From Bifidobacterium actinocoloniiforme DSM 22766 (GTDB lineage Bacteria > Actinomycetota > Actinomycetes > Actinomycetales > Bifidobacteriaceae): 64,000 nt of DNA. The position numbers were made by a program, and so were the translations under genes. The stretch lies in the NCBI RefSeq assembly GCF_001263395.1, contig NZ_CP011786.1:992001-1056000 (forward strand). The letters run 5' to 3'. The notes under the pieces are model-generated. The model was not told the DNA's origin. It saw only the letters and a program-made list of their open reading frames with translations, and did not search any database. Positions 1 to 64,000 of the stretch are shown here, one piece after another (position 1 is the first letter of the stretch; the number at the start of each line of letters is the position of its first letter).

Positions 1-44
1 TCCAATGCGTCAGACACGTTCAGGAGCTCAAATTTCGCTGCCAT
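1..44 (-). CDS. Phage protein, N-terminal fragment cut by window edge
   Basis: Only the first 14 codons lie in the window (MAAKFELLNVSDAL...). The ATG at 44 follows an AGGAGGGG Shine-Dalgarno sequence. It sits downstream of the HNH nuclease gene in the same direction, where many phages carry a terminase gene, but the visible residues are too few to assign a function. Confidence 0.55.
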   Translation of the reverse strand, partial: MAAKFELLNVSDAL

Positions 45-196
45 GATGCCCCTCCTCTTATACCGCGCGCGACCCCCTGTACAACGCTCGGGGGGAGGGG
101 AGTATTGGAGCGCGGGAGGTAGGCCGCTCAGGGCGGTTTCCAGCGATTCGAACGCCCCTACCCCCCGTGTCATCTATTACTTGTGTGCATGATTGC

Positions 197-493
197 TTAG
201 TACCATGTGCGTGAATGCATGCCTAGGGTGAGTTTGGGTGGGTCGGCTCCTCGTAGGATGTTGCAAATGCGGTGGGCGTGGCGGAAGTTGCCTGGGTCGT
301 ATTGCAGGCTCGGGTCCACGGAGACCGGCACGTAGTGGTCTAGCTCATGGCTTTCGTCCGTGCTGCCCGGCTTTACGGTGTAGTCGATGGGCAGGTCGCA
401 CAGCCAGCATGGCGCGTTCTCTTTCTTCCCCTGCTCGAAGAACCGCTGGCGCGCTTTTTGGAAGGCTCGCGTGCTGACTCTTGCTCTTGTCAT
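197..493 (-). CDS. Phage HNH endonuclease
   Basis: A 98-residue HNH nuclease. A zinc-binding CWLC pair lies near residues 29-32. The core ELDHYVPVS comes near residues 50-58, followed by RHAHRICN near 71-78, so the ligand and catalytic histidines and the asparagine are present. Phage HNH proteins of this size usually lie beside the terminase genes and help terminase cut concatemeric DNA. A GGAGG six bases before the ATG supports this start. The likely next gene begins at 44 on the same strand, which fits the entrance to a packaging module to the left. The HNH class is clear; the packaging role is inferred from position. Confidence 0.85.
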   Translation of the reverse strand: MTRARVSTRAFQKARQRFFEQGKKENAPCWLCDLPIDYTVKPGSTDESHELDHYVPVSVDPSLQYDPGNFRHAHRICNILRGADPPKLTLGMHSRTWY

Positions 494-551
494 GCATGGC
501 CTCCGCTAGTCTGGAATGATGACGCTATGAGGCGTCGGAATGGAGAGAATT

Positions 552-1034
552 ATGGGTAAGGGTAGGACGGCCGCTTGTGTGCTCTTGTGTGGCGGTTTGC
601 TTGGTTTGGGCGGATGTGGCACGGTGCATGACGTGAACACCACTAGCACTGGTGAGGGGTCGTGCTCCACCGCCAACGTGGACATATCGAAGGCTGGCCT
701 CAACGAGGGCAAGCTTGCCTTCACATCATCCCAGGCGCCTAACTCCTCCATCAAGGTGGATATCGCTACCGACAAGGGGAAGGCCAGCGTCATCGGGTCG
801 ATACCCACGTCCGACAGCGGAGTGAAAGGCGTCGACGCGAGGGGCGAATCCGTCAGCCTAGACGATGCAACGTCCAGTTCCAAGCCTTTACCGTCTGGCG
901 GTGCCGTCATGACCACCAAAGCCAATATCAGCAAACTTGGCCTGGCGGGGTCTCTACAGTCACTCACTTTCACAAGGCTCGACGCGAATACAGGATCACC
1001 GACCGGCGAGGGCTGCACCATCCACATCAAGTAA
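552..1034 (+). CDS. Prophage-encoded lipoprotein
   Basis: About 160 residues. It begins with a basic start and a hydrophobic stretch ending in a lipobox (LGLGGC), so it should be exported and lipid-anchored. The mature part is rich in Ser, Thr, Gly and Asp and ends in GCTIHIK. I see no enzyme motif. The ATG at 552 follows GGAGAGA; an upstream in-frame ATG at 540 has no good ribosome site. It is transcribed against the early operon, like the second lipoprotein at 16,655, and the architecture is the same (lipobox, low-complexity linker, small beta-rich domain). Lipoproteins expressed from prophages are often superinfection-exclusion factors. That role is inference. Confidence 0.8.
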   Translation: MGKGRTAACVLLCGGLLGLGGCGTVHDVNTTSTGEGSCSTANVDISKAGLNEGKLAFTSSQAPNSSIKVDIATDKGKASVIGSIPTSDSGVKGVDARGESVSLDDATSSSKPLPSGGAVMTTKANISKLGLAGSLQSLTFTRLDANTGSPTGEGCTIHIK

Positions 1035-1143
1035 ACAGGCCTTCGGTGCGGTCCACTTGCATGCCTTGGCCCGCCATCGTGTCGGCTATGCGCGTGAGCT
1101 GGCGCTCGATGCCTTGCAGTTGGTTGGTTTGCGGTGGCTGCAT
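1027..1143 (-). CDS. Possible 38-residue phage peptide
   Basis: A short leftward frame starting MQPPQTNQL and continuing as an amphipathic helix (IERQLTRIADTMAG), with its stop overlapping the lipoprotein end by eight bases. There is no clear ribosome-binding site before the ATG at 1,143, and an inverted repeat (1,171-1,207) lies just upstream. Weak candidate. Confidence 0.25.
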   Translation of the reverse strand: MQPPQTNQLQGIERQLTRIADTMAGQGMQVDRTEGLFT

Positions 1144-1170
1144 ACGGAGGCCGTCCACGCAAGGATGGGT

Positions 1171-1207
1171 GCCCGCAGGGGAAGAAAGGTTGAAAGACCC
1201 TGCGGGC
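1171..1207. terminator. Hairpin, possible terminator
   Basis: A perfect 10-base inverted repeat (GCCCGCAGGG / CCCTGCGGGC) with a 17-base loop, located downstream of the rightward lipoprotein gene. It has no following T-run, so a terminator role is only likely. The stretch from 1,208 to 1,332 shows nothing further I can name. Confidence 0.45.
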
Positions 1208-1332
1208 GGGTATGGGTGAGGGCCGATGGCATGGAGCCACCGACCCTCGGGTTTATTTATCGTCGGGCCCCGTGCCGGCTGACGACGACCGGCAGGACTC
1301 GAGGCCTTCAGTTTGCGACTATTATTGAGTCC

Positions 1333-1578
1333 ATGTGCCAATATGATCCTGAATGCCCGGTGCATCGTCATCGCCCGGGGACAACGTGCCCGGTGGTGTA
1401 TCGCAAGCGTATGGCTGTCATCCGTGAGCAGGAGCGGCGTGAGCAGCAGAGGCAGGACAGGATCGCGGTGTTGGTGGCCCTTGTCGTGGTGGTGGTGATG
1501 TTTGTGATCGGCTATGTCGTCGCGTCTGTCGTGGCCCCGGATTTTGTGGCACAGGTAAGACAGGCGCTGGGTATCTAA
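1333..1578 (+). CDS. Small single-pass membrane protein of the prophage
   Basis: 81 residues. The N-terminal part carries MCQYDPECPVHRHRPGTTC, a Cys/His pattern that could bind a metal. A charged helix follows (REQERREQQRQDR), then one hydrophobic segment (about residues 50-70) and a short tail. The start is uncertain because no strong Shine-Dalgarno is visible; a later in-frame ATG (MAVIREQ) is possible. It is on the plus strand like the neighbouring lipoprotein, unlike the early operon, which suggests lysogenic expression. Function unknown. Confidence 0.5.
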   Translation: MCQYDPECPVHRHRPGTTCPVVYRKRMAVIREQERREQQRQDRIAVLVALVVVVVMFVIGYVVASVVAPDFVAQVRQALGI

Positions 1579-1732
1579 TAGCAGAGCGTCGCTGCTTTCG
1601 GCCAGTACGCGGAAGGCCGGTGGCGGAGCATGCAATTTGCGGGCTTAATCACAAAGGGCCGGACCTCTCGGCCCGACCCTTACACTAAAAGCAACTGTAT
1701 TCAAAATAGCGTGTCATTAGGACATTTGCAAG

Positions 1733-2503
1733 TCAGGAGAGGCGTTTCGGCCCTGGGTGGACGCCTTGCGCGCAGTCCAGCAGCTCGGACAGGTCGCACT
1801 CGTACACGCCACGACCCACCTTGCGCGAGCGGCCGAGCCGTCCACGGCGCAGCCAGTTACGCACATCCTGCCCTTTGACTGGCACGCCTGCGTTGGCTTT
1901 GACCCATGACGCGATCCTGGCGGGCGTGCCGGTGATGGTCCTGCCCTCGAAACGCCGCCTGCGCGCCTCTGTGAGGGCTTTGACGCTCCATGTGGACCCG
2001 CATTCGGGGCAGACCACCGTCGGCTCCCCTGGCGCCCCGCTCAGGGCCGTTTTGCAAGCGGGGTTGAGGCAGTGCCCGTACACGATGCGCTCGCCTGGCG
2101 TGGACAGGCGCTCGCTGACCTGGCGTAAGGCGTCGGCCAGGTCACGGTAGTCGCGGCCGCTGTTGGGAGCGTCCCACAACCGCCCTTGACGGTTGGTCAG
2201 CTCGCGCAATAGTTTTTGCGCGCGGCCTCCCCACAAGCCGATGTCGCCGGCCACGTCCTGGATCACGTCCTCCACCTGGTCGTACAGGTCGGCGGCGCTC
2301 AAATCCATGGGCGTGGGGGCGAACGCGGGGCGCGCTCCCCCGCCCCCGCCGCCGAGCCTGACCTTGCGGTCGGCCACGGCCCTAAGCTCGTACATCCCAG
2401 TGCGCAGCCCGCGCAGGATGCGCGCCAAATCATGCCGATGCTCCTCGCACAGGGGGCCGCGCGGACCCCTGATGCACACCGGGCAGGTCATGCATTGACT
2501 CAT
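1733..2503 (-). CDS. Zinc-ribbon/HTH protein at the end of the CRISPR-Cas operon
   Basis: 256 residues. The N terminus has CMTCPVC followed by a Cys-His (CEEH) that could complete a zinc site. A second zinc ribbon lies near residues 160-190 (CLNPACK ... CPECG). The C-terminal 80 residues resemble a helix-turn-helix (ARIASWVKANAGVPV ... VRNWLRRGRLG), so the protein probably binds DNA. Its ATG (2,503) overlaps the stop of the CysH-like gene as ATGA, so it belongs to the same operon and is translationally coupled. It could regulate the operon or be a DNA-binding phage protein unrelated to the Cas genes. A glycine run follows the N-terminal domain. No family could be assigned by eye. Confidence 0.75.
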   Translation of the reverse strand: MSQCMTCPVCIRGPRGPLCEEHRHDLARILRGLRTGMYELRAVADRKVRLGGGGGGARPAFAPTPMDLSAADLYDQVEDVIQDVAGDIGLWGGRAQKLLRELTNRQGRLWDAPNSGRDYRDLADALRQVSERLSTPGERIVYGHCLNPACKTALSGAPGEPTVVCPECGSTWSVKALTEARRRRFEGRTITGTPARIASWVKANAGVPVKGQDVRNWLRRGRLGRSRKVGRGVYECDLSELLDCAQGVHPGPKRLS

Positions 2504-3273
2504 ACGCTCTCTTCTCTTGGCTGGTAGTCGCACAATGTGGGGAAATAGTCGTCCTCCCACTGCGCGATGTCGTGGTAATGGGTGGCGCTGGTGCTGATGG
2601 CGCTGCGGATGGCGTGGACGCGCAGCCATCGCCGGTCAAGGTGACCTCCGTACGATGCGGCGTAGGCGCCATGCACCGGCAAGTCACGGGCCGCCAGATA
2701 GGCGAAGACTTGCTCGGCGCTCCATCGGCCTATGGGGCGGCAGGTTTTTGTGGAGCTGAGCCCGCGGGAACGTATGCTCATGCGTCTCATGGCCGATTCG
2801 TCAGCTCGTACTCCGGTGATGTGCGGATCATGGATTTGTTCGCCGAGCATGTCTTGGTGGCGTTCTTTGACATGCCGCATGTAGTCTTCCCATCCTGGCT
2901 CCCCTCGCCGGGGGTTCCGTGGAAGGCCGGGCCTTTCGGCGTAGACGCATCCTGGATGCGCGCGGAGGAAGGCGTCGCGCACCTGGAAGCTGGGTTCCGT
3001 TTCGTAGCATGTGCCGTCCTCCCGTACCGCTGGCACCCAGATGATGGGTATCGCCGGGTCTGCCATCCATGTAAGGTGGGCGACCACCACCGAGTCCTTG
3101 CCCCAGCTGACGTTGGTTATGCAGTCCGGGTGTAGTTCATGGAATTTGCGGATTTCTTGGATTGCTTTGCGTTCCAGGGGTTCCATGAGCGCACCTATGG
3201 CTTGGTCGTATCTGCCGTACCCCCGCCAGACTTCGAGGTCGGCGGGGGTCAGGGTGCTCATGCCTTTCAGCAT
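2500..3273 (-). CDS. cysH-like: CysH-like PAPS-reductase/ATP-pyrophosphatase family protein, type IV CRISPR-associated
   Basis: 257 residues of the adenine-nucleotide alpha-hydrolase fold used by PAPS reductases. The phosphate loop is VSWGKDSVVVAHL near residues 54-66, where canonical enzymes have SGGKDS. Further motifs are GVRADES and the family-typical RPIGRWSAEQVFAYL. The catalytic Cys region of assimilatory CysH is not recognisable, and no sulfate assimilation genes are nearby, so a metabolic role is unlikely. Type IV-B CRISPR-Cas loci are known to carry a cysH-like gene of unknown function, and this gene directly follows csf3 (overlap of seven bases). It may modify RNA, nucleotide or protein; that is open. 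The ATG at 3,273 is preceded by AGGA; an ATG at 3,261 is an alternative. Confidence 0.82.
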   Translation of the reverse strand: MLKGMSTLTPADLEVWRGYGRYDQAIGALMEPLERKAIQEIRKFHELHPDCITNVSWGKDSVVVAHLTWMADPAIPIIWVPAVREDGTCYETEPSFQVRDAFLRAHPGCVYAERPGLPRNPRRGEPGWEDYMRHVKERHQDMLGEQIHDPHITGVRADESAMRRMSIRSRGLSSTKTCRPIGRWSAEQVFAYLAARDLPVHGAYAASYGGHLDRRWLRVHAIRSAISTSATHYHDIAQWEDDYFPTLCDYQPREESV

Positions 3274-3854
3274 GTGACCGTCCTGTCATCCGACCAGTAC
3301 GGCGGTCGGAATCGTCCTGTTTGCCCTTGTTGCGGCATTGGTCTGTCCTTCCATGCTTCTGGGTCGCCGGGGGTGATGTCCCATCGTGCCACGTGTCCGC
3401 ATCCGTCCGCACGGTGGGATCCGATGTGGCTGATCGAGTGGAGCAGGTCTTCCACCTGGTCGGGGTCGGTGGCTTGCAGGTCCCATTCGATGGTGTCGAT
3501 GATGGATGCCGGTACCGTCAGGTCACGGGCTTTCCATGCGTCCAATCCGTGATGGTTCTTCCTCTCTTTGGTGTAGACGGCCAGTTGCCAGTCCGGTGGC
3601 CTGCGTCTCAATTGGAGGCTGGTCCGCGCGAGGATGTGCGGGTGCGCGCGTGACGTCTTCCACCCCCAGGTGCCGCAGGCTTCCCATTGCTCCACTGGCA
3701 GCAGGTAGTCTTTGATGCTTCCTCTTGGTGGCGTCGGGTCATGCTCCCGGGCGTGCATGGCCCAGGCCAGGAGCCCATCGAGGGGGAGCGGGTTTCCTTC
3801 CACGCCGCAGGCCGCGCTGTCGAGGGTGGCGGCGACGTGCAGTGGCATGCTCAT
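3267..3854 (-). CDS. csf3: Csf3/Cas5-like RAMP protein of a type IV-like CRISPR effector
   Basis: 195 residues. The C-terminal glycine-rich stretch HIGSHRADGCGHVARW (about residues 148-163) matches the G-loop of Cas5-group RAMP proteins, and the central basic/aromatic segment (TWGWKTSRAHPHI) fits an RNA-handle-binding surface. In type IV complexes Csf3 caps the 5' end of the guide. The ATG overlaps the csf2 stop as ATGA. Assignment rests on the G-loop, the size and the gene order csf1-cas11-csf2-csf3, which is that of type IV loci. No catalytic His pair typical of processing Cas5d is evident. Confidence 0.75.
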   Translation of the reverse strand: MSMPLHVAATLDSAACGVEGNPLPLDGLLAWAMHAREHDPTPPRGSIKDYLLPVEQWEACGTWGWKTSRAHPHILARTSLQLRRRPPDWQLAVYTKERKNHHGLDAWKARDLTVPASIIDTIEWDLQATDPDQVEDLLHSISHIGSHRADGCGHVARWDITPGDPEAWKDRPMPQQGQTGRFRPPYWSDDRTVTC

Positions 3855-4681
3855 GCGAGAGCCTCCAAAAGGCCGAGGATGTCTGGTTTGTTATCCGAGA
3901 TTATGCCGCGTAGGTCACCCGCCGCTCCCGCATATGGGGTATCCGCTGTGATAGTCGCGCGCCCGTACCCCGTGCCGGTTTTGGCGGCTAGCATTGTTTT
4001 GCCGTCCGGGGCCCACAGATCCAGTGCCGCCTTAAGCATTCGTACATCCATGTCTGTGGCGGCTGCGCTGAGTTCGAGGCTGCCTTCGAGCCGCGCTCCG
4101 GGGCTGAGCGTTTGCACGCTGTAGATCATCTGCGTGCTGCCGGCGGCTTCAGCTCCCATGTCCATGAGCGCGGCTATTGGGCTTGTGGCTTGGTCCATCC
4201 TGGTTCCGAATTCCTCGCTGCGCCAGTATCCGGCGGGTTTCAAGTCGTCGGTGTCGCGGAGACGGCCCCGGTTTTCCGCGCAGGCGAGGATCGCGTCGCT
4301 GGCCCTGAGCGTGCCTTCGATGATGTCGCTTTTACTGGCATACCCGAGCATGGTCAGCCATGGGAGGATGCGTGCGGCTTGCCTGTAGGCCTCAAGGTCG
4401 GTTTGCGCGCCTTTCTCAGTGACCGCGCCGCCCGTGAAGAGCAGGTCCGTCTGCCCTTTGGTGAGGCTCCCGGGTTCGACTTGGAGTGTTTTGACGGTCT
4501 CCCAGGCCAGGGCGTTGCGGAGCCCGTGGCGGATGGAGTTTGCCGACAGGAAGGGCACTTGGGCGATCCTCCCGTCAGGGGTGTGCACCGTCTGGGTGCG
4601 TAGGATGCTGGTGTTGCCTTGTGTGCCTGCGCCATGGTGGAAGGGCGAGGTCAGGGTGAGTCCGTAATTGATGATGGTCAT
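3851..4681 (-). CDS. csf2: Csf2/Cas7-like backbone protein
   Basis: 276 residues. The start MTIINYGLTLTSPFHHGAG resembles the first RRM strand of Cas7-type RAMP proteins, and SANSIRHGLRNAL near residues 46-58 matches the conserved helix seen in Csf2/Csm3-type proteins. A glycine-rich loop occurs near the C terminus (KTGTGYGRATI). Cas7 proteins polymerise along the guide RNA to form the complex backbone. The gene is preceded by the small-subunit candidate with a two-base gap and followed by csf3 with an ATGA overlap. No DxD or catalytic Asp loop typical of target-cleaving Csm3 is evident, as expected for a binding-only effector. Confidence 0.8.
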   Translation of the reverse strand: MTIINYGLTLTSPFHHGAGTQGNTSILRTQTVHTPDGRIAQVPFLSANSIRHGLRNALAWETVKTLQVEPGSLTKGQTDLLFTGGAVTEKGAQTDLEAYRQAARILPWLTMLGYASKSDIIEGTLRASDAILACAENRGRLRDTDDLKPAGYWRSEEFGTRMDQATSPIAALMDMGAEAAGSTQMIYSVQTLSPGARLEGSLELSAAATDMDVRMLKAALDLWAPDGKTMLAAKTGTGYGRATITADTPYAGAAGDLRGIISDNKPDILGLLEALA

Positions 4682-4682
4682 G

Positions 4683-5060
4683 TCAGTTCTCCTTCTTGGT
4701 GGTCTTGGCTTGGCGGCGGCGCATGTCAGCTAGGGCGATGATGTAAACGATGGTGCGGTCGATGTGGTCCTGCCATGCTGCGTAGTCCGCGTCTATCAGC
4801 TCGCATGCGGACAACACCGCTGGGCTTTGCGACACGGTGATCTGTGGTATCTGCAATTTCCGGCATGCGGTGGTCAGCATCTGGTGTGATTCCGACGATC
4901 CGGCTGCCGCGGTCTGTATTGCGGTTGCCGCGCGTCCGCCGCTCCAAAAGTCGATGCGGCTTGGGCCGTCGTCGGTAAGGCTGTCGCGCAGGGCGAAGAT
5001 GAGGTTGATGGTCGCTTCGTCCATCTGGTCTTCGGTTGGGGTTGTCTGCTGTTTTGTCAT
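4683..5060 (-). CDS. Small alpha-helical protein, Cas11-like small subunit candidate
   Basis: 125 residues, predicted nearly all helical (for example EATINLIFALRDSL, HIDRTIVYIIALADMRRRQAK) with a very basic C terminus. It sits between csf1 and csf2, exactly where type IV-B loci keep cas11. Small subunits diverge strongly, so the call rests on size, helicity and position. The ATG at 5,060 overlaps the csf1 stop (ATGA); the longer upstream frame lacks support. Confidence 0.6.
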   Translation of the reverse strand: MTKQQTTPTEDQMDEATINLIFALRDSLTDDGPSRIDFWSGGRAATAIQTAAAGSSESHQMLTTACRKLQIPQITVSQSPAVLSACELIDADYAAWQDHIDRTIVYIIALADMRRRQAKTTKKEN

Positions 5061-5794
5061 GAGTGGTTTCCTTCCATGATTGGTTTGGTTATGGCCCATA
5101 GGGCCAGGTCTAGGATCGGGCTTCCTTTCCATGGGTTGATATCGGAGTTAAGCCGTTTCCAGGCTTTGGCCTGTTCCATGCCCTCGAAGCGTGGTGGCTG
5201 GCCGGCCTGCACCATTTCGGCGCTGGCTCCCATCCTCCGTAATTCGAGCGCGGGCCGGTAGGCTGCGGAGAAGGCTTCCTGCGTGTAAGGCACGTCCGCC
5301 GTCTCCATGCGGATCATGCCTGTGGGCCCATGGTTGAGCCCCGTGTATGGCATGACGTGTTTCTGACCGCTGACGGCGATGCTGACCGCCCATTCGCTCT
5401 CAGGTGGGTTGAGGAGCAGACCGAGGATTGGTGACGTATCGTGCCTTGATGTCAGGCAGATTCCGTCATGCTGTCCAATCCAAGCTGCCGCTTTCTCCTG
5501 GCTGTCTGGCAGTGTGACGCCGGGTGCCGCCGCGACGCTCCACATGCGGATGGTGCGCACCCCCCGGCCTGAGCAGGCCCACAGGCAGCAGTCGCACACT
5601 CGTCCTGATTCGGGGCTGGCGTACAGCGACCGATCGGTGAAATTCGATCCAAGCGCTTTGCTTGCGTCCGCTGTGACCGCCTGTCGCGTACCGCACACCT
5701 TGCACACCGATTCCGACTCGGACAGCAGTTTTGCCGCCGCCCCTTCGGGTTGCGGGCTTCCCAGCAGCCCCCATATCATCCTTACTGCTTTCAT
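5057..5794 (-). CDS. csf1: Csf1-like large subunit with zinc finger
   Basis: 245 residues. Two cysteine clusters, CKVCG near residues 32-36 and CDCC near 68-71, give a treble-clef-like zinc finger characteristic of Csf1, the Cas8-equivalent of type IV systems. The remainder has no nuclease motif. In type IV complexes Csf1 sits at the 5' handle and contributes to target or PAM contact. It is coupled to the cas6e-like gene upstream (ATGA at 5,791-5,794) and to the small-subunit gene downstream (ATGA at 5,057-5,060). Confidence comes from zinc finger plus gene order rather than from overall similarity. Confidence 0.68.
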   Translation of the reverse strand: MKAVRMIWGLLGSPQPEGAAAKLLSESESVCKVCGTRQAVTADASKALGSNFTDRSLYASPESGRVCDCCLWACSGRGVRTIRMWSVAAAPGVTLPDSQEKAAAWIGQHDGICLTSRHDTSPILGLLLNPPESEWAVSIAVSGQKHVMPYTGLNHGPTGMIRMETADVPYTQEAFSAAYRPALELRRMGASAEMVQAGQPPRFEGMEQAKAWKRLNSDINPWKGSPILDLALWAITKPIMEGNHS

Positions 5795-6357
5795 GACGAC
5801 CTCCTCGCCAGCACAAGGCCGGCCCCGAATCGTTTGCCCCTGCCTACCCCCGTCATCAGCGTGTTCGCGAACTCGTCGGGGTCCTTTACGGTGGCGAACC
5901 CGTGGAACGCGGCGCGGGAGATGGTGAGCGGCTGTTCACCGTGCCGTCCCTTCGCGGGGGACATTTCCTGCACCGCATCGATGTCAGCCTTGCAGCCTTT
6001 CAAGTGCCGGCACAGCCAAGCTGGCATATCATCCGCGCCGAGTGGCGCCCTTCGCCGGTGCGCCTTACAACGTGTCGCGTTGATGACGCCGGATATCTCC
6101 ACACGTGCGCGCGAATCGAAAAACAGGCTTGCTTTGGCCTGCCGTATGCTTGCCGCCTCACGGCGGAAGGTCTCTGCATGCAGTGGGCGGCGGGTCTGCA
6201 CCAGCAAGACCGCAGGCCGGGGTGAGCACCAGAGCGACGCGGGGTCACCGGTGGACGCGGTGATTATCCGATGCACTAGCGCTGAATCAAACGGGATTGC
6301 TCTGCCATTTCGGTTGAATATGATTTCCGTATGCCACACGCAGTTTGTCTCATTCAC
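5791..6357 (-). CDS. cas6e-like: Cas6e-like CRISPR RNA endoribonuclease
   Basis: 188 residues with the Cas6e layout: a conserved strand (AVLLVQTRRPL), the RRRAPL segment before an AWLCRHLKG helix, then LTISRAAFHGFATV and a C-terminal glycine-rich loop TGVGRGKRFGAGLVLA, which matches the GIGxxKxxGxGLL signature of Cas6e. Cas6e cuts the repeat hairpin of pre-crRNA and stays bound to the 3' handle. A candidate catalytic His lies near residue 28 (ALVHRIITA), where Cas6e proteins usually have one. The likely start is the GTG at 6,357, overlapping the stop of the preceding 26-codon gene. It is short for the family (about 200-225), mainly in the N-terminal half. No CRISPR array is present in the window for it to process. 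Confidence 0.8.
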   Translation of the reverse strand: MNETNCVWHTEIIFNRNGRAIPFDSALVHRIITASTGDPASLWCSPRPAVLLVQTRRPLHAETFRREAASIRQAKASLFFDSRARVEISGVINATRCKAHRRRAPLGADDMPAWLCRHLKGCKADIDAVQEMSPAKGRHGEQPLTISRAAFHGFATVKDPDEFANTLMTGVGRGKRFGAGLVLARRSS

Positions 6358-6430
6358 TGTTTGCCTCCTCCGGTCCTGGCTCCATGCCGGTGCCGTCCGG
6401 CGTGTGCATCTTTACAATCCGGTCGCTCAT
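6350..6430 (-). CDS. 26-residue peptide upstream of cas6e-like gene
   Basis: A very short acidic frame (MSDRIVKMHTPDGTGMEPGP...) with a strong AAGGAGG before its ATG. That ATG overlaps the stop of the upstream gene (ATGA), and its own stop overlaps the cas6e start. It may be a real micro-protein or a translational coupling device. Function unknown. Confidence 0.5.
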   Translation of the reverse strand: MSDRIVKMHTPDGTGMEPGPEEANSE

Positions 6431-6729
6431 GCGTCCTCCTTGTAGTCCCGGCAGATCGCGATGTACCAGCCGCACACAGTGATTATGCGGAATTTGGGGG
6501 CCCTGAACAGCGCCTTGGCCAGATTCTCGCAATGCTTGGCGCGTTCTTCGGCTTCTTCCGCATAGTGCATCTCCGGCCGGCGGGAGGTGCGGATCATCCG
6601 ATACTTGTAGATGCGGCTATTGAGCCAGTCGAAGGCCAGCCGGGCGGCCTGGACGACCAACCCCACCACGACAGCGGCGACCACCACCACGCCGCATGCC
6701 ACCAGGCCCAACACAAACTCGTTACTCAT
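6427..6729 (-). CDS. Single-pass membrane protein of the early operon
   Basis: 100 residues. A strong hydrophobic Val/Ala-rich segment occupies about residues 5-28. It is followed by a basic region (RIYKYRMIRTSRRPE), a helix with Glu/Ala repeats and a C-terminal part with two cysteines (VCGWYIAIC). The ATG at 6,729 overlaps the upstream gene stop. No family recognised. Confidence 0.65.
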   Translation of the reverse strand: MSNEFVLGLVACGVVVVAAVVVGLVVQAARLAFDWLNSRIYKYRMIRTSRRPEMHYAEEAEERAKHCENLAKALFRAPKFRIITVCGWYIAICRDYKEDA

Positions 6730-7043
6730 GCGTCCTCCTCTTTGGTCGCGTCCATGAGCCACTGGCCCAGGCGTCGGGCCATGCGACGGGTGATGGTGAT
6801 GTCGCGCTCGGCCTCGGCCATGCTCAGGCTCACCTTGCCAGCCGTCGCCTCGATGCTGAATGGCGGGTAGTCCCAGCCGCCGTCGGCGTCACCCGGGTAG
6901 TCGATGACGGCGCGCTTGGACCCGTCGTCTTCCACCCATCCATTGAGCTTCCAACCGCCGTCCGTCATGGGCAGCGCGGCATCCGGATGCAGGTCGCTTA
7001 GACGCAAGTGCGCGTGTGCGCGCTCAGCCATCGCTTTACTCAT
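6726..7043 (-). CDS. Uncharacterised phage early protein
   Basis: 105 residues, soluble, with a Gly/Asp/Trp-rich middle (GGWKLNGWVEDD, GDADGGWDYPP) and a C-terminal helix (RRMARRLGQWLMDATKEED). It is preceded by GGGGTGAG eight bases before the ATG and coupled at both ends to its neighbours. I do not recognise the family. Confidence 0.65.
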   Translation of the reverse strand: MSKAMAERAHAHLRLSDLHPDAALPMTDGGWKLNGWVEDDGSKRAVIDYPGDADGGWDYPPFSIEATAGKVSLSMAEAERDITITRRMARRLGQWLMDATKEEDA

Positions 7044-7386
7044 TGCTCACCCCTTGCGCGGCCGCGTATACGCCATCGTTTGGCCCTTGCCAGCCGAGGA
7101 ACCCTCGTAACGCTGTTTCCGCGGCTTGCCGGTAGGCGTCCTTAGCGACCGGGGCTTCGCCCGCCCATGAGTCGTTGCAGAGCGCCTGCCCGCTGTCACG
7201 CAGGCTCTCATAGATTGTTTGCGCGGCCTCGTCGATGTTGTCCACGGTGAGGGCGCAGTCGGATTCCGCTTGCTTGTATCCCAGGTGGAAGCCGACTAGC
7301 AGCGTCTCGTCCTCGCCGTCCAGGACGCCGGTTTCCTCCGTGAGATAGGCCTTGTAGGCCTGGGCGCTCTTGTTGATGTCTAGCAT
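7036..7386 (-). CDS. Uncharacterised acidic phage early protein
   Basis: 116 residues, acidic, mostly helical (KSAQAYKAYLTEE, IDEAAQTIYESLRDSG, DAYRQAAETALRGFLG). The ATG at 7,386 forms a TGATG overlap with the upstream stop and follows GGAGGA. Its end overlaps the next gene by eight bases. Function unknown. Confidence 0.65.
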   Translation of the reverse strand: MLDINKSAQAYKAYLTEETGVLDGEDETLLVGFHLGYKQAESDCALTVDNIDEAAQTIYESLRDSGQALCNDSWAGEAPVAKDAYRQAAETALRGFLGWQGPNDGVYAAAQGVSNE

Positions 7387-7889
7387 CACTCCTCCTTGCC
7401 TTGTCCGATGATCCGGTTGATGTCCATGTCGCCGACTCTGCGGCCGATGAAGTGCCCGGTTGGCTTGCGCCTGGGTTTGGGTTGGGCGGGCTCGATGCGT
7501 AGCCGTTTGGCCTCCTGGGCGGCGCGCTCGTGCGCCTGGCCTACGCTCAACCCGTGCTGAACGCCTTTGATGAGCCGCCGCCGGTAGGCGGTGTAGTGGT
7601 CGGAGTCGATGCCCGCCTGGTCCATGAGCCGACCGATCTGCGCGTCCTCAGGGATGCGGGCCTTGCGCACCGCTTTGATGCCCGCGTTCACATCGCCCGA
7701 GCCCATCCACCGGCCCGTCTGATTGTTGGCGTAGTAGCGTCTGACCGCTTCCATCGCGTCCCGCATGGTCGCATCCGGGATCAGCTCCTCGTGGAAAGTC
7801 CTGGCTTCCAGGTCGGTGATGGCGGCGTTGCCGTGGTGGGCGCGGATCTTGGCGAGCACGAGCGTGCTGTCCGCTATGCTCAGGCTCAT
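7386..7889 (-). CDS. Phage replication-associated protein, possible helicase loader
   Basis: 167 residues directly after the replication initiator gene (ATGA overlap). The N-terminal half, with LEARTFHEELIPDATMRDAMEAVRRYYA and then a Gly/Asp-initiated helix, is laid out like the N-terminal domain of phage G39P/DnaI-type helicase-loading proteins. The C-terminal half is basic (KPRRKPTGHFIGRR) and ends in a conserved-looking MDINRIIGQG. A loader for host DnaB is a reasonable inference from position and layout, but no ATPase motif is present. Confidence 0.6.
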   Translation of the reverse strand: MSLSIADSTLVLAKIRAHHGNAAITDLEARTFHEELIPDATMRDAMEAVRRYYANNQTGRWMGSGDVNAGIKAVRKARIPEDAQIGRLMDQAGIDSDHYTAYRRRLIKGVQHGLSVGQAHERAAQEAKRLRIEPAQPKPRRKPTGHFIGRRVGDMDINRIIGQGKEE

Positions 7890-8737
7890 GAGCCGATCTC
7901 CTTTCGTTGGGGTGGTTTGTTTTGTGCTTGTTCTTCGGCCATGTAGCGGGCCACGAGGGCCGCGTTCGCGTCCTGGTTGGCTTGCGTACGAGCCCTCCCG
8001 AGGCTGCTGCTTTGCGCGCGCAGCCGGAGTTGGTCGTATTTGGCGCGGAATTTGGGCATGGAGAGGATGTTGCTTTTCCAGAAGCTGTCCTGCTGGCACC
8101 AGTCGATGAGGCGGGCGGCTTCTTGGGGGTCCCGTCCGTCCGTATCGATCATGAGGCGGGCCGCGTCCAGCCAGCGTTGGGTGATGTCGGGGCGTTTGGA
8201 CCCGTTGCGCACGATCCAGTCTTGCAGGCGTTCGCAGAGGGCCACGATTTCCGGTCTTGATTCGCGGACTATATTTATATCTTTAGATATAAATAGGGGT
8301 ACGGGTACGGGGTTCGTTTTTGCTTCATGTTTTGCTTCCGCATTTGCTTCATGTTTTGCTTCCGCATTTGCTGAAGCGTTTGCTTCCTGTTTGCTTCTCC
8401 TGACCTTGCCGGACTTGATGCCACCAAGCTTCCCAGCCTCGGAACGGAGCTCTTTCTGGGCTTTAACTTTCTCCCGTGGAGGGTTGTACTTGAGGAAATC
8501 GTGGATCTGCCAGTAGTCGCCGTGGTCCTCCCACAGTCCGACGTCGACGAGCGTCTGCGCGTCCTCTTCGGTCGCGTCGGGGTGCAAAGTGCGAAGCACC
8601 CGCTTAAGCACTCGCCCATCAGTTTGCGAAGCAGAAGCCCAAGCACCTGCTTCGACCCAGAGGCCAACCGCGCTCAACGAAGCCTGGACCATCTTCTCGT
8701 TGCGCGTAAGATTGTCATCAACCTTAAACCAAGTCAT
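7886..8737 (-). CDS. Phage replication initiator (winged-helix, DnaD/replisome-organiser type)
   Basis: 283 residues. The N-terminal 100 residues (MTWFKVDDNLTRNEKMVQ ... GLWEDHGDYWQIHDFLKYNPP) match the winged-helix domain of phage replisome organisers. The middle is a low-complexity linker of repeated EANAEAKH units encoded by perfect DNA repeats. The C-terminal domain (RPDITQRWLDAARLMIDTDG ... PKFRAKYDQLR) is typical of such initiators. As in lambda O, the origin probably lies within the gene (see the repeat feature). The ATG at 8,737 is served by AAAGGAGG; the GTG at 8,746 overlaps that site and is unlikely to be used. Confidence 0.82.
   Translation of the reverse strand: MTWFKVDDNLTRNEKMVQASLSAVGLWVEAGAWASASQTDGRVLKRVLRTLHPDATEEDAQTLVDVGLWEDHGDYWQIHDFLKYNPPREKVKAQKELRSEAGKLGGIKSGKVRRSKQEANASANAEAKHEANAEAKHEAKTNPVPVPLFISKDINIVRESRPEIVALCERLQDWIVRNGSKRPDITQRWLDAARLMIDTDGRDPQEAARLIDWCQQDSFWKSNILSMPKFRAKYDQLRLRAQSSSLGRARTQANQDANAALVARYMAEEQAQNKPPQRKEIGS
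8273..8368. repeat. Probable phage origin: AT-rich palindrome and 24-bp tandem repeats inside the initiator gene
   Basis: A 10-base-arm palindrome (ATTTATATCT, two bases, AGATATAAAT) lies at 8,273-8,294 in an otherwise GC-rich gene. From 8,321 there are two perfect tandem 24-bp copies beginning TGCTTCATG (8,321-8,344 and 8,345-8,368), then degenerate copies to about 8,397. An easily melted palindrome beside iterons inside the initiator gene is the usual layout of a theta phage origin. Confidence 0.6.
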
Positions 8738-8765
8738 CTCCGTCACCTCCTTTCATACATGCCGC

Positions 8766-8933
8766 TCATCGTCCGCGCTCGATCCACGGGCGTAATTGCT
8801 CGACCCTCGTAAGGGCCTGCCGGAGCATCCAGTCGGTCTCCGGGCACGGGCAGGAGCGTGCTGCCCCTTCGGCCCGCTCAAGCTCCTGCCGGGCCGCGTC
8901 CCACACCGGGCCAAGCCGCTCATGCGCGCTCAT
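8766..8933 (-). CDS. Small helical phage protein
   Basis: 55 residues (MSAHERLGPVWDAARQELERAEG...), helical, with a CPCP pair in the middle. The ATG is preceded by GGAGGAGTC and overlaps the nuclease stop. No family recognised. Confidence 0.6.
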   Translation of the reverse strand: MSAHERLGPVWDAARQELERAEGAARSCPCPETDWMLRQALTRVEQLRPWIERGR

Positions 8934-9298
8934 GACTCCTCCTCTTGCGCTCCTGCGAGGCGGGCGAGGGTGTCCAGGTCCATGAGCACGTACTGGTCCC
9001 CCATCTGCTTGCCGCCCTTGCCGGGACGGTGGAACACGACCATGCCGTAATCCGCGCCGGCGTTGAACGCCTCCTTCTTGGCCTGGTCCAGCCAAGTGGC
9101 GAGCTTGAACCGTGTCCAGTCCTTGCACTCCAGCACCAGGCTCTTGCCGCCGATGTAGAGGCCTTTGATGTCACCCTCATCGGCGTTGCCGTGCAGGGCC
9201 TCCCGGTGGATCATGCCCTCCGGGTCCCCGATACGGCCGCGCACATAGCCCAGCACCTGGGTCTCGAACGCCGTGCCCTTCCGCTTCTGCCGGCTCAT
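8930..9298 (-). CDS. PD-(D/E)XK nuclease of phage recombination module
   Basis: 122 residues. The core DEGDIKGLYIGGKSLVLECKD gives the Asp, Glu-x-Lys arrangement of the PD-(D/E)XK superfamily, followed by a helix with Lys/Glu (WLDQAKKEAFNAGAD) and a closing strand (YGMVVFHRPG). Phage proteins of this size and position are Holliday-junction-resolvase-like or VRR-type nucleases. It is preceded by GGGAGGAGTC and lies among SSB, RecT and methylase-like genes, so recombination or replication repair is likely. Which branched substrate it cuts cannot be told. Confidence 0.78.
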   Translation of the reverse strand: MSRQKRKGTAFETQVLGYVRGRIGDPEGMIHREALHGNADEGDIKGLYIGGKSLVLECKDWTRFKLATWLDQAKKEAFNAGADYGMVVFHRPGKGGKQMGDQYVLMDLDTLARLAGAQEEES

Positions 9299-9444
9299 GA
9301 CTCCTCCCATGCGGGCCAGTCGCAGCCCATGCAATGACCTGACGCGCTTACAGCCCCACCGCACAGTGGGCACGTATGGTCAGGCTCGGGAGGCGTCTCC
9401 GGCCCATCCCACGCCGCCTCGAACGGCCTCGAATCCCATCTCAT
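9295..9444 (-). CDS. 49-residue zinc-ribbon protein
   Basis: Two metal-binding pairs, CPLC and CMGC, are separated by about 13 residues (HTCPLCGGAVSASGHCMGCD), giving a minimal zinc ribbon after a Pro-rich N terminus. The ATG follows GGAAGGAG and overlaps the methylase-like stop; the TGA overlaps the nuclease ATG. Both couplings make it a real gene despite its size. Confidence 0.7.
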   Translation of the reverse strand: MRWDSRPFEAAWDGPETPPEPDHTCPLCGGAVSASGHCMGCDWPAWEES

Positions 9445-10154
9445 GGCCTCGCTCCTTCCGTTAATTGGCCCATGCTTACGCCGAACACCGGCGACTCGAC
9501 ATGCGGCCCGTACCTGTCTTCCTCGCCAACCCAATCCCGCAGATGGAAGTAATCCAGAACCGCGCGCGTGTACGGCATTACGTTCACCGAGGAGAACGCG
9601 AGGAAATCGTTCTTGTCGTTCTGGAGGAAGAACACGCCCTTGGTGACGCCGGTCAGGGTGTCCCCGTGTATCAGCACGGCGTTCATGCCGCGCAACGCCA
9701 TGTTGAACACCAAAAAAGGGAACGCGCGGTCGGATATCTCCTGCCCCACGTACAGCCAGTCCTGCGGCCTGTACAGGAACGGATCGGTTTGCAGGCAGTG
9801 CGACCACCATCTGCTGATCAGCAGCCCACCGGTGCCCGCGGTCGGATCGTACGAGATGACGCCACGATGCGGGTCGTTGGAAGCCGAATCCGTCAAGTCC
9901 GACAAGAGGTCGCACACCTCGTCCGGCGTGAAGTCCTGCTTGTGTTTTCGCCGGTCCGCCTGCTCCTCCTCGAAATACGAGTGGAACCAGTCATGCGTGA
10001 CATCCGTGTCCACATCCAGCATTTGCCGGAACACGCGCTCACGGTCGTCTTTGTCCAGTACGATCTCCATGACGCGCCCTGGGGCCTTGAACGGCTCGTC
10101 AATCCCGAGGACGCGGTTGATGGCGTCGGAATCGAGCTTAGAATTCGGGCTCAC
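9441..10154 (-). CDS. Phage N6-methylase-fold protein lacking the catalytic NPPY/F motif
   Basis: About 237 residues. DFTPDEVCDLLSDL and the SAM-binding motif I (DPTAGTGGLL) match the HsdM/N6-adenine methylase core. Where NPPY or NPPF should follow, the sequence instead reads GDTLTGVTKGVFFLQNDKNDFLAFSSVNVMP. I recall similar NPPY-less proteins in other phages, so this looks like a family feature rather than a random mutation. It may bind SAM or DNA without methylating, or use a different catalytic loop. The start is one of two GTG codons (10,154 or 10,163) within the end of the ssb gene, served by GGGGGTGG. Confidence 0.7.
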   Translation of the reverse strand: MSPNSKLDSDAINRVLGIDEPFKAPGRVMEIVLDKDDRERVFRQMLDVDTDVTHDWFHSYFEEEQADRRKHKQDFTPDEVCDLLSDLTDSASNDPHRGVISYDPTAGTGGLLISRWWSHCLQTDPFLYRPQDWLYVGQEISDRAFPFLVFNMALRGMNAVLIHGDTLTGVTKGVFFLQNDKNDFLAFSSVNVMPYTRAVLDYFHLRDWVGEEDRYGPHVESPVFGVSMGQLTEGARP

Positions 10155-10596
10155 CGTTGCCACCCCCGAAGTCCTGCGCGCCCCACGGGTCGGACGTGGC
10201 AGGTTGCTGCTGTGATCGCGTCGCGCCCTGCCCGCCGCCCCAGGAGCCGGCCTGGCCCTGCTGCTGCCGGGGCTCGGAGTGGATGATGCCCACATGCCTG
10301 GCCGACACCTCCAGCGCCTGCCGGGCCTGCCCCTGCTTGTCCGTGTACTCGCGCACCTTAAGCCCCCCGTTGACCAGGAGCTTGGTGCCCTTATGGATGT
10401 ACTTGGCCTGGTCCAAGGCCTGCTTTCCGTTCAACCGCACCCGGTACCAGGCGGTGCCCTGTTCCACCCAATTGTGCGACTGGTCCATGTAGCCCTGGTT
10501 CACGGCCACGCTCACCGTGGTCACGCTCCCGCCTTGGAAGGTCCGGGTCTCGGGATCGCCGCCAGCGTTCCCGGTCAATTCAATCGCCGTGCTCAT
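10138..10596 (-). CDS. ssb: Phage single-stranded DNA-binding protein
   Basis: 152 residues. The OB-fold is clear: IELTGNAGGDPETRTF, the strand AWYRVRLNGKQA, and KGTKLLVNGGLKVREY. A Gly/Gln-rich linker follows, and the C terminus ends GNGEPEF, a variant of the acidic DDDIPF-type tip that recruits partners. AGAGAGGA precedes the ATG at 10,596. It lies between RecT and the nuclease, forming a recombination/replication module. Confidence 0.92.
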   Translation of the reverse strand: MSTAIELTGNAGGDPETRTFQGGSVTTVSVAVNQGYMDQSHNWVEQGTAWYRVRLNGKQALDQAKYIHKGTKLLVNGGLKVREYTDKQGQARQALEVSARHVGIIHSEPRQQQGQAGSWGGGQGATRSQQQPATSDPWGAQDFGGGNGEPEF

Positions 10597-10598
10597 GT

Positions 10599-10766
10599 TC
10601 AGATTCCTCTCTTCAACGCGTCCTTCAATTGTTTTGGTTGTGCCCAGTCTCGGCAGGGGTAGCGTTTGTCGATCGCGTGCGCGCACCGGTCGTCGCCTAT
10701 GTCGGGCCTATGGCAGTGCTCGCATCTCCGCACCGCCCCATGCAACAGCCCACTGTCAGGGGTCAC
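10599..10766 (-). CDS. 55-residue zinc-finger-like protein
   Basis: Starts at the GTG that overlaps the recT stop (GTGA) and ends two bases before the ssb ATG. It carries CEHCHRPD and later Cys residues (DRCAHAIDKRYPCRD), a possible four-Cys/His metal site, and a basic C terminus. It fills the recT-ssb gap exactly, which supports it. Confidence 0.6.
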   Translation of the reverse strand: MTPDSGLLHGAVRRCEHCHRPDIGDDRCAHAIDKRYPCRDWAQPKQLKDALKRGI

Positions 10767-11575
10767 GCCGCCGCCTCCCCCATTCCGAGCGCCTTGCGCG
10801 TGCGCGACACCACCAGCTCAGGCGCGGACAGGAGGGCCTCCGCCGCCGCTTGCGACAGCGTGCCGGTCGACCCGGTCTCCTCCCCCGTCAACGCCGTCAA
10901 CGCGCGCGCCGCCTGCGCCCTCGTGGAGACGCCGCCCTCCTTGAGCAGGCGATTGATCTCGGCGCGCTGCTCCTTGGACGCCATCAGCTCGGCCTCCGCC
11001 GCCGGCTCCCCGTCCCGCCCCTGGTCCGTGGGCTCCTCGACGCGCGCTTGCACGTCCGCGTCCCCTTGGTCCAGGTCATCCATCTCATCAGGCGTGTACG
11101 CCACACCGTACAAGGCTTCGGGGCAGGCCTCGCGGGCCACCGCGCTGATGGCCCGCCAGGTCAGCATCGTCATGGGCTGCTTACGGTAATTGTCGTTACC
11201 AGCCAAGCCCATCCGCTCGGCCCACGCCTTATCACGGGTCACGCTGATCGGATAGTCCGGGTCATCGGCGCGCACCACCGTGGCCGTCACGCTCACCGCC
11301 GCCTCATCCTTAGCGATGCGCAGCTTATGGCCAGCGCGCCGCACCTGGGCGGCGATCAGCTCCGCGCCCATCGTCGGCTTGCCCTTGATCACGTTGATCC
11401 GGTACAGGCTCTCAGCCGGGCTCAAGCCCATCGACTGGCCGAAACCGACCGCGACCAGGATGTTGGCCGGCTTGCCCTTATACGCGGCCGGGATGATGTC
11501 GCTGCTCTCCGCCAGCTTGGCCCACTGCATCTGATCGCGCAGCGCGCCGCCCGCCTCGGTCAGATCGCGTCCCAT
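10763..11575 (-). CDS. recT: RecT-family single-strand annealing protein
   Basis: 270 residues. The RecT core is visible: ILVAVGFGQSMGLSPAESLYRI, then KPTMGAELIAAQVRRAGHKL and a Trp/Arg-rich end of the domain (MLTWRAISAVAREACPEALYG), followed by YTPDE. The C-terminal third is an acidic linker and a helical domain likely for SSB contact. It anneals complementary single strands in phage recombination. A GAGGAGG precedes the ATG. The gene overlaps the upstream frame by 16 bases and couples to the small zinc-finger gene downstream. No RecE exonuclease is evident; the small PD-(D/E)XK nuclease may partner it. Confidence 0.88.
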   Translation of the reverse strand: MGRDLTEAGGALRDQMQWAKLAESSDIIPAAYKGKPANILVAVGFGQSMGLSPAESLYRINVIKGKPTMGAELIAAQVRRAGHKLRIAKDEAAVSVTATVVRADDPDYPISVTRDKAWAERMGLAGNDNYRKQPMTMLTWRAISAVAREACPEALYGVAYTPDEMDDLDQGDADVQARVEEPTDQGRDGEPAAEAELMASKEQRAEINRLLKEGGVSTRAQAARALTALTGEETGSTGTLSQAAAEALLSAPELVVSRTRKALGMGEAAA

Positions 11576-12096
11576 GCGTCCTCCTCATCATCCTCGTCCT
11601 CGCTGTCGCCGGCCTCCAAGCCCAGCACCTGCCGCGCCTGCCCGACCAGCTCCTGATCGGCGTAGATGTCATCCCAGGACTTGACCTTGCTGACCGCCAC
11701 CGTGTCCGCCGTGCCCCTGGACAATTCCACGCCATCAGGAGTCTCGCCTCCGAACTGGCGTATCAGATGCTCGATCGCGTCATGCTTGGTGACCACATCC
11801 ACCGGCATGAGCGTCTCCTCCACGCCGCTAGTCTCGCCATGCTCGTCCAACCACTCGGCGTACGCTCGCGGGTCCTTCACCCGCCACTTGGGCTCAGCGC
11901 CCCGCTTGGCCGTCACCACGCCCGTATGCGTCGTGTAATGCTCCCTCGGGTCCATCACGTCAGCCATGTATCCTTTGAGCGCGTCCACCCGCTCCGTGAG
12001 CACCCGCTGCATCGCCGTCGCCAGCGTGATCTGCTCAGCCGCCTCATACGGCGTCAGATCCCCATCCGCTATCTGATCCTGGATGCTCTTTTGCAT
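11560..12096 (-). CDS. Uncharacterised phage early protein upstream of recT
   Basis: 178 residues. An N-terminal helix (YEAAEQITLATAMQRVLTERVDALKGYMADV) precedes a mixed region (VVTAKRGAEPKWRVKDPRAYAEWL) and an acidic C terminus (DSEDEDDEEDAWD). Position beside recT resembles Gam-like or recombination accessory genes, but I cannot assign it. The ATG at 12,096 forms a TGATG overlap and follows AAGGAGGA. Confidence 0.65.
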   Translation of the reverse strand: MQKSIQDQIADGDLTPYEAAEQITLATAMQRVLTERVDALKGYMADVMDPREHYTTHTGVVTAKRGAEPKWRVKDPRAYAEWLDEHGETSGVEETLMPVDVVTKHDAIEHLIRQFGGETPDGVELSRGTADTVAVSKVKSWDDIYADQELVGQARQVLGLEAGDSEDEDDEEDAWDAI

Positions 12097-12536
12097 CACT
12101 TATCCTCCTTAACGTCTCCATCGGCACTTATCTTGTCCGGCCCGTCCTCGAAGTGCACCGGCTCGAACGGGGCATATTGCGTGATTTCGCACAGATCGAG
12201 CGGGCTCGGGTCGGCAATGGGCTCCCCTCGATGCTGGACGAGCGCCGCCCGCCCCCACTCACTGACGACCCACACGTCACCTTCCCGGTCCCGGTAGTAG
12301 CCAGACTCCGTGGGCGGCTTGCGCAGGGACACGGATGCCACGCAATCGGCAAGACGCCATGCTTTGCTCGTGTCGTCGCGCTCCAGGATCGCCCGGTGGT
12401 CGCAGTCCGGGCCCAAGGTGATTAATGTAGGGGAGGTCAGCATCAGGTCCGTTACCCCAAAGCCGTTGCAAAATTTAACGTGCACATGCTTGCCCTCCAG
12501 CTGTTCAGCCGCCAGGCCCTCATACCATTCACTCAA
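12096..12536 (-). CDS. Uncharacterised phage early protein
   Basis: 146 residues. Strands such as HVHVKFCNGFGVTDLMLT and DVWVVSEWGRAALVQHRG suggest a beta-rich fold. The TTG at 12,536 has AAAGGA at the right distance; the TTG at 12,551, overlapping the previous stop, is an alternative without a ribosome site. Function unknown. Confidence 0.6.
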   Translation of the reverse strand: MSEWYEGLAAEQLEGKHVHVKFCNGFGVTDLMLTSPTLITLGPDCDHRAILERDDTSKAWRLADCVASVSLRKPPTESGYYRDREGDVWVVSEWGRAALVQHRGEPIADPSPLDLCEITQYAPFEPVHFEDGPDKISADGDVKEDK

Positions 12537-12547
12537 TTCGATTCCTT

Positions 12548-12619
12548 TCAATGCTTGTTGCTTATCCAGCTGACCCAGACGGCCAGTCCCAGCAGGAGGG
12601 CCGCGAGCGCTTGCTGCAT
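12548..12619 (-). CDS. 23-residue membrane micro-protein
   Basis: One hydrophobic segment (ALAALLLGLAVWVSW) and a short basic tail. The ATG is in a TGATG overlap with the upstream gene. Too short for homology, but the coupling and a clean transmembrane segment support it. Confidence 0.45.
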   Translation of the reverse strand: MQQALAALLLGLAVWVSWISNKH

Positions 12620-12804
12620 CACTCCGCCCGCTCCACCCGCGCCCAAGCCCGCCAAGCCGCCGGCAGGCAGGCGAGGAGGACGGCTGTGTGCAGGATTGAG
12701 ATGACGCCGTGCGCCAAGCCAGCCAGCAGCCATAGGATCGCCCACACGCTCAGCACGGCCGCGAGGGCCGCCGCGAGCGCATGCCACCAGTCACGCGCGG
12801 TCAT
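12619..12804 (-). CDS. Two-segment small membrane protein
   Basis: 61 residues with two hydrophobic stretches (ALAAALAAVLSVWAILWLLA and VISILHTAVLLACLPAAW) and a basic end. The ATG overlaps the excisionase-like stop. Possibly holin-like in shape, but its place in the early operon argues against a lysis role. Unknown. Confidence 0.5.
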   Translation of the reverse strand: MTARDWWHALAAALAAVLSVWAILWLLAGLAHGVISILHTAVLLACLPAAWRAWARVERAE

Positions 12805-12989
12805 GATTGCTTCTTCCCGTAGTTCAGGGATTGGGCGATCTCTTCAAGGTCGCCGGGGCGCCAATAGTAGGAATTTCCTATAAAGATTCCGTGGTCGCGC
12901 GCTAGTTTCATGAATGTGTCTTCGGGCATTCCCGCGAACAGTTGCCGTGCCTGGTTTTTATCGAGTAGTAATGGTTTCAGTTCACTCAT
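12801..12989 (-). CDS. AlpA/excisionase-like HTH protein
   Basis: 62 residues with the layout LLDKNQARQLFAGMPEDTFMKLARDHGI, a helix-turn-helix, then YYWRPGDLEEIAQSL, the usual winged end of AlpA/Xis-type regulators and excisionases. A GGAGGTGACGGC precedes the ATG. Here it lies early in the lytic operon, so it could direct excision by the integrase at 18,760-20,208 or act as an activator. Confidence 0.65.
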   Translation of the reverse strand: MSELKPLLLDKNQARQLFAGMPEDTFMKLARDHGIFIGNSYYWRPGDLEEIAQSLNYGKKQS

Positions 12990-13156
12990 GCCGTCACCTC
13001 CATGTTTGCGGTCATCCATATGAGCGCCGCGTAGATCAGTACCGCCACGGCCGCGGTGCCTGGCGTGACCGGCTGCTGCTCCCTCCCGATTCGGAGCACG
13101 GAGTTCACCATGCCCATGAGGAACAGGCCTATTAGCACCCATTGCTGCCAGGTCAC
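12986..13156 (-). CDS. Two-pass small membrane protein
   Basis: 56 residues starting at the GTG that overlaps the antirepressor stop. Two hydrophobic segments (WVLIGLFLMGMVNSVL and AAVAVLIYAALIWM) flank a short basic loop. Its TGA overlaps the next ATG. It is one of at least four tiny membrane genes in this operon. Confidence 0.5.
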   Translation of the reverse strand: MTWQQWVLIGLFLMGMVNSVLRIGREQQPVTPGTAAVAVLIYAALIWMTANMEVTA

Positions 13157-13938
13157 GCCGCCACCTCCACTGCGTTCGAGCGGGCGGTGTTGAGGCGTTC
13201 CTCGCTTATCCGCCGCGCTATCAGACCTAATCCCTTCGCGGTCACCCGCAGTTGCGGGTGGAAGGCGAAGCTCGTGCCATCACGGTGCGTGCCCGTGGTC
13301 TTGTAGGCGCGCATCTCCAAATGCCCGGCATTGACGCGCTCCTGGTTAGCGACCCAATGCCCATCCCGCATGTAGGCCCATGCGTGCGAGCCGAGCCACG
13401 AGTACAGGTCCTTGACCCGCACCACGCCGCCGGCTTCGCTCAAGAGCTTGGCGGCCTCGGCCACCGAGTACGAGCCCTCGGCCGAGGTCAGCAGGTCCAA
13501 AGCGTCGGCCTTGGGAGCCAGCTCGGCGATACGCCCCTCCTGCTCCTCGATCGTCTTCTGCGCGATCAGCACCGCGCGGGCCATCGTCTCCTCAGGCGAC
13601 TCAGCCTTCGGTATGTAGCCGCCAGTACGCCGGATCTGCGGGAGCACCTCATGCGTGACCCAACGCTGGAACCGTTTAGCCTCTGGCTTATCGCTACGCA
13701 AGATGATCTTGTACAGGCCAGATTCATTGACGATCCAGGCCTCGCCCTGACGACCTAGATTGAATCTAGACCGTTCATCCTCGTCCAGACGCTTAGCCAG
13801 GTCAGAAGCATTCTGCACTTCCAAAGCCTTGGCCACGTCCGAAAGCACCCACCAAGTGAGCCCGGTCTCGAACGTCAGCGTCCTAACCGAGTGCCCCTCG
13901 AAAACGAAAGGCCGTGGTGTTACTGTTGTAGATGACAT
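13153..13938 (-). CDS. Phage antirepressor (BRO-N / KilA-C type)
   Basis: 261 residues. The N-terminal BRO-like domain is clear (FVFEGHSVRTLTFETGLTWWVLSDVAKALEV ... LPQIRRTGGYIP), joined by a coiled segment to a KilAC-like C-terminal domain (SVAEAAKLLSEAGGVVRVKDLYSWLG ... YMRDGHWVANQERVNAGHLEMR). Such proteins antagonise repressors or control lytic gene expression. The ATG at 13,938 is served by AAAGG; the GTG at 13,947 overlaps that region. It starts the tightly coupled part of the early operon. Confidence 0.88.
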   Translation of the reverse strand: MSSTTVTPRPFVFEGHSVRTLTFETGLTWWVLSDVAKALEVQNASDLAKRLDEDERSRFNLGRQGEAWIVNESGLYKIILRSDKPEAKRFQRWVTHEVLPQIRRTGGYIPKAESPEETMARAVLIAQKTIEEQEGRIAELAPKADALDLLTSAEGSYSVAEAAKLLSEAGGVVRVKDLYSWLGSHAWAYMRDGHWVANQERVNAGHLEMRAYKTTGTHRDGTSFAFHPQLRVTAKGLGLIARRISEERLNTARSNAVEVAA

Positions 13939-14072
13939 TGGATTCACCTTTCTTTGTCACCGCCGCAGTGGCAGCTGCGGCATTTACTTACTTATGAGAA
14001 AACTGTGTATAGGATTTGCGATGGGCCCCTTACCCGAAGCGACTATGCCGAAGACATCAATCCCGCTTTACA

Positions 14073-14228
14073 TCATGAGCCGTCCCGGTCCGAGCACAGC
14101 TCCACGATGATGGCCATCAACGTCCAAGCGACCATCATCGCCCCACTGACCCACTCCGGGTGCCACACCGTCACCAGCAACGCCACCAGCCACATGACCT
14201 GATGTTGCAAAGCATCCAACAACCGCAT
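14073..14228 (-). CDS. Small membrane protein of the early region
   Basis: 51 residues, two hydrophobic segments (VMWLVALLVTVW and GAMMVAWTLMAIIVELC) and a charged tail. GGGGGG lies nine bases before the chosen ATG. Function unknown. The 135 bases between it and the antirepressor hold no obvious gene. Confidence 0.5.
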   Translation of the reverse strand: MRLLDALQHQVMWLVALLVTVWHPEWVSGAMMVAWTLMAIIVELCSDRDGS

Positions 14229-14248
14229 CAACGCAAACCCCCCATTCC

Positions 14249-14467
14249 TCAGCCCTCGTTTTTCCTGACCAGTTCCCATATGTCGCGCACGTCATCGGCT
14301 AGGTCCTTGGTGTTAGACCGCAATAGACCGTTGCTCAGCTCCCGTACCTCCCGCTGGTCCGAATTCTTCAAGGCCGACCACAAGCCAGTGAGCTGCGTAT
14401 CCGCCCGCTCAAGCGAACGCAAAGTCCTACGCACCTGGAATCCGATAAGCCGAACACCCATACCCAT
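14249..14467 (-). CDS. Small helical phage protein next to cro
   Basis: About 72 residues, helical with heptad-like spacing (RRTLRSLERADTQLTGLWSALKNSDQREVRELSNGLL), possibly a coiled coil. The stop of the Cro-like gene lies just upstream. The exact start among clustered GTG/ATG codons is unsure. Confidence 0.55.
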   Translation of the reverse strand: MGMGVRLIGFQVRRTLRSLERADTQLTGLWSALKNSDQREVRELSNGLLRSNTKDLADDVRDIWELVRKNEG

Positions 14468-14472
14468 CACCC

Positions 14473-14730
14473 CTAAGCCGTCAAACGCTGAGAAGAAGCA
14501 ACTGGCACATCAGGCACTTCTCTGACCGTTGCAACTTCACCCGGCGTAAAACCGAACGCGCTGTACAATCCGACAATCAGCACCGGGGATGCCACCCCAG
14601 TGCGTTTAGCTTTGCTCAGCGCGCTTTCGCTGACTCCTAACGCACCAGCAAATGCACTCTCGGTTTTCAGACCACTCATGCGTTTCGCTCTTTCAAGAAA
14701 ACCGTCCCTGAAAACCATCTGGTAGCTCAA
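14473..14730 (-). CDS. Cro-like HTH regulator
   Basis: 85 residues with a helix-turn-helix (TESAFAGALGVSESALSKAKRTG). It is the first leftward gene after the divergent regulatory region, hence Cro-like. TTG at 14,730 lies seven bases after AGGAGG, whereas the in-frame ATG at 14,718 is too far, so TTG initiation is likely. It probably binds the palindromes at 14,748-14,866. Confidence 0.8.
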   Translation of the reverse strand: MSYQMVFRDGFLERAKRMSGLKTESAFAGALGVSESALSKAKRTGVASPVLIVGLYSAFGFTPGEVATVREVPDVPVASSQRLTA

Positions 14731-14747
14731 AACCCCACCTCCTCGTA

Positions 14748-14866
14748 TTCATAATGAAGATTTGTTTTTCGTGTTGAATATCAATATATCATCATGAAAA
14801 TGTAAGTGTCAATACGAAAACACGCCCGCGTGTCTTGACATGAAGAGCAGTTTATTTCATAATGAA
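14748..14866. promoter_or_regulatory. Immunity control region: three operators and two divergent promoters
   Basis: Two copies of the palindrome TTCATAATGAA lie at 14,748-14,758 and 14,856-14,866, and a shorter variant TCATCATGA lies at 14,789-14,797. Leftward promoter: TTGACA (complement of 14,807-14,812), 18-base spacer, TATATT (complement of 14,783-14,788). Rightward promoter: TTGACA (14,835-14,840), 17-base spacer, CATAAT (14,858-14,863). The outer right operator covers the rightward -10, and the middle one abuts the leftward -10, a lambda-like switch geometry. Confidence 0.75.
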
Positions 14867-14870
14867 AAGC

Positions 14871-15284
14871 ATGAACAAAGACGAATGGCTAGCCAAAGCA
14901 ATGGGCGACGATAGTGTCAACGAGATGGCAACCAAAGCTGGTATTTCCTCGGCGACGGCATGGAGGCAGTACAACAACGCACTTGGCTTCTCCGCTGAAA
15001 ACGTCATCCTCATCGCTCGCGCGTACCACAAGAACCCCATATCCGCTCTTGTTGCGTTCGGATACCTGCGACCCGACGAACCCGCCAGTGCCGGTACAGA
15101 ACAGGCCTTGCGGGACGCCAGCGATGACGAACTTATGGACGAAATGGCACGGCGCCTCGCCAACGGTGCGGCCGCGAGGAACCAACGATGGGGGTCTCCC
15201 ATCACTTTCAGCCCCGAAGACCTGGGCATCGCGGCCAACATGAACCCGGACAAAGACTCCGAAGCGAACACACCAGACGATTAA
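14871..15284 (+). CDS. cI-like phage repressor
   Basis: 137 residues. An N-terminal helix-turn-helix (VNEMATKAGISSATAWRQYNNA) is followed by a helical segment and a disordered acidic tail. There is no Ser/Lys peptidase domain, so it is not LexA-cleaved; the ImmA-like protease next door probably inactivates it. An in-frame ATG at 14,862 lies within the promoter -10, so transcripts starting about 14,870 would begin at the ATG at 14,871. I therefore chose that start, implying a leaderless message, and no Shine-Dalgarno is visible. Confidence 0.8.
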   Translation: MNKDEWLAKAMGDDSVNEMATKAGISSATAWRQYNNALGFSAENVILIARAYHKNPISALVAFGYLRPDEPASAGTEQALRDASDDELMDEMARRLANGAAARNQRWGSPITFSPEDLGIAANMNPDKDSEANTPDD

Positions 15285-15308
15285 GCAAGCCCAAGAGGAA
15301 GGGGATCG

Positions 15309-15749
15309 ATGCCCAAGATCGAGGATCTGTTTGCGCAGGCTGACCAGATGGGACTCAGCGTCCAGGAAGTCTACCTGCCCACAGGTTGCCAAGGCATCTA
15401 TAACGACAAAACGAAGATGATTTGCCTAGACCCGCGCATGAATCAGCGGCAGCAGTTGTGCACTCTGCAGCATGAACTCATCCACGCCGAGCACGGCGAC
15501 CAGGGATGCGGCCAGTCGACTTTGATGCGCAAGGCCGAATGCAGGACGAGAAGGGAAACTGCCCGCCGTCTGGTAACAACACTTGAGTACAAAATCGCGG
15601 AAACGGAATATGAGGGGCAGCCCTGGAGAATGGCTTGCGAGCTTGGAGTGACCGTGCAGGTCCTCAAGGATTATCAACGGTTCCTTGATGAATGCGCGAT
15701 GGCCGCGCCCCTGCGAAACCGTTGGTGCGATGACCTCTACGCCTGCTAA
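15309..15749 (+). CDS. ImmA/IrrE-type metallopeptidase
   Basis: 146 residues with the zinc-protease motif HELIHAEHG near residues 55-63. Such proteins cleave the cognate repressor to induce a mobile element, as ImmA does with ImmR. It follows the repressor gene by 24 bases in the same direction, with AAGAGGAAGGGG before the ATG, and the pair makes a complete immunity cassette. Cleavage of the 14,871 product is inferred. Confidence 0.85.
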   Translation: MPKIEDLFAQADQMGLSVQEVYLPTGCQGIYNDKTKMICLDPRMNQRQQLCTLQHELIHAEHGDQGCGQSTLMRKAECRTRRETARRLVTTLEYKIAETEYEGQPWRMACELGVTVQVLKDYQRFLDECAMAAPLRNRWCDDLYAC

Positions 15750-15752
15750 CGG

Positions 15753-16538
15753 TCAACGACGACGCGGCGGCGGAGGAGGCGGGCCCACCGGGGTCGGCGC
15801 ATCCCGCCGCGGGGCCGGCCGGCGCTCGATGAACGGCTCCAGGAAGATTTCATCATGCTTGGGCGGCAATTCCACCCGCATATGATAGACGCCAGTGTTG
15901 TTGTCCTGCCGGATATGGGCCTGGGTCACCCCGCCCTCCTCAGGCACCTGGAAATAATGGCGCGAGGTCTGCAAGGGCGTCAGATAACCAGCCGACTCGC
16001 CATCCAACCACACCTCGATCGTCGGCCACCCCTCATACCGCCCGTCACGGATGTGCTCGCGCGTGACCAACACCCACATCCAAGCGCCCTTGCCATACCG
16101 GGCGAACTGCCCCTGATGCTCCCCGCGCTTCGCCACATCCACGCCCGCGCACTCCTCGACATCAGCGATCAGGCAGCCATCCGGCCGCGCGTTGCACGGC
16201 TCGCACCCGAACGCGGCACGGTAGCTGCGCCGGAACCGCGCCTCCTGCTCCTCGACGCTCTCCTCATGGTCAGGCCGCGGCTCCACCCGGTACCCCAACC
16301 GGCCCGGACGCCCGCCAGGGCCAGCCTCACCGTCAGGCGTCCGCCCCGACGCGTCATGCCTGCCCTTGGAGCCCTTGCCCTTCATCCTGACGGCACGCAC
16401 CAGGCTGTAAGCGCCCAACCCCAGCAGCCCGACGATAATGCCCGCGACCGGACTCGCTATCACCAGGCACGCGAGTAAGAGCCCTACGACAATGTATCCA
16501 ACCTTCTTCACAACCGCATCATACCAAGGCCCAGCCAA
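15753..16538 (-). CDS. Prophage membrane-anchored protein with proline-rich tail
   Basis: 261 residues. Two hydrophobic segments near the N terminus (YIVVGLLLACLVIASPVAGIIVGLLGLGAYSLV) anchor it. A basic linker and a soluble domain follow (FGCEPCNARPDGC ... WVLVTREHIRDGRYEGWPTIEVWLDGESAGYLT), then a Pro-rich end (PTPVGPPPPPPRRR). The soluble part resembles domains found in other actinobacterial membrane proteins of unknown role. Start is TTG at 16,538 or GTG at 16,511. It converges with the immunity cassette, stop to stop within four bases. Confidence 0.65.
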   Translation of the reverse strand: MAGPWYDAVVKKVGYIVVGLLLACLVIASPVAGIIVGLLGLGAYSLVRAVRMKGKGSKGRHDASGRTPDGEAGPGGRPGRLGYRVEPRPDHEESVEEQEARFRRSYRAAFGCEPCNARPDGCLIADVEECAGVDVAKRGEHQGQFARYGKGAWMWVLVTREHIRDGRYEGWPTIEVWLDGESAGYLTPLQTSRHYFQVPEEGGVTQAHIRQDNNTGVYHMRVELPPKHDEIFLEPFIERRPAPRRDAPTPVGPPPPPPRRR

Positions 16539-16654
16539 ACGAACCGTCCACCCCTACCGGCGCGACTGGAGCGAGGACCCGATCGTAGGGGCATGACGCT
16601 ATACACCCTGACTGATAGGCTGCTGTTGTCACGGGCGACAGTGGAGGTAAAGGG

Positions 16655-17233
16655 ATGCGAAAGAAATACAGAGCGGCGCTGGTGTGTGCGGTCATCGTCG
16701 CCTGCCTATCAGGATGTGGAGAGACCCACAGGCAGGCGACGGCCACAGGGACGACGGAAGCACCAACCCCAAGCCAGGAGACCACGACTGAACCGACACT
16801 CCCCAATGGACTGTCCGGGTCATGCACGGGAGATCCGGCAAACCCAAATCATCTGCACCAGGTGAACCTGTCCACCTCCGAGGGGCAGCTCAACATCTCG
16901 ATACCGAACGCCGATGACATGATCCTCGTGGACGTTGGCTACTACATCAACATCCATGCCGGGGCGTCAGCGTGGACGCAGGTAAGGATCGAGCACTCGG
17001 AGCAAACGGGCACCAACAAGGTCACCGTACAGAAGATGTTCTCCAACGAGTCCGTAAAAAACATCGGCACCTTCGACGTTGACAAGGGCAACAACAACGC
17101 CCTCAACGTCTCGGTCCCATCCTCGGAAATCACTGGGGACCAGGACCTGACCTGGAACGCCGCGCTTGACATGAACGGAAAGGACCTGGCATTCTGCCCG
17201 GCCCACCAAGAGGATAAAGTCCCACTGCAATGA
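16655..17233 (+). CDS. Second prophage lipoprotein
   Basis: 192 residues. Signal peptide with lipobox LSGC at about residues 18-21, a Thr/Pro-rich linker, then a beta-rich domain (NLSTSEGQLNISIPNADDMILVDVGYYINIHAG ...) with a conserved-looking Cys pair (GSCTGDP and LAFCPAHQ). GGAGGTAAAGGG precedes the ATG. It is monocistronic with its own double terminator. The position between immunity and integrase genes is typical of lysogenic-conversion or superinfection-immunity genes; the role itself is inferred. Confidence 0.8.
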   Translation: MRKKYRAALVCAVIVACLSGCGETHRQATATGTTEAPTPSQETTTEPTLPNGLSGSCTGDPANPNHLHQVNLSTSEGQLNISIPNADDMILVDVGYYINIHAGASAWTQVRIEHSEQTGTNKVTVQKMFSNESVKNIGTFDVDKGNNNALNVSVPSSEITGDQDLTWNAALDMNGKDLAFCPAHQEDKVPLQ

Positions 17234-17241
17234 TTCTTCTC

Positions 17242-17331
17242 GGCCCCGCTTCGGCGGGGCCTTTCCGTATCCGTCCAGTCATTTAAACCAACGACACACA
17301 CGGCCGCAAGCCCCGGCATTCCGGGGCTTGC
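17242..17331 (+). terminator. Two consecutive hairpins after the lipoprotein gene
   Basis: GGCCCCGC-TTCG-GCGGGGCC with a short T stretch (17,242-17,265), and GCAAGCCCCGG/CCGGGGCTTGC (17,306-17,331). They isolate the lipoprotein transcript from the convergent GNAT gene. The remaining bases to 17,446 show nothing else. Confidence 0.75.
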
Positions 17332-17446
17332 GCATTTAACGCCGTCTTGCCTGGGCGCGACGTCAAGGGTCTGTTTCGTCCCTGCGCCTACATGCTTCGG
17401 CGGGGCTTTCGCATAAGAGGGAAGAGGGATCCGCGATTCCAGCCTG

Positions 17447-17980
17447 TCACCAATCGATGGGGGCTCGAAGATCACGAACCAGTTTCTTGCTGTTTCCTGG
17501 CAACGAATGAAACCCATGATCTCGATACCAAGGCACCAGATCCTCGTTCAACGCCTGGACATACATGGCGCGACAGCCCACGTTCTCCGCCAGAGACCTT
17601 GCTTTCATTATCGCCTCTTTCAGCAGCAGGGGACCTTGTCTATCGCATCCAAGCGACTTTCGTCCCCCATGCCGGAACTTCTGGTTAACACCAAGCCTTC
17701 CAAGCAGAACGCACGGAATGTTCCCGGTAATGCCCATCCCGGGTTTCACATCCTCCGGCAAGGCTCTGAACTGCAGATAATACATGTTCAAAGAGAAAAA
17801 ACCGATTATCGTACCATCCGTACCCAAGGCGACATAAACGGTGCAGCTTCCATGCTCCTGCTGTTCCCAAGCGTCCTTCTGGAGCCAGATATCGATTTCG
17901 GATTCGCCGCAAAGGAACTTGTCCAGTTCTATGGTTTCATCGAGTTTGACAACCCTGTCCCACAGTACGCCGCTCCCCAT
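17447..17980 (-). CDS. GNAT acetyltransferase, probable toxin of a Panacea pair
   Basis: 177 residues of GNAT fold: GTDGTIIGFFSLN (strand 4 region), LGRLGVNQKF (strand before the acetyl-CoA loop), LLLKEAIMKA and VPWYRDHGF near the end. The pyrophosphate loop, normally Q/RxxGxG/A, is RHGGRKSLGCDRQG here, which is longer than usual. Standalone GNATs of this type acetylate aminoacyl-tRNA (TacT/AtaT). It lies 16 bases after the DUF4065 gene in one operon, a known toxin-antitoxin layout. GAGGGGG precedes the ATG. Confidence 0.78.
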   Translation of the reverse strand: MGSGVLWDRVVKLDETIELDKFLCGESEIDIWLQKDAWEQQEHGSCTVYVALGTDGTIIGFFSLNMYYLQFRALPEDVKPGMGITGNIPCVLLGRLGVNQKFRHGGRKSLGCDRQGPLLLKEAIMKARSLAENVGCRAMYVQALNEDLVPWYRDHGFHSLPGNSKKLVRDLRAPIDW

Positions 17981-17996
17981 GCAACCCCCTCGTGCG

Positions 17997-18551
17997 TCAC
18001 TCTGCCAGAAAGGATTTCAGCCAGTCGGCGTCTTCCTGGGTGATGAATGTCCGGTCAGACACATCAGCCAGGTTCGGTATCGGTGCCGCATGGCTCTTGG
18101 AAGGATCCGCCTGCAATGCGGAATAATAATCCAGCATGCTCTCCCGCGTTATGACTTTTTCGCCGGATTTCCTCGCATCAGACCACGGATCCTCGGCATG
18201 GCTCATTTCCTCAAGCCTGTCTCCAAGGTCCCCGTCCTCAACATCCCTGTACGATTCCATGACACGATCGACCAGAGACCGCTCCTCCAAGGCCAGCCCG
18301 TCGGCATCTCCGTCGGGAATCTCACGCGGGAAGAGGTACTTATGACCCTTACAATACGTAAAGACCTCCGGCACTACAGGGCCATGCTCCCACGCCTCGA
18401 TCGGTTCATCAAACAGTTCCCGGTCCTTTGCCACAAGCATCCATGACTGGCAGTAATAAAGCAGCTTCTGCAGTGCGAATGTCGTGGTCATGTGACCCTG
18501 TGCATCCCTTTGTTCAAGGATATAACGGGCGACGTCCTTTGCTTTCGCCAT
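17997..18551 (-). CDS. Panacea (DUF4065/SocA-like) antitoxin
   Basis: 184 residues. The Panacea fold is recognisable from ALQKLLYYCQSWML near residues 24-37, then DEPIEAWEHGPVVPEVF, the most conserved part of the family. Panacea proteins are adaptable antitoxins that neutralise many unrelated toxins. AGAAGGTGG precedes the ATG at 18,551. It is the first gene of an operon with the GNAT, antitoxin before toxin, served by its own promoter. Confidence 0.85.
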   Translation of the reverse strand: MAKAKDVARYILEQRDAQGHMTTTFALQKLLYYCQSWMLVAKDRELFDEPIEAWEHGPVVPEVFTYCKGHKYLFPREIPDGDADGLALEERSLVDRVMESYRDVEDGDLGDRLEEMSHAEDPWSDARKSGEKVITRESMLDYYSALQADPSKSHAAPIPNLADVSDRTFITQEDADWLKSFLAE

Positions 18552-18578
18552 GCTTTTCACCACCTTCTCGTGCCCCAA

Positions 18579-18671
18579 AGTCGTGGGACGTGGAACTCCC
18601 CCACACCACTATGCCAATCGGCCAATTTTACTCGCAAGCAAATTATAGCAGCGACGCATTACATAATCCAA
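18579..18671 (-). promoter_or_regulatory. Promoter and inverted repeat of the Panacea-GNAT operon
   Basis: On the minus strand, TTGGAT (18,671-18,666) and TATAAT (18,647-18,642) are separated by 18 bases. Downstream, GTGGG...CCCAC forms an inverted repeat around 18,580-18,603 before the ribosome site, a possible autoregulatory operator. Confidence 0.6.
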
Positions 18672-18680
18672 GCCAGCCGA

Positions 18681-18749
18681 TTACTCGATGCCGAGCGCGT
18701 TGTCAAGTTTGAGCATGGCCTGTTTGCGTTCGTCCAGGCCGGCGGTCCG
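18681..18749 (-). pseudogene. Out-of-frame conserved protein tail after the integrase
   Basis: The minus strand just after the integrase stop encodes YRTAGLDERKQAMLKLDNAL and then GIE plus stop, in the +1 frame relative to the integrase. Nearly the same peptide is encoded at 42,869-42,937 with different synonymous codons, so the protein sequence has been conserved. It may be the original end of the integrase, lost by a frameshift, or the end of another gene. Confidence 0.5.
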
Positions 18750-18759
18750 GTAGCCATGG

Positions 18760-20208
18760 TCATGGCCTCGCTGGAGTGGACTCTCCAGCGCTGGTCTTGG
18801 GTTTCCTGCCGCCTACGCCTTTACGTGACTTGACCCATTCGTCGTGCCGCTGGCGTTCCTCGGCGTCAATCTCCTCCTGGGTGCGTTCCCTGCCAGCGGG
18901 CAGAAGGGTTTGAGGCAGGTTGAGGGCCTGGGGTATGGCTTGGACGGCGTCGGCGCGCTGCTCGGCGTCCACAGTGGTGTAGATGTCGTCCACTTTGACG
19001 CTGGTGTGGCCGATCATCTCCTCGATGGCCTTGGTGTCCTTGCCGGCCCGGCGCATGAGGGTGACGGCGCTGTAACGGGTCTCGTGCCCGGTGCGCTCCC
19101 GGGGGTCCATGCCAGCCGCCGCGACCAGCGCTTTGAACTCCCGGGTGTCCTTGGCCCATATGCGCGGCGACCCGTCGCGCTCGCGGAAGATGAGACCGTA
19201 AGGGTTGGGCCAGTCCTCGGTGGCCTGTAAATAGAAGCACATGACCTGGGCGAGCTCGGGCACGATTGGCACCGGCCTGGCCTTGCCCGACTTGGGGGCG
19301 ACCAAGCACAGGCGTCCGGTCAGATGCTCCATGAGGTACCCGTCGGGGACGCGCCACTTGGCGTCCGGGCACAGCCCCCCCGTGGAGCGGCCGCATGGCC
19401 AGCGGCCGTCGACCTTGGGACCGCACCCGTGGTCGCGGGGTATTTGCGCCAACGAGCGCCTTAGATCGTACCAGGGGCGCTGCCCGTCCAGGTGGAGGTA
19501 TTTGAGCTGGGCGCCGAGGATCTCGGACTGGCGCATGCCCGTGAACAGGCGCCACCACCAGATGGCGGCCTGGCTTGGCGGCATGTCGAGGGTGGCCATG
19601 AGCAGGGACTTGAGCTCGGGCACGCTGAACGCCCGCCGACCCGTGTCCACCTCGGACAGGCCGCGCACTTTGACGCCTTTGACCGGGTTGATCTGGATGA
19701 CCCTATCGCCCAGGGCCAGGTCGAATATCTGGTCCAGGCACGTCCATAATTGGTGCCGGTAGCTGACGGAGCGGCCGTCCTCCTTGGCGCGGTCGAGGAT
19801 GCGCTGGATGGTGGTGGGGACGAAGTCCGCGATGCGCAGACTCATCCAGTCCTTGCAGTACTTCTCCACGCAGGTGCGGTAGGCGCCCCAGGTGGACGGG
19901 GCGACGCGCTGCTGGGCGGAGGAGAGGAAGAGGTCGGCGTATTTGCGCAGGCTGGCGCTCTTGTCGCTGATGGCGCCGGTGTCGCGTATCTCCTTGCGTG
20001 CGGCGGCGAGCTTGGCCTTGACTTCGGCGCTGGTCTTGCCGGTGAAGGTCTTTCGGATGCGCTTGCCGTCGGCGTCGTAGCCGAGGTCGAGCCGGACCTT
20101 CCAGCGTTGCACCCGCTTGCGTTCGATCGTGCCGTCGCTCTTTTTAACGGTGTATGAGCTCCAGTAGGTGTACGGCTTGGCGGCCCCGGTCCCACGGCTC
20201 TTCGGCAT
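18760..20208 (-). CDS. int: Tyrosine site-specific integrase
   Basis: 482 residues. An AP2-like arm-binding N terminus (WKVRLDLGYDADGKRIRKTFTGKTSAEVKAKL) and a core-binding SAM-like domain (SLRKYADLFLSSAQQRV) precede the catalytic domain. The latter has Arg in FTGMRQSEILG, HETR, GHTSVKVDDIYTTV (His and the nucleophilic Tyr). The usual DNA-binding LRxTH zone carries an insertion with several cysteines (HGCGPKVDGRWPCGRSTGGLC), possibly a zinc loop. GGGAGGAATCT precedes the ATG. The 5' end points at the attachment core, only 150 bases away, as in many bifidobacterial elements. Confidence 0.93.
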   Translation of the reverse strand: MPKSRGTGAAKPYTYWSSYTVKKSDGTIERKRVQRWKVRLDLGYDADGKRIRKTFTGKTSAEVKAKLAAARKEIRDTGAISDKSASLRKYADLFLSSAQQRVAPSTWGAYRTCVEKYCKDWMSLRIADFVPTTIQRILDRAKEDGRSVSYRHQLWTCLDQIFDLALGDRVIQINPVKGVKVRGLSEVDTGRRAFSVPELKSLLMATLDMPPSQAAIWWWRLFTGMRQSEILGAQLKYLHLDGQRPWYDLRRSLAQIPRDHGCGPKVDGRWPCGRSTGGLCPDAKWRVPDGYLMEHLTGRLCLVAPKSGKARPVPIVPELAQVMCFYLQATEDWPNPYGLIFRERDGSPRIWAKDTREFKALVAAAGMDPRERTGHETRYSAVTLMRRAGKDTKAIEEMIGHTSVKVDDIYTTVDAEQRADAVQAIPQALNLPQTLLPAGRERTQEEIDAEERQRHDEWVKSRKGVGGRKPKTSAGESTPARP

Positions 20209-20340
20209 CTAGATTCCTCCCCCAAAAATGTTTGTGCCCCATTTGTGCCCCATCCTACTACAGGCTAGTAGGGGTATAGTAAGGATGTAGTAAGGCTGTA
20301 ATCGTTGCAATTCCGCCATTCTTGTTTGTCGGCGCCGCCT
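20209..20340. repeat. Possible integrase arm sites
   Basis: Between int and the attachment core there are direct repeats TTTGTGCCCCAT (twice near 20,230-20,255), TAGTAAGG (twice) and an inverted CCTACT/AGTAGG pair. Short repeats here are the usual arm-type integrase sites. Confidence 0.4.
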
Positions 20341-23074
20341 TAAATATAATCCAATCGCCAGACTTCTAATCTGTAGGTCGCGAGTTCGAGTCTCGCCGGG
20401 GTCACGAAGGGGTAGCGACCAGGTTGGGCGATCGTCACTTCCACGAAGCCGCCTTGGGCCGGTTGGAGGGCCAAGGCCTTGCTAGCGGGCGAACCGGTGG
20501 CGGGGGCGGCCAACTGGGCGTCAGTCCGGCCTGGCTGGGTGATCAGGTAGCGGCCCTCGGACCAGACCGTGTCGAACTGGGCTCCAATCAGGTGGAAGGA
20601 CAGGGGCAGGTTGGGGCCCGCGTTCAAGAGCCACAAGCGGACCCTGCCGCCGGCCGGCGCTGTGAGCGGGTGGGCATCGTACTGGTATGGCCTACCGTTG
20701 AAAGCCATCAAGTCGGGGCGCATGGCGGCAAGCTTGCCCGGATCCGCGCCGTCCCCATCGCCTCCCAGGTAGAGCTCGGATTGGGTCAGCACGTATTCGG
20801 CGTCCACCGCCGGCAGGGTCCCATCATCCACGACCACAGCGCCGAACATGCCATTGGCTATGTGCAAGGCCATGGGCTCGGAGCTGCAGTGGTACATCCA
20901 GATGCCCGCATGGTCGGCCTTGAACGTGTATTCCAGGCTTTGGCCGGGCTCAATCGGCCGCATCATCCGCTCCGGGAGCGCTGGCCCGGCATGGAAGTCA
21001 ATCGAGTGGCTCATACTCCCCTCGTTGCGGATAGTCATGTGGAAAGTATCGCCCACCCGCCCGCGCAGAACCGGCCCCGGGCTCATCGGGCGCGTGTCGC
21101 CCTTACCACCACGCGGGTCATCGCCATCATCGTAGGACCACACCATGCGGGTCAGTCCCGGCGCCAGCGGTTCCCGGCACTCCCGGATGACGAGTGTGCA
21201 GGACCGCAGGCCGTCAGGCGCTGGTTTCAGGGCAGGCAGACCGGCGTCGAAAGGCTGGACCGAACCAGCGAACTTCTTCGCTTGGGCGGCAATAGGGACC
21301 GCAGCATTCCCGACCGGCTCCCAGCTTTGCCCGGCGGTCCGCGCCGCGCCACCGGCAGCCGTGATGGTCAGGACCATGCCCATCTGCCGGTGGCCAGGCA
21401 GGGAGCACCAGCCTCCGGTGCTGGCTGTGATGACGCCTAAATCCACGCGGGCGTGGCCTCCGTGCGGCAGGACGCCGGTCCCCTGCCCGCTGGCGAAGAC
21501 CAGGTCGTGGCGCTGGTCGCCGGTGTTGCTGAAGTCCACAACCAACCGGTCACCGGCATTCACCCGGATGGTGGAAGGGCTGAAGGACATGCCCGAGACC
21601 CGCACATCGACCCTCCGGGTTCGTCCGGTAGGAACCACCATCGCACCGGACCCCGTCGCGGCAGCCTTCTGTCCGGCTCCCGCATTGGCCTCGCTCTGGG
21701 CGCCGCCCAGGGGAGAGGCCAACCCGCCCGGTAGTCCCACCGCAATCAGTGAGAAAGCCAAAAGGATCAAGGCCGTCACCGCCGTGGAAACACCCATCAC
21801 AGCCTTCCTATGGCGGTCCGGCAACCACCCCGACCAGGCCAGCGGCCGCTCGGAAGGCGAGCTCGAAGCGGAAGCGCCATGCATCCTCAGGTAGCGCTTG
21901 CGCTCCAGCACCCCCTCGCTCCTGACCGTAAGCAGGAAAACGGAGGCCATCAGGGACAGGAGTCCAAGGATGCTGACGAGGTCACCGGACTGCCAGAGCC
22001 CGGTCAGCGATTGGATCGTGCCCAAGAGCCGCAAGACCAAGCCAGCCTGCACGAGAGCCAAGTCCAGCTTCAACACCGGGTGAAAGGGCATGGGCCGGCG
22101 GGTGATCGACGGCACTATCATGCAGACGTGGGCGATGACCATCGTCATGACGAAACCAATGGCCAGGGCGTGCAGGGCCATGTCCTTCCAATATCCGCCA
22201 CCGCCGGCGGGCCCCACCATCCAAATCAGCGCCGCCATCAATCCCCAGGCGTAGGCGATCAACATGCACAGGCCCATAAAGCCCGGTAGCCCACGACGCC
22301 GCCAAGTGGAGCGAGCCACGTCATGCCTGACCATAACAGCCAATAGCAGACCCAGCGCCAGCCCCAGAAGGGGGTACCCCCAAGACGGGCGGAAATCTGC
22401 CCAGGCAACAGGAGTGCGGTCAGCATGCTCAGCGCCAGCACGCCGGCCTCCAGCCTCGGCTCGGAAAAGACGGCCCGGGCCAGCTCCACCCGCTCCCCCA
22501 CAATCGACAGCACCGGGAACGACAGCCAAGTTGGGGACAGGATGAAAGCCTCCACACCGCCAGTCCACATCAGCGCCCCAGCCAAACCCACCAGTGCTGC
22601 CAGGAACTGAACCAGCACCGCAATGGAAGGCTGCCGCCGCCAGATAGCCAGGTATATCAGGCAGAGGAGGAAGGTGGAAGCGCACCAGCAGAGCCCGGCG
22701 CCGGGTCGGGCCCAAGCGCCCAGCCTCCCGCAACCGGGCAGCGCGGCAGTAGCAGTGAAGGCCAGGACCACGAGCAGACCGAGAGCCCCGAACGCGGGAG
22801 CCAGGAAGCACCATCTGACCGTTCGCCTGCCGCCACCCCTGTAAGCCGCGGCCCGCTCAAGGCTGATCGCCGAGCCCAAGAAGCCGTAAATCATCAAAGC
22901 CCCGTGGAAGTCCGCCAAAATCAAGGGCGACCCTACCTCCAAGAGGCCGGAGCGGACCGACGCGGCTAACAAGCCAAGCATGGCCGAGAGCCCCGCACCC
23001 AGCAGGAGCGCCACCCGCGCTTTGGGGAAGGCCACCGCCCTCCCAGTCGGCCTGGTCCGCCCTTCCGTTTCCAT
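20340..23074 (-). pseudogene. Membrane-cupredoxin-NirK-like multicopper protein, frameshifted, 3' end altered by prophage insertion
   Basis: One long coding region in two frames. The N-terminal frame (23,074 down to about 22,390) encodes many membrane helices (LLLGAGLSAMLGLLAA, DFHGALMIYGFLGS). The second frame continues the membrane domain (LLGLALGLLLAVMVRH, MVIAHVCMIVPSITRR), then a cupredoxin with type-1 copper ligands (CSLPGHRQMGM) and a NirK-like domain with copper motifs SHSIDFH, MYHC...MALHIANGM and SFHLIG. Such fusions in actinobacteria are copper nitrite reductases. The frames meet in a G5/C5 run near 22,375-22,400, so one base has been lost or gained, or misread. The last 27 residues are translated from the tRNA remnant and phage DNA. 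METEGRTR at 23,074 has GGGAG; an upstream start at 23,122 is possible. Confidence 0.78.
20359..20404 (+). other. attR core: 3' part of tRNA-Arg(TCT)
   Basis: The plus strand carries the anticodon loop CTTCTAA (anticodon TCT), variable region, T arm (GCGAG TTCGAGT CTCGC) and the 3' acceptor strand CGGGGTC with discriminator A. The 5' half of the tRNA is absent: the outermost anticodon-stem pair is broken at 20,358, marking where phage sequence begins. The functional tRNA should be rebuilt at the other end of the prophage, outside the window. Confidence 0.85.
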
Positions 23075-23342
23075 AGCCGCTGCTCCCATCCGTCGGACCT
23101 CTGCGCCCGGCTTGCACAACATTGGTCAACGGCCACTAATCTAAGAGCCCCGCCTGCGACTCGCCAGAACCGCAATGGGCAGGCCCGGCTTGACACATCC
23201 GAGGTGACGGTAACGAGCAGCGAATGTCATCGTGCCCGCCTGCATCCTGACTGGAACTTCCACCCATCCACCCCCCGCCTTATCCTTGGTGGACTGTCCG
23301 AGCCGCTTGCGGGCGGCGGTCCACGATTGTGGGGTGACGAGT

Positions 23343-23735
23343 ATGACGTATGTGATTGCGCAGCCGTGTGTGGATGTGAAGGATAAGGCTTGCGTGGATG
23401 AGTGCCCGGTGGATTGCATCTACGAGGGTCCGCGTGACCTGTACATCAATCCTGACGAGTGCGTGGATTGCGGGGCGTGCGAGCCGGTGTGCCCGGTGGA
23501 GGCGATCTTCTACGAGGACGACCTGCCCGAGGATTGGGCCTGGTACAAGGACGCGGCCGTCGACTTCTTCGGCCAGGTCGGCAACGCGGGCGGCGCCCAG
23601 GCCCACGGCCCCTACGACCACGACCACCCCCAAGTCGCAGCCCTGCCACCGCAGGATGCGTTCGTCTGCGTGCAGGAGCAAACCAAGACCCAGCGCGCCG
23701 TATGGGTTCCCCGGAACGAGGTGGAGGGGGCATGA
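23343..23735 (+). CDS. fdxA: Seven-iron ferredoxin
   Basis: 130 residues. Cluster ligands follow FdxA spacing: [14 protein letters not shown] (3Fe-4S side) and [16 protein letters not shown] (4Fe-4S side), plus the usual YEDDLPEDW after the second cluster. The C-terminal tail with HGPYDHDHP is longer and His-rich. It is a small cytoplasmic electron carrier. GGGGTG lies before the ATG at 23,343. Its stop overlaps the glycosylase start, so the two are co-translated. The 268 bases from 23,075 to here are a divergent intergenic region with no gene I can see. Confidence 0.92.
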
Positions 23736-24391
23736 CAGGAGGCGCGGACCCGGCGGGGGCGAGCGCGCGAGGCTTGGACGCCTTCCATCGAGCCCAAGAG
23801 CTGGAGGACCAGGTGGTGCAAGGCTCTTTCCCTGATTTCCTGGACGGGCCGGTGGATCAGGCGGCCCGCCGCCTCCTAGGCTGCTTTCTCCTGCGCGATT
23901 ATGAGGACGGGGGCCGTTCGATTGTGCGCATCGTGGAGACCGAGGCCTACGACCAGAACGACCCGGCCAGCCACGCCTATCACGGCCGCAGCGAACGCAA
24001 CGCGGCCCTATTCGGCCCTTCGGGCCATCTCTACGTCTATTTCACCTATGGGATGCATTACTGCTGCAACATCACCTGCGATCAAGACGGCTTCGGCGCC
24101 GGAGCGCTGATTCGCGCCTGCCAGCCCGTCGCCGGACTCAGCCTGCTAAAATCCCACCGCCACGGCCGCCATCCCGACCGCGACCTGACCAATGGTCCAG
24201 CCAAGCTCTCCCAAGCCATCGCGGTGGATAAGACCTTGTACGCACACGACTTGCGCCAGCCTCCTCTTCGCCTGGTCCAGGGCGGCTTGCAGACCGGGGA
24301 GCGGGTGGAAGCCACGGTCCGCATCGGCATCTCCAAGGCCAAGGACGCCCGTCGCCGCTATATCATCGCCGGCAACCCCTACGTCTCCTGA
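23732..24391 (+). CDS. mpg: 3-methyladenine DNA glycosylase, AAG/MPG family
   Basis: 219 residues. The AAG core is clear: [11 protein letters not shown], the catalytic [47 protein letters not shown]. It removes alkylated bases such as 3-methyladenine and hypoxanthine. The N-terminal 30 residues are an extension. The ATG overlaps the fdxA stop (ATGA), an uncommon pairing. Confidence 0.92.
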
Positions 24392-24422
24392 GCGGATCAG
24401 CCAAGCGGAAGGGAGCGGGACG

Positions 24423-25601
24423 CTATTCGATCAGGCAAGCCATAGCCAGCAGGATGGCGAGGAAGAGGACGTTAAGCAAGGTATAAATTTTCAGGTACCG
24501 GCCCTTTGACTGCGGGTATTTCTTGCCCACGGCCTTATAGGAAATCAAGGAAGCCATCGAGGCGATCAACGTGCCCAAGCCACCCAGGTTGGTGCCGACG
24601 ATGATCTGCCGCCAGGACGAAGAGAAGCCAGAGACCAGCAGGGCCGTGGGCACGTTGCTGATCACCTGGCTGCAGGCCACGGAAGTGACCAGCGGATATG
24701 CGCCGACCAGTCCGGAGACAAGGTTGTAGAAGGCGGGGATGCGGCGGGCGTTGCCGATGAAGATGAAGAAGGCCGTGAAGGTGAGCAGGAGCCCCCAATC
24801 CACTTGCAGGAAGACCCGACGGTCGCATAGGAGGAAGCCGAAGGCCACGATCGCCACCATGGCCCACTGGGGGACAATCCCGCCCACGCCAAGCAAGCAG
24901 ACCAGGAACAGGGCGCTGTACACCGCCAAGCGCCAGCCCTGGATGGGAGCCACTTGGACCTGGGGGTGGATGCCGTCGGATTCGGGCGCCAGAACCGAGC
25001 GCTGGATGTTGGAAGCCCCCATCCGCTCCAGCGATGAGACACGTTTGGGGCGGAACTCCAGGCAAACCGCCAGGGTGAGCAGGACGGCCGAAGCAAGCGT
25101 GTAGGGGGCCATCAGCGCCAGGAAGGACGAGGTTGGGATGCCGGACCGGGCTTTGAGGTAGAGATTGTGAGCGTTGCCGATAGGGGTGAGCATGGAACCG
25201 AGGTTGGCACCCAGTGTCATTAGCGAGGCCAGCAGAAAGATGCGATCCTCCAAACCTGCCATGACCAGGACCGCGATGGCGAACGGGATGAAGGTGACCA
25301 GGGCCACGTCGTTCGTAATCAACATGCTGGTCAGGAAAGGCAGGGCGACAAGCACCAGCGCCAGGCCGCGTACCGTGCGCACGCGCGCCAGCAGGTTGGA
25401 GCCAATCAGGTGGAAAAGGCCTATCCGCTGGAATCCGGCGACCACCGCCATTAGGGAACCCAGCTGGGCCAAGGTGTTCCAATGGACGTAGCTAGCGTAC
25501 AGGTGGTCAGGGTGCACGAAACAGCAGGAGATGATGGCGATGACAGCGGCTACGACGAATACGGTTTCGTTCTTGAGCAGCCCTAGGGCCCACTGTCGCA
25601 T
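24423..25601 (-). CDS. SLC13/ArsB-type anion permease
   Basis: About 392 residues, some 10-11 membrane segments. The signature region TSMLITNDVALVTFIPFAI and TLGANLGSMLTPIGNAHNLYL matches the ion-transporter superfamily of ArsB, NhaD and citrate permeases, and the second repeat shows SNVPTALLVSGFSSSW and TNLGGLGTLIASMASLISYK. The substrate is probably a dicarboxylate or oxyanion and cannot be set by sequence. The ATG at 25,601 follows CGGAGG at five bases; ATG 25,625 is an alternative. Confidence 0.85.
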   Translation of the reverse strand: MRQWALGLLKNETVFVVAAVIAIISCCFVHPDHLYASYVHWNTLAQLGSLMAVVAGFQRIGLFHLIGSNLLARVRTVRGLALVLVALPFLTSMLITNDVALVTFIPFAIAVLVMAGLEDRIFLLASLMTLGANLGSMLTPIGNAHNLYLKARSGIPTSSFLALMAPYTLASAVLLTLAVCLEFRPKRVSSLERMGASNIQRSVLAPESDGIHPQVQVAPIQGWRLAVYSALFLVCLLGVGGIVPQWAMVAIVAFGFLLCDRRVFLQVDWGLLLTFTAFFIFIGNARRIPAFYNLVSGLVGAYPLVTSVACSQVISNVPTALLVSGFSSSWRQIIVGTNLGGLGTLIASMASLISYKAVGKKYPQSKGRYLKIYTLLNVLFLAILLAMACLIE

Positions 25602-25720
25602 CGCCGCCTCCGACTCGGTGTCCATTCCGCAATCAAGTGTACGCTGACCGCCCCTGCGCCCCGCCAAAGAAGCGGATTTTCGGAACGCGCCGGGCAGTGG
25701 CTCATCCCCTGCGCAATGAA

Positions 25721-25763
25721 CGGGCCCTCCCGAATGGTTGCTTCAACCAGTCGGGAGGGCCCG
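25721..25763 (-). terminator. Strong hairpin downstream of the MFS gene
   Basis: Thirteen-base perfect arms (CGGGCCCTCCCGA / TCGGGAGGGCCCG) plus an inner GGTTG/CAACC stem. It lies 33 bases after the MFS stop and before the permease promoter region. Confidence 0.75.
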
Positions 25764-25795
25764 AAAATCAATGGCGCCGAAGCACCGTCGTCATA

Positions 25796-27217
25796 TCAGT
25801 CGTCCGCATGCTTGGGGATGAGCAAAGAGGCCGCATAGGCGAGCGCCAGCAGCGCCACAGCGCCAATCATGCTGGCCACATAGCCCGTGGTGCCATTGCC
25901 AGACGAAGTGAAGGCGTTCATGAAGGCGTACAGCACCGCGTACGACAGGCCCGCACCCAGGTTGAAACCGCCGGAATTGAGCCCGGGCAGGTACCCGGTG
26001 TTGTCGGCGGGAGAGAGCACGACGCCCAAACCATTGAGCATGATGTTGACCGTCCCGGCATAGGAGACACCCAGCACCAGGGAGAGGACCACGAGAGCCC
26101 ACACGCTCGGAGCCTTGCACACGTAAATGCCGAAGAGCAAGCCCAGTACAGTGACCAGCAAGCCCATGCGCAATACCTTGTGATAACCGAACTTGGAGGC
26201 CAGCACACCGGCGACCGGGCCGAAAGCCAGGCCGATCAGCGCGTACGGGGTCAGGGTGGCGAAGGAGACGACGCTGGCTGAGATACCGGCGCCGAACTTG
26301 GCGTCCTGAGCCAAGGCGGGGACGATGCCGTTCATGATCGCGAAGACGCCGGTCATGGTCAGCAGGGTCGTGAGCAGCAGACCCCAGGTGCGGCGCTGCT
26401 TGAGGTAGTGAGTGGTGACCATGGGGGCCTTGGCGCGCTTCTCGATCTGCCAGAACACGACGAAGAAGATCGCGGCGACGACGATCTCGCCGGCCACCAT
26501 CATCCAGTTGGCTTCAGCCAGCTTCTCAATCTCGTTGATGGCCAGGTAGGTCATCAGGAAGGCGACGCATAGGGAGACCACGCCAGGCCAGTCCATGCGC
26601 GGTGTCTCCGCCGCGTGGCTTTCGCTGGCGAAGATGAATACCAGCACAATAGCGATGACGGCGATGACGACCATGAACCAGAAGACGGACCGGAAGCCGA
26701 AAGTGCCAGCCAGCCAGCCGCCCAGAATGGCGTCCACGCCGCCGATACCGCCGTTGACAGCGGTCAGAATCGACATGAGCTTGGCGTAACGGGTGTCGTC
26801 AGTGACCTCGTGGTGCAGCATGATCAGGGTCATCGGCACGATAGGGCCAGCAACGCCTTGGACCACGCGGCCGACCATCAGCATCGGCACGTTGACTGCC
26901 AGAGCCGAGATCACGCAGCCGATGGCGGTGAGCACCAGCATGCCCAACAGCACTTTCTTACGCCCAGCCAAATCGCCCAACCGGGGCAGGAAGAGGGAGA
27001 ACACGGCGCAAGCGGTGAAGAACACGGTCTGCGTCAGACCAATCTGGGAGCTGGTGGTATTCAGCTCGTTCTGCATGGTCGTCAGCGCTGGGGAGAGCAT
27101 GGACGCATTGAGCTGGAAGGCGAAGACGGCGGCCATCAGCGCCGTCATCAGGGCGGCTACGGACTTGCCCTTCGGATCTTTCATGGTTCCTGTTACGGTT
27201 TGCGACATCACACTCAC
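25796..27217 (-). CDS. MFS transporter of the DHA2 type, paired with nucleoside hydrolase
   Basis: 473 residues, about 14 membrane helices. The loop 2-3 motif reads RLGDLAGRKKVLLG and the helix 5 region LGGWLAGTFGFRSVFWF, both typical of the major facilitator superfamily DHA2 group. The GTG at 27,217 overlaps the nucleoside hydrolase stop and has GAGG upstream; ATG 27,208 is the alternative. Coupling to a nucleoside hydrolase suggests it moves nucleosides, nucleobases or ribose, but DHA2 proteins are usually drug exporters, so the substrate is open. Confidence 0.85.
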   Translation of the reverse strand: MSVMSQTVTGTMKDPKGKSVAALMTALMAAVFAFQLNASMLSPALTTMQNELNTTSSQIGLTQTVFFTACAVFSLFLPRLGDLAGRKKVLLGMLVLTAIGCVISALAVNVPMLMVGRVVQGVAGPIVPMTLIMLHHEVTDDTRYAKLMSILTAVNGGIGGVDAILGGWLAGTFGFRSVFWFMVVIAVIAIVLVFIFASESHAAETPRMDWPGVVSLCVAFLMTYLAINEIEKLAEANWMMVAGEIVVAAIFFVVFWQIEKRAKAPMVTTHYLKQRRTWGLLLTTLLTMTGVFAIMNGIVPALAQDAKFGAGISASVVSFATLTPYALIGLAFGPVAGVLASKFGYHKVLRMGLLVTVLGLLFGIYVCKAPSVWALVVLSLVLGVSYAGTVNIMLNGLGVVLSPADNTGYLPGLNSGGFNLGAGLSYAVLYAFMNAFTSSGNGTTGYVASMIGAVALLALAYAASLLIPKHADD

Positions 27218-28155
27218 CCAATCCTCGTAATGGCATCGGTCACTAAATCCCAGAATTTATCGAAGTCCAACTTCGTGGCGACCTGGGTGTGGCATTCCTC
27301 CGGGGAAGGTTCAGGACCGCGCAAATCTGCCACGGTCATGCCCAGGGTCAGATCCCCTTGGGTCTCCACATCGACCGGGCAGCGTCGGGTCTGGACCACG
27401 CTGGGGTCGATCAGGTAGGCCACCGTGCATGGATCATGCACCGGCGGGTCCTGGAAGTCCTGGTTGTTCTGGTACGCCTTGCGGAAGAAGTTCATCAGTC
27501 CACCCACGAAATGCGCCAAGTCAGTGCCCAGGCCCTCGATGCGCTGCTGCACCTCGGGCGTGCACAAGGCTTGGTGGGTCAGGTCGAGACCGACCATGGT
27601 GACGGGCCAGGGCTCGTTGAAGACGATGTGCGCCGCTTCCGGATCCACCTTGATGTTAAACTCAGCGACCGCGCTCCAATTGCCGACGTGGTACCCGCCA
27701 CCCATGAGCACGACTTCCTTGACCCGGTCGACGATGCGCGGTTCCATCCGCACCGCCATGGCGATGTTGGTCAGCGGCCCGGTGGGCACTAGCGTGATGG
27801 ACTTGGGCTCGGCGGCCATGATGGTGTCAATCAGCCAGTTAACGGCATGCCCCTGGTCCAGCGGGCGGCTGGGCTTAGGTAGTTCCACGCCATCCAAACC
27901 GGTTTCGCCATGGACGGAGGCGGCCACCTCCAACGGCCTGACCAACGGGCGGTCGCAGCCAGCATGCACCGGGATGTCGGTGGCATGGGCCTTCTCCAAC
28001 ACCGCCCGGGCGTTATAGGTCACCTTTTCCAGACTCTGATTGCCTCCGACAGTCGTTACACCCAACAGGTCAATGTTGGGATTACCGACGGCCAAGAGGA
28101 TGGCGACAGCATCGTCATGCCCTGGGTCCGAATCCAGTATTATCTTCCTTGCCAT
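27214..28155 (-). CDS. Ribonucleoside hydrolase, IunH/RihA family
   Basis: 313 residues. The calcium-binding motif DSDPGHDDAVAI is at residues 7-18, followed by GVTTVGGN, and the second Asp/His region occurs late (PVHDPCTVAYLIDP). It hydrolyses the N-glycosidic bond of nucleosides to base and ribose in the cytoplasm. The ATG at 28,155 is chosen because MARKIILDSDPG is the family N terminus. It lies 33 bases after the truncated Fe-dehydrogenase. Confidence 0.9.
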   Translation of the reverse strand: MARKIILDSDPGHDDAVAILLAVGNPNIDLLGVTTVGGNQSLEKVTYNARAVLEKAHATDIPVHAGCDRPLVRPLEVAASVHGETGLDGVELPKPSRPLDQGHAVNWLIDTIMAAEPKSITLVPTGPLTNIAMAVRMEPRIVDRVKEVVLMGGGYHVGNWSAVAEFNIKVDPEAAHIVFNEPWPVTMVGLDLTHQALCTPEVQQRIEGLGTDLAHFVGGLMNFFRKAYQNNQDFQDPPVHDPCTVAYLIDPSVVQTRRCPVDVETQGDLTLGMTVADLRGPEPSPEECHTQVATKLDFDKFWDLVTDAITRIG

Positions 28156-28188
28156 TACAGTCACTTTCTTTCTTCGTGTTCCGAACAC

Positions 28189-29031
28189 TCATCTACCGCC
28201 AAAAGTGCGCAGCAAACTGTCCGCGGCTTCCAAATCTACCGTCCGAGGCGTATTACCCGCAAACTTTTCTTGGGCCACCGCTTGCGCGTTCGTCAGTAAT
28301 TCTTCTCGACTCAGCCCATATGACTCAAACAGGCGCATCCCCAGCATACGGTCCCGGAAGTCCTTAAAGGATCGGCAGGCGATGACCGTCGTCTGCTCCT
28401 CCGGTGCGCCCTGGGGGTATGCAGCGCCTAGAATCTGACCAATTTCCCGCACTTTGTTCGCTCTGACTGGACCCACGAACTCCATTACGGAGGGCAGGGC
28501 GTAGGCCACCGCATCGCCGTGCACGATGTGGTACTGGGAACCCAACACGTGAGCGATTGAATGACCGACGATGGTGCCGGTGTTGTTCAACATCCAGCCG
28601 GCCAGATTCGCCGCCACCATGACCCGCTCCCGCGCCTCTCTGTCAGAGCCGTCCCGTACGGCCCGAGGAAGGTAATTGTAAAGGAGGAACATGACCTTCT
28701 CGCATACGGCATCGGTGACTGGGCTGGAGAGCCGGGACAGATAGCCCTCAGCCGCGTGACCGAACGCATCCAAACCGCAGGCGATCGTCATATCCGCAGG
28801 AAGGGTCAGCGTTAGGTCAGGGTCCAGAATCGCGTACTCGCTGACCGCAGGATCAGCCAAGACCGTCATCTTGCGACTGCTGGCCTCATCCGTCACGACC
28901 AGCGCGTTCGACATCTCGCTGCCGGTACCCGCCGTAGTTGGTATGGAGATCATACCCGCGCACGGCTTGATGGGTTTGGCTGGGTCCGTGTACTCCAAAA
29001 TGGCTCCACCGTTGACCCGGATGATGTTGAT
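28189..29031 (-). pseudogene. Iron-containing alcohol dehydrogenase, N-terminal third missing
   Basis: The remaining 275 or so codons hold the family core: PTTAGTGSEMSNALVV, the metal ligands D/H in AFGHAAEGYLS and GHSIAHVLGSQYHIVHGDA. Homology begins abruptly at INIIRVNGGAILEYTD; an in-frame stop at 29,041-29,043 blocks extension and no NAD-binding GGGS segment exists upstream. Family members are about 380 residues, so roughly 110 are lost. The protein could not bind NAD, so the gene is dead or codes for a fragment. Confidence 0.8.
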
Positions 29032-29043
29032 TTCGTTCCTCTA

Positions 29044-29694
29044 TCGGCTCTGAGAAACATCCTTCAGTGCCTATATTCATAATTCAAACTTTCGCTGATG
29101 AACCACATATCGGCCTTACGACGCTGTTCCTCATCTATACGCTGAGTATCCATCACAAATCTCTACCCACTTCCAGCACGACCCGTCAACACCGAAAACC
29201 ACTGACTTCCTTAAATAATGGCTGGGACGTTTTCGCTAAGCACCTCGAAGTAATCTTGCCCTACACCGTATTCCAATCACTATTGACGTAAAGACCCGCG
29301 ATGCAAGACACCCGATATCGACAAACTTCACTAGCTGACAGAGAGCGAGATTATGGGCGATGGCTCGCTACACCCACCCTTCGGATTCGGCCCCTTCCTC
29401 ATCCCACAGGCTAAAGCAGCCAGCGTACCGAGAGTAGGGCCTTCCATCCGCGAAGTGCGGCTAAATGCGGAGCAAACAACATGCAAGAAAATTGGCAGAT
29501 ACTATGGGCCTACGCCTTTACCTGCACGATTTGTTTGGACACGCTTTAGACGCTAACACCGGCATCCAGAAAAAGAGAAACAGCGGCAAGCACCAGGTCA
29601 AGCGCACCAACTGCAACAGCAGTCTGTATATGCGCTTCATCATCTTCGAACAAAACCCGAGGGTAAACAAAGCCAACAGGCTCATGGTCTATGC
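29044..29694. other. Gene-free decayed stretch
   Basis: About 650 bases with lower GC and no frame that has a ribosome site or recognisable domain. It lies exactly where the missing 5' part of the Fe-dehydrogenase and its upstream genes would be, so it probably marks a deletion scar with replaced or drifting DNA. Confidence 0.5.
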
Positions 29695-30750
29695 CTATTT
29701 AGTGTCTGCAGCGCCCTTGATCGTCAGCAAACAGCGATCTTTCCCCGTCATATCGGAGTCAGTTCTGACTTGAGTAAAGCCAGCAGCGCTGGCAACTCCC
29801 CGCAGAACCGCTGATTGCGAAGGATCGTGTTCCATGACCAGACAGCCGGCTGGACGAAGCAAGTCAGCGGCTCGAGCGATGATACGCCCAGGGATGGCCG
29901 TACCATCCGGGGAGGCGCCGTAGAGAGCCTGGGGTGGGTCGTAACGGGTGACTTCGGGCTGGGCGGGGATTTCTCGCTCGGGAATGTACGGTGGGTTGGA
30001 AATGACTAGGTCTACGCGGCCATTTAAATCCGCCAGGGTTTCGGCGGCGGTGGCGTCGGCGAGGACTAGCTGGTAGCTGGAACCATTATTAGCGATGGCT
30101 TGCCGGTAACGGTCAGCGTTGCGGCGGGCCCAGGCGGCGGCTTCCTCGGATACCTCCACCGCCCACACTTGGGCTCCGGGCACCTCGGTGGCCACGGCCA
30201 GGCCGATCGCACCAGATCCAGCGCACAAGTCAACCACCAGCGGGCGCTCGATACCCTCCCCCGCCAGCCAGTCCAGCCCGGCCTGCACCACGGTCTCGGT
30301 CTCTGGCCTCGGGATGAACACCCCCGGTCCGACCGCTAAATCCAGAAAGCGGAACGGGGCGTGCCCCACTATGTATTGCAAGGGCTCGCGCCCTGCCCGG
30401 CGGATCACGAAATCGCGGAAGACACCCAAAGCCAGCTTCCCGGCCTGGTCCGGGTCAATGTGCACTATGACCGTGGCCGCATCGGCATCAGCAGCGTCAC
30501 CAACACCCTGGGCACGAGCAGCGCTCCCCCTGACCCCGGCAGCAGCCAAATCGCTTACGGTCTCCCCCAGGAGCAGGGCCTTGTCCAGATCGTGCAAATC
30601 AACTCGGCATGCCTCCGCCAACAGCAGCCGGGCGTCGTTCTCCGGCGTGTCCACACCAGCCCCGGCCAGTTTGCCACTCGCTTCAGCAAGGATCGCTTGC
30701 ACACCGGCTCGCTCATCGGCACTCAGCATGTCGCTCCCGCTAATCGCCAT
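29695..30750 (-). CDS. prmC: Release-factor glutamine methyltransferase PrmC
   Basis: 351 residues. An N-terminal helical domain (DTPENDARLLLAEAC) precedes the methylase: motif I VVDLCAGSGAIGLAVA and the catalytic ISNPPYIPE, with QYIVGHAPF and FIPRPETE at the domain junction. It methylates the Gln of the GGQ motif of release factors. A loop with SAARAQGVGDAADADAATV between the two is an insertion. It follows prfA, its substrate gene. ATG 30,750 has GAGGGGG; TTG 30,789 is an alternative. Confidence 0.93.
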   Translation of the reverse strand: MAISGSDMLSADERAGVQAILAEASGKLAGAGVDTPENDARLLLAEACRVDLHDLDKALLLGETVSDLAAAGVRGSAARAQGVGDAADADAATVIVHIDPDQAGKLALGVFRDFVIRRAGREPLQYIVGHAPFRFLDLAVGPGVFIPRPETETVVQAGLDWLAGEGIERPLVVDLCAGSGAIGLAVATEVPGAQVWAVEVSEEAAAWARRNADRYRQAIANNGSSYQLVLADATAAETLADLNGRVDLVISNPPYIPEREIPAQPEVTRYDPPQALYGASPDGTAIPGRIIARAADLLRPAGCLVMEHDPSQSAVLRGVASAAGFTQVRTDSDMTGKDRCLLTIKGAADTK

Positions 30751-30792
30751 AGCGGCCCCCTCACTCGCCCGGAGCAGCGGCCCGTCCAAGCC

Positions 30793-31881
30793 TCACTTGC
30801 GCCCAGCCAGACGCGCGGCCTCATCAGCTTGGATGTCGGAGTCGATTACGGCCTGGATGTCACCGTCGAGCACCTGCTCCAGGTTGTAAGCCTTGTATCC
30901 CGTGCGGTGGTCCACGATGCGGCTTTCAGGGAAGTTGTAAGTGCGGATGCGCTCGGAACGGTCCAGGGAACGCACCTGTGAATGGCGCATGTCCGCAGCC
31001 TCAGCAGCCTCCTGTTCATGCTTCATGGCCAGCAGGCGCGACTTCAGGACCCTCAGGGCGGCGGCGCGATTTTGGATTTGCGACTTCTCGTCCTGCATGC
31101 TCACCACAATCCCCGTCGGGATATGCGTCATGCGCACCGCCGAATAGGTGGTGTTGACCGACTGGCCACCGGGGCCGGAGCTCATGAAAATGTCTATTTT
31201 CAAATCCTTGGGATCGATTTCAATCTCATCGTCGTCATCGTCCGCCTCCGGGAAGACGATCACACCCGCCGCCGAGGTCTGGATGCGCCCCTGCGATTCG
31301 GTCACCGGTATGCGCTGCACCCGGTGGACTCCACCCTCGTACTTGAGCGAAGCCCAGACGCCATCGGCCGGCGCCACGGACCCACGCGAACGAATGGCCA
31401 GCTGCGCGTCCTTGACCCCGCCCAGTTCGGTGGCGTTCTGACTCATGATTTCCACGGACCAGCCACGCTTCTCCGCATAGCGGATGTACATGCGCATCAG
31501 GTCACCCGCGAACAGCGCCGCTTCCTCTCCGCCAGTGCCGGCTTTGATTTCCATGATCGTGTCCCGCGCGTCATCCGGGTCGCGAGGAATCAGCGCCGAA
31601 CGTAGGCGGTCCTCAGCCGCCGGCAACCGCTCGCCCAAGCTCTTGGCCTCCGCCATGAAATCAGGGTCATCATCGGCCATGCTCCGTGCGGCCTCGTAAT
31701 CATCGTTAAGCGTGCGGTATGCCTTATAGGCCTCCACGATGCTCCCCAGCTCAGCGTGCCGACGGCCCAGCTTACGGATCTGCGCGGGGTCAGAGGCTAC
31801 CTCAGGCTGGCTCATCTCCCGCTCCAGGCGCTCGTACTCCTCAAGAGCCGTCCGCGCTGCGGGGAATTGCTCATCCTCCAT
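30793..31881 (-). CDS. prfA: Peptide chain release factor 1
   Basis: 362 residues. Domain 2 carries the tripeptide anticodon region ([21 protein letters not shown]) and the catalytic [12 protein letters not shown] holds GGQ. It recognises UAA and UAG and triggers hydrolysis of peptidyl-tRNA. The ATG at 31,881 has GGAAAGG; the TTG at 31,890 overlaps it. prmC follows in the same direction. Confidence 0.95.
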
Positions 31882-31955
31882 GATCTCCAACCTTTCCTCT
31901 TACGCATTTCCGCTTCACTAGGCTCTGGGTGCGCCATCCGTTTGGACATAGAAAA

Positions 31956-32010
31956 ACGCCAGCCTCAGCGACCGGGCATGTCAAGCATGACCCGGGGCTC
32001 AGGCTGGCGT
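31956..32010 (-). terminator. rpmE terminator
   Basis: Ten-base arms (ACGCCAGCCT/AGGCTGGCGT) enclosing a second stem, followed on the minus strand by TTTTTC. It lies just after the rpmE stop and separates it from prfA. Confidence 0.85.
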
Positions 32011-32017
32011 GAAAACG

Positions 32018-32236
32018 CTACTTGTTCTTGTTCCTCTTGCCGTAGCGAGCCTCGAAGCGGGCAACGCGCCCACCGGTGTCGAGGATCTTCTGCTTACCGG
32101 TGTAGAAGGGATGGCAGTTGGAGCACACATCAACCGTCATGTGATCGCCGGGGGCGGTCGAGCGGGTGACGAACGTATTGCCGCACGAGCACGTCACCTG
32201 GACGGGATGGTAATCGGGATGAATACCCTGCTTCAT
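32018..32236 (-). CDS. rpmE: Ribosomal protein L31, zinc-binding form
   Basis: 72 residues. Starts [12 protein letters not shown], and the zinc ligands are in TCSCGNTF and [14 protein letters not shown], so this is the Cys-containing (zinc) paralogue. TAGGAGAAACC precedes the ATG. It is monocistronic with a strong terminator. Confidence 0.95.
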
Positions 32237-32533
32237 GGTTTCTCCTAGGGTCCGAAGGGATCCGGGTCGCCTGCCCCTATGGCCGACGTGAACCGGAACC
32301 AATGGCGAGTATAGCGCAGGCCCGGGAGATTGCCCCAGCGAGGACCGCCTGCCGCCGCGGTTTTCAAGAACGTCTAGAAAGACATCCTCCGCCATGCTCA
32401 CATCCCTCAACCGCATGGACCCCAGGCCTATTCCCGACTGTTTCACAACACACCGCCCATGGATGACGATTCGGAACGAACCGAGATTCCAACGCTCTGG
32501 AGGATTCAACCACTGCCCGGGAGACAGGGCGCG

Positions 32534-32563
32534 TTGACATTTTTCGAACCGTTACGCTAATAT
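32534..32563 (+). promoter_or_regulatory. Strong sigma-70-type promoter with no downstream ORF
   Basis: TTGACA (32,534-32,539), 18-base spacer, TAATAT (32,558-32,563). It is close to consensus and faces about 460 bases without a supported protein gene. Confidence 0.65.
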
Positions 32564-32569
32564 TCATGG

Positions 32570-33031
32570 ACAGGTAGAAATCTCTCGTGCATTGGGGGAT
32601 GCATGAAAACGGTTAGCCGCAAGGGGTGAAGTGCAATCCACTTCCTTCCTTGCTCTCTGAATAAAGATGTATGCCGCAAATAGAGATGGCGACCGCTGTT
32701 GGAGCTTACCTGCAATTCACGCAGCAAGGTCGTGGTTATCTTTATTCGTGAGAGATGACTGTTGCCATAACTAAATGAAGGGGATTCGCAGAGAATCACG
32801 ACCCGGACTGGTATATCCAGGCAATATAGCGGGGCGTCCGGATGAGAACTCAATGTTTGGGACCATCATCTTGCCCCGCAACTCGACAGAGTCGGGTTCC
32901 CGGTCCGAAGGGACGACAGACGCGATCTGATTCTATTCCCCCGGCTGAAGCAGGCGGTTCGCCGTTTGTGGATGCGAGAGTCAGACTGCGGTAAAGGCGG
33001 GTTCCGGCGTCAAAGCCGGGGCCCGCTTTTT
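32570..33031 (+). ncRNA. Candidate structured noncoding RNA gene
   Basis: The segment from the promoter above to a T-tailed terminator has no credible reading frame but many long-range complementary pairs: GAATAAAGAT (32,659-32,668) with ATCTTTATTC (32,738-32,747), extended by CTCTC/GAGAG; GAAGTG/CACTTC near 32,629-32,644; CCGGAC/GTCCGG and GCGGGGC/GCCCCGC between about 32,802 and 32,880. I looked for the RNase P, tmRNA and SRP RNA signatures and did not find them. It lies between rpmE and the aldolase gene, antisense to neither. A regulatory RNA is possible; function unknown. Confidence 0.4.
32997..33031 (+). terminator. Intrinsic terminator of the candidate ncRNA
   Basis: GCGGG-CCGGC stem, loop GTCAAA, GCCGG-CCCGC, then TTTTT. 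Another inverted repeat (GGAGGGCG 33,151 / CGCCCTCC 33,188) with a run of ten G at 33,162-33,171 lies further right, near the end of the aldolase gene. Confidence 0.8.
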
Positions 33032-33240
33032 CATTTTTCCTCGACCAGGTCCGAAAGCAGCACGGGTTCCACGAATCAACCAACCGTAAGGGCACCCAGA
33101 GCACACACAGAGGCGTCGACAAGCCAGCAAAGAACCTCTGCAACGCGAGGGGAGGGCGGCAGGGGGGGGGGAACCATACTCCCCCAACGCCCTCCCTTTC
33201 CGGTGAGACACGTTGAACTCGCCCCCTTGTTAGGAAACCA

Positions 33241-34149
33241 CTACCCAAGTTGGTCAGCTGCGGTTATAATGCCTTCGATGGCCCTGACCTGCTCGGCTCT
33301 GATTTGCGTCGCCGGCTCTTTGATGGCCGTGGAAACAGGCAGACCTTTGATCTTGACCGCTGCCTTGATCGCGCTGATGAAAAGGTCGGCTTGATCGTAT
33401 ACGGCCATAAGCGCGTTAATCCGCCGGGCGCAGGCGAGCGCGGTCGTGTAATCACCACCCTGCCAAGCGGCGTGCATCCGCACGAAGGTCTCAGGCTCAA
33501 CATTGGTCAAGCCGCACAGGACGCCATTGCCCCCAGCGATCCGGTTAGGCGTGTAATACTCGTCGAAGCCGGATAGGACGCTGAACGAAGGCGAGACCTT
33601 GCGGACGGCGGCAATCACCTTACGGGTGTGGCTGATCGTATCGACCGTATCTTTGAGCCCCAGAATATTGCTGTGGTCTGCCGCCAACTGGGCGATCAAT
33701 TCCGGGCTCAGATCCATGCCAGTCCTGGGAGGGAAGTTGTACAGGAGGACCGGCAGGCTGGTGGCCTGCGCGATCTGAGCGAAGTAAACGCTCGCCGTCT
33801 GCTCGCTCGGGCCAAAATAATAAGGGCTGACCGCCACGACCGCATCGGCACCAACTGTTTCAGCGTAATGGGTGAAAGCCAGGACCTCATCCATATCGGT
33901 ACCGCCGACACCCGAGAAGACCTTCATTCTGCCAGCCACGCGATTCACCGCGAATGCGAGCGCCTCCTGTTTGCTCTCCAGCGAATACGCATAGAACTCG
34001 CCGATGCTGCCGAACAGGAGCACCCCGTTCATGCCGGCATCGGCCAGGTGGTCCAGGTGCCGGCCCCATAGCTCGTAGTCGATGCTTCCGTCATCCCCCG
34101 TCACCGTAATAGACGGGCAGAACACCCCTTCAAACGCCGCTGTCACCAT
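33241..34149 (-). CDS. DapA-family aldolase, probable 2-keto-3-deoxy-L-fuconate aldolase
   Basis: 302 residues, class I (beta/alpha)8 aldolase of the DHDPS/NAL family. Visible motifs are GVLLFGSIGEFYAYSLESK, LPVLLYNFPPRTGMDLS with the catalytic Tyr, and NILGLKDTVDTI with the Schiff-base Lys. Members next to fuconate dehydratase split 2-keto-3-deoxy-L-fuconate to pyruvate and L-lactaldehyde. The exact substrate is inferred from the neighbours. AGGAGCGCAAG precedes the ATG. The operon order downstream of fucD is fucD, gntP-like, aldolase. Confidence 0.85.
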   Translation of the reverse strand: MVTAAFEGVFCPSITVTGDDGSIDYELWGRHLDHLADAGMNGVLLFGSIGEFYAYSLESKQEALAFAVNRVAGRMKVFSGVGGTDMDEVLAFTHYAETVGADAVVAVSPYYFGPSEQTASVYFAQIAQATSLPVLLYNFPPRTGMDLSPELIAQLAADHSNILGLKDTVDTISHTRKVIAAVRKVSPSFSVLSGFDEYYTPNRIAGGNGVLCGLTNVEPETFVRMHAAWQGGDYTTALACARRINALMAVYDQADLFISAIKAAVKIKGLPVSTAIKEPATQIRAEQVRAIEGIITAADQLG

Positions 34150-34281
34150 CTTGCGCTCCTCACTTGAACCGCGGTTATCACCATTATCACATCATGTGCG
34201 CGATGCTTCGCTTGCATGCGCGAACCCAACGCCCACTCTCCTGCTCGCGCGCAGTGGTTGGGCGTTGAACCGAAGCCGTCC

Positions 34282-35718
34282 CTACATGAGCGGCACGCTG
34301 AGAATCAGAACAAAAATCATCGCCACAACCGAAAGAACGCAAGTCATAAGCGTCCATGTCTTGAACATCTCCGGCAGCGTGAAACCAAAGTATTCCTTGA
34401 CCAACCACAGTCCCGCGTCATTCACGAACGAGAAGATGAAGGAGCCTGCACCTATGGCAAGGACCAAGAGGGCTATGCCAACCGGGTTAAGGCCAAGCGA
34501 AACAGCAACCGGTTCGAGGATACCCGCGGTCGTTATTGCCGAAACCGTCGAAGAGCCTGTGGCGACGCGGACGAAGGCGGCGATGGCCCAGGCGACAAGC
34601 AGAATCGATATGTGCGAGCTCTGCACGAACTGAGTAATCATATCGCCGATGCCGGTGTCAATCAGCAAAGTCTTGAAACCACCACCCGCGCCCAGAATGA
34701 AGACGATGCCAGCGATAGGCTTCAACGACTTGGCGGTTTCGTCTTGGATGCGCTTCCAGGGGAATTTAGTGACCTTGAACAGAACTACGGTCGAGAAAAT
34801 CAGGGAGAAGAGCAGGGCGATCTCAGGATTTCCGAGGAACTGAATCAGCTGCGGCACGAAAGCCTTGGAGGTGCTGAGCTTGGGAGCAATCATCGTGGCA
34901 ATCGAAGTGATCAGCAGAAGCACGGCAGGCATGATTACGCAGGTCAAAGAAAGGCCGAAACTGGGGCGCTTGGTGCCCTCCGGCGGCTGCTCGATTGCGG
35001 ACATATCGAAAGTGTCGGGGGCGCCGCGATCCACGATTTTAGTGGCGTACCTAGCGAACAGCGGGCCACAGATTATTACGGTTGGGATCGCAATCAATAC
35101 ACCAATTCCCATCGTGATACCCATGCTACCGTTTGAGAAGGTCTTCAGAGCAGCGGTAGGGCCAGGATGGGGCGGCACTAGGGCCTGCATCGCACACAAG
35201 CCGGCCAAAGCGGGCATGGCGATCATCATAATCGGCAGCTTGGAACGCCGACACACCATGATAATAACCGGGACCATAATGATAAGGCCTACGTCGAAGA
35301 AGAGCGGCAGACCTACCAGGGAGCCGATAAGTGCCATGGTCCAAGGCAGCATCTTGACCGATGAGTGGTCCACAAGGGTATCGACCAGCACGCCTGTGGC
35401 GCCGGTGACCATCAACACTTGCCCAAGCATGGCGCCCAGCCCGACGAGAATGCCAACGCTCTGCGTTGTTGAACCAAAGCCGTCGAGGAAGGCGGTGATG
35501 GTGTTCATCATGCCGTAACCCGAGCAAATACCAGTAAAAATGGAGGCGATCATGATCGCGACGAATGGGTGAACCTTGGCCGCTGTCACCAAGGCGATCA
35601 GCAAGGCGACGCCCAATACGATACTGATCAACAGGGCAGCGGGGCTAAGGTGAACTTTCGGCACTTCGGAGGCCGCCTGTACGAGCGGCGATGACAGCGC
35701 CACAATGAGCGAATGCAT
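34282..35718 (-). CDS. GntP-family aldonate permease
   Basis: 478 residues, 12-14 membrane segments. GntP signature regions are present: FDVGLIIMVPVIIMV, PPHPGPTAALKTF and the late GAGGGFKTLLIDTGIGD. GntP proteins import gluconate and related sugar acids with protons. Between fucD and the aldolase it probably imports L-fuconate or a related aldonate. GAAGGA lies before the ATG at 35,718. Confidence 0.88.
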   Translation of the reverse strand: MHSLIVALSSPLVQAASEVPKVHLSPAALLISIVLGVALLIALVTAAKVHPFVAIMIASIFTGICSGYGMMNTITAFLDGFGSTTQSVGILVGLGAMLGQVLMVTGATGVLVDTLVDHSSVKMLPWTMALIGSLVGLPLFFDVGLIIMVPVIIMVCRRSKLPIMMIAMPALAGLCAMQALVPPHPGPTAALKTFSNGSMGITMGIGVLIAIPTVIICGPLFARYATKIVDRGAPDTFDMSAIEQPPEGTKRPSFGLSLTCVIMPAVLLLITSIATMIAPKLSTSKAFVPQLIQFLGNPEIALLFSLIFSTVVLFKVTKFPWKRIQDETAKSLKPIAGIVFILGAGGGFKTLLIDTGIGDMITQFVQSSHISILLVAWAIAAFVRVATGSSTVSAITTAGILEPVAVSLGLNPVGIALLVLAIGAGSFIFSFVNDAGLWLVKEYFGFTLPEMFKTWTLMTCVLSVVAMIFVLILSVPLM

Positions 35719-35842
35719 ATGAAGTCCTTCACACTATCAAAGCGAATGATGGTACTGTGCACCGGCGGCCCATCGCCAAGCGCCGTTACAGCGCATTGAA
35801 GGGCGAAGGGCCGCCGGAGAGCGACGATGCGCAGCTTTGCGA

Positions 35843-37126
35843 TTAGCCGCGGTAGAGGTACTTTTGAGCGGTCTCTACAGTCATCTCGGTGCCATTGCCG
35901 GGAGCCGTAGGAGCCACATAGTTACCCTCGCTAATTTGGATGGGGTGGACGAAATATTCGTGCTGGTTGTCCACGTATTCGATCATCCGTCCGTCCATGG
36001 TGCCCGAGACCGCCACGTAGTCGAACATGGCGAAGTGGCAGACCGCTTCGCACAGGCCCACGCCACCGGCGTGTGGGCAGACGATCTTGTTGAACTTCTT
36101 AGCCATCAGATACTCCAGGACAACCTCCTGGGGGCCAGCCACGCGCGTGGCGTCGATCTGCATGACGCCGAAAGCGTTGGCCTGCAAGTATTGTTTGAAC
36201 ATGATTCGGTTCTGCATCTGCTCGCCAGTGGCCACGGGAATCGGGTTAATGGCCCTGGCGATGGTGGCATGTCCGATCACATCGTCGGGGCTGGTGGGCT
36301 CCTCCACCCAAGCCAGGTCGAAATCATGGAACTTGTTGATCCATTCGATGGCCTCGGGCACATCCCAGACCTGGTTGGCATCCACAGCCAGGCGCACGTC
36401 CGGGCCGATCGCCTCTCGGGCCAAGGCCAGGCGGCGCAGGTCATCGTCCACATTCCGTCCGACCTTAAGCTTGATTTGTTTGAAGCCTTTCTGCTCAGTC
36501 TCCTCTTTTGCAATCTGGACCATCTTCTCATCGGCGTAACCTAGCCAACCCGCTGCCGTGGAGTAACCCGGGTAGCCGAACTTAAGCAGGTACTCAATGC
36601 GCTCGTCCTTACCCCTTTTACCTTCTTGCAGGATCTCGATGGCCTCCTCCGGGCGCAAGGCATCGGTCAGATAACGGAAGTCCAAGGTGGCAACTAGTTC
36701 TTCGGGGTCCATCTGAGCCAGGAGCATCCATAGGGGCTTACCGGCCCGCTTTGCCTTGATATCCCACAGGGCCGAGAGGACAGCGCCGATAGCCATGTGC
36801 TCCACACCCTTCTCAGGACCCAGCCACCGCAATTGCGAATCACCGACGAACAGATCCCATGCTAGGCGCATATTGTCCAACAGCTCCTCCACGTTGCGTC
36901 CGAGGAGGACGTGCGACATGGAGTCAATAGCCCGGCAGACCACATCGTTGCCGCGACCAATCGTGAAGACGAAACCGGTGCCCTTGATGCCATCATCGGC
37001 GTCGGTCTCAACCTCCACATAAGCGGTCGAATAGTCAGGGTCGGGGTTCATAGCGTCAGAACCTGAGAGAGTCTGCGAGGTCGGAAAACGGAAGTCATAC
37101 GTTTTGACATTTGTGATAGTGCTCAT
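35843..37126 (-). CDS. fucD: L-fuconate dehydratase, enolase superfamily
   Basis: 427 residues. The enolase-superfamily barrel shows the KxK base motif (FKQIKLKVG), metal ligands in VDANQVW and WVEEPTSPDD, then ATGEQMQNR and the catalytic His region VCPHAGGVGLCE. Over its length it reads as L-fuconate dehydratase, which makes 2-keto-3-deoxy-L-fuconate. AAGGAGCC precedes the ATG at 37,126. It is divergent from a LacI regulator, which likely controls it. Confidence 0.9.
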   Translation of the reverse strand: MSTITNVKTYDFRFPTSQTLSGSDAMNPDPDYSTAYVEVETDADDGIKGTGFVFTIGRGNDVVCRAIDSMSHVLLGRNVEELLDNMRLAWDLFVGDSQLRWLGPEKGVEHMAIGAVLSALWDIKAKRAGKPLWMLLAQMDPEELVATLDFRYLTDALRPEEAIEILQEGKRGKDERIEYLLKFGYPGYSTAAGWLGYADEKMVQIAKEETEQKGFKQIKLKVGRNVDDDLRRLALAREAIGPDVRLAVDANQVWDVPEAIEWINKFHDFDLAWVEEPTSPDDVIGHATIARAINPIPVATGEQMQNRIMFKQYLQANAFGVMQIDATRVAGPQEVVLEYLMAKKFNKIVCPHAGGVGLCEAVCHFAMFDYVAVSGTMDGRMIEYVDNQHEYFVHPIQISEGNYVAPTAPGNGTEMTVETAQKYLYRG

Positions 37127-37303
37127 AAAAGGCTCCTTCGTCTTTGATAAGTGGTTACAACGGAGTAATCCCAATAGGAACTCTAAGCGAAGGTTTAGAA
37201 ATTTGCAAATCAGATTTGGAAGTTTTCTTAATCGCAGGTATCTTCACATGTATACACTTAATGACGCGAACCATGCCGTCTCATAAAACCGAAGGAGCAG
37301 GGG
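37127..37303. promoter_or_regulatory. Divergent fucD-lacI promoter region
   Basis: AT-rich spacer of 177 bases with a perfect palindrome ATTTGCAAAT near 37,199-37,208 and an AGGAGCAGGGG ribosome site for the regulator. The palindrome is a candidate operator; LacI-family sites normally have a central CG, which is absent here, so this is weak. Confidence 0.45.
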
Positions 37304-38296
37304 ATGAAGATCAGTGAACTGGCGGAATTGGCCGGGGTCTCCCCATCCACCGTCTCCAAAGTCATCAACGGGCGCTCTGGAATTGCCGCCGAGACCAGAA
37401 GGCGCGTGGAGCAGGTTCTCAACGAGAACAGCTACTACAAGCCGCTCGTTTCAACGAAACTTTCGCGAACCATCGAACTAGTCCTGGAGCATGTTGACGC
37501 TGACTGTACCCTCCCCTTGATTGACCACGCCTCATACTGGGCCCAACAAGCAGGATATGCGTTGACCATCACCCAAATTCACTCAGGAGAGGAGGTCGAA
37601 CATTCTTTCCGTGGCATTATCGACCGTAACCCTTTAGGTGTGGTCATCCACCAAATCACTCAAATCCCCCAGGCGGAGAAAGACCTTCTGGAGTCACGGG
37701 GCATCCCGTTCGTAATCCTGGACCCCATCACCCCGATTGACGACCAAGCCATGTGGGTCTCGGTTGACCGCTGGACGGGCGGTTTCCAGATGGCGCAATA
37801 CCTCATCAGTCTGGGACACAGGCGCATCGGCATCATCAACGGCCCTCAGAATTCTCAGTCGACCATCGCCCGTTACGGTGGCTTCCTTGCCGCCGCGCAT
37901 TCGGCGCACATCGAACCCGACCCCACCTTGGAGCGCGCCACAGACCTGACACCCCAAGCCAGTTACCAAGCGGCCTGCGAGTTGTTGGACCTGCCTGAGC
38001 GCCCGAGCGCCATCTTCGCTTGCAATGACCAGACCGCGCTGAGCGTCTACCGGGCCGCCCACGAACGGGACCTGGCGATACCGACCGACTTGTCTGTTGT
38101 AGGGTTCGATGACATTTATCCAGCCGAGTTCATGGCTCCACCCCTGACCACCGTCAACCAGCCTTTCAACGCCGAAGCCCGCAAGGCCATTGAGATGATT
38201 ATCGATGTGCGCCGCGAACGACCGGTAGAGACCCATGTGGTTTTACCGGTCACAATCGTTAAGCGCGACAGCGCCGCGCAAGCTGCGGCAAAGTAA
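37304..38296 (+). CDS. LacI-family transcription regulator of the fuconate cluster
   Basis: 330 residues. Helix-turn-helix MKISELAELAGVSPSTVSKVINGRSGIA with hinge NSYYKPL, then a periplasmic-binding-like sensor domain (HRRIGIINGPQNSQS, SAIFACNDQTALSVY, VVGFDDIYPAEFMAPPLTTV). It is divergent from fucD, so likely represses the cluster until its sugar acid is present. The C terminus is standard, ending just before the degenerate tRNA remnant. Confidence 0.92.
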   Translation: MKISELAELAGVSPSTVSKVINGRSGIAAETRRRVEQVLNENSYYKPLVSTKLSRTIELVLEHVDADCTLPLIDHASYWAQQAGYALTITQIHSGEEVEHSFRGIIDRNPLGVVIHQITQIPQAEKDLLESRGIPFVILDPITPIDDQAMWVSVDRWTGGFQMAQYLISLGHRRIGIINGPQNSQSTIARYGGFLAAAHSAHIEPDPTLERATDLTPQASYQAACELLDLPERPSAIFACNDQTALSVYRAAHERDLAIPTDLSVVGFDDIYPAEFMAPPLTTVNQPFNAEARKAIEMIIDVRRERPVETHVVLPVTIVKRDSAAQAAAK

Positions 38297-38298
38297 AG

Positions 38299-38333
38299 AG
38301 TGAGGTCTCAGGGAATTGAACTCTGGCCCGAAC
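38299..38333 (-). repeat. Degenerate copy of the tRNA-Met 3' end (ancient att site)
   Basis: 29 of 35 bases match 43,121-43,155, the 3' end of tRNA-Met(CAT) with flank (T arm GTTCAA region included). It lies three bases after the lacI stop. With the intact tRNA it brackets the restriction-modification island, as duplicated attachment sites do. The mismatches imply old, unselected sequence. Confidence 0.7.
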
Positions 38334-38759
38334 AACCATAGAGTACAGCCCGGAGAAAATCTGGCCAGCCATCCACTGGATACACTTAGCGGGCAATCGG
38401 TCGGCGGACGCCGAAGCAAGTGTCTACATCTTATTAGCATCTGCGAATCGTAAGACCATCGGGTACCAGACGACCAGGCCCCGTACGACGGTGAATCCTA
38501 CCGACGAGGTTGGCACGAGGACATGATCGTGCGTGCATTACCCAGGCGGATGATAGAGATTTTTCATCAAGTACTGCTGTTTTTAGAAGAAAGCAGGGCG
38601 AAGAATTCTCCCGACACACAAGCAGAAGGGCTCCCCTGATGAAAGGTGAACCTGGAGAATTTCAAAACAGCCCAACCCCAGCTGCTCTGCTCCGGACAAG
38701 ATCCACGAAATCAACGTTAGCGAGTAGAAGCGCAGCTGCTATATGTTAATACCGTCGTT
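38334..38759. other. Island left flank without recognisable genes
   Basis: About 425 bases of mixed composition with only short frames lacking ribosome sites or domains. I see nothing I can support. Confidence 0.5.
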
Positions 38760-38782
38760 AATGATTTAGCGAAGGAGCGATC

Positions 38783-39180
38783 ATGGGCATGGATGAGGGG
38801 AGTGAAAGCCCTCGTCCTTATAAGCGATGAGAGAGGAACGACCGTGCTTCCACCGGCGGCAGTGGCGCTGCGCACATCACAGCTCCACCGCCCAAACCGC
38901 CACATATGGGCACCGAGGCCAAACCGGGAAAGCCCAACGTGAAGGAAGGCAAAGCGAACCAGAAACCCGTACTCACTACGCTACTGCTGCTGGCCATCGG
39001 CTGTGGCATGGGGCCCTGCAGCAGCACAATCACAAGAACTCACAACATGCGAAGACCCGCAATCCGCCTGCTCAAAGAGCCAGGCCGACCTACACTAGTC
39101 ACGCAAGAAATTGAAGGACGCCAAAGACGAGGCGGACAAAGCCATGGAGAAAACCGGACTTATGTGACAAGGCACAGACC
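38783..39180 (+). pseudogene. Degraded gene with hydrophobic segment and charged coiled tail
   Basis: Fragments in different frames read MGTEAKPGKPNVKEGK, then LTTLLLLAIGCGMGPCSS (a membrane or lipobox segment), then EDPQSACSKSQADL and KKLKDAKDEADKAMEKTG. Together they resemble a small membrane/lipoprotein with a helical tail, broken by several frameshifts and a stop. No intact version is in the window. Confidence 0.45.
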
Positions 39181-39408
39181 GAGAAGAAAAATAGCCGTGC
39201 AGACCGCGCAGCAACAGGCCGCTTAACAGCATGCACAAGAGCAGCAGATACAGTCACAAACACGTTCTCAGGGAACGCCTCACCGGGGCTCATTCTGCTC
39301 CAGGGCAGGCTCCACCGGAACATCCGACCGTAACGGCGCTACACTGACCTGCAGGACCGCGACGGACGGCCGCCTGCGCTGGATGAACTAACAAGGAGAG
39401 AGACAAGC

Positions 39409-39609
39409 ATGAGATTCGGCATGAGGAAACCCGGCGTCAAACGCTCGATCAGCGCACGCACCACCGGCAGGCTCAAACGCCAAATGAAGAAAGCGATCAT
39501 CCCCGGGTACGGCAAGAAAGGCATGGGCTGGGTCAAAAACCCCAGGAAAGCCGCCTACAACAAGATCTACCACAAGACCAGCTTCAGCCTCTGGGACCTC
39601 TTCAAATAA
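39409..39609 (+). CDS. Small basic conserved protein
   Basis: 66 residues, strongly basic (RKPGVKRSISARTTGRLKRQMKKAIIPGYGKKGMGW) ending in a hydrophobic/aromatic KTSFSLWDLFK. The ATG is preceded by AAGGAGAG at a good distance. I recall similar short proteins in bifidobacteria. It has no known function. A terminator-like AACCCCACTTCAACAGGGCC with T-run follows (39,625-39,655). Confidence 0.7.
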   Translation: MRFGMRKPGVKRSISARTTGRLKRQMKKAIIPGYGKKGMGWVKNPRKAAYNKIYHKTSFSLWDLFK

Positions 39610-39857
39610 ACATCTCTAATCCTGGAACCCCACTTCAACAGGGCCTTTTGTTTTACTGACCTCTGTCTGTTTTCAGATATCTTTGTCTTTGTAAAACGGC
39701 CACTAGCAGGAATATTGGCAGGGGTTCACTTATTCTCATGCTCGAATTTCATACAACTCAAAAACTCGGTCAACTGCTAGCCAGGTACGGCGCATATCAT
39801 TTCATGAGATTCAGTGGACCCGTTATCATTCTTATATCGAAAAGAAAAGGGAAAGAC

Positions 39858-41786
39858 ATGCTTAACAAAGAGGCGACGACGGATTACTGGGTCGGCAGAC
39901 AACTTGAAGAGAACAACATACAGTTCGACCTTCAGGGAAGCCACGTGAAAGAGATCAACGAAGCGTTGAAAAGCGCCTCGAAGCGGGGAACGAAAAAAGT
40001 TGGACGACCTGACGTTGTTGCCATTGTTAATGATTTCGTTCTGGTCGTCGAAGACAAGAACACTCTTTCTAAACATCAGAAACTGACTGGAAAAGATATT
40101 CTGGATGACAGCGTGAAGGCTATCACCGATTACGCAGTCAATGGAGCATGCTTCTACGCCAAACATATAGCTAAGCACACCTCTTTCAAGAAGGTGTTTG
40201 CCGTTGGTGTGTCCGGCGATCCGAAACATCATCAAATCAGCCCATACTGGGTCAATGACAGAGGAGAGTTGAAGAAACTAGATGACATTGAATCCTTCGT
40301 ATGGTTCTCCCCTGGTAACATCCAGGAATATTACACACGCTACGTGCTGGAAGAACCGACACGCATTGAGAAGACCACCGAGCAGATCCTCAAGGATGCC
40401 ACCGAACTCCATGAGTACCTTCGCAACTACGGGAGTCTCAAAGACCAAGACAAACCGTTAGTTGTCGCCGGCATTTTGCTAGCTCTCGAAGAAACAGAAA
40501 ATCATAACTTTAGCATAGAATCTCTTAATGGCGATCAGACCCCAGAGAGCCGCGACGGAGACAAGATAATGAAAGCCATCCGAGCAAGACTGAGGCGATC
40601 CAATGTCGGGCCGGACGCGAAACGAGACAAACTGCTTTCGGAGTTCGACATCATCACCACCAGTTTCAGACTCAACGAGGTCAATGACACGTTGGGCATG
40701 ACCCCGTTGAAGTATTACACGAACTTTCTGAACGACCGGGTATACAAAAACATCAAGTACCAGGATTCTTCAGCAGATTACCTCGGACAGTTCTACGGGA
40801 AATTCATGAGCTATTCAGGAGGCGATGGACAGACACTCGGCATCATCCTCACTCCTCAGCACATTTGCGAACTCATGTGCCGGCTCGTGAAAGTGCGACC
40901 AGACGACGTGGTCTTCGACCCGACATGCGGGACAGGGGGTTTCCTCATAGCTGCCATGCACATGATGATCTCTCAAGCCGAAACAAACACGGACAAAGAC
41001 CGGATCAAGACCAGACAACTGCACGGAATTGAACTGCAAAGCAACATGTTCGCTGTTGCCGTCACCAACATGATTCTACGAGGAGACGGTAAAAGCAACA
41101 TCGAGTGCAGTGATTTCCTGAAAGCCAACCCTGCCCAGCTGCAAACGGAAAAAACCGCGACGGTGGGATTGATGAATCCACCATACTCCCAAGGAAACTC
41201 AGGGGACCCCGACCAGTATGAGCTCTCTTTTGTGGAGCACCTGCTGGACTCCCTGACCGAAGGGGGGCGTGCAGCTGTCATCGTTCCTCAGTCAAGCATG
41301 ACAGGGAAAACAAAGGCCGAGCGGGCATTCAAACACAGCATCCTTTCGAAACACACCCTTGAAGGCGTCATCACTTGCAACCCCGACACGTTCTATGGCG
41401 TCGGCGTCAATCCGGTCATAGCTGTATTCACCGCGCACAAACCCCATCCAACGGAAAAAGTGTGCAAGTTCATCGACTTCCGTGATGACGGATTCACGGT
41501 CCATGCGCATGTAGGCCTGGTAGCCGATGACGCAGCCAAGGATAGGCAACAACACCTGCTGGACGTGTGGAACGGCGCGACTGAGGCATCATCCCAATTC
41601 TGCGTGGAATCAACCGTGAAAGAGGATGACGAATGGCTCCACAGCTTTTACTACTTCAATGACGAAATACCCACAGATGCAGATTTTGAGAAAGCGATCG
41701 GCGATTACCTGACGTTCGAATTCTCCATGATCATGCAAAACCGGGAATACCTCTTCGAGGATGGCGACAATCATGCAACGTCTTGA
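39858..41786 (+). CDS. BcgI-like fused restriction endonuclease-N6 methyltransferase
   Basis: 642 residues. The N-terminal part has RPDVVAIVNDFVLVVEDKN with the Asp...Glu-x-Lys of a PD-(D/E)XK nuclease. The methylase follows: LTPQHICELM, motif I DPTCGTGGFL, and motif IV MNPPYSQ, so both activities look intact. With a separate specificity subunit downstream this matches type IIB/IIG systems such as BcgI, which cut on both sides of their site. The ATG at 39,858 has AGGGAAAG; the upstream ATG at 39,738 would add 40 residues without a ribosome site. GC is lower than the surrounding chromosome, in line with recent transfer. It overlaps the specificity gene by 14 bases. Confidence 0.88.
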   Translation: MLNKEATTDYWVGRQLEENNIQFDLQGSHVKEINEALKSASKRGTKKVGRPDVVAIVNDFVLVVEDKNTLSKHQKLTGKDILDDSVKAITDYAVNGACFYAKHIAKHTSFKKVFAVGVSGDPKHHQISPYWVNDRGELKKLDDIESFVWFSPGNIQEYYTRYVLEEPTRIEKTTEQILKDATELHEYLRNYGSLKDQDKPLVVAGILLALEETENHNFSIESLNGDQTPESRDGDKIMKAIRARLRRSNVGPDAKRDKLLSEFDIITTSFRLNEVNDTLGMTPLKYYTNFLNDRVYKNIKYQDSSADYLGQFYGKFMSYSGGDGQTLGIILTPQHICELMCRLVKVRPDDVVFDPTCGTGGFLIAAMHMMISQAETNTDKDRIKTRQLHGIELQSNMFAVAVTNMILRGDGKSNIECSDFLKANPAQLQTEKTATVGLMNPPYSQGNSGDPDQYELSFVEHLLDSLTEGGRAAVIVPQSSMTGKTKAERAFKHSILSKHTLEGVITCNPDTFYGVGVNPVIAVFTAHKPHPTEKVCKFIDFRDDGFTVHAHVGLVADDAAKDRQQHLLDVWNGATEASSQFCVESTVKEDDEWLHSFYYFNDEIPTDADFEKAIGDYLTFEFSMIMQNREYLFEDGDNHATS

Positions 41787-42828
41787 GGAACACACATGGC
41801 AAGCCTTTCGCTTGGGCGATATCGCAGACATCCGTTCTGGTCGTGACATTTATGCGGGAGAACGTAGAAGTGGTGACACACCGTACGTAACATCAGGCAC
41901 AGCAAATAACGGTATTGGGTATTTCGTGGCCAACTACAACGATTCAATTACATCTAATGCCATATCTGTAAATCGTAACGGCTCCATTGGAGAAGCGTTT
42001 TATCACCCCTATCCAGCTTTGTACGGTAATGACTGCCGTCGCGTCATATTGAGGGACTACACTGACGCAGGAATCCAACTATTCATTGCGCATGCCATCT
42101 CGATGCAGAAACAGGCGTTCAGCTATAGCAGAAAACTTGGCAGTAAACGGCTGACCAATCTCCGTATCATGCTGCCGGTGAATAGTTCGGGCGCACCTGA
42201 TGATGAGTACATGGAGAAATACGCACAGCAAAAACAAAAAGCAATGCTCCTGAAGTACGGAGCTTATGCGGAGCAACAGATCACAAAAATAGGATCTTAC
42301 GTCAAGGTTCCGAAACTCAACGAAAAAGAGTGGGCTCCGTTTAAACTTACAAACATTTTTGAAGAAATTAGTCGTGGAAAACGACTGAAAAAAGCAGATC
42401 ACGTTCCCGGACAATTACCTTACGTCTCATCAACAGCGAGCAATAACGGAATCGATGACTATATCGAAGCCAGCGCCGGAACTCGTGTTTTTAGAAATTG
42501 CATCAGTCTTGCAAACAGCGGTAGTGTAGGAACCGCTTTTTACGAGCCATTCAACTATGTTGCAAGTGACCATGTAACAGCGTTAAAAACAGCACAATCA
42601 TCGAAGTATACATCCTTATTTATGGCTACAGTGATTGCGAAACAAAAATCGAATTTCAATTTTAACCGCGAAATCAACGACATTCGTGTCCACAACATGA
42701 GAATCATGTTACCTGTCAACGACTCAGGCGAACCTGATTACGAATACATGGAACAGTACACCAAGAATATGATGCTACGCAAATACGAGCAGTACCTCAC
42801 ATTTTTAGAAGGTAAAACACGAAACTAA
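41773..42828 (+). CDS. Restriction-modification specificity subunit
   Basis: 351 residues with two target-recognition domains, each opening in the HsdS style (TWQAFRLGDIADIRSGRDIY near residue 8; EWAPFKLTNIFEEISRGKRL near 190) and each closing with a helix (RIMLPVNSSGAPDDEYMEKYAQ; RIMLPVNDSGEPDYEYMEQYTK). The repeated ends show internal duplication. Two different TRDs should read a bipartite site. The overlap with the RM gene implies coupled translation; ATG 41,761 is an alternative start. Low GC like its partner. Confidence 0.87.
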   Translation: MQRLEEHTWQAFRLGDIADIRSGRDIYAGERRSGDTPYVTSGTANNGIGYFVANYNDSITSNAISVNRNGSIGEAFYHPYPALYGNDCRRVILRDYTDAGIQLFIAHAISMQKQAFSYSRKLGSKRLTNLRIMLPVNSSGAPDDEYMEKYAQQKQKAMLLKYGAYAEQQITKIGSYVKVPKLNEKEWAPFKLTNIFEEISRGKRLKKADHVPGQLPYVSSTASNNGIDDYIEASAGTRVFRNCISLANSGSVGTAFYEPFNYVASDHVTALKTAQSSKYTSLFMATVIAKQKSNFNFNREINDIRVHNMRIMLPVNDSGEPDYEYMEQYTKNMMLRKYEQYLTFLEGKTRN

Positions 42829-42868
42829 AACCACCTCAATAGCCCCGCTTCAGCAAAGCTTCTTGCAT

Positions 42869-42937
42869 CTATTCAATGCTGAGTGCTGAGTCTAGCTTAA
42901 GCATGGCCTGCCTGCGCTCGTCCAGGCCGGCGGTCCG
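42869..42937 (-). pseudogene. Integrase-associated tail remnant
   Basis: The minus strand encodes RRTAGLDERRQAMLKLDSAL, then SIE and stop, matching the tail after the prophage integrase at 18,681-18,749 in 19 of 22 or so residues but with many silent differences. It lies beside tRNA-Met in the orientation an integrase gene of this island would have, so it is probably the last trace of that integrase region. Confidence 0.45.
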
Positions 42938-42951
42938 GCGCACGTATAAGC

Positions 42952-42979
42952 GGCCCCGCTTCAGCGGGGCCTTTTGTTT
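42952..42979 (+). terminator. Terminator after the RM operon
   Basis: GGCCCCGCT-TC-AGCGGGGCC followed by TTTTGTTTT. A near copy of the sequence from the hairpin's right arm through the T-run occurs at 39,640-39,655, left of the RM genes. Confidence 0.8.
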
Positions 42980-43081
42980 TGCCGTCCTACGTTCGCTTTG
43001 TTCCCGCATGGGCTCAGATAAGCATTTTAGTATACATTTAGTATACATTTGCCGTCCCAATCAATGGTTATCGGCAATCAT

Positions 43082-43116
43082 AAAACCTCTGCAACCGTTG
43101 TGGTTGCAGAGGTTTT
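43082..43116 (-). terminator. tRNA-Met terminator
   Basis: Fifteen-base arms (AAAACCTCTGCAACC / GGTTGCAGAGGTTTT) with a five-base loop, starting six bases after the tRNA 3' end. Confidence 0.85.
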
Positions 43117-43122
43117 AATGAG

Positions 43123-43196
43123 TGGGGCCTCAGGGGCTTGAACCCTGGACCGAACGATTATGAGTCGTTTGCTCTAACCGACTGAGCTAAGGCCCC
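43123..43196 (-). tRNA. tRNA-Met(CAT)
   Basis: 74 bases. Acceptor GGGGCCT/AGGCCCC with discriminator A, D loop AGTCGGTTAGA, anticodon stem AACGA with loop CTCATAA (anticodon CAT), and T arm with GTTCAAGCC. CCA is not encoded. It is of elongator type by its acceptor and D loop, although tRNA-Ile(CAT) cannot be excluded without comparing identity elements. It is the right boundary of the decayed island. Confidence 0.9.
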
Positions 43197-43252
43197 ACGC
43201 TGGCCTCAGGCCAACAGCATTACTTTAGCAAGAGCACTTGTCAAAGCGAGCG

Positions 43253-44906
43253 CTAAGCGGCACGGCGGGTCAGCTCGTTGTAAGCGGGCAGGCCCATGTA
43301 GTTGAAGGCCGCGTGATCGATTCGGCTGCTGGCCACCGCGCTGACCTTGGCGTACCACAGGGGGATGGCCGGCAGATCGTTCAGGAGCTGGGACTGGGCC
43401 TGGCGGTAAGTGTCGAAAGCCTGGGCCCGGTCCGTCTGCCGGGCTGCCTGGGCAATCAGGGCGTCGAATGTAGCGCTCTTGTAATCACCGTAGTTGAGCC
43501 CCTTGCCGTCAGCCGCTGAGGAGGCGTACCCCTCGACCAAGTAGCCCTCCGGGTAGGGGTAGTCGGACTGGTGACCGGAGCTGAACGCCGAGTGGATCTG
43601 GCGTGCGTTGACCGCGGTCTTGAACTCCTTGCCGGTAGGGAACGTGTTGCTGCGGGCTTGGATGGCCCAAAGTCTGATGGACCGAATTGACCAGGGCGTC
43701 CACCCAGTCCTTGTCGCTGCCGTCGGCAGGGTATGCGATTTCGAGTACGCCTGACCACGGCGAGATGGCATCGGCCCGCTTCCAAAGCTCGCGTGCCTTG
43801 CCGGCATCGTAGGACAACACCTCCCCGCCGTTCAACCGCTTGGAATAACCGGCAATCGTGGGCGCAGTGAAGTCAGTGGCAGGGGTCACCGATCCTCGAA
43901 ACACCTTGCTTGCCACCTCGGCTCGGTCGATTGAGCGCGATATGGCCGCCCGTCGCAAGGCCCCCTCAGCCCCCTGGAAGTGAGGCAGGTTGGATGGGAT
44001 GGTCAGGGATTTGAAGGCAGGTCCGGGCTTGGTGAAGGCCTGGACCCGCGGCTCGCTGCGATAGGTGGCCAACGAGGAGACCGGTACCGCGTCCAGGACG
44101 TCCAAGTTGCCGGCCTCCACATCCGCGTAGGCGGCTTCCAGGCTCTGATAGTCGCGGAAGGTGACGCCACCATTGCGAACCTTGCGGGGGCCCCGGTACC
44201 CCGGGTCCTTGACCAGGCTGATCGACTGGTTGGGTGTCCAGGACTTGAACCGGTAGGGCCCGTTGCCGATTGGATGGCGGCCGAAAGCGGCGATGTCCTT
44301 ATAAGCCACCGAAGGCAAGGGCAGGAAGGAGACATCGCCCACCTTATAGGGGAAGGACGAGTCAGGCGCATTGAGCTGGACTCGGAGGGTGGAAGCATCC
44401 GGCGCGCTCAGGCCGGACAGGATGGCGTCCTTGGACCCGTGCGGGTTCTGAAGGTCCTCATAACCGGCGATCGTGGAGAATATCGACCCACCGGTCTGCC
44501 CGTTGGCCACGTTGGCCGCGAACGACCATGCGCGCGCGTAGGTCATCGCCCCAATCGGCTCTCCGTTGGAGAAGCGCAGGCCTGGTTTGAGCTTAATCGT
44601 GTAAGCGGAAGCGTCCTGGTTCGGGGTGATCGAGTCGGCGTTCGCGTAAATCAGGCGCCCGTCGTCGCCGAACGTGACCAAACCATCGAACAGGAGGGTG
44701 GCCAACTTCCAACCAGCCGTGTCGGTCACCTTGCTTGGGGTCAGATCGGAAGAGGGCTCCACGTTGTTGACCGTGATGATCGCGTTGGAATCAACCTGAC
44801 CGGCGGACTGACCCGGGCGCGTCGACGAGGACGGGGACCCGCAGGCCGTCAGGGCCAGGGTCAGAAGGGTCACCGAACTTACAGCACTGACTATTGCAGC
44901 ACGCAT
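43253..44906 (-). pseudogene. Peptide/oligosaccharide ABC transporter substrate-binding lipoprotein with frameshift
   Basis: SBP family 5. Signal peptide with lipobox LTAC, then ITVNNVEPSSDLTPSKV, GLRFSNGEPIGAMTYARAW (the family signature region) and NGPYRFKSW. The frame is broken near 43,660-43,675 at TTTGGGCC: before it the reading is DWVDALVNSV, after it the +1 frame gives ARSNTFPTGKEFKTAVNARQ to the end (NELTRRAA). About 410 residues precede the break and 140 follow. A real mutation or an assembly error cannot be told apart. ATG 44,906 follows GAAAGGA. Confidence 0.8.
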
Positions 44907-44970
44907 AGCGAAGCCGATCCTTTCCATAGTTTCGTTATCAATACGACCGTTAATTGGCAGGGGACACCGT

Positions 44971-45609
44971 TCATCGGGCCTGGCACCTCCGCCCGGAGGC
45001 GAACCGGTCCAAAGCGCCTGTCTTCGCAATGGCCTTGTAAAGCATCCAGCTGACGAAACCGGCGAACACGATTCCGCTGATAGCCTCGCAGACAGTGCCG
45101 ATCAGCCCCCGCGGGCTCAGGAAAGCGACGCCCTGATAGAAGAACGCCAGCAGGAAGGCGTTGTAGACCAGGGCCACCAGCAGCCCTGCGGCGATTGTGA
45201 GCGACAGGGTCCAGCGACGGTAGCGGAAGATGGCGTAGACCACTTCAGCGCACAGGCCTTGTATGACGGCTTCGAGGATGATCATGCCCAACCCGTAGGC
45301 GTTGCCGAAGAGAATCTCGACCAGGGCGCCGACCACATTCGCGTAGACGGCGGCCCCGGGCTTGCGGATGATCAGCAGGTTCATGGTCACCGGGAAGTAG
45401 AAGAGGCCATGCAGAAGGGAGGCCGCGCCCGGAAGGAGGGCTGTCATCAGGGGGAAGACCCAGGCGGACAGGGCCGACGCCGCCCAGTATATCAAACCGG
45501 AGACCACGCCCAGGGCCGCGCCCACCGCTATGTCGACCGGCCTCCAGCGCAGGGAGTGAGATTTAACGGGGATGGGCGCGCCCACATTCGTATTGTTGTT
45601 CGCTGTCAT
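44971..45609 (-). CDS. ykoE-like: ECF transporter S component, YkoE-like
   Basis: 212 residues with about six membrane segments (VDIAVGAALGVVSGLIYWAASAL ... FYFPVTMNLLIIRKPGAAVYANVVGALVEILFG). The layout matches the YkoE family, S components that recognise thiamine-related pyrimidines. The ATP-binding and T components are not in the window. AAGGAG precedes the ATG at 45,609. It ends 64 bases before the SBP gene start. Confidence 0.78.
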   Translation of the reverse strand: MTANNNTNVGAPIPVKSHSLRWRPVDIAVGAALGVVSGLIYWAASALSAWVFPLMTALLPGAASLLHGLFYFPVTMNLLIIRKPGAAVYANVVGALVEILFGNAYGLGMIILEAVIQGLCAEVVYAIFRYRRWTLSLTIAAGLLVALVYNAFLLAFFYQGVAFLSPRGLIGTVCEAISGIVFAGFVSWMLYKAIAKTGALDRFASGRRCQAR

Positions 45610-45968
45610 GACGCTCCTTGCGATCCACCCGCGCCCCTGCGCGGCCCGTGCGCACAGTGCCGGCTTTGCGGGACTGCCCCGCGAGCACCCCCTTGACCTG
45701 CGCACGTCGGACGGAGCCGCTCTTGAGCCACTCTAGTCTGCCGAATCCCGGCTGAACAGGGGTCGCGTGCCCTCAGCGAACTCGGCGGCGAACATCGAAT
45801 TCGTAACGGTCCCTCCCCCGGCCCGGTAAACGCGACGCCAAGGTCCGGTGCCGCGCGAACGGAGAGGCTTTGCGCGAGGAGGAAACGGGCGAACCTCGTC
45901 GCAAGCCCCCTCTAGCATGGAAGTAGTGTAAGAGGCTAGAATTTCAACATTTTCAGTGAGGTTTCCAC
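45610..45968. promoter_or_regulatory. Divergent intergenic region ykoE-like / ettA
   Basis: The ykoE leader on the minus strand contains a GCGGG-GCAGT-CCCGC hairpin near 45,670-45,690. On the plus side a TAGAAT -10 candidate lies near 45,936. I looked for a TPP riboswitch and found only partial likeness (see rejected items). No gene is supported here. Confidence 0.4.
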
Positions 45969-47645
45969 TTGGCTGAGTTCATCTATCAAATGATTAAAGC
46001 GCGTAAGTCCTTCGGCGACCGCGCCATCCTGGACGACGTGACCCTGAGCTTCCTGCCCGGGGCCAAGATCGGCGTCGTCGGCCCTAACGGCATGGGCAAG
46101 TCCACCCTGCTCAAGATCATGGCCGGCCTGGAGACCGTCTCCAACGGGGAGGCGCAGCTCACCCCTGGCTACAGCGTCGGCATCCTCCAGCAGGAACCCC
46201 CGCTGGACGAAGACAAGACCGTGGGCGAGAACATCAAGCAGGCCTTCGGACCCGTCATGGACAAAGTTCAGCGCTTCAACCAAATCGGTGAGGAGATGGC
46301 CAATCCAGACGCCGACTACGATGCCCTGATGGCTGAAATGGGCAAGCTGCAAGAAGAGATTGACGCGGCCGACGGCTGGGACCTGGACTCCCAGCTGGAG
46401 CAGGCCATGGATGCACTCCAGTGCCCCGACCCGGATACCCCGGTCTCGGTCTGCTCGGGTGGCGAACGCCGCCGTGTGGCCCTGTGCAAGCTCCTGCTGG
46501 AAGCGCCCGACCTCCTCCTGCTCGACGAGCCCACCAACCACCTGGACGCCGAATCCATCCTGTGGCTGGAGCAGTTCCTCCACACCTACAAGGGCGCTGT
46601 CCTGGCCGTCACCCACGACCGCTACTTCCTGGACAACGTGGCCGAATGGATTTGCGAGGTCGATCGCGGACAGCTCTACCCCTACCAGGGCAACTACACC
46701 ACTTACCTGGAGACCAAGGCCAAGCGTCTGGAGGTCCAAGGCCAGAAGGACGCCAAACTGGCTAAGCGGCTCAACTCGGAGCTGGACTGGGTGCGCTCCT
46801 CCCCCAAGGCCCGACAGGCGAAGAACAAGGCACGTCTGGAGCGCTACGAGCAGATGGAGGACGAGGCCCGGCGCAACCAGAAGCTGGACTTCTCCGAGAT
46901 TCAGATCCCGCCGGGGCCCCGCCTGGGTTCCAAGGTCTTGGAGGCCGAGCACATCCACAAGGCATTCGGCGACCGCGTGCTGATCGATGACCTGTCGTTC
47001 ACGCTTCCCCGCAACGGCATCGTGGGCGTCATCGGCCCCAACGGAGTCGGCAAGTCCACCCTCTTCAAGACGATTGTGGGCCTGGAGCCCCTGACCTCCG
47101 GCGATTTGGAGGTGGGCGACACGGTCAGAATCTCCTACGTGGACCAGAACCGCGAGGGCATCGACCCCGACAAGAACCTGTGGGAGGTCGTCTCTGACGG
47201 CAACGACTTCATCGAAGTCGGCGGCATCGAGGTGCCCACCCGCGCCTACGTGGCCTCATTCGGATTCAAGGGTTCCGACCAGCAGAAGCCAGCGGGCGTC
47301 CTATCCGGCGGCGAGCGCAACCGGCTCAACCTGGCCTTGACCCTCAAGCAGGGCGGCAACCTGCTCCTGCTCGACGAGCCTACCAACGACTTGGATGTGG
47401 AGACCCTGGAATCCTTGGAGAACGCCTTGCTGGCCTTCCCCGGCTGCGCGGTGGTCATCTCCCACGACCGTTGGTTCCTGGACCGCATCGCCACCCACAT
47501 CCTGGCTTGGGAGGGCACCGACGAGAACCCCGCCTCCTGGTACTGGTTCGAAGGCAACTTCCAAGCCTACCAAGAGAACAAAGTGACCCGCTTGGGCGAG
47601 GAGGCCTCCCGCCCCCACCGCCTCCACCGCAAGCTCACCCGCTAA
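45969..47645 (+). CDS. ettA: ABC-F translation factor EttA
   Basis: 558 residues. Two ABC domains: Walker A NGMGKST and NGVGKST, signatures CSGGERRRV and LSGGERNRL, Walker B LLDEPTNHLD and LLDEPTNDLD. The N terminus MAEFIYQMIKARKSFG and the arm region match EttA, which gates ribosomes entering elongation by ATP/ADP ratio. The start is TTG at 45,969, with GAGG upstream; its position equals the family start, so a rare initiation codon is likely. Confidence 0.95.
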   Translation: MAEFIYQMIKARKSFGDRAILDDVTLSFLPGAKIGVVGPNGMGKSTLLKIMAGLETVSNGEAQLTPGYSVGILQQEPPLDEDKTVGENIKQAFGPVMDKVQRFNQIGEEMANPDADYDALMAEMGKLQEEIDAADGWDLDSQLEQAMDALQCPDPDTPVSVCSGGERRRVALCKLLLEAPDLLLLDEPTNHLDAESILWLEQFLHTYKGAVLAVTHDRYFLDNVAEWICEVDRGQLYPYQGNYTTYLETKAKRLEVQGQKDAKLAKRLNSELDWVRSSPKARQAKNKARLERYEQMEDEARRNQKLDFSEIQIPPGPRLGSKVLEAEHIHKAFGDRVLIDDLSFTLPRNGIVGVIGPNGVGKSTLFKTIVGLEPLTSGDLEVGDTVRISYVDQNREGIDPDKNLWEVVSDGNDFIEVGGIEVPTRAYVASFGFKGSDQQKPAGVLSGGERNRLNLALTLKQGGNLLLLDEPTNDLDVETLESLENALLAFPGCAVVISHDRWFLDRIATHILAWEGTDENPASWYWFEGNFQAYQENKVTRLGEEASRPHRLHRKLTR

Positions 47646-47670
47646 GGGAGGGCAACCGCATAAATCTGAG

Positions 47671-47705
47671 CCTGCAGGCAGCCGGCGCGCATGGCTGCCT
47701 GCAGG
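47671..47705 (+). terminator. Hairpin after ettA
   Basis: Thirteen-base perfect arms (CCTGCAGGCAGCC / GGCTGCCTGCAGG) with a nine-base loop; no T-run follows, so termination may be partial. Confidence 0.6.
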
Positions 47706-47816
47706 GTGCTTGCAGACCGTATGTTTCCGCCTGCCTATAGACTGCTCACCAGCGTCTTATGGGGGGTGGGCAACAGGCTCGGCGCGCGAAATAGATTCCG
47801 TTGGGAGAATTACGGC

Positions 47817-48725
47817 ATGTCAAATCAAAACACAACCGTGGGCGCTGCGGTGGATGTCCTTTCACTGCATATGGAGGAAGGAGCCAACGATCCCCTCCAC
47901 CTGACCGGCTCCAGCCTCCCCTTCCCCACAGGTCGCATCTACGGCGGGCAGATCATGGCCCAATCGATCATGGCGGCCTCTTGGTCCGTACCCAAGGACC
48001 GCGTGCCGAACTCAGTGCACGGCTACTACCTGCGCACCGGACTGCTGGATCAGGATGTGCGCTTCGACGTGCAGAACCTGCGCGACGGCCGCTCCTACTC
48101 CACAAGGATGGTGGACGCCAGCCAGCCGGACCGGGCCATACTCAAAGTCATGCTCTCCTTCCAAGAGACCGGGCAGGAGGGCGTGAAATACGCCGATCCG
48201 ATGCCGGTGGGGCTGCCCGACCCGGAGGGCCTGACCTCCGCCCGGGAGCTGATGGCCCCCTATGCCGCCGATTCGGCTTTCGCCGCCTACTACGCTGAAC
48301 AATCCCCCTTCGACATCCGACACATCACCCCTACGATCATGCTAGGACCCGACCAAACCTCGCAGGAGGCGGATAGCGGCCGGCAGATGGTTTGGATGCG
48401 CACCAACGGCCGAGCCCGCATGAACCAGACCATGCAGCGGGCCATGCTAGCCCTGGGCTGCGATCAGCTCATGATGGAACCAGCCCTGCGCCGCACCGGG
48501 CTGTCAATCTCCACGCCCGGCATCTCCTACGCTTCGATCGACCACTCCATGTGGTGGTACGAGGACATCGACATGTCTGACTGGGTCTTGTTCGTGCAGG
48601 ACACTTCGGTTGCGGACCACGGCAGGGCCCTGTGCTCGGCGAAGGTCTACCAAAGGGGCGAGCTGGTCTCCGCGATGGCGCAGGAAGCGATGATTCGTGT
48701 GCCTAAGCCTGCCGCCGCGGACTAA
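47817..48725 (+). CDS. tesB: Acyl-CoA thioesterase II
   Basis: 302 residues, double hot-dog fold. GRIYGGQIMAQSIMAAS and SVHGYYLRTG in the first half and SISTPGISYASIDHSMWWY in the second are typical of TesB, which hydrolyses acyl-CoA in the cytoplasm. TGGGAGAA precedes the ATG at 47,817; the in-frame upstream extension lacks support. Confidence 0.92.
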   Translation: MSNQNTTVGAAVDVLSLHMEEGANDPLHLTGSSLPFPTGRIYGGQIMAQSIMAASWSVPKDRVPNSVHGYYLRTGLLDQDVRFDVQNLRDGRSYSTRMVDASQPDRAILKVMLSFQETGQEGVKYADPMPVGLPDPEGLTSARELMAPYAADSAFAAYYAEQSPFDIRHITPTIMLGPDQTSQEADSGRQMVWMRTNGRARMNQTMQRAMLALGCDQLMMEPALRRTGLSISTPGISYASIDHSMWWYEDIDMSDWVLFVQDTSVADHGRALCSAKVYQRGELVSAMAQEAMIRVPKPAAAD

Positions 48726-48737
48726 TCACGCCGGGAC

Positions 48738-49298
48738 TCAGCCCTCAGCGGCCCCAGCGGCGTCAGCAAAGCCCTGATCGGACATGCCTTTCTGAGCGGT
48801 TCCAGCCAGGCGCTGGCGTTCGGCCCGCCGCTTGCCCTCAGGGCTCTCAGGCCCATCGTTCGGGGGCAGCTGGCAGAGCCACTCCCCGACGATTCCGATG
48901 ATGATGTCGATTAAGCAGACCAAGGCCGCGATCGCGCATTCGACGATGACGCGCTCATAGTACGGCGCCTCCCTGTGGGGCAGGCAGGAGAGCCCTTGCC
49001 CCCCATACCAGCCCAAGAGGGCGGCGCAAGCCACTCCCAGCGCCTTGGACAGCAGGAGGGCGTTGACCGCGAACTGCGGATCCATCTGCTTACGCTCCCC
49101 CTTAGCGTACTTGTGGACCTGGTAGGCCATCAGCAGGATGATCACGCCGGCGATCAGCAGGAGGGCGGGGACCACCCAGGGGGCGCCCAGCATATCGATC
49201 CGCCTATGCTCGTCGATCTGTACCAGGCAGGCGCCGCCAAGCAGCCCCAGTCCAAGCGCCAGCAGGTAGTACACGGCCGGCGTGCGTCCCATCTTCAT
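48738..49298 (-). CDS. DUF3180-type membrane protein of folate locus
   Basis: 186 residues, four hydrophobic segments (YYLLALGLGLLGGACLV, WVVPALLLIAGVIILLMAY, ALLLSKALGVACAALLGWYGG, VECAIAALVCLIDIIIGIVGEW). DUF3180 proteins follow folB/folK in actinobacteria, as here, with an ATGA overlap. GGGAGG precedes the ATG at 49,298. Role unknown. Confidence 0.75.
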   Translation of the reverse strand: MKMGRTPAVYYLLALGLGLLGGACLVQIDEHRRIDMLGAPWVVPALLLIAGVIILLMAYQVHKYAKGERKQMDPQFAVNALLLSKALGVACAALLGWYGGQGLSCLPHREAPYYERVIVECAIAALVCLIDIIIGIVGEWLCQLPPNDGPESPEGKRRAERQRLAGTAQKGMSDQGFADAAGAAEG

Positions 49299-50368
49299 AC
49301 CGAACCTCCCAAAATCCACGAATCGGACACCAGAGCGACCTGCTCATAATCGGGGGCCTCCTGGGCCAGGTCGGCCACCATCCCGCCGTGGGGTCCCAGC
49401 AGCTGCGCTTGCGGTTCTAAATCGGCCCACGGTTTGAGCACCGTAGCCTGTCGCCAGGCTTCCTGATCTGGCAGGAACTGGAGGGATTCGGAGCCTTCGA
49501 TCGCCAAAGGGCTGGGTTGAGATGAGCGCAGGTCTTCCGCGCTCCATACGCTGCCATCCATGTCGATCAGGCGCAAGTCGAGGGGGTAGGAGTCCAGACG
49601 CAGGCTGCGGGAGCGGCCGTGAGCGCTCTCAATCACCCGTAAGGCCGACAGAAGGTCGAGCGGGCCCATAGGGGTTTCGACGATCACCACAGAGCACAGG
49701 AGATCACCACCGCCTGCGCCCTGGGACCGGTAGAGGGGCGATATGCCAATGACCTGGCTGCCCGGCACACCGTCCAGGGAGACGATCGCTGTGCGCATGG
49801 CTGATTCAACGGGCCCTATGCCGCCGCTCATCGCCACTACGGCCCGGTGGGAGGCAGTCCCAACCTCACCGACCTCAGCCGAGCCTCCACCCTCACCGTT
49901 GGGGCCGCGCCGGCCGCCAGAGGACGGGTGCTCATGGAAGGATTGACGCAGTCGGGAGCGTTCGCCGGCCTGCCCGGATGCCAGAGCGGCTGGAGAGGCC
50001 TGGTCGTCTGGTCCGCAATCGGCTCGACGGGTCAGGCTGACGCTGACCCCGTCCATGTCCACGCCTGTTTGGCGGCCCGCCTCCAAACGATGGACCGTCA
50101 CCTCGACCGAACGCACCTGGTGGGACAGCAGGATGGAATCGGCCACCCGACTGGCGACCGTCTCGACCAGCTGGGCGTCCATACCCTCGATCAGGGTGAC
50201 GATCCGCCGCGCCACCTGCACATAGTCAACGGTCTGGGTCAAATCGTCCTGGCTGCCTGCGGCGCTTAAGTCGAGGTGGAGCGCCACGTCGACCATGTAG
50301 GCGAACGGGCGACCATACCCGCTGCCTCGGGGGGTGGCGCGGATGCCAGTCAATTGTATGGAATCCAC
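49295..50368 (-). CDS. folBK: Bifunctional dihydroneopterin aldolase / HPPK
   Basis: 357 residues. Residues 1-120 are FolB (DSIQLTGIRA, the catalytic-site LDLSAAGSQDDLTQTVDY, VEVTVHRLEAG). A Ser/Gly-rich linker follows, then FolK (RAVVAMSGGIGPVESAMRTAIVSLDGVPGSQVIGISPLYRS, LDLRLIDMDG). Together they turn dihydroneopterin into hydroxymethyl-dihydropterin pyrophosphate. FolK normally begins with SLGSN; here it is AMSGGIGP, a variant worth noting. The fusion is common in bifidobacteria. Confidence 0.88.
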   Translation of the reverse strand: MDSIQLTGIRATPRGSGYGRPFAYMVDVALHLDLSAAGSQDDLTQTVDYVQVARRIVTLIEGMDAQLVETVASRVADSILLSHQVRSVEVTVHRLEAGRQTGVDMDGVSVSLTRRADCGPDDQASPAALASGQAGERSRLRQSFHEHPSSGGRRGPNGEGGGSAEVGEVGTASHRAVVAMSGGIGPVESAMRTAIVSLDGVPGSQVIGISPLYRSQGAGGGDLLCSVVIVETPMGPLDLLSALRVIESAHGRSRSLRLDSYPLDLRLIDMDGSVWSAEDLRSSQPSPLAIEGSESLQFLPDQEAWRQATVLKPWADLEPQAQLLGPHGGMVADLAQEAPDYEQVALVSDSWILGGSV

Positions 50369-50436
50369 GCGGACCTCCCTCCACGGGCCGCGCCCGGCCC
50401 ACCCTTGGGGGCGACCGGACGCGGCGGTATTACCAT

Positions 50437-52578
50437 TTACTGACCGATGGCCGACTGATCGCCCTGACCATTGACGCTGCGTTTCAAGGACTCGGGAATC
50501 TCCACCGGGGGCAGGTCGGAGTCCGGCCGGTCAGGGGCGGACAGCCACAGGGGCCGCTCGGGCGACATGACCACCTTGGAGAAAATCGCGGCCAGCTCGT
50601 TCTTGCCCAAGGTCTCCTTGACCAGGAGCTGACGGACCAGTTCGTCCAGGACCGCACGGTTCTGTGTGATGACCTGCCAAGCCTCCTCGTGGGCGGTCTC
50701 CACCAGCTGGTGGACCTCCTCGTCGATGACCTTGGAGGTCTCCTCGGAGTACTTGTGGGGCTTGAGAGCGTCCATGCCCTGATCCTGGTCGTTCTCGTCG
50801 CCCCACTTGATCGCGCCGAGCTTGGAGGAGAAGCCGTACTCCAGAACCATCTGCCGTGCGATTTGCGTGGCCTTCTCGATGTCGTTGGAGGCACCGGTGG
50901 TCGGATCGTGGAAGACGACCTCCTCGGCCACACGGCCTCCCATCGCGTAGGCCATTTGGTCCAAAAGCTCGTTGCGCGACTGCGAGTAGCGGTCCTCGGT
51001 CGGCATGACGGCGGTGTAGCCCAACGCCCGGCCGCGAGGCAGGATGGTGACTTTGGTCACCGGATCGGTATGGTGCATGGCCGCTGCCACCAGGGCGTGG
51101 CCGCCCTCATGGTAGGCCGTGTTGCGCAGCTCGTCCAGGGCCATGCCACGGGTACGGCGACGGGGGCCGGAGAGCACACGGTCGATGGCCTCGTCGATGG
51201 CCCGGTTGTCGATCAGCTGAGCGTTGGAGCGGGCGGTGAGCAGGGCCGCCTCGTTGAGCACGTTCGCCAGGTCGGCGCCGGTGAAGCCCGGCGTGCGCAC
51301 AGCCACAGTATGAAGGTCCACATCCGGGACGAAGGGCTTGCCCTTGGCATGCACCTTCAGGATGGCCTCGCGCCCCTCCAGGTCAGGGGCCTCTACGGCC
51401 ACCTGCCGGTCGAAGCGGCCGGGGCGCAGGAGGGCCGGGTCCAGGATGTCCGGCCGGTTCGTGGCGGCGATGATGATCAGGTTGGTGTCGTTGTCGAAAC
51501 CATCCATCTCCACCAGCAGCTGGTTCAGGGTCTGCTCGCGTTCGTCGTGGCCGCCCATGCCGCCACCGCCGCGCTTACCGCCCACCGCGTCGATCTCGTC
51601 GATGAAGATGATGGCCGGGGCGTTCTTCTTCGCCTCGTCGAAGAGCTCGCGCACACGGGATGCGCCCAAGCCGACGAACATCTCCACGAAGTCGGAGCCC
51701 GCCATCGAGTAGAAGGGTACCGAAGCCTCGCCCGCGATCGCCCGCGCCAGCAGTGTCTTGCCTGTTCCGGGAGGGCCGTACAGGAGGACGCCACGGGGGA
51801 TGCGGGCACCCAGGGCCTTGTACTTGGACGGATCCTTGAGGAATTCCTTGATCTCCTCGACCTCCTGGACCGCCGCCTCCTCGCCGGCCACGTCCGAGAA
51901 CTTGGTCTTGGGGGTCTTGCCCTCCAGCAACTTGCCGTTGTTCTTCTTGCCCATGCCCAACATGCCGCCGCCGGAGCCGCCGATGCGGGAGAAGAAGTAC
52001 CAGAAGACGACCAGCAGCAGGATGATCGGCAGGAAGGAGGTCAGCAGGTAGGACATCATGCTGGTCTGAGGCACCACTGAGTTGAAGCCGTCCTCCAGGT
52101 GGCCCATCTCCACGGCCTTGGTGACCTGCGGCCCCTGGTCCTTGACGTAGTAGAACTGCACGTCCTGGCCGTAGTTCTTCTGGCTGCGCTTGCCATCGAC
52201 CCCGTTGTTCTTCTTGACGAAGTCGCTCTTGAGCTTGAGCTCGACGACCTGCTTGCCTTCGGTGATTTCGGCGGACTTGACCATCGTGTTGGTCGAGTCC
52301 TTGTCCTTGGAGTCGAACTTGGCCAGCAGTTCCAGGCCGTCGCGCGTGTCGATGGTCTGCACGCCACCCTGGGCGTTGAAGAAACCGAACAGGCTCAGCG
52401 CGATCAGAATGGCCAAAGCGCCCCACAGCCAGGGGGACTGCCAGAACTTGCCGCCGCCCGGCCCCTTGCCGTCGCCGTTGAGTTTGAAGTTGAAGGGGCT
52501 GTTGCCGCCCGGCTTGCCGCCCTTGCCTGGCCGGCCGTCGCCCGACGGCGTACGCTGGGGCCCTTGCGGATAGGTCAT
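50437..52578 (-). CDS. ftsH: ATP-dependent zinc metalloprotease FtsH
   Basis: 713 residues. Two membrane segments (about 50-68 and 172-200) flank an extracytoplasmic domain. The AAA ATPase has [22 protein letters not shown] and the second region of homology ([18 protein letters not shown]), and the M41 protease has [10 protein letters not shown]. It degrades membrane and regulatory proteins. The N terminus is a Gly/Pro/Lys-rich cytoplasmic tail of about 45 residues, longer than in most bacteria. The ATG overlaps the hpt stop. Confidence 0.96.
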
Positions 52579-53150
52579 GACTGCTCTCCTTGATCCTCAT
52601 GCTCGTATTCCTGCGGCTTCAAGACAGCTATGGAGTCCAGGTTCCGGTACCGCTCGTCGTAATCCAGGCCGAAACCGACGGCGAACTCGTCGGGAATGAC
52701 GTAGCCAGGGTATTTCACATCCACCTGGACCTCATGCCTGCAAGTCTTGTCGAGCAGGGCGAAGACCTCCACCGAGGCCGCCCCGCGGGAGCGAAGCTCG
52801 TCGACCAGCCAGCGCAAGGTCCGGCCGGAGTCAATGATATCCTCCACGATAAGAATGTGCCGCCCGCGAACGCTGCAATCCAGGTCCTTGCGCACCGTGA
52901 TCGAACCGGATGAGGTGGTGCCGGATCCGTAGCTGGACAGGCTCATGAACTCAAGCTGGACCGGTATGGTCACCGCCTGCGAGAGGGCGGCCAACGTGTT
53001 GATCGCCCCTTTAAGGACGGCCACCATCAGCAGGTCCTTACCAGCGTAGTCTTGGCTGACTTGGGCCGCCACCTTACTGATTAAGTCTTCGATACGGTCT
53101 TTGGACACCAATTCATGGTCAATGTGGGACTGGATATCAGCGATGCGCAT
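52575..53150 (-). CDS. hpt: Hypoxanthine phosphoribosyltransferase
   Basis: 191 residues. The PRPP loop IVEDIIDSGRTL is at about residues 105-116, with VAVLKGAI and FVGFGLDYDERYRNL-type end (AVGFGLDYDERYRNL). It salvages hypoxanthine and guanine. ATG 53,150 gives the family start MRIADIQSH. It overlaps the end of tilS by 14 bases and is followed by ftsH, the conserved tilS-hpt-ftsH order. Confidence 0.94.
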   Translation of the reverse strand: MRIADIQSHIDHELVSKDRIEDLISKVAAQVSQDYAGKDLLMVAVLKGAINTLAALSQAVTIPVQLEFMSLSSYGSGTTSSGSITVRKDLDCSVRGRHILIVEDIIDSGRTLRWLVDELRSRGAASVEVFALLDKTCRHEVQVDVKYPGYVIPDEFAVGFGLDYDERYRNLDSIAVLKPQEYEHEDQGEQS

Positions 53151-54246
53151 GGTCCCTATCTTTGCATATGAGAATGACGTGACCCTGGCGAAACGCTGAA
53201 TGGAAGCTGGGAAGGCTGACTGGGCCTTGACCATGCCAGCGGGAGACGAGCGCGTCGATCTGGCCGATCCGACGGCTGGACGCATCCAACCCCAAGCTTG
53301 TCAGGAGCTGGGCCCATGCCCGGGAACGCAAGGCCGGGTGGGCGTCTTGCATGGTCTTGACGTCAAGGCAGGCCAGGGGCTCAGCACCTTGGGGCTTGGC
53401 CGTACGCGGGCGAAGGGACCGGGTCAGCAGACGGCCCGCCTCCTGGTCCAGGAAGTCCTGATCCGCCCTGGCCAGCAGAGCGGATTGGGCCAGGTGCATG
53501 GCCATATCGCGCCCGGCGAACGCGCTCAGGGCCGGCAGGAGGTCGTGGCGGACCCGGGAGCGCAGCGGGTAGTTGGCCGGTAAGCGCTGGTCGGCGGCGA
53601 ATTCCCCGCCGTTGCTGGGATCGTCCCACCAATCCAAGCCCATCTGCCGGCAGATGGTGGTGGTCTGGGACCGGCTCACGTCCAAAAGGGGACGCAAGTA
53701 GAGGACTCCCCCGCGCCGGGAGCGGGGCGCCATGCCAGCCAGAGCCCCTAATCCAGCGGTGCGTATCAGGGAGATCAGGACACCCTCGGCTTGGTCGTCA
53801 CGGGTATGGGCCAGGAGCACGGCCCTGGCCCCAGCGGCGAGCGCCACCCGTCCGATGGCCTGGTAGCGGGCGGAGCGGGCATCAGCCTCCATCCCCGCCT
53901 TCGTATGAGTCACCTGGACGCGCTCGGTCACCACCGGGTCCAGGCCCAGGCTGGAACAGCGGTGCGCGGCTTCGCCAGCCACCTGGGCCGAACCCTCCTG
54001 CAGCCCGTGGTTGATGACCACGGCGCCGCACTTGAGCCCCAGCTCCGGGCAGACGATTGAAGCCAGTGCGGCCAGGGCCGTCGAATCCCGCCCCCCCGAG
54101 CATGCCACCAGGATCAGGGGGGCGTCGGGAGCCGGACTGTGGCTACCATGCTTAGCGAAACCAGCGCCTTGCCGGCCAAGTCCAGCCTCCTCCAGGCAGC
54201 GACGCAGGTCGCCGACCCCCTGCCGTAATTCAGGCGAATAGACCAT
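53137..54246 (-). CDS. tilS: tRNA(Ile)-lysidine synthetase
   Basis: 369 residues. The PP-loop ACSGGRDSTALAALA (SGGRDS) and LAHTRDDQAEGVLISLIRTAGLGAL are diagnostic. It makes lysidine at position 34 of tRNA-Ile(CAT). The C-terminal domain is short, as usual in actinobacteria. It starts 12 bases after dacB ends. Confidence 0.94.
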   Translation of the reverse strand: MVYSPELRQGVGDLRRCLEEAGLGRQGAGFAKHGSHSPAPDAPLILVACSGGRDSTALAALASIVCPELGLKCGAVVINHGLQEGSAQVAGEAAHRCSSLGLDPVVTERVQVTHTKAGMEADARSARYQAIGRVALAAGARAVLLAHTRDDQAEGVLISLIRTAGLGALAGMAPRSRRGGVLYLRPLLDVSRSQTTTICRQMGLDWWDDPSNGGEFAADQRLPANYPLRSRVRHDLLPALSAFAGRDMAMHLAQSALLARADQDFLDQEAGRLLTRSLRPRTAKPQGAEPLACLDVKTMQDAHPALRSRAWAQLLTSLGLDASSRRIGQIDALVSRWHGQGPVSLPSFHSAFRQGHVILICKDRDHAHR

Positions 54247-54258
54247 GCTCAGCCTCGC

Positions 54259-55728
54259 TCACAGCTGGGGCAGACCGGACAGCAGGGTGTCGACGGCCTT
54301 GACCGCAGCGCCCATGTCCGAAGGGTTGTTGACGATGACCGCGAAGACGAGCAGGCCACCGCGCGTCCTGGATACGTTGCCGGTCATGGCTGTCACCTGG
54401 TCCAAGCTACCGGTCTTGACCCTGGCTAGGCCGCTAGCCGGCCCCCGCCCGCGATTGGCGGCCGTGCCGACCAGACCCGCCACCGAAAGACCCTCGACCA
54501 GGGGGGCTAAACGCCCGTGACGACCGTCGCAGGCCAAGCGCTGGACGGCCGCCAGTGTGGTCACGCTGACCTGCGAGCCCGGCGAGAGGCCGGAGCAGTC
54601 GGCCATGTGGGCACCGCCCTCAAGCTTGATCCCCTCACGTTCCAAGGCCTGCCCAACAGCCTGCACCGCGCCCTCGGGCGAGTTCTCCTTGCCCTCCTTG
54701 ATGGCGGTCAACCGGCCGAAGAGTTCAGCCAGCGTGTTGTCGGAGGTACGCAGCATATAGGCCATGATTTGGATCAGGGGCGCCGACTGGACCTGAGCCA
54801 AGGGTTGATCGGCCTGCGCGGCCTGGCCCGCCGAGGGCTCGCCTTCCAAGTCGATGCCCTGCTCACGCAAGCGCTGGGCGAAGACCCGCGCGGCCTGACC
54901 TTCCGGATCCTGGTCGTGCGGCACATACACGCCAGCCGCGTCCGGCGCGGCGTCCCGGTCCTGCGGCGAGCGTTGCCGCCCCTCATCCACAGCCATGGCG
55001 GAAGTGGGCGTGAAGTAGACGCCTCCTGGATTGTTGGCTTCTATGCCCTGAGACGAGCGCACGGAGCCGAACTTCCCCGCGTCGTAAGCCAAGGACACCT
55101 TGCTGATGGACCGGGCCTTCAGGACTTGGGCGGTCTCCTGGGCCAAGGTCCCTAAGCCGGCCCGACCGTTCACATGGTTGGGATCGCTCGCCCCAGGCCC
55201 CAGCAGCATGTCTCCTTGGCCCTTGAGCGTCAGTTTCGCGCCCGCACCGGCCGACTGGCTCAGATAGGCCTCTGTAGGGATGGTCGAGCCCATGTCAAGG
55301 CTGCCAGCCGCGGCCGCGGCGGTCAAGGTCTTCAGGGTGGATGCGGGCTGGCGCAGGTTCTCCTGGTCACGCTCGGCGGCGACGGTTCCGTCCGCGTCGG
55401 CGATCAGGACCGAATAATCGGAGCCTAAACCAGGCGTGGCCGCGAACGTGTCGATGACTCCCTGGGCGGCGGCCGCGTCCACGCCCCGACCAGTCTCCAA
55501 GTCTCCGGCCACACGCGCAGGGGCCCAGGCCTGGGCTGGCCCTGCGGCCTGGCCTTGGGACGGCCGAGCGTCCCTGGTCAAGGGTCCAGGGACCAGGTCG
55601 GCGATGTCGGCGGCCACGTAGCCAGCGAACGCGACGACGACCAAGCCCGCGGCCAACAGGGTCCTGGCCACATGACGCTGAGGTCCGCGCACGTGTGCTC
55701 CCACTCTTGCCTCCAACCGGTCCGTCAT
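54259..55728 (-). CDS. dacB: D-alanyl-D-alanine carboxypeptidase, PBP4 type
   Basis: 489 residues. N-terminal membrane anchor (VARTLLAAGLVVVAFAGYVAADI), then the three penicillin-binding motifs: STLK (PASTLKTLTA), SDN (RTSDNTLAE) and KTG (RVKTGSLDQ). The large insertion typical of PBP4 lies between STLK and SDN. It trims peptidoglycan pentapeptides outside the membrane. It precedes tilS in the same direction. Confidence 0.92.
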   Translation of the reverse strand: MTDRLEARVGAHVRGPQRHVARTLLAAGLVVVAFAGYVAADIADLVPGPLTRDARPSQGQAAGPAQAWAPARVAGDLETGRGVDAAAAQGVIDTFAATPGLGSDYSVLIADADGTVAAERDQENLRQPASTLKTLTAAAAAGSLDMGSTIPTEAYLSQSAGAGAKLTLKGQGDMLLGPGASDPNHVNGRAGLGTLAQETAQVLKARSISKVSLAYDAGKFGSVRSSQGIEANNPGGVYFTPTSAMAVDEGRQRSPQDRDAAPDAAGVYVPHDQDPEGQAARVFAQRLREQGIDLEGEPSAGQAAQADQPLAQVQSAPLIQIMAYMLRTSDNTLAELFGRLTAIKEGKENSPEGAVQAVGQALEREGIKLEGGAHMADCSGLSPGSQVSVTTLAAVQRLACDGRHGRLAPLVEGLSVAGLVGTAANRGRGPASGLARVKTGSLDQVTAMTGNVSRTRGGLLVFAVIVNNPSDMGAAVKAVDTLLSGLPQL

Positions 55729-55942
55729 CCACAGCCGCCGAGCCCTTGCCGGGGCCTCGGTCTCCTATCTGCCCAGCTTAGCGGCGGGCAGGACCGGACG
55801 CGCCACTGGCTCACTGGCCCGTAGGACCAGCAGGCATAGGCCGTCAATCACCACCCCGGTCGTCAAGACCGGCATGCGCTTACGCCTTAAACCCGATCCA
55901 GGAGGGAAGCGAATCGGAAGAGCCGAAAGCCCCGTCGCGGCA

Positions 55943-57169
55943 CTATTTGCCGTTGTGCTCAATGGGCTTCCAGCCCGGGTTGGCGAAGATGGCCTGGAAG
56001 GAGATGGGCACGTAGGAGAGCATGAAAATAGGGAAGGAAAGGCAGTAGGCGAAGAGCTCCTTGTTGGAGGCGCCGATCTTGTCGCGTTCTGCCACCACGG
56101 TCAGGGCGGCCAGGACCATCATGGCCAGCATGCCTCCCAGCGTCCAAGCAGCCACCTTGATCAACCCGGTGATCTGACTGGCCCAAGTGACGAAGCCGAA
56201 GACGGAGAACAGGACGCCAAAGACCGCACGCGCCACTGACAGGACGGTCAGAGGGCAAATCAGGATGGTCAGGTCCACCGCGGAGAAGTCCCGCTCCCGG
56301 ACCGCCCTCCTGATCAGGGCGGGCCCGTAATAGCGGAAGACCTGCAGGAAGCCCTTGGACCAGCGAAGGCGTTGCCGCCAGGACTGTTTGAAGGTCACCG
56401 GCTGCTCATCGTAGAGGATGGCGGTGCCACAGTAGCCGATCCTGTCGCCGTGGAGGACGGAGTCCATTGTGAACTCCAAATCCTCGGTCAGCAGGTGGAA
56501 CTTCCAGCCATTGTTGCGTTCCATCACCTCGCGGGAGAACATGAAACCGGTGCCGCCCACGTGGCAGGAGGAACCGAAGACCATGCGCGAGGAGTTGAGG
56601 AAGCGGGATTCACGGATGAACCACAGGGCCGAGCCCGAGGAGACCCAGTTGTCGGAGAAGTTGACCGAGTTTCGGTAGGAGGTCAGAATCTTAAAGCCGG
56701 ATTGGAAGGCTTTGTTCATCTCCTCGATGTAGTGCTTGTCCAGGCGGTTGTCCGCGTCGAAGACGAAGAAGGCATCGTATCGGTTGGAACCCTCGCCTGC
56801 GTTGATGTGGTCCAGCAGGTAGGACAGGGCGTACCCTTTGCCGATCTGCTCCTGGTTTTCGCGCTCGACCACATGGCAACCCTTGGAGCGCGCCACCTCG
56901 GCGGTCCCATCCGTGCAGTTGTCCGCAACCAGCCAGATGTCGATCAGCCGCGAGGGATAGGTCTGGGCCTGGATGGAGTCGATTAGGGAGCCCACCACAT
57001 GCTCCTCGTTGCGGGCGGAAATCAGCACCGCGAACCGCCGGTCCATCGAGGCCGGCGGGAAGACAACCGGCTTGGCCACGAAGGACGTGACAACGCAGAC
57101 GGCCTGGTAAACGATGCCGACCAAACCCAGAACCAGCATCAAGGCATCAACCACGGAAAGAAAAGCCAT
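55943..57169 (-). CDS. Membrane GT2 glycosyltransferase, hyaluronan/cellulose-synthase-like
   Basis: 408 residues. N-terminal membrane helix (VDALMLVLGLVGIVYQAVCVV), a GT-A domain with FAVLISARNEEHVVG, VFDADNRLDK (DxD), TEDLEFTM and the processive signature QRLRWSKG, then three to four C-terminal helices. Such enzymes build beta-linked polysaccharide at the inner face of the membrane. The stop of the AI-2E family gene lies one base upstream. The 214 bases between it and dacB (55,729-55,942) contain no supported gene. Confidence 0.85.
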   Translation of the reverse strand: MAFLSVVDALMLVLGLVGIVYQAVCVVTSFVAKPVVFPPASMDRRFAVLISARNEEHVVGSLIDSIQAQTYPSRLIDIWLVADNCTDGTAEVARSKGCHVVERENQEQIGKGYALSYLLDHINAGEGSNRYDAFFVFDADNRLDKHYIEEMNKAFQSGFKILTSYRNSVNFSDNWVSSGSALWFIRESRFLNSSRMVFGSSCHVGGTGFMFSREVMERNNGWKFHLLTEDLEFTMDSVLHGDRIGYCGTAILYDEQPVTFKQSWRQRLRWSKGFLQVFRYYGPALIRRAVRERDFSAVDLTILICPLTVLSVARAVFGVLFSVFGFVTWASQITGLIKVAAWTLGGMLAMMVLAALTVVAERDKIGASNKELFAYCLSFPIFMLSYVPISFQAIFANPGWKPIEHNGK

Positions 57170-58633
57170 TCAGCGCCACTCCTTACGCGGGTTGGCCGCG
57201 CTCTCGCCGGGCCCGCCACGTTCAGCACCGTCCTCCTTGCGCCCGGAGTCGCCGCTGGGCTCCAGCGTGGGCTTCCCGGAGGCGGCGGAGACCAGATGCT
57301 TGGGGATGGCCACGGTCTGCGAAGAATCCAAGGCCTCGGAAGTGGGCATGTGGCTCAGCTCATCCTTGGCCCGCTCAGTGTAGCCGTCAGTGGGGGCCAC
57401 CCGCTTGCTGGAACCGCGCGCCTGCCGGGGGATGTGGTCGGCCATCGGTTTGATCACGTGCTCATTGATGACCTCGGCCCCCTCCACCACTTTGGATTTC
57501 TTGGTGGGCCGAGGGTCGTTCATCAGCGGGGAGTCGATCAGGTCGTAACGCTTGGTGGAAGCCTTGAAGATGATTTGGAAGGAAGCGGCGACCGGCAAGG
57601 CAAGGAAGGCGCCCAACGCCCCGAAGACCGCGCCTAAGGCCAGGACCGAGAGGAAGGCGATGGCCGCGTTCAAATCCATGGTCCGTTGGGAGATCTTCGG
57701 CGCGAGGAGCAGATTCTCCACCTGCTGGTAGAGGCAGATGTAGATCAGCACCGCCAACGCGATGACCAGGCCGTTGCCGCCCCAGGCCACCACGACCGGA
57801 AGGGCGCCGCCGATGTAGGTGCCGATTGTCGGCACGAACTGGGAGACCAGGCCGCAGAAAAGGGCCAGGGGCAGCCAGTAGGGCACCTTGAGAGCGACCA
57901 GGAAGACCGACATGCAGGTCGCGGAAATCAGGGCCAGAATCGTGCGCGAGAAAAGGAAGGATGAAATCTGATCCTGGGCGATGGCCCAGACCGAGACGAA
58001 CCGGCGCTGGCTGGACGGACTCATCCACTGGCATAGGGACCGGCGCAGCTTGGGCCCAGCGGCCGAAATGTAGTACGTGACCAGCAGGACGGTCATGATG
58101 TTCAGCACCGAGCCCAACAGCCCCACGGTGGTCGAATACGCCTGGCCCGCGAAGTCAGTGACCCAGGAGGATTGGATGTTGCCGGCGATTTGACCGCCCA
58201 GGTCTTGCATGGCCGGCAGCTCCTGGTGGGTCTTCGCCTTGACCAGGCCAGCCACCTGCTCGTAGAAGGCGGGCGCCCCCCTGACCATGCCAATCACCTG
58301 CTGGACGAACATGTTGCCGAACAAGCCCATCAACGCGATGACGACCACCACCAGGCCAATCAGCGTGGCACCCGAGGCCGCGCCCCTCTTCCAGCCGTGC
58401 TTGACCAGCAGGACGACCAGGGGCTCCAGGGCCAAGGAGACGAACGTGGCGATGACCACATCCAGGACGACGAACTCCACCTTGGACCAGGATGCGTAAG
58501 CGAACCATGCGAGGAAGACGGCTATGGCCGTGTAGAGCAATGCTCGGCCGAACCATTCGGGTGGCCGCCGGGGGTCTCCCTTCGAGGGGAAGACCGATCC
58601 CAAGTCGAACTGCTGCTTCTTGCTCGCGCTCAT
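57170..58633 (-). CDS. AI-2E family transporter
   Basis: 487 residues with about eight membrane helices (LLYTAIAVFLAWFAYA, IATFVSLALEPLVVLLVKH, VPTIGTYIGGALPVV, FLSVLALGAVFGALGAFLALPVA). This is the PF01594-type fold; members export autoinducer-2 in some species or act as Na+/H+ antiporters. Both tails are cytoplasmic; the C-terminal one (about 110 residues) is charged and disordered. ATG 58,633 (MSASKKQQF) is chosen; an upstream frame is unsupported. Confidence 0.88.
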   Translation of the reverse strand: MSASKKQQFDLGSVFPSKGDPRRPPEWFGRALLYTAIAVFLAWFAYASWSKVEFVVLDVVIATFVSLALEPLVVLLVKHGWKRGAASGATLIGLVVVVIALMGLFGNMFVQQVIGMVRGAPAFYEQVAGLVKAKTHQELPAMQDLGGQIAGNIQSSWVTDFAGQAYSTTVGLLGSVLNIMTVLLVTYYISAAGPKLRRSLCQWMSPSSQRRFVSVWAIAQDQISSFLFSRTILALISATCMSVFLVALKVPYWLPLALFCGLVSQFVPTIGTYIGGALPVVVAWGGNGLVIALAVLIYICLYQQVENLLLAPKISQRTMDLNAAIAFLSVLALGAVFGALGAFLALPVAASFQIIFKASTKRYDLIDSPLMNDPRPTKKSKVVEGAEVINEHVIKPMADHIPRQARGSSKRVAPTDGYTERAKDELSHMPTSEALDSSQTVAIPKHLVSAASGKPTLEPSGDSGRKEDGAERGGPGESAANPRKEWR

Positions 58634-58704
58634 GCCTCCATTATCCCGGTCTTGCTGACAAGGCGGGCGCCCTTGCCCAGCCGGTGTAGCCCGGGGCAAG
58701 TATT

Positions 58705-59595
58705 GTGAAGCCTATGCTGACCGTTTCCGTTGTCGTTCCGGCTTGGAACGAAGAAGAACGCATAGCCGACTGCATCTTGAATGCGACCACCCAGTCGGTC
58801 GCCCCCCTCGAAGTGCTCGTCGTGGACAACAAGTCCACCGACCGCACGGCCCAGATCGTGAGCGACTTCATCGACGCCCACCCCGACACCCCCGTCAAGC
58901 TCCTCCACCAGGACAAGGAGCAGGGGCTGATCCCCACCCGCAATTATGGGTTGGACCGGGCCAAGGGGCAGGTGCTGGGGCGGGTCGACGCGGACTGCAT
59001 GCTGCGGCCCAACTGGGTGGAGGTGGTCGGCAACCTCTTCGATCGCGACCCCCAGGCCATGGGGGCGACTGGGCCGGTTGCCTATTACGACATGCCCGCC
59101 AAAGAGCTAGGGCTCAAGGGCGACAACAAAGTGCGCAAATCGGTCTACCGGGCCGACGACGGACGCTACCTGCTCTTCGGCTCCAACATGGCCCTGCGCG
59201 CCAGCGCCTGGAAAGCCATCCGGGGCGAGGTCTGCCGGGACAAGGCGGACATCATGCACGAGGACGTGGATATCTCCCTCCACCTGATCGACCACGACTT
59301 CAAGACCGTCTACTGCAGGAACATGAACGCCGGCATCTCCGCCCGCCGCATGGACACGTCCTTCCCCTCTTTCCGCCGGTACATGCAGCGTTTCAAAAAC
59401 ACCTTCGACGCCCATCCCCAGCACACGCGCGAGCAAAAGCCCGAGCGCACCCTCTACGCCATCTACCCTGTGCTGCGCGCCTTCTATCCCGTCTACCAGA
59501 AGTACCTGGAATCAGCCGACATCAACCCGGCCGAGCGCGTCTGGATCAAGGAGCAGATGGAGCTCTTCCACCAGCGTGAACAGGAGATGTGCTGA
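58705..59595 (+). CDS. Soluble GT2 glycosyltransferase
   Basis: 296 residues. TVSVVVPAWNEEERIADCI, VLVVDNKSTDRT, GRVDADCML (DxD) and MHEDVDIS are typical of GT2 enzymes with an inverting mechanism. There is no membrane segment, unlike the neighbour at 55,943. Start is GTG 58,705 or ATG 58,714 (MLTVSVV). Divergent from the AI-2E gene. Substrate unknown. Confidence 0.87.
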   Translation: MKPMLTVSVVVPAWNEEERIADCILNATTQSVAPLEVLVVDNKSTDRTAQIVSDFIDAHPDTPVKLLHQDKEQGLIPTRNYGLDRAKGQVLGRVDADCMLRPNWVEVVGNLFDRDPQAMGATGPVAYYDMPAKELGLKGDNKVRKSVYRADDGRYLLFGSNMALRASAWKAIRGEVCRDKADIMHEDVDISLHLIDHDFKTVYCRNMNAGISARRMDTSFPSFRRYMQRFKNTFDAHPQHTREQKPERTLYAIYPVLRAFYPVYQKYLESADINPAERVWIKEQMELFHQREQEMC

Positions 59596-59653
59596 CCCGC
59601 GCCTCTCCGAGCGTTTGCCTCGTCTAGGGGTGGCGGGTAGTATGGCTTCGTCC

Positions 59654-59725
59654 GGCCCCGTCGTCTAACGGTTAGGACACCAGACTTTCAATCTGACAAC
59701 GAGAGTTCGACTCTCTCCGGGGCTA
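59654..59725 (+). tRNA. tRNA-Glu(TTC)
   Basis: 72 bases. Acceptor GGCCCCG / CGGGGCT with discriminator A, D loop with GTCTAACGGTTAGGAC, anticodon loop CTTTCAA (anticodon TTC), T arm GAGAGTTCGACTCTC. The terminal G-U pair is seen in other actinobacterial tRNA-Glu genes. The 268 bases to the next gene show nothing else clear. Confidence 0.93.
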
Positions 59726-59993
59726 CGAGGTTTTCGCTTCCCGGGCGCGCCGCCCGGTCCCACAAGGATTCGTGCGGGCGTACCAGCCCAGGCGCGCCGC
59801 CTTTTCGCACACGATACGGCCGGCCAACGAAGCACCGGCGAAAGCATGACTGTCAGAAGCAGCCTCCCCCTCATCTGACCCCACCGCCTGCGAGCGCTAT
59901 GGGGAAGCACAGCCTGAACGAGATCATACGGCGCAATCCTTCCCACTGCTATCAAGCAGTAAGGCTTGGGCCGCCGCTAATCGGAGGAGCGAC

Positions 59994-61559
59994 ATGAGCG
60001 AGCAGAACGAACCCACCGTCCAGAACCAGACCAGCCAGCAGGCAGCGAGCGCCCTGCAGGCGGAGAGCGAGCATGTGACCCACCACACGATCACCCTGGA
60101 CGGCAAGGAATGGGCCTACGACGCTACTGTGGGCACCATTACGATCGACACCGCCACGGTGAAGCCGGCGGCCTCCGTCTTCTTCTCCGCCTTCACCGTG
60201 GTCGACGCCCAAGGCAATCCCGATGCCAGGCGACCAGTGACCTTCATCTTCAACGGCGGCCCTGGGTCCGCCTCCACCTTCCTGATGATGGGCTCGGTGG
60301 GCCCCAAGCGCATCAACATCCCCGACGCCGTGCCCGAACCCGCGGCCCCGTACGACATGCCCGAGAACCCGGACACCCTACTGCCCGAATCCGATCTGAT
60401 TTTCGTTGACGCGCCCGGTGCCGGCTTCTCCCAAGTGGTGGAAGAAGCCAAGAAGGAGCTGTGGTCAGTGGACGGGGACGTGCGCGGGTTCTCCGCGTTC
60501 ATCCGCGCTTGGCTGAGCAAGTACCATCGTTGGAACTCCCCCAAGTACCTCCTGGGCGAATCCTACGGCACCACCCGTGGCGCGGCCCTGTCCTTCCGCC
60601 TGCAGCAGGACGGCATCGCCTTGAACGGTCTGACCTTACTGTCCAACATCCTGGATTACGGCTTCACCTTCGACACCTCCGACCAGTACTACATCGGCTA
60701 CTTCCCCACCTATGCGGCCATCGCCAAGTACCACGGCAAGGCCGGCGCCGGGGTGAGCATGGATGAGCACCTGCAGCAGGCGCGCGCCTTCGCCAATGGC
60801 CCCCTGCGCCAGGCCCTGTGGCGGGGAGACCAACTGGGCGCCGCCGAGCGCGAGCGCGTGGCCGCACGCTACGCCGAGTTGACCGGCTTGGATGCGCGGT
60901 ACGTAATCGATTCCAACCTCCGGGTCCTGGACGACCGCTTCCGCAAGCAGCTCCTGCGCAGCGAGGACAGCATCGTAGGCCGCTATGACGGCCGCACCCA
61001 AGGACTCGACATGGACCGCATCTCGGACGTGGAGACGTTCGTGGTGGACGATAACTTCATGGAACCTCCATACAACGCCCTGGGCAACGCCTACCTGCGC
61101 GACGAGCTGGGATGGGAGGGCCGTCCTGAACGCAAGTCCCATGCAGGTTTCGAGTGGGGAGCCACAGAACCGGGCAAGGGCTGGGTCTGGTGGCACCAAC
61201 TGCCGCCACGGGCCATCTCCTCCTTCGGCGACAAGACGCCCTTCCCCAAGGTCACGCCCGACCTGGCCACCGCCTTGGTCCGCCACCCACGGATGAAGGT
61301 CCTGGTCTGCAATGGCTTCTTCGACCTGGCCACGCCCTTCGGCCAGACCGAATACGACATCGACCACATGGGCATCGACGCCTCCCTGCACGACAACATC
61401 GCCTTCACCTACTACCCGGCCGGCCATATGGTCTACACCAACCTGGAGAGCTACAAGAAGTTCGCCCATGACCTCAAGCACTTCTACGCCGCCACCCCCG
61501 AGGACATGCCTGAGATCAACGAGCGCCCCTCCCAGCCCACAGCCGACGAGATGCGCTGA
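59994..61559 (+). CDS. Serine carboxypeptidase, S10 family
   Basis: 521 residues. FIFNGGPGSASTFLMMG (oxyanion region near residues 84-100), VDAPGAGFSQ, the nucleophile in LGESYGTT (Ser190), the Asp region VCNGFFDLATPF and YPAGHMVY with the catalytic His. No signal peptide is visible, so it acts in the cytoplasm, as predicted for actinobacterial members. ATCGGAGGAGCGAC precedes the ATG. It follows tRNA-Glu and converges with the ribosomal-protection gene. Confidence 0.92.
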   Translation: MSEQNEPTVQNQTSQQAASALQAESEHVTHHTITLDGKEWAYDATVGTITIDTATVKPAASVFFSAFTVVDAQGNPDARRPVTFIFNGGPGSASTFLMMGSVGPKRINIPDAVPEPAAPYDMPENPDTLLPESDLIFVDAPGAGFSQVVEEAKKELWSVDGDVRGFSAFIRAWLSKYHRWNSPKYLLGESYGTTRGAALSFRLQQDGIALNGLTLLSNILDYGFTFDTSDQYYIGYFPTYAAIAKYHGKAGAGVSMDEHLQQARAFANGPLRQALWRGDQLGAAERERVAARYAELTGLDARYVIDSNLRVLDDRFRKQLLRSEDSIVGRYDGRTQGLDMDRISDVETFVVDDNFMEPPYNALGNAYLRDELGWEGRPERKSHAGFEWGATEPGKGWVWWHQLPPRAISSFGDKTPFPKVTPDLATALVRHPRMKVLVCNGFFDLATPFGQTEYDIDHMGIDASLHDNIAFTYYPAGHMVYTNLESYKKFAHDLKHFYAATPEDMPEINERPSQPTADEMR

Positions 61560-61577
61560 GGCTCTTCTTCTATAGGC

Positions 61578-61614
61578 GGACCCCGGCAGTCGTTGAGTTC
61601 CTCTGCCGGGGTCC
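61578..61614. terminator. Bidirectional terminator
   Basis: Twelve-base perfect arms (GGACCCCGGCAG / CTGCCGGGGTCC) between the convergent S10 peptidase and ribosomal-protection genes. Confidence 0.8.
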
Positions 61615-61675
61615 TCGCGTCTTTACCTGCATGGCCAGGCGATCGAGACGGCGCCTGCCCGAACCGCTCGGCGGC

Positions 61676-63631
61676 TTACAGGTACTTGCCGCCCGGCAGG
61701 TGCATGAAATCGGGGACCCGGCTCCACTTGACCGGGTAGCCGGCGCCGTGGGCGCAGAAGACCGAGTCCGGGGTGTTCTCCAAGTCGGCCTCGGGGTCGT
61801 AGTTACGGGCAGCGATGACGGCATCGGCGTCATGGCAGGGCCGGTATCCGTCCACCAGGCAGGTCAGCTGACCTTGGCCGTGGGTGTAGGCGGTGACATC
61901 AAGCGCATAATCCCGCATTTGCGACACCGGGGCGCTGCCTGTCACAACCGCGTAATCGCCCTCGCTGTCGGGCGCGTCAAAGGAGCCACTCATCCGCTGT
62001 ATGTCGGACATGGCGCGGCCCAGCTGCTCCTGGGGCAGCTCCAGCCGGAAGGAGTACCAGGGCTCCAGCAGGACATTGCGGGCGTGCATCAGCCCCTGGC
62101 GAACGGCCCGGTAGGTGGCCTGGCGGAAGTCGCCGCCCTCGGTGTGCTTCTCATGGCCCCGGGCGGCGACCAGGGTGATCCGCATGTCCGTTATCGGAGA
62201 GCCGGTGAGGACGCCCAGGTGCTCCTTTTCGCGCAAGTGGCCCAGAATCAGCCGCTGCCAGTTGCCCGGAAGGTCATCCAGGCTGACCGCTGAAGCGAAA
62301 GCCAGCCCGGACCCAGGCTCGGACGGCTCCATGAGAAGGTGGACCTCGGCGTAGTGGCGCAGGGGCTCGAAGTGGCCAACGCCCTCGACCGGCGCGGCGA
62401 TGGTCTCCTTGTAGAGAATCGACCCGGGCCCGAAGTCCACTTCGAGGCCGAACCGTTCCTTAAGCTCCTCTCGAACCACCTCCAGCTGGACCTTGCCCAT
62501 CAGCTGCAGGCGCACCTGCCCCAGCCGCTCCACCCAGCGCACGCGCAGGAGCGGGTCCTCGTCCGCCAGCAGGCGCAGGGCGGCAAGCACCTGGTGAATA
62601 TTCGCCTCCCCGGGCAGGACGGTGTAGGTCAGCACAGACTCTGACAGCGGTTTAACGCCGTCGCCCTGCGCCCCCAGCCCCTCGCCCGGATGGGTCGTGT
62701 CCAACCCCGTCAAAGCGCAGACCATCCCGGCTTGAGCGTGGTTCACCAGGCTGAACCTAGCTCCGGAGTACAGGCGGATTTGGTCCACTTTCTCATTCGC
62801 GTCCCGCGCCGCGCCGGTCAGCATGGCTTTGACCGCCAGATCCCCTCCGGTGACTTTGATCCAGGTCAGTCGGCCACCGTCTTTGTCATGGGAGATCTTG
62901 AAGACCCTCGCTCCGAAATCCAGCCCTCGATCAGGTTCCCGGGTGTACCGGCCCAGTCCTTCCAGCAAATCCTGAACGCCGTCCAAGCGCAGGGCGGAGC
63001 CAAAATAGACCGGGAACAGCCGCCGGCGGGCAATCAAGTCCCGCATCCGCCCATCGCTGACCCGTCCCTGCTCCAGGAACTCCTCAAGGGCCGCCTCGCT
63101 TAAGAGGGCCGTCTCCTCCAGGCGCGCGGGGTCAGCGCCGGCGGAGCAATCCACAAAGCCCTTCCCCAACCGCTTGCCCAACTGCTCCAGGAGGGCTTGG
63201 CGGCCGGCCTGGGGCGCATCCATCTTGTTGACGAAAACGAAGACAGGCAGCTTGTACCGCTCCAGAAGTCGCCAAAGGGTCTGTTCCTGGCCGCGGACCC
63301 CGTCGGGGGCCGAGACCACCAGGATGGCGTAGTCCAGGACTCCTAGGGTGCGCTCCATTTCGGCGGAGAAATCAGCGTGCCCGGGGGTGTCCAGCAGGGT
63401 CATGGCCAAGTCGCCATGCTCCAGAAGGGCTTGCTTGGCAAAGATCGTGATCCCACGCTCTTTTTCCATGCCGTCGGTGTCCAGGAAGGCATCGCCGTGA
63501 TCCACCCGCCCCAGCTTGCGTATACGCCCGGTCTGGTAGAGCATGGCTTCAGCCAGGGTGGTTTTGCCGGCATCCACATGAGCCAGGATGCCTAAGACGA
63601 TGCGGCGCGGGCGGTCCATCTCCTGGTTCAT
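61676..63631 (-). CDS. TetM-like ribosomal protection GTPase
   Basis: 651 residues. GTPase motifs AHVDAGKTT (G1), ERGITI, DTPGHADF (G3) and NKMD (G4) with the five-domain EF-G/TetM layout; MEKERGITIFAKQA is typical of the Tet(M)/OtrA group. Such proteins release tetracycline from the ribosome. It is diverged from mobile Tet proteins by its Ala/Gly/Leu-rich, high-GC coding and sits in core genome, so it may be an ancestral chromosomal member with low or altered resistance. It overlaps the lepB stop (ATGA). Confidence 0.85.
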   Translation of the reverse strand: MNQEMDRPRRIVLGILAHVDAGKTTLAEAMLYQTGRIRKLGRVDHGDAFLDTDGMEKERGITIFAKQALLEHGDLAMTLLDTPGHADFSAEMERTLGVLDYAILVVSAPDGVRGQEQTLWRLLERYKLPVFVFVNKMDAPQAGRQALLEQLGKRLGKGFVDCSAGADPARLEETALLSEAALEEFLEQGRVSDGRMRDLIARRRLFPVYFGSALRLDGVQDLLEGLGRYTREPDRGLDFGARVFKISHDKDGGRLTWIKVTGGDLAVKAMLTGAARDANEKVDQIRLYSGARFSLVNHAQAGMVCALTGLDTTHPGEGLGAQGDGVKPLSESVLTYTVLPGEANIHQVLAALRLLADEDPLLRVRWVERLGQVRLQLMGKVQLEVVREELKERFGLEVDFGPGSILYKETIAAPVEGVGHFEPLRHYAEVHLLMEPSEPGSGLAFASAVSLDDLPGNWQRLILGHLREKEHLGVLTGSPITDMRITLVAARGHEKHTEGGDFRQATYRAVRQGLMHARNVLLEPWYSFRLELPQEQLGRAMSDIQRMSGSFDAPDSEGDYAVVTGSAPVSQMRDYALDVTAYTHGQGQLTCLVDGYRPCHDADAVIAARNYDPEADLENTPDSVFCAHGAGYPVKWSRVPDFMHLPGGKYL

Positions 63632-64000
63632 AGCCCAGCGAAGATCTCACCCGGCCTGTGGATGGCCCCAAGCCGGTCCAGGGGCCAATAGGTCCAGTTG
63701 GCGATCGCTTCGACCCGCCCCAAGGGCACCTGACCTCCGTTCGCGTCGCTCATATGGAAGCGGGAGTCGGCGGAGTTGGACCGGTTGTCGCCCATGACGA
63801 AAATGCAACCGGGGCGCACCTTGACCGAAAACGGGATTTGCGAGGGCACCGCCCCCGGCATGATGTAGGAAGACTCGTTCAAAGGCTTGCCGTTCACCAC
63901 GACCGAGCCCGACCCATCGGCGGACACGTGGTCGCCGGCCACGCCGATGACCCGCTTAATCAGGTAGTCGTCGCCCGGGCCGGTGTTGAGCCAGCGGTCC
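63628..64000 (-). CDS. lepB: Signal peptidase I, C-terminal part (cut by window edge)
   Basis: The visible 123 residues contain the general base Lys in YLIKRVIGVAGDHV and the box E region FVMGDNRSNSADSR. It cleaves signal peptides of exported proteins. The Ser nucleophile and membrane segment lie beyond the right edge. It is coupled to the ribosomal-protection gene. Confidence 0.9.
   Translation of the reverse strand, partial: DRWLNTGPGDDYLIKRVIGVAGDHVSADGSGSVVVNGKPLNESSYIMPGAVPSQIPFSVKVRPGCIFVMGDNRSNSADSRFHMSDANGGQVPLGRVEAIANWTYWPLDRLGAIHRPGEIFAGL

What the first reader, a model, noticed from the sequence alone, without database searches (positions are those of the whole stretch)
2500..6357. 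Type IV-like CRISPR-Cas effector module inside a bifidobacterial prophage
Six adjacent leftward genes read as cas6e-like, csf1-like, cas11-like, csf2, csf3 and cysH-like. Seen directly: the Cas6e glycine loop, Csf1-type zinc finger, Cas7 and Cas5 RAMP motifs, the PP-loop of CysH, and gene overlaps throughout. Known: type IV loci have csf1-csf2-csf3, and type IV-B adds cas11 and cysH but usually no cas6. A set with both a Cas6e-like protein and CysH on a phage does not match the two best-known subtypes and may be a rare or new variant. I could not compare it with the more recently named subtypes from memory.
Basis: partly seen in the sequence, partly recalled or inferred. Interest (0 to 1): 0.9.

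Follow-up and report, generated by a model that had tools for sequence, protein, structure and literature searches.

The report
Prophage type IV-B CRISPR with Cas6e
A temperate phage of a Bifidobacterium-like bacterium carries a CRISPR-derived complex with no cutting enzyme and no CRISPR array, but with its own copy of the host-type RNA-processing enzyme; related prophages sit in bacteria whose own CRISPR memory already targets them, which suggests that the complex disarms the host's CRISPR by taking over its guide RNAs.

Summary
The six leftward genes (window 2500-6357) are cas6e-csf1-cas11-csf2-csf3-cysH. They lie in a 43.4-kb prophage at tRNA-Arg (window 1-20405 is its right part). The last five genes are a type IV-B module; the first is a true Cas6e, which IV-B is defined as lacking. 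No CRISPR array was found in the prophage.

This is not a one-off. Fourteen further loci from actinobacterial genomes or viral contigs have cas6e directly upstream of csf1 and form one clade with it (97/97 support); sister phage IV-B loci lack cas6.

All six host genomes examined carry type I-E, against 18.5% of 395 genomes of the class. In five of six, the host's own I-E array matches the resident prophage (44 of 307 spacers at 2 mismatches or fewer, mostly with an AA PAM). In Corynebacterium ulceribovis 33 of 99 spacers do, 19 perfectly. Shuffled controls gave none.

Best reading: a nuclease-free decoy effector that uses its own Cas6e to process and sequester host I-E crRNAs, an anti-CRISPR. 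Co-occurrence and self-targeting are shown; capture is inferred. This prophage also carries a Cas8e-like protein. New variant of a known kind.

The parts
5791..6357 (-). cas6e-like gene (188 aa, GTG start): predicted crRNA-processing endoribonuclease; putative catalytic His29 and C-terminal glycine loop kept
   Evidence: Pfam PF08798 3.6e-14; PADLOC; AF2 model pLDDT 94.5, best PDB match Cas6e/Cse3 bound to RNA 2y8w, TM 0.81; clade profile hits only Cas6e/Cse3 chains in the PDB, best 3e-14
5057..5794 (-). csf1 (Cas8-like large subunit, 245 aa) with CxxC zinc-ribbon-like cysteines
   Evidence: PADLOC Csf1_0_IV 3.3e-62, TIGR03114 1.6e-4; clade alignment
4683..5132 (-). cas11-like small subunit (likely start near 5060)
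   Evidence: PADLOC Csf4gr11/Cas11 1.1e-63, residues 29-149
3851..4681 (-). csf2 (Cas7-like backbone, 276 aa)
   Evidence: PADLOC 2.1e-79; clade profile vs 7jhy Csf2 3.3e-15
3267..3854 (-). csf3 (Cas5-like, 195 aa)
   Evidence: TIGR03116 5.3e-17; PADLOC 3.5e-37
2500..3273 (-). cysH-like gene (PAPS-reductase family, 257 aa; PP-loop SWGKDS), the IV-B-type accessory
   Evidence: Pfam PF01507 1.9e-10; same position in IV-B loci
1..20405 (.). right part of the 43.4-kb prophage that carries the module (genome 968951-1012405); attR core 20361-20405, integrase 18760-20208
   Evidence: 45-bp att repeat at tRNA-Arg; Phage_integrase 1.3e-12

Best explanation
The locus is a type IV-B-derived effector module that has a type I-E-style Cas6 (Cas6e). 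It belongs to one clade carried by actinobacterial prophages living in hosts with type I-E CRISPR. Most likely it works as an anti-CRISPR by capturing guide RNAs. (1) Phage Cas6e binds and cuts host I-E repeat RNA [inferred: Cas6e fold, putative catalytic His in 14 of 15, glycine loop in 15 of 15]. (2) Csf3, Csf1, Csf2 and Cas11 assemble on those crRNAs in place of host Cas5, Cas8e, Cas7 and Cse2 [inferred]. (3) The complex has no nuclease and should not recruit Cas3, so crRNAs that target the prophage become harmless and the lysogen survives with I-E spacers against it [self-targeting shown; cause inferred]. CysH may modify or release the complex or its RNA [unknown].
For: One clade of 15 cas6+ loci, support 97/97, with cas6e directly upstream of csf1 in each. 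The Cas6 is Cas6e by sequence and fold, not the type IV-A Cas6: 2y8w TM 0.81 against 6njy 0.48. No CRISPR array or I-E-like repeat above background in this prophage or the related loci searched. All 6 host genomes have Cse1, against 73 of 395 in the class (binomial 4e-5, Fisher within the class sample 0.006); hosts of two cas6- or partial loci: 0 of 2. Self-targeting of the resident prophage: C. ulceribovis 33 of 99 spacers (19 perfect), Scrofimicrobium 10 of 28, Corynebacterium MSK041 3 of 49, G689 5 of 43, this host 2 of 80 (31/33), mostly with an AA PAM; shuffles 0; in C. ulceribovis and Scrofimicrobium no match in the retrieved host DNA flanking the mapped prophage ends. Published baseline is 0.4% of spacers and 18% of genomes (PMC6990116). 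An RNA-sponge role for IV-B and a phage Cas9 mimic that takes crRNAs have both been proposed (PMC7937560, PMC10910872).
Against: No biochemical data. A cas6-less IV-B complex co-expressed with I-E Cas6 and array did not enrich crRNAs, and IV-B was reported to co-occur negatively with other CRISPR systems (PMC7937560). Phage and host Cas6e share only a short BLAST-aligned stretch here (41% over 39 residues), so recognition of the host repeat is unproven. Other anti-CRISPR genes in these prophages, or silent I-E systems, would also permit self-targeting. The I-E base rate is for the class, not genus-matched, and only six hosts were examined. In this genome the two prophage-matching spacers have 2 mismatches each, some at seed positions, so mutation may suffice here; the sixth host (G679) has a poorly assembled array with no match.
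Confidence: 0.5

Rival explanations
1. Guided competition: phage Cas6e and the Csf complex use host I-E crRNAs (or an array not found here) to bind and silence competing phages or plasmids, as IV-A does. Other anti-CRISPR genes in these prophages account for the tolerated self-targeting.
For: IV-A uses host I-E adaptation and represses rival plasmids without cleavage (reviewed in PMC11656645). Host arrays hold many spacers that could serve as guides.
Against: No helicase of the DinG or RecD kind was seen by family search of neighbours or ORF reading in this prophage. Captured crRNAs would often direct the complex to its own prophage. No prophage array was found.
Confidence: 0.2
2. Cas6e alone is the active anti-CRISPR part (repeat binding, mis-processing or blocking of host Cas6e); the Csf complex binds RNA without sequence preference or has a separate CysH-linked role.
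For: A IV-B Csf filament assembles on heterogeneous RNA (PMC7937560). The phage Cas6 keeps the putative active site and the fold.
Against: cas6 is confined to one Csf clade in a fixed position immediately upstream of csf1, which suggests joint function.
Confidence: 0.15
3. Coincidence: the I-E systems of these hosts are silent, so prophages are not purged and spacers against them persist; IV-B with Cas6 has a role unrelated to host CRISPR.
For: Expression of I-E is unknown in these hosts. This host also has spacers matching two of its own chromosomal genes over the whole spacer.
Against: I-E cas genes are open in the loci read. Arrays are long and many spacers match the prophage perfectly, which implies past or present adaptation. 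The two chromosomal matches lack the AA PAM.
Confidence: 0.15

Closest known systems
Type IV-B CRISPR-Cas (Mycobacterium sp. JS623 Csf complex, PDB 7jhy; plasmid and phage IV-B loci such as Skermania phage SPI1)
   Same: csf1-cas11-csf2-csf3 order with a CysH-like gene, no array found, no nuclease, carried by a mobile element
   Different: adds a Cas6e gene directly upstream of csf1; forms its own clade; the hosts examined all carry I-E, whereas IV-B was reported to co-occur negatively with other CRISPR systems (PMC7937560)
Type IV-A (and proposed IV-E) CRISPR-Cas
   Same: a type IV core with a Cas6 gene
   Different: no dinG seen and no array found; has cas11 and cysH; the Cas6 is Cas6e-like rather than like the type IV-A Cas6
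Type I-E Cascade Cas6e (Cse3/CasE)
   Same: fold, putative catalytic His and glycine loop of the phage Cas6
   Different: only the Cas6 subunit (and, in this prophage, a separate Cas8e-like protein) is I-E-like; the own-genome Cas1 search found only the chromosomal I-E locus and no cas3 was seen in the prophage ORFs
Phage-encoded RuvC-inactive II-C Cas9 biomimicry anti-CRISPR (PMC10910872)
   Same: a phage-encoded CRISPR effector relative without an array, in a host whose array targets the phage; proposed to take host crRNAs
   Different: class 2 Cas9 with tracrRNA, against a multi-subunit class 1 complex with its own processing enzyme
RNA anti-CRISPRs (Racr; PMC10651486, abstract only)
   Same: a phage counters class 1 CRISPR by imitating a component of it
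   Different: Racr is a repeat-like RNA; here the imitation is protein (Cas6e plus effector)

Membership tests
Type IV-B | csf1, csf2 and csf3 core | tested here: met
Type IV-B | cas11 between csf1 and csf2 | tested here: met
Type IV-B | cysH-like accessory gene next to csf3 | tested here: met
Type IV-B | no CRISPR array | tested here: met
   no direct repeats at 48-84 nt spacing in the 43-kb prophage and no I-E-like repeat above background; Rfam: tRNAs and one ribosomal protein leader only
Type IV-B | no cas6 / crRNA-processing enzyme | tested here: not met
   Cas6e present here and in 14 related loci; hence filed as a IV-B-derived variant, not as typical IV-B
Type IV-A / IV-E | dinG helicase and cas6 with array | tested here: not met
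   cas6 yes; no DinG hit among neighbours tested with Pfam or PHROGs, none seen in prophage ORFs (read by eye, no DinG profile run); no array found
Type IV-C | Cas10-like large subunit with HD domain | tested here: not met
   large subunit is 245-aa Csf1
Type IV-D | RecD-like helicase | tested here: not met
   none among tested neighbours or seen in prophage ORFs (read by eye, no RecD profile run)
Type I-E | cas3 and complete Cascade genes | tested here: not met
   in the prophage only Cas6e-like and Cas8e-like proteins were found; a complete I-E locus lies elsewhere on the host chromosome
Anti-CRISPR | inhibits a CRISPR-Cas system | not testable with these tools
   indirect: self-targeting lysogens

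The most novel reading that the evidence does not exclude
A dedicated phage-borne, multi-subunit decoy Cascade: a IV-B complex equipped with its own Cas6e to process and lock away host I-E crRNAs. It would give a function to one branch of the enigmatic type IV-B systems and be a new class of anti-CRISPR.
Probability: 0.4. Interest if true: 0.95.

Novelty: new variant of a known kind. Interest (0 to 1): 0.84.

Why it matters
The function of type IV-B is an open question: it has no array, nuclease or adaptation genes, and binding of I-E crRNAs was proposed but not seen with a cas6-less system (PMC7937560). Here is a monophyletic IV-B branch that brings its own Cas6e, sits in hosts with type I-E, and resides in lysogens whose own I-E arrays target it, with up to 33 spacers in one genome. 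That makes the sponge or decoy hypothesis directly testable with named strains, such as C. ulceribovis DSM 45146.

Tried and rejected
Searched for a cognate mini-array: repeat scans, host I-E repeats of four genomes plus an E. coli-type repeat against the prophage and related loci, and spaced direct repeats, Rfam; nothing above background. Considered that Skermania phage SPI1 had the same arrangement; its gene upstream of csf1 is not Cas6. Considered the Cas8e-like protein as a part of the IV-B system; rejected as a conserved part because the other cas6+ host genomes searched show no second Cse1 gene. The primary type IV surveys were not held.

Full report
WHAT IS THERE. Profile searches identify Cas6 (Pfam 3.6e-14; PADLOC typeIV_Cas6 model 'Cas6_5_IV' 1.3e-114 over its full length), Csf1 (3.3e-62), Cas11 (1.1e-63), Csf2 (2.1e-79), Csf3 (TIGR03116 5.3e-17; PADLOC 3.5e-37) and a PAPS-reductase/CysH-like protein (1.9e-10). 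A profile of the Csf2 clade finds the solved type IV-B Csf2, 7jhy, at 3.3e-15.

THE ELEMENT. The window is genome 992001-1056000 of a 1.83-Mb single-contig genome. A 45-bp repeat at 968951 and 1012361, at the 3' end of tRNA-Arg(TCT), bounds a 43.4-kb prophage with structural, lysis, replication and integrase genes. IMG/VR holds an identical module in a 43,070-bp contig. The lysis region is 79% identical to Bifidobacterium phage BigBern1. The module lies on the same strand as, and downstream of, replication genes.

HOW THE LOCUS COMPARES. The five genes from csf1 to cysH have the order of phage and plasmid IV-B loci. Of the viral IV-B loci collected first with a broad alignment, none but this one had a cas6. 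Closer searches brought in Scrofimicrobium canadense, two Corynebacterium genomes, two further genomes of the class and several viral contigs with a cas6e homologue directly upstream of csf1. On a Csf1+Csf2+Csf3 tree of 32 loci, the 15 cas6+ loci are one side of a single branch with 97/97 support (an earlier tree of 27 loci gave 88/89). The nearest cas6- relatives are three viral contigs. Several cas6+ loci have a DNA methyltransferase-like gene beside cysH (read from sequence motifs); this prophage does not.

THE CAS6. AlphaFold2 on the 15-row alignment gives pLDDT 94.5. The best solved matches are T. thermophilus Cas6e (Cse3) bound to RNA, TM 0.81, while the type IV-A Cas6 6njy scores 0.48. 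By sequence, the clade profile finds only Cas6e/Cse3 chains in the PDB. The histidine that aligns with the His of host Cas6e is kept in 14 of 15 and the four glycines of the C-terminal loop in 15 of 15. It is therefore probably an active Cas6e. That this histidine is catalytic rests on established knowledge of Cas6e, not on a test here.

NO ARRAY IN THE PROPHAGE. Repeat scans and Rfam show no CRISPR array and no I-E-like repeat above background in this prophage or, for the repeat scans, in the related loci examined.

HOSTS. This host has a complete I-E locus with an 80-spacer array. Cse1, the I-E signature, is present in all six cas6+ host genomes and absent from the two hosts of cas6- or partial loci. 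In a class-wide sample 73 of 395 genomes have it. The association is nominally strong, but the base rate is not genus-matched. In Bifidobacterium, 112 of 954 strains had I-E (PMC7284854).

SELF-TARGETING. Host I-E spacers match the resident prophage in five of six genomes: C. ulceribovis DSM 45146, 33 of 99 spacers, 19 perfect, including a perfect match in csf2 and a 32/33 match in cas6; Scrofimicrobium 10 of 28, all inside a prophage bounded by a 55-bp repeat near tRNA sequence; Corynebacterium MSK041 3 of 49, in tail genes of the same prophage; G689 5 of 43, where the mismatch at position 1 is the last repeat base; and this genome 2 of 80 at 31/33. The sixth, G679, has a poorly assembled array of 8 spacers and no match. 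The counts of 33, 10 and 3 include matches with up to 6 or 7 mismatches; at 2 mismatches or fewer the total is 44 of 307 spacers. Most sites carry 5'-AA before the protospacer, in line with the AAC PAM inferred for Bifidobacterium I-E (PMC7284854). Shuffled spacers gave no match. In a published survey 0.4% of spacers were self-targeting (PMC6990116). The C. ulceribovis genome paper describes the I-E locus; a term search of it found no mention of csf genes or a prophage (PMC4572677).

INTERPRETATION. Lysogens that carry perfect, PAM-bearing I-E spacers against a resident prophage usually mean that I-E is blocked or dead; this reasoning has been used to find anti-CRISPRs (PMC6990116). The cas6e-IV-B operon is shared by all these prophages and contains the parts that would let a nuclease-free complex assemble on host I-E crRNAs. 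An RNA-sponge role for IV-B has been proposed, and a cas6-less IV-B complex failed to enrich I-E crRNAs (PMC7937560). A phage Cas9 mimic is thought to act in a comparable way (PMC10910872). Binding, assembly and inhibition have not been shown, hence a confidence of 0.5.

A SECOND MIMIC. This prophage also encodes, just inside attL at genome 969500-971782 (outside the window), a 760-aa protein with a Cse1/Cas8e domain (PF09481 2.1e-55) and a C-terminal helix-turn-helix. It is 28% identical to the host Cse1. It was not found in other viral contigs or phage records. A Cas8e decoy is conceivable but untested.

WHAT REMAINS UNCERTAIN. Whether I-E is active in these hosts; whether other anti-CRISPR genes are present; whether the phage Cas6e recognises host repeats; what CysH does; and a genus-matched control for both the I-E association and the self-targeting.

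Noticed in passing
genome 969500-971782, minus strand (L049:14500-16782), left of the window: The same prophage encodes a 760-aa protein with an N-terminal Cse1/Cas8e domain and a C-terminal helix-turn-helix, next to attL; possibly a second I-E mimic or a regulator.
   Followed up: partly
L148:1500-1590 (Propionibacterium phage Anatole; matches also in B22, B3, Doucette, E1): A two-repeat, I-E-like mini-CRISPR (repeat spacing 61 nt) in Propionibacterium freudenreichii phages, inside an ORF annotated as hypothetical gene 26.
   Followed up: partly
genome about 1647094-1647192, between host cas3 and cas8e: Two degenerate repeat-like hairpins with a short spacer-like stretch between them; resembles crRNA-like regulators of cas operons. 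A further degenerate repeat lies at 1660249.
   Followed up: no
genome 1819516-1819548 and 1160675-1160707: Two spacers of the host I-E array, at its two ends, match the host's own chromosome over 33/33 bases (an araA-like and a DtxR-like gene by motif reading) without the AA PAM.
   Followed up: partly
class-wide Cse1 search: A second group of Cse1 hits (about 170-220 bits, ending near profile position 430) recurs in actinobacterial genomes, in several beside a full-length Cse1 in the same genome; the prophage Cse1-HTH protein scores in this range.
   Followed up: no
L069, L070, L071, L072, L073 next to cysH; L026: DNA methyltransferase-like genes, and in L073 and L026 a ParB-like gene, lie beside the CysH-like gene of IV-B loci, which may hint at a nucleic-acid modification role.
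   Followed up: no
L070/L071 csf1: The zinc-ribbon cysteines of Csf1 are partly replaced in the Corynebacterium members, although they are kept in the Bifidobacterium-like and Scrofimicrobium ones.
   Followed up: no

What the first reader, a model, noticed from the sequence alone, without database searches (positions are those of the whole stretch)
32534..33035. Orphan promoter-terminator unit with long-range pairing: candidate new structured RNA
A near-consensus promoter, about 460 bases without a reading frame, several perfect inverted repeats up to 10 bases, and a T-tailed terminator. RNase P, tmRNA and SRP signatures were not found. The unit is large for a small RNA and compact enough to be an independent gene.
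Basis: partly seen in the sequence, partly recalled or inferred. Interest (0 to 1): 0.6.

Follow-up and report, generated by a model that had tools for sequence, protein, structure and literature searches.

The report
Bee-bifidobacteria large structured RNA gene
A stretch between two ordinary genes in a Bifidobacterium encodes a roughly 465-base RNA that appears to make no protein, folds into an elaborate conserved shape and is present in every one of the 21 held species of one related group but matches no catalogued RNA family, so its job is unknown and worth testing.

Summary
Window 32534-33035 (+) is a free-standing transcription unit: promoter, about 466 nt of RNA, intrinsic terminator. 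Sequence homologs occur in 4 congeners, and covariance models extend this to 21 of 27 genus genomes. These 21 form one clade in a tree and include Bifidobacterium xylocopae and Bombiscardovia coagulans. All lie divergent from rpmE, and all start with TTGAC(A/T). On five full-length orthologs, 126 model pairs are 95.7% intact and 33 show changes on both sides (0 of 500 shuffles; slid controls collapse). A conserved 5' G-loop is complementary to an invariant 3' bulge (UUCCCCCGGCU), which suggests a long-range pseudoknot. Rfam 15 has no match. RNase P, SRP RNA and tmRNA lie elsewhere in the genome; 6S is not found. No reading frame is conserved, and where checked the downstream gene is convergent, so this is not a leader. 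It was not found in other genomes of the family (189 searched) or class (395 searched). Function is unproven. My leading guess is a trans-acting, protein-bound RNA, possibly RNA-polymerase-binding like the 516-nt CoRP RNA of Corynebacterium (about 0.3). The rival is a C-rich antisense regulator.

The parts
32534..32563 (+). promoter: TTGACA, 18-nt spacer, TAATAT
   Evidence: a TTGAC(A/T) box at the start of all 21 orthologs
32570..33035 (+). the RNA gene, about 466 nt (start inferred as 7 nt after the -10 box)
   Evidence: inferred start, no transcript data
32573..32584 (+). small 5' hairpin (AGAG...CUCU type)
   Evidence: helix 1; also in G002, G023, G026, missing in the other relatives
32586..32605 (+). 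5' hairpin whose loop holds the G-run
   Evidence: helix 2: 100% of cells paired, 2 of 6 pairs changed on both sides; a G-loop hairpin at the same place in the other groups
32594..32599 (+). G-rich loop GGGGGA, 5' strand of the proposed pseudoknot
   Evidence: helix 3: 100% of cells paired but four pairs invariant and two changed on one side only, so supported by conservation, not covariation
32610..32761 (+). 5' domain closed by helix 32610-32615 / 32756-32761, with internal hairpins; varies in length between species
   Evidence: helix 4: 5 of 6 pairs changed on both sides; helices 5-7
32782..32798 (+). hairpin GGAUUCG...GAAUC, almost invariant in the five close orthologs
   Evidence: helix 8; not recognised in the other groups
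32802..32912 (+). core branched domain: outer helix, two inner arms, invariant UCCGGAUGAGA and UCCGAAGGG
   Evidence: helices 9-13: 11 pairs changed on both sides
32921..32990 (+). 3' helix 32921-32934 / 32977-32990 with bulge AUUCCCCCG and an apical hairpin
   Evidence: the part conserved in all 21 genomes (CM R2)
32936..32941 (+). UUCCCC in the bulge, 3' strand of the proposed pseudoknot
   Evidence: UUCCCCCGGCU invariant in 21 of 21
32993..33035 (+). intrinsic terminator
   Evidence: covarying stem in orthologs (helix 17, 4 pairs changed on both sides)
32018..32236 (-). rpmE (ribosomal protein L31), divergent neighbour used as the synteny anchor; not part of the RNA

Best explanation
SHOWN (about 0.95): 32570-33035 (+) looks like a real, free-standing gene for a large structured non-coding RNA, inherited vertically in one Bifidobacterium clade. 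It has its own promoter, two conserved domains and an intrinsic terminator. INFERRED: the 5' G-rich loop pairs with the C-rich bulge of the 3' helix about 340 nt away and locks the domains together. It acts in trans, because the flanking genes are divergent (rpmE) and, where checked, convergent on the far side. LEADING MECHANISM (about 0.3): it works as a protein-bound RNA, most plausibly one that docks on RNA polymerase and tunes it, filling the place of 6S/Ms1, which are not found in these bacteria. The precedent is the 516-nt, genus-restricted, tRNA-flanked CoRP RNA of Corynebacterium.
For: Orthologs: DNA search, CM searches, always beside rpmE and divergent from it, mostly with a tRNA-CAT on the far side. 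Structure; folding z of -5.7, -6.8 and -5.2 in three diverged species. Non-coding. Clade: 21 of 21 members carry it and 0 of 6 other congeners (clade support 98). RNAP idea: Rfam 6S not found in the own genome; Ms1 reported absent in Bifidobacterium (PMC9130861); PMC11077062 predicts unknown RNAP-binding RNAs in Bifidobacterium, and its CoRP RNA matches in size (516 nt), clade restriction and tRNA neighbours.
Against: No transcript or protein partner has been tested. For the RNAP idea, the only support is size, context and the vacancy for 6S/Ms1. The ends do not pair into one long hairpin with a central bubble, as in 6S. Bifidobacteria outside the clade were not found to have it, yet they also lack known 6S/Ms1. 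CoRP sequence could not be compared here. The four G-C pairs of the pseudoknot never vary, so covariation neither supports nor refutes them.
Confidence: 0.35

Rival explanations
1. A trans-acting regulatory RNA that base-pairs with G-rich ribosome-binding sites of mRNAs through its invariant UUCCCCCGGCU bulge, in the way of the C-rich loops of Staphylococcus RNAIII and RsaE. The internal G-loop would mask this seed until it is needed. Works like RNAIII; not claimed to be related.
For: UUCCCCCGGCU is invariant in 21 of 21, and most of it is unpaired in the nested structure. Size matches RNAIII (about 500 nt, from memory). Groups B/C (16 genomes) carry a 27-38 codon ORF with a GGAG site shortly before the AUG, as RNAIII carries a small ORF.
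Against: The motif has a strong partner inside the RNA itself, the G-loop. A target scan of the genome was not done. The large covarying body is more than a seed needs.
Confidence: 0.25
2. A protein-bound RNA with some other partner or a catalytic or scaffold role (as OLE, GOLLD or ROOL RNAs were described), not linked to RNA polymerase.
For: Many covarying helices, a branched core and invariant internal-loop sequence are typical of RNAs that build a binding surface.
Against: No partner gene travels with it: the far-side neighbours differ between species (ClC channel, DHDPS family, tRNA). No Rfam hit to these classes.
Confidence: 0.3
3. A small mRNA or dual-function RNA: in most relatives a short ORF is translated and the structure regulates it, with the G-run pairing either near (over the AUG) or far (UUCCCCC bulge).
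For: ORF with Shine-Dalgarno in 16 of 21 genomes at one place; RNAalifold pairs the G-run with UUUCCC just after the AUG in groups B/C.
Against: No comparable ORF in the five-species group of the window; peptides unrelated between subgroups and, by my hand reading of G025, replacements outnumber silent changes; near pairing of the G-run shows one-sided changes only.
Confidence: 0.08
4. A divergent known housekeeping RNA (RNase P, SRP RNA, tmRNA, 6S).
For: Size range and promoter-terminator layout.
Against: RNase P (27 of 27 genomes), SRP RNA and tmRNA are elsewhere over cut-off; 6S not matched; no Rfam match in the unit.
Confidence: 0.01
5. Fortuitous promoter and hairpins in a spacer.
For: Promoter and terminator scans alone are at chance level.
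Against: Conservation and covariation.
Confidence: 0.01

Closest known systems
CoRP RNA of Corynebacterium (PMC11077062)
   Same: Actinobacterial, about 500 nt, intergenic, flanked by tRNA genes, restricted to one genus, bacterium lacks known 6S/Ms1; may overlap small ORFs
Ms1 RNA
   Same: Actinobacterial stand-alone structured RNA
   Different: About 300 nt; different synteny (HAD hydrolase/oxidoreductase); reported absent from Bifidobacterium (PMC9130861)
6S RNA (RF00013)
   Same: Free-standing structured RNA; candidate same role
   Different: About 180-200 nt single long hairpin with bubble; no Rfam match in this genome
Staphylococcus RNAIII and C-rich-loop sRNAs
   Same: About 500 nt, many hairpins, invariant C-rich unpaired motif, small ORF in some orthologs (comparison from memory)
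   Different: No homology tested or claimed; ORF not conserved; G-loop partner inside the RNA
OLE, GOLLD, ROOL large structured RNAs
   Same: Large, highly structured, clade-patchy stand-alone RNAs (from memory)
   Different: No Rfam match; single copy, chromosomal, beside rpmE; no match in phage or plasmid collections

Membership tests
Independent structured non-coding RNA gene | Compensatory base changes across orthologs | tested here: met
   33 of 126 pairs with changes on both sides, 0 of 500 shuffles; slid controls fall to 36-50% paired
Independent structured non-coding RNA gene | Own promoter and terminator conserved in relatives | tested here: met
Independent structured non-coding RNA gene | No conserved reading frame | tested here: met
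   caveat: small ORF with Shine-Dalgarno in 16 relatives, peptide not conserved between subgroups
Independent structured non-coding RNA gene | Transcript of the expected size | not testable with these tools
   no expression data
Any Rfam 15 family | Covariance score over the family's cut-off | tested here: not met
6S RNA | Match to RF00013 | tested here: not met
RNase P RNA, SRP RNA, tmRNA | Match within the unit | tested here: not met
   found elsewhere:
Ms1 RNA | HAD hydrolase/oxidoreductase synteny | tested here: not met
   neighbours are rpmE-prfA and DHDPS family; synteny definition from PMC9130861
CoRP RNA | Sequence or structure homology to C. glutamicum 1366239-1366719 | not tested
   sequence not available here; no match in class scans
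CoRP RNA | Synteny tRNA-Gln, tRNA-Glu, RNA, tRNA-Glu | tested here: not met
   rpmE on one side, tRNA-CAT on the other
RNA-polymerase-binding RNA (function) | Enriched on RNAP | not testable with these tools
   needs RIP-seq
Cis-regulatory leader | Co-directional gene downstream | tested here: not met
   downstream genes convergent in the window, B. xylocopae and the tRNA-flanked loci

The most novel reading that the evidence does not exclude
A new class of abundant RNA-polymerase-binding RNA, not 6S, Ms1 or CoRP by descent, that evolved in one bee-linked Bifidobacterium clade and regulates transcription globally, with the G-loop/C-bulge pseudoknot as a conformational lock.
Probability: 0.25. 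Interest if true: 0.85.

Novelty: new variant of a known kind. Interest (0 to 1): 0.62.

Why it matters
It appears to be an uncatalogued large RNA family, conserved in all 21 held members of a clade that includes bee-associated species. It gives a concrete candidate for an open question stated in print: what takes the place of 6S/Ms1 RNA in bifidobacteria. One RIP-seq or pull-down would answer it.

Tried and rejected
Rfam at permissive E-values: only sub-threshold hits to single hairpins (BjrC68 at 22 bits matches only the terminator region of one ortholog). Plasmid and phage collections: nothing. Viral contigs: nothing. One Erythrobacter contig with the 19-base pattern (L047): I judged it chance at about the expected rate and did not read it. 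Weak model hits in G129 (L104) and G016 (L074): read and rejected, the first a hairpin between other genes, the second apparently inside a gene. The rpmE flank of a genome from another genus of the family (G069): a different tRNA and no such RNA seen. Literature on bifidobacterial sRNAs: nothing on this locus in the library. Window-only inverted repeat between CCCCGGCT and the terminator: not conserved.

Full report
1. Observation. The region lies between rpmE (ribosomal protein L31, minus strand, 32018-32236) and a DHDPS-family gene (minus strand, 33241-34149). A promoter-like site TTGACA-18-TAATAT and a terminator with a T-rich tail are present, but the scans expect 0.7 and 1.5 such sites by chance in that stretch. 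The predicted RNA folds with -193.7 kcal/mol against -159.2 +/- 6.1 for shuffles, z = -5.7. The longest perfect inverted repeat is 10 nt. So the description is right, but alone it would be weak.

2. Relatives. DNA search found four congeners with E-values from 1e-76 to 4e-20. In each the unit is divergent from rpmE-prfA and runs from TTGAC(A/T) to a terminator. A covariance model of the core (R1) then gave 12 weak hits (26-33 bits) in other species, all about 3.6-5.8 kb beyond rpmE on the same side and in the same orientation. Reading them showed the same plan: a TTGACA promoter, a 5' hairpin with a G-run loop, UUCCCCCGGCU in a bulge of the 3' helix, and a terminator. Four more genomes were found by motif and position. 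A second model of the 3' helix (R2) finds 21 genomes with E from 3e-27 to 2e-14 and nothing credible elsewhere among 189 genomes of the family or 395 of the class. An rpmE+prfA tree puts the 21 carriers in one clade (support 98) with no non-carrier inside. That is most simply one origin followed by strict retention. Divergence beyond detection in other bifidobacteria cannot be excluded.

3. Synteny. The RNA lies between rpmE and a tRNA with anticodon CAT whose sequence is identical in the window, G007 and G001. In the window about 10 kb has come between the RNA and that tRNA, and a DHDPS-family gene, a GntP-type permease and an enolase-superfamily gene lie in it. Where I checked, the gene on the far side is convergent, so there is no gene for a leader to control.

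4. Structure. RNAalifold on five full-length orthologs gives 128 pairs. The named structure (126 pairs including the pseudoknot) is 95.7% intact, with 33 pairs changed on both sides against 15.7 +/- 2.7 in shuffles (0 of 500), and sliding partners by 1-3 columns drops pairing to 36-50%. On 13 diverged sequences the 3' helix keeps 97.3% of cells, with 4 of 14 pairs changed on both sides. Caveats: the structure was derived from the same alignment, and the tool warns that relatedness can inflate shuffle results. Orthologs from other groups also fold far better than shuffles (z = -6.8 and -5.2).

5. Pseudoknot. The loop GGGGGA (32594-32599) can pair with UUCCCC (32936-32941). The pairing is possible in all five close orthologs, including those where the loop reads GGGGAA or GGGGAG. 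The G-run and the C-run are present in all groups. Because the G-C pairs never vary, this rests on conservation and position. In groups B/C the G-run could instead pair with a nearer UUUCCC just after a small AUG, so a two-state switch is possible but supported there only by one-sided changes.

6. Coding. Frames of 50-51 aa in the window are not kept in relatives, and most indels are not multiples of 3. In 16 relatives an AUG preceded by GGAG opens 27-38 codons, but the peptides are unrelated between subgroups, and the window and its four closest relatives in this RNA lack it. I treat it as unresolved.

7. Known families. No Rfam 15 family reaches its cut-off inside the unit. RNase P is elsewhere in all 27 genomes; SRP RNA and tmRNA are elsewhere in this genome; 6S gives no match. 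Ms1 was reported missing from Bifidobacterium (PMC9130861). PMC11077062 argues that each species has one abundant RNAP-binding RNA and names Bifidobacterium as a place to look. Its CoRP RNA is 516 nt, genus-restricted and tRNA-flanked. That resemblance of size and setting makes RNAP binding my first guess; it is not a membership claim.

8. Verdict. A new structured RNA family of one Bifidobacterium clade: gene about 0.95, RNAP-type mechanism about 0.3, other protein-bound RNA about 0.3, base-pairing regulator about 0.25.

Noticed in passing
32258-32302 (-): L31-Actinobacteria ribosomal leader (RF03158, 43.4 bits, over cut-off) upstream of rpmE.
   Followed up: no
33241-37174 (-): DHDPS-family gene, GntP-type permease and enolase-superfamily gene in a row (sugar-acid use?), lying between the RNA and the tRNA-CAT that adjoins it in relatives.
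   Followed up: partly
L056:1294-1322 and the same place in L057-L065, L067: In the promoter spacer of most group-B orthologs an inverted repeat ACACCC-N6-GGGTGT overlaps the -35/-10 region; it could be an operator.
   Followed up: no
L056:1322-1490 and equivalents: Small ORF of 27-38 codons with Shine-Dalgarno in groups B/C; its start region can pair with the strand of the 5' G-hairpin.
   Followed up: partly
33150-33198: A run of G just past the unit flanked by complementary C-rich sequence, forming a strong hairpin with only sub-threshold, chance-like Rfam matches.
   Followed up: no
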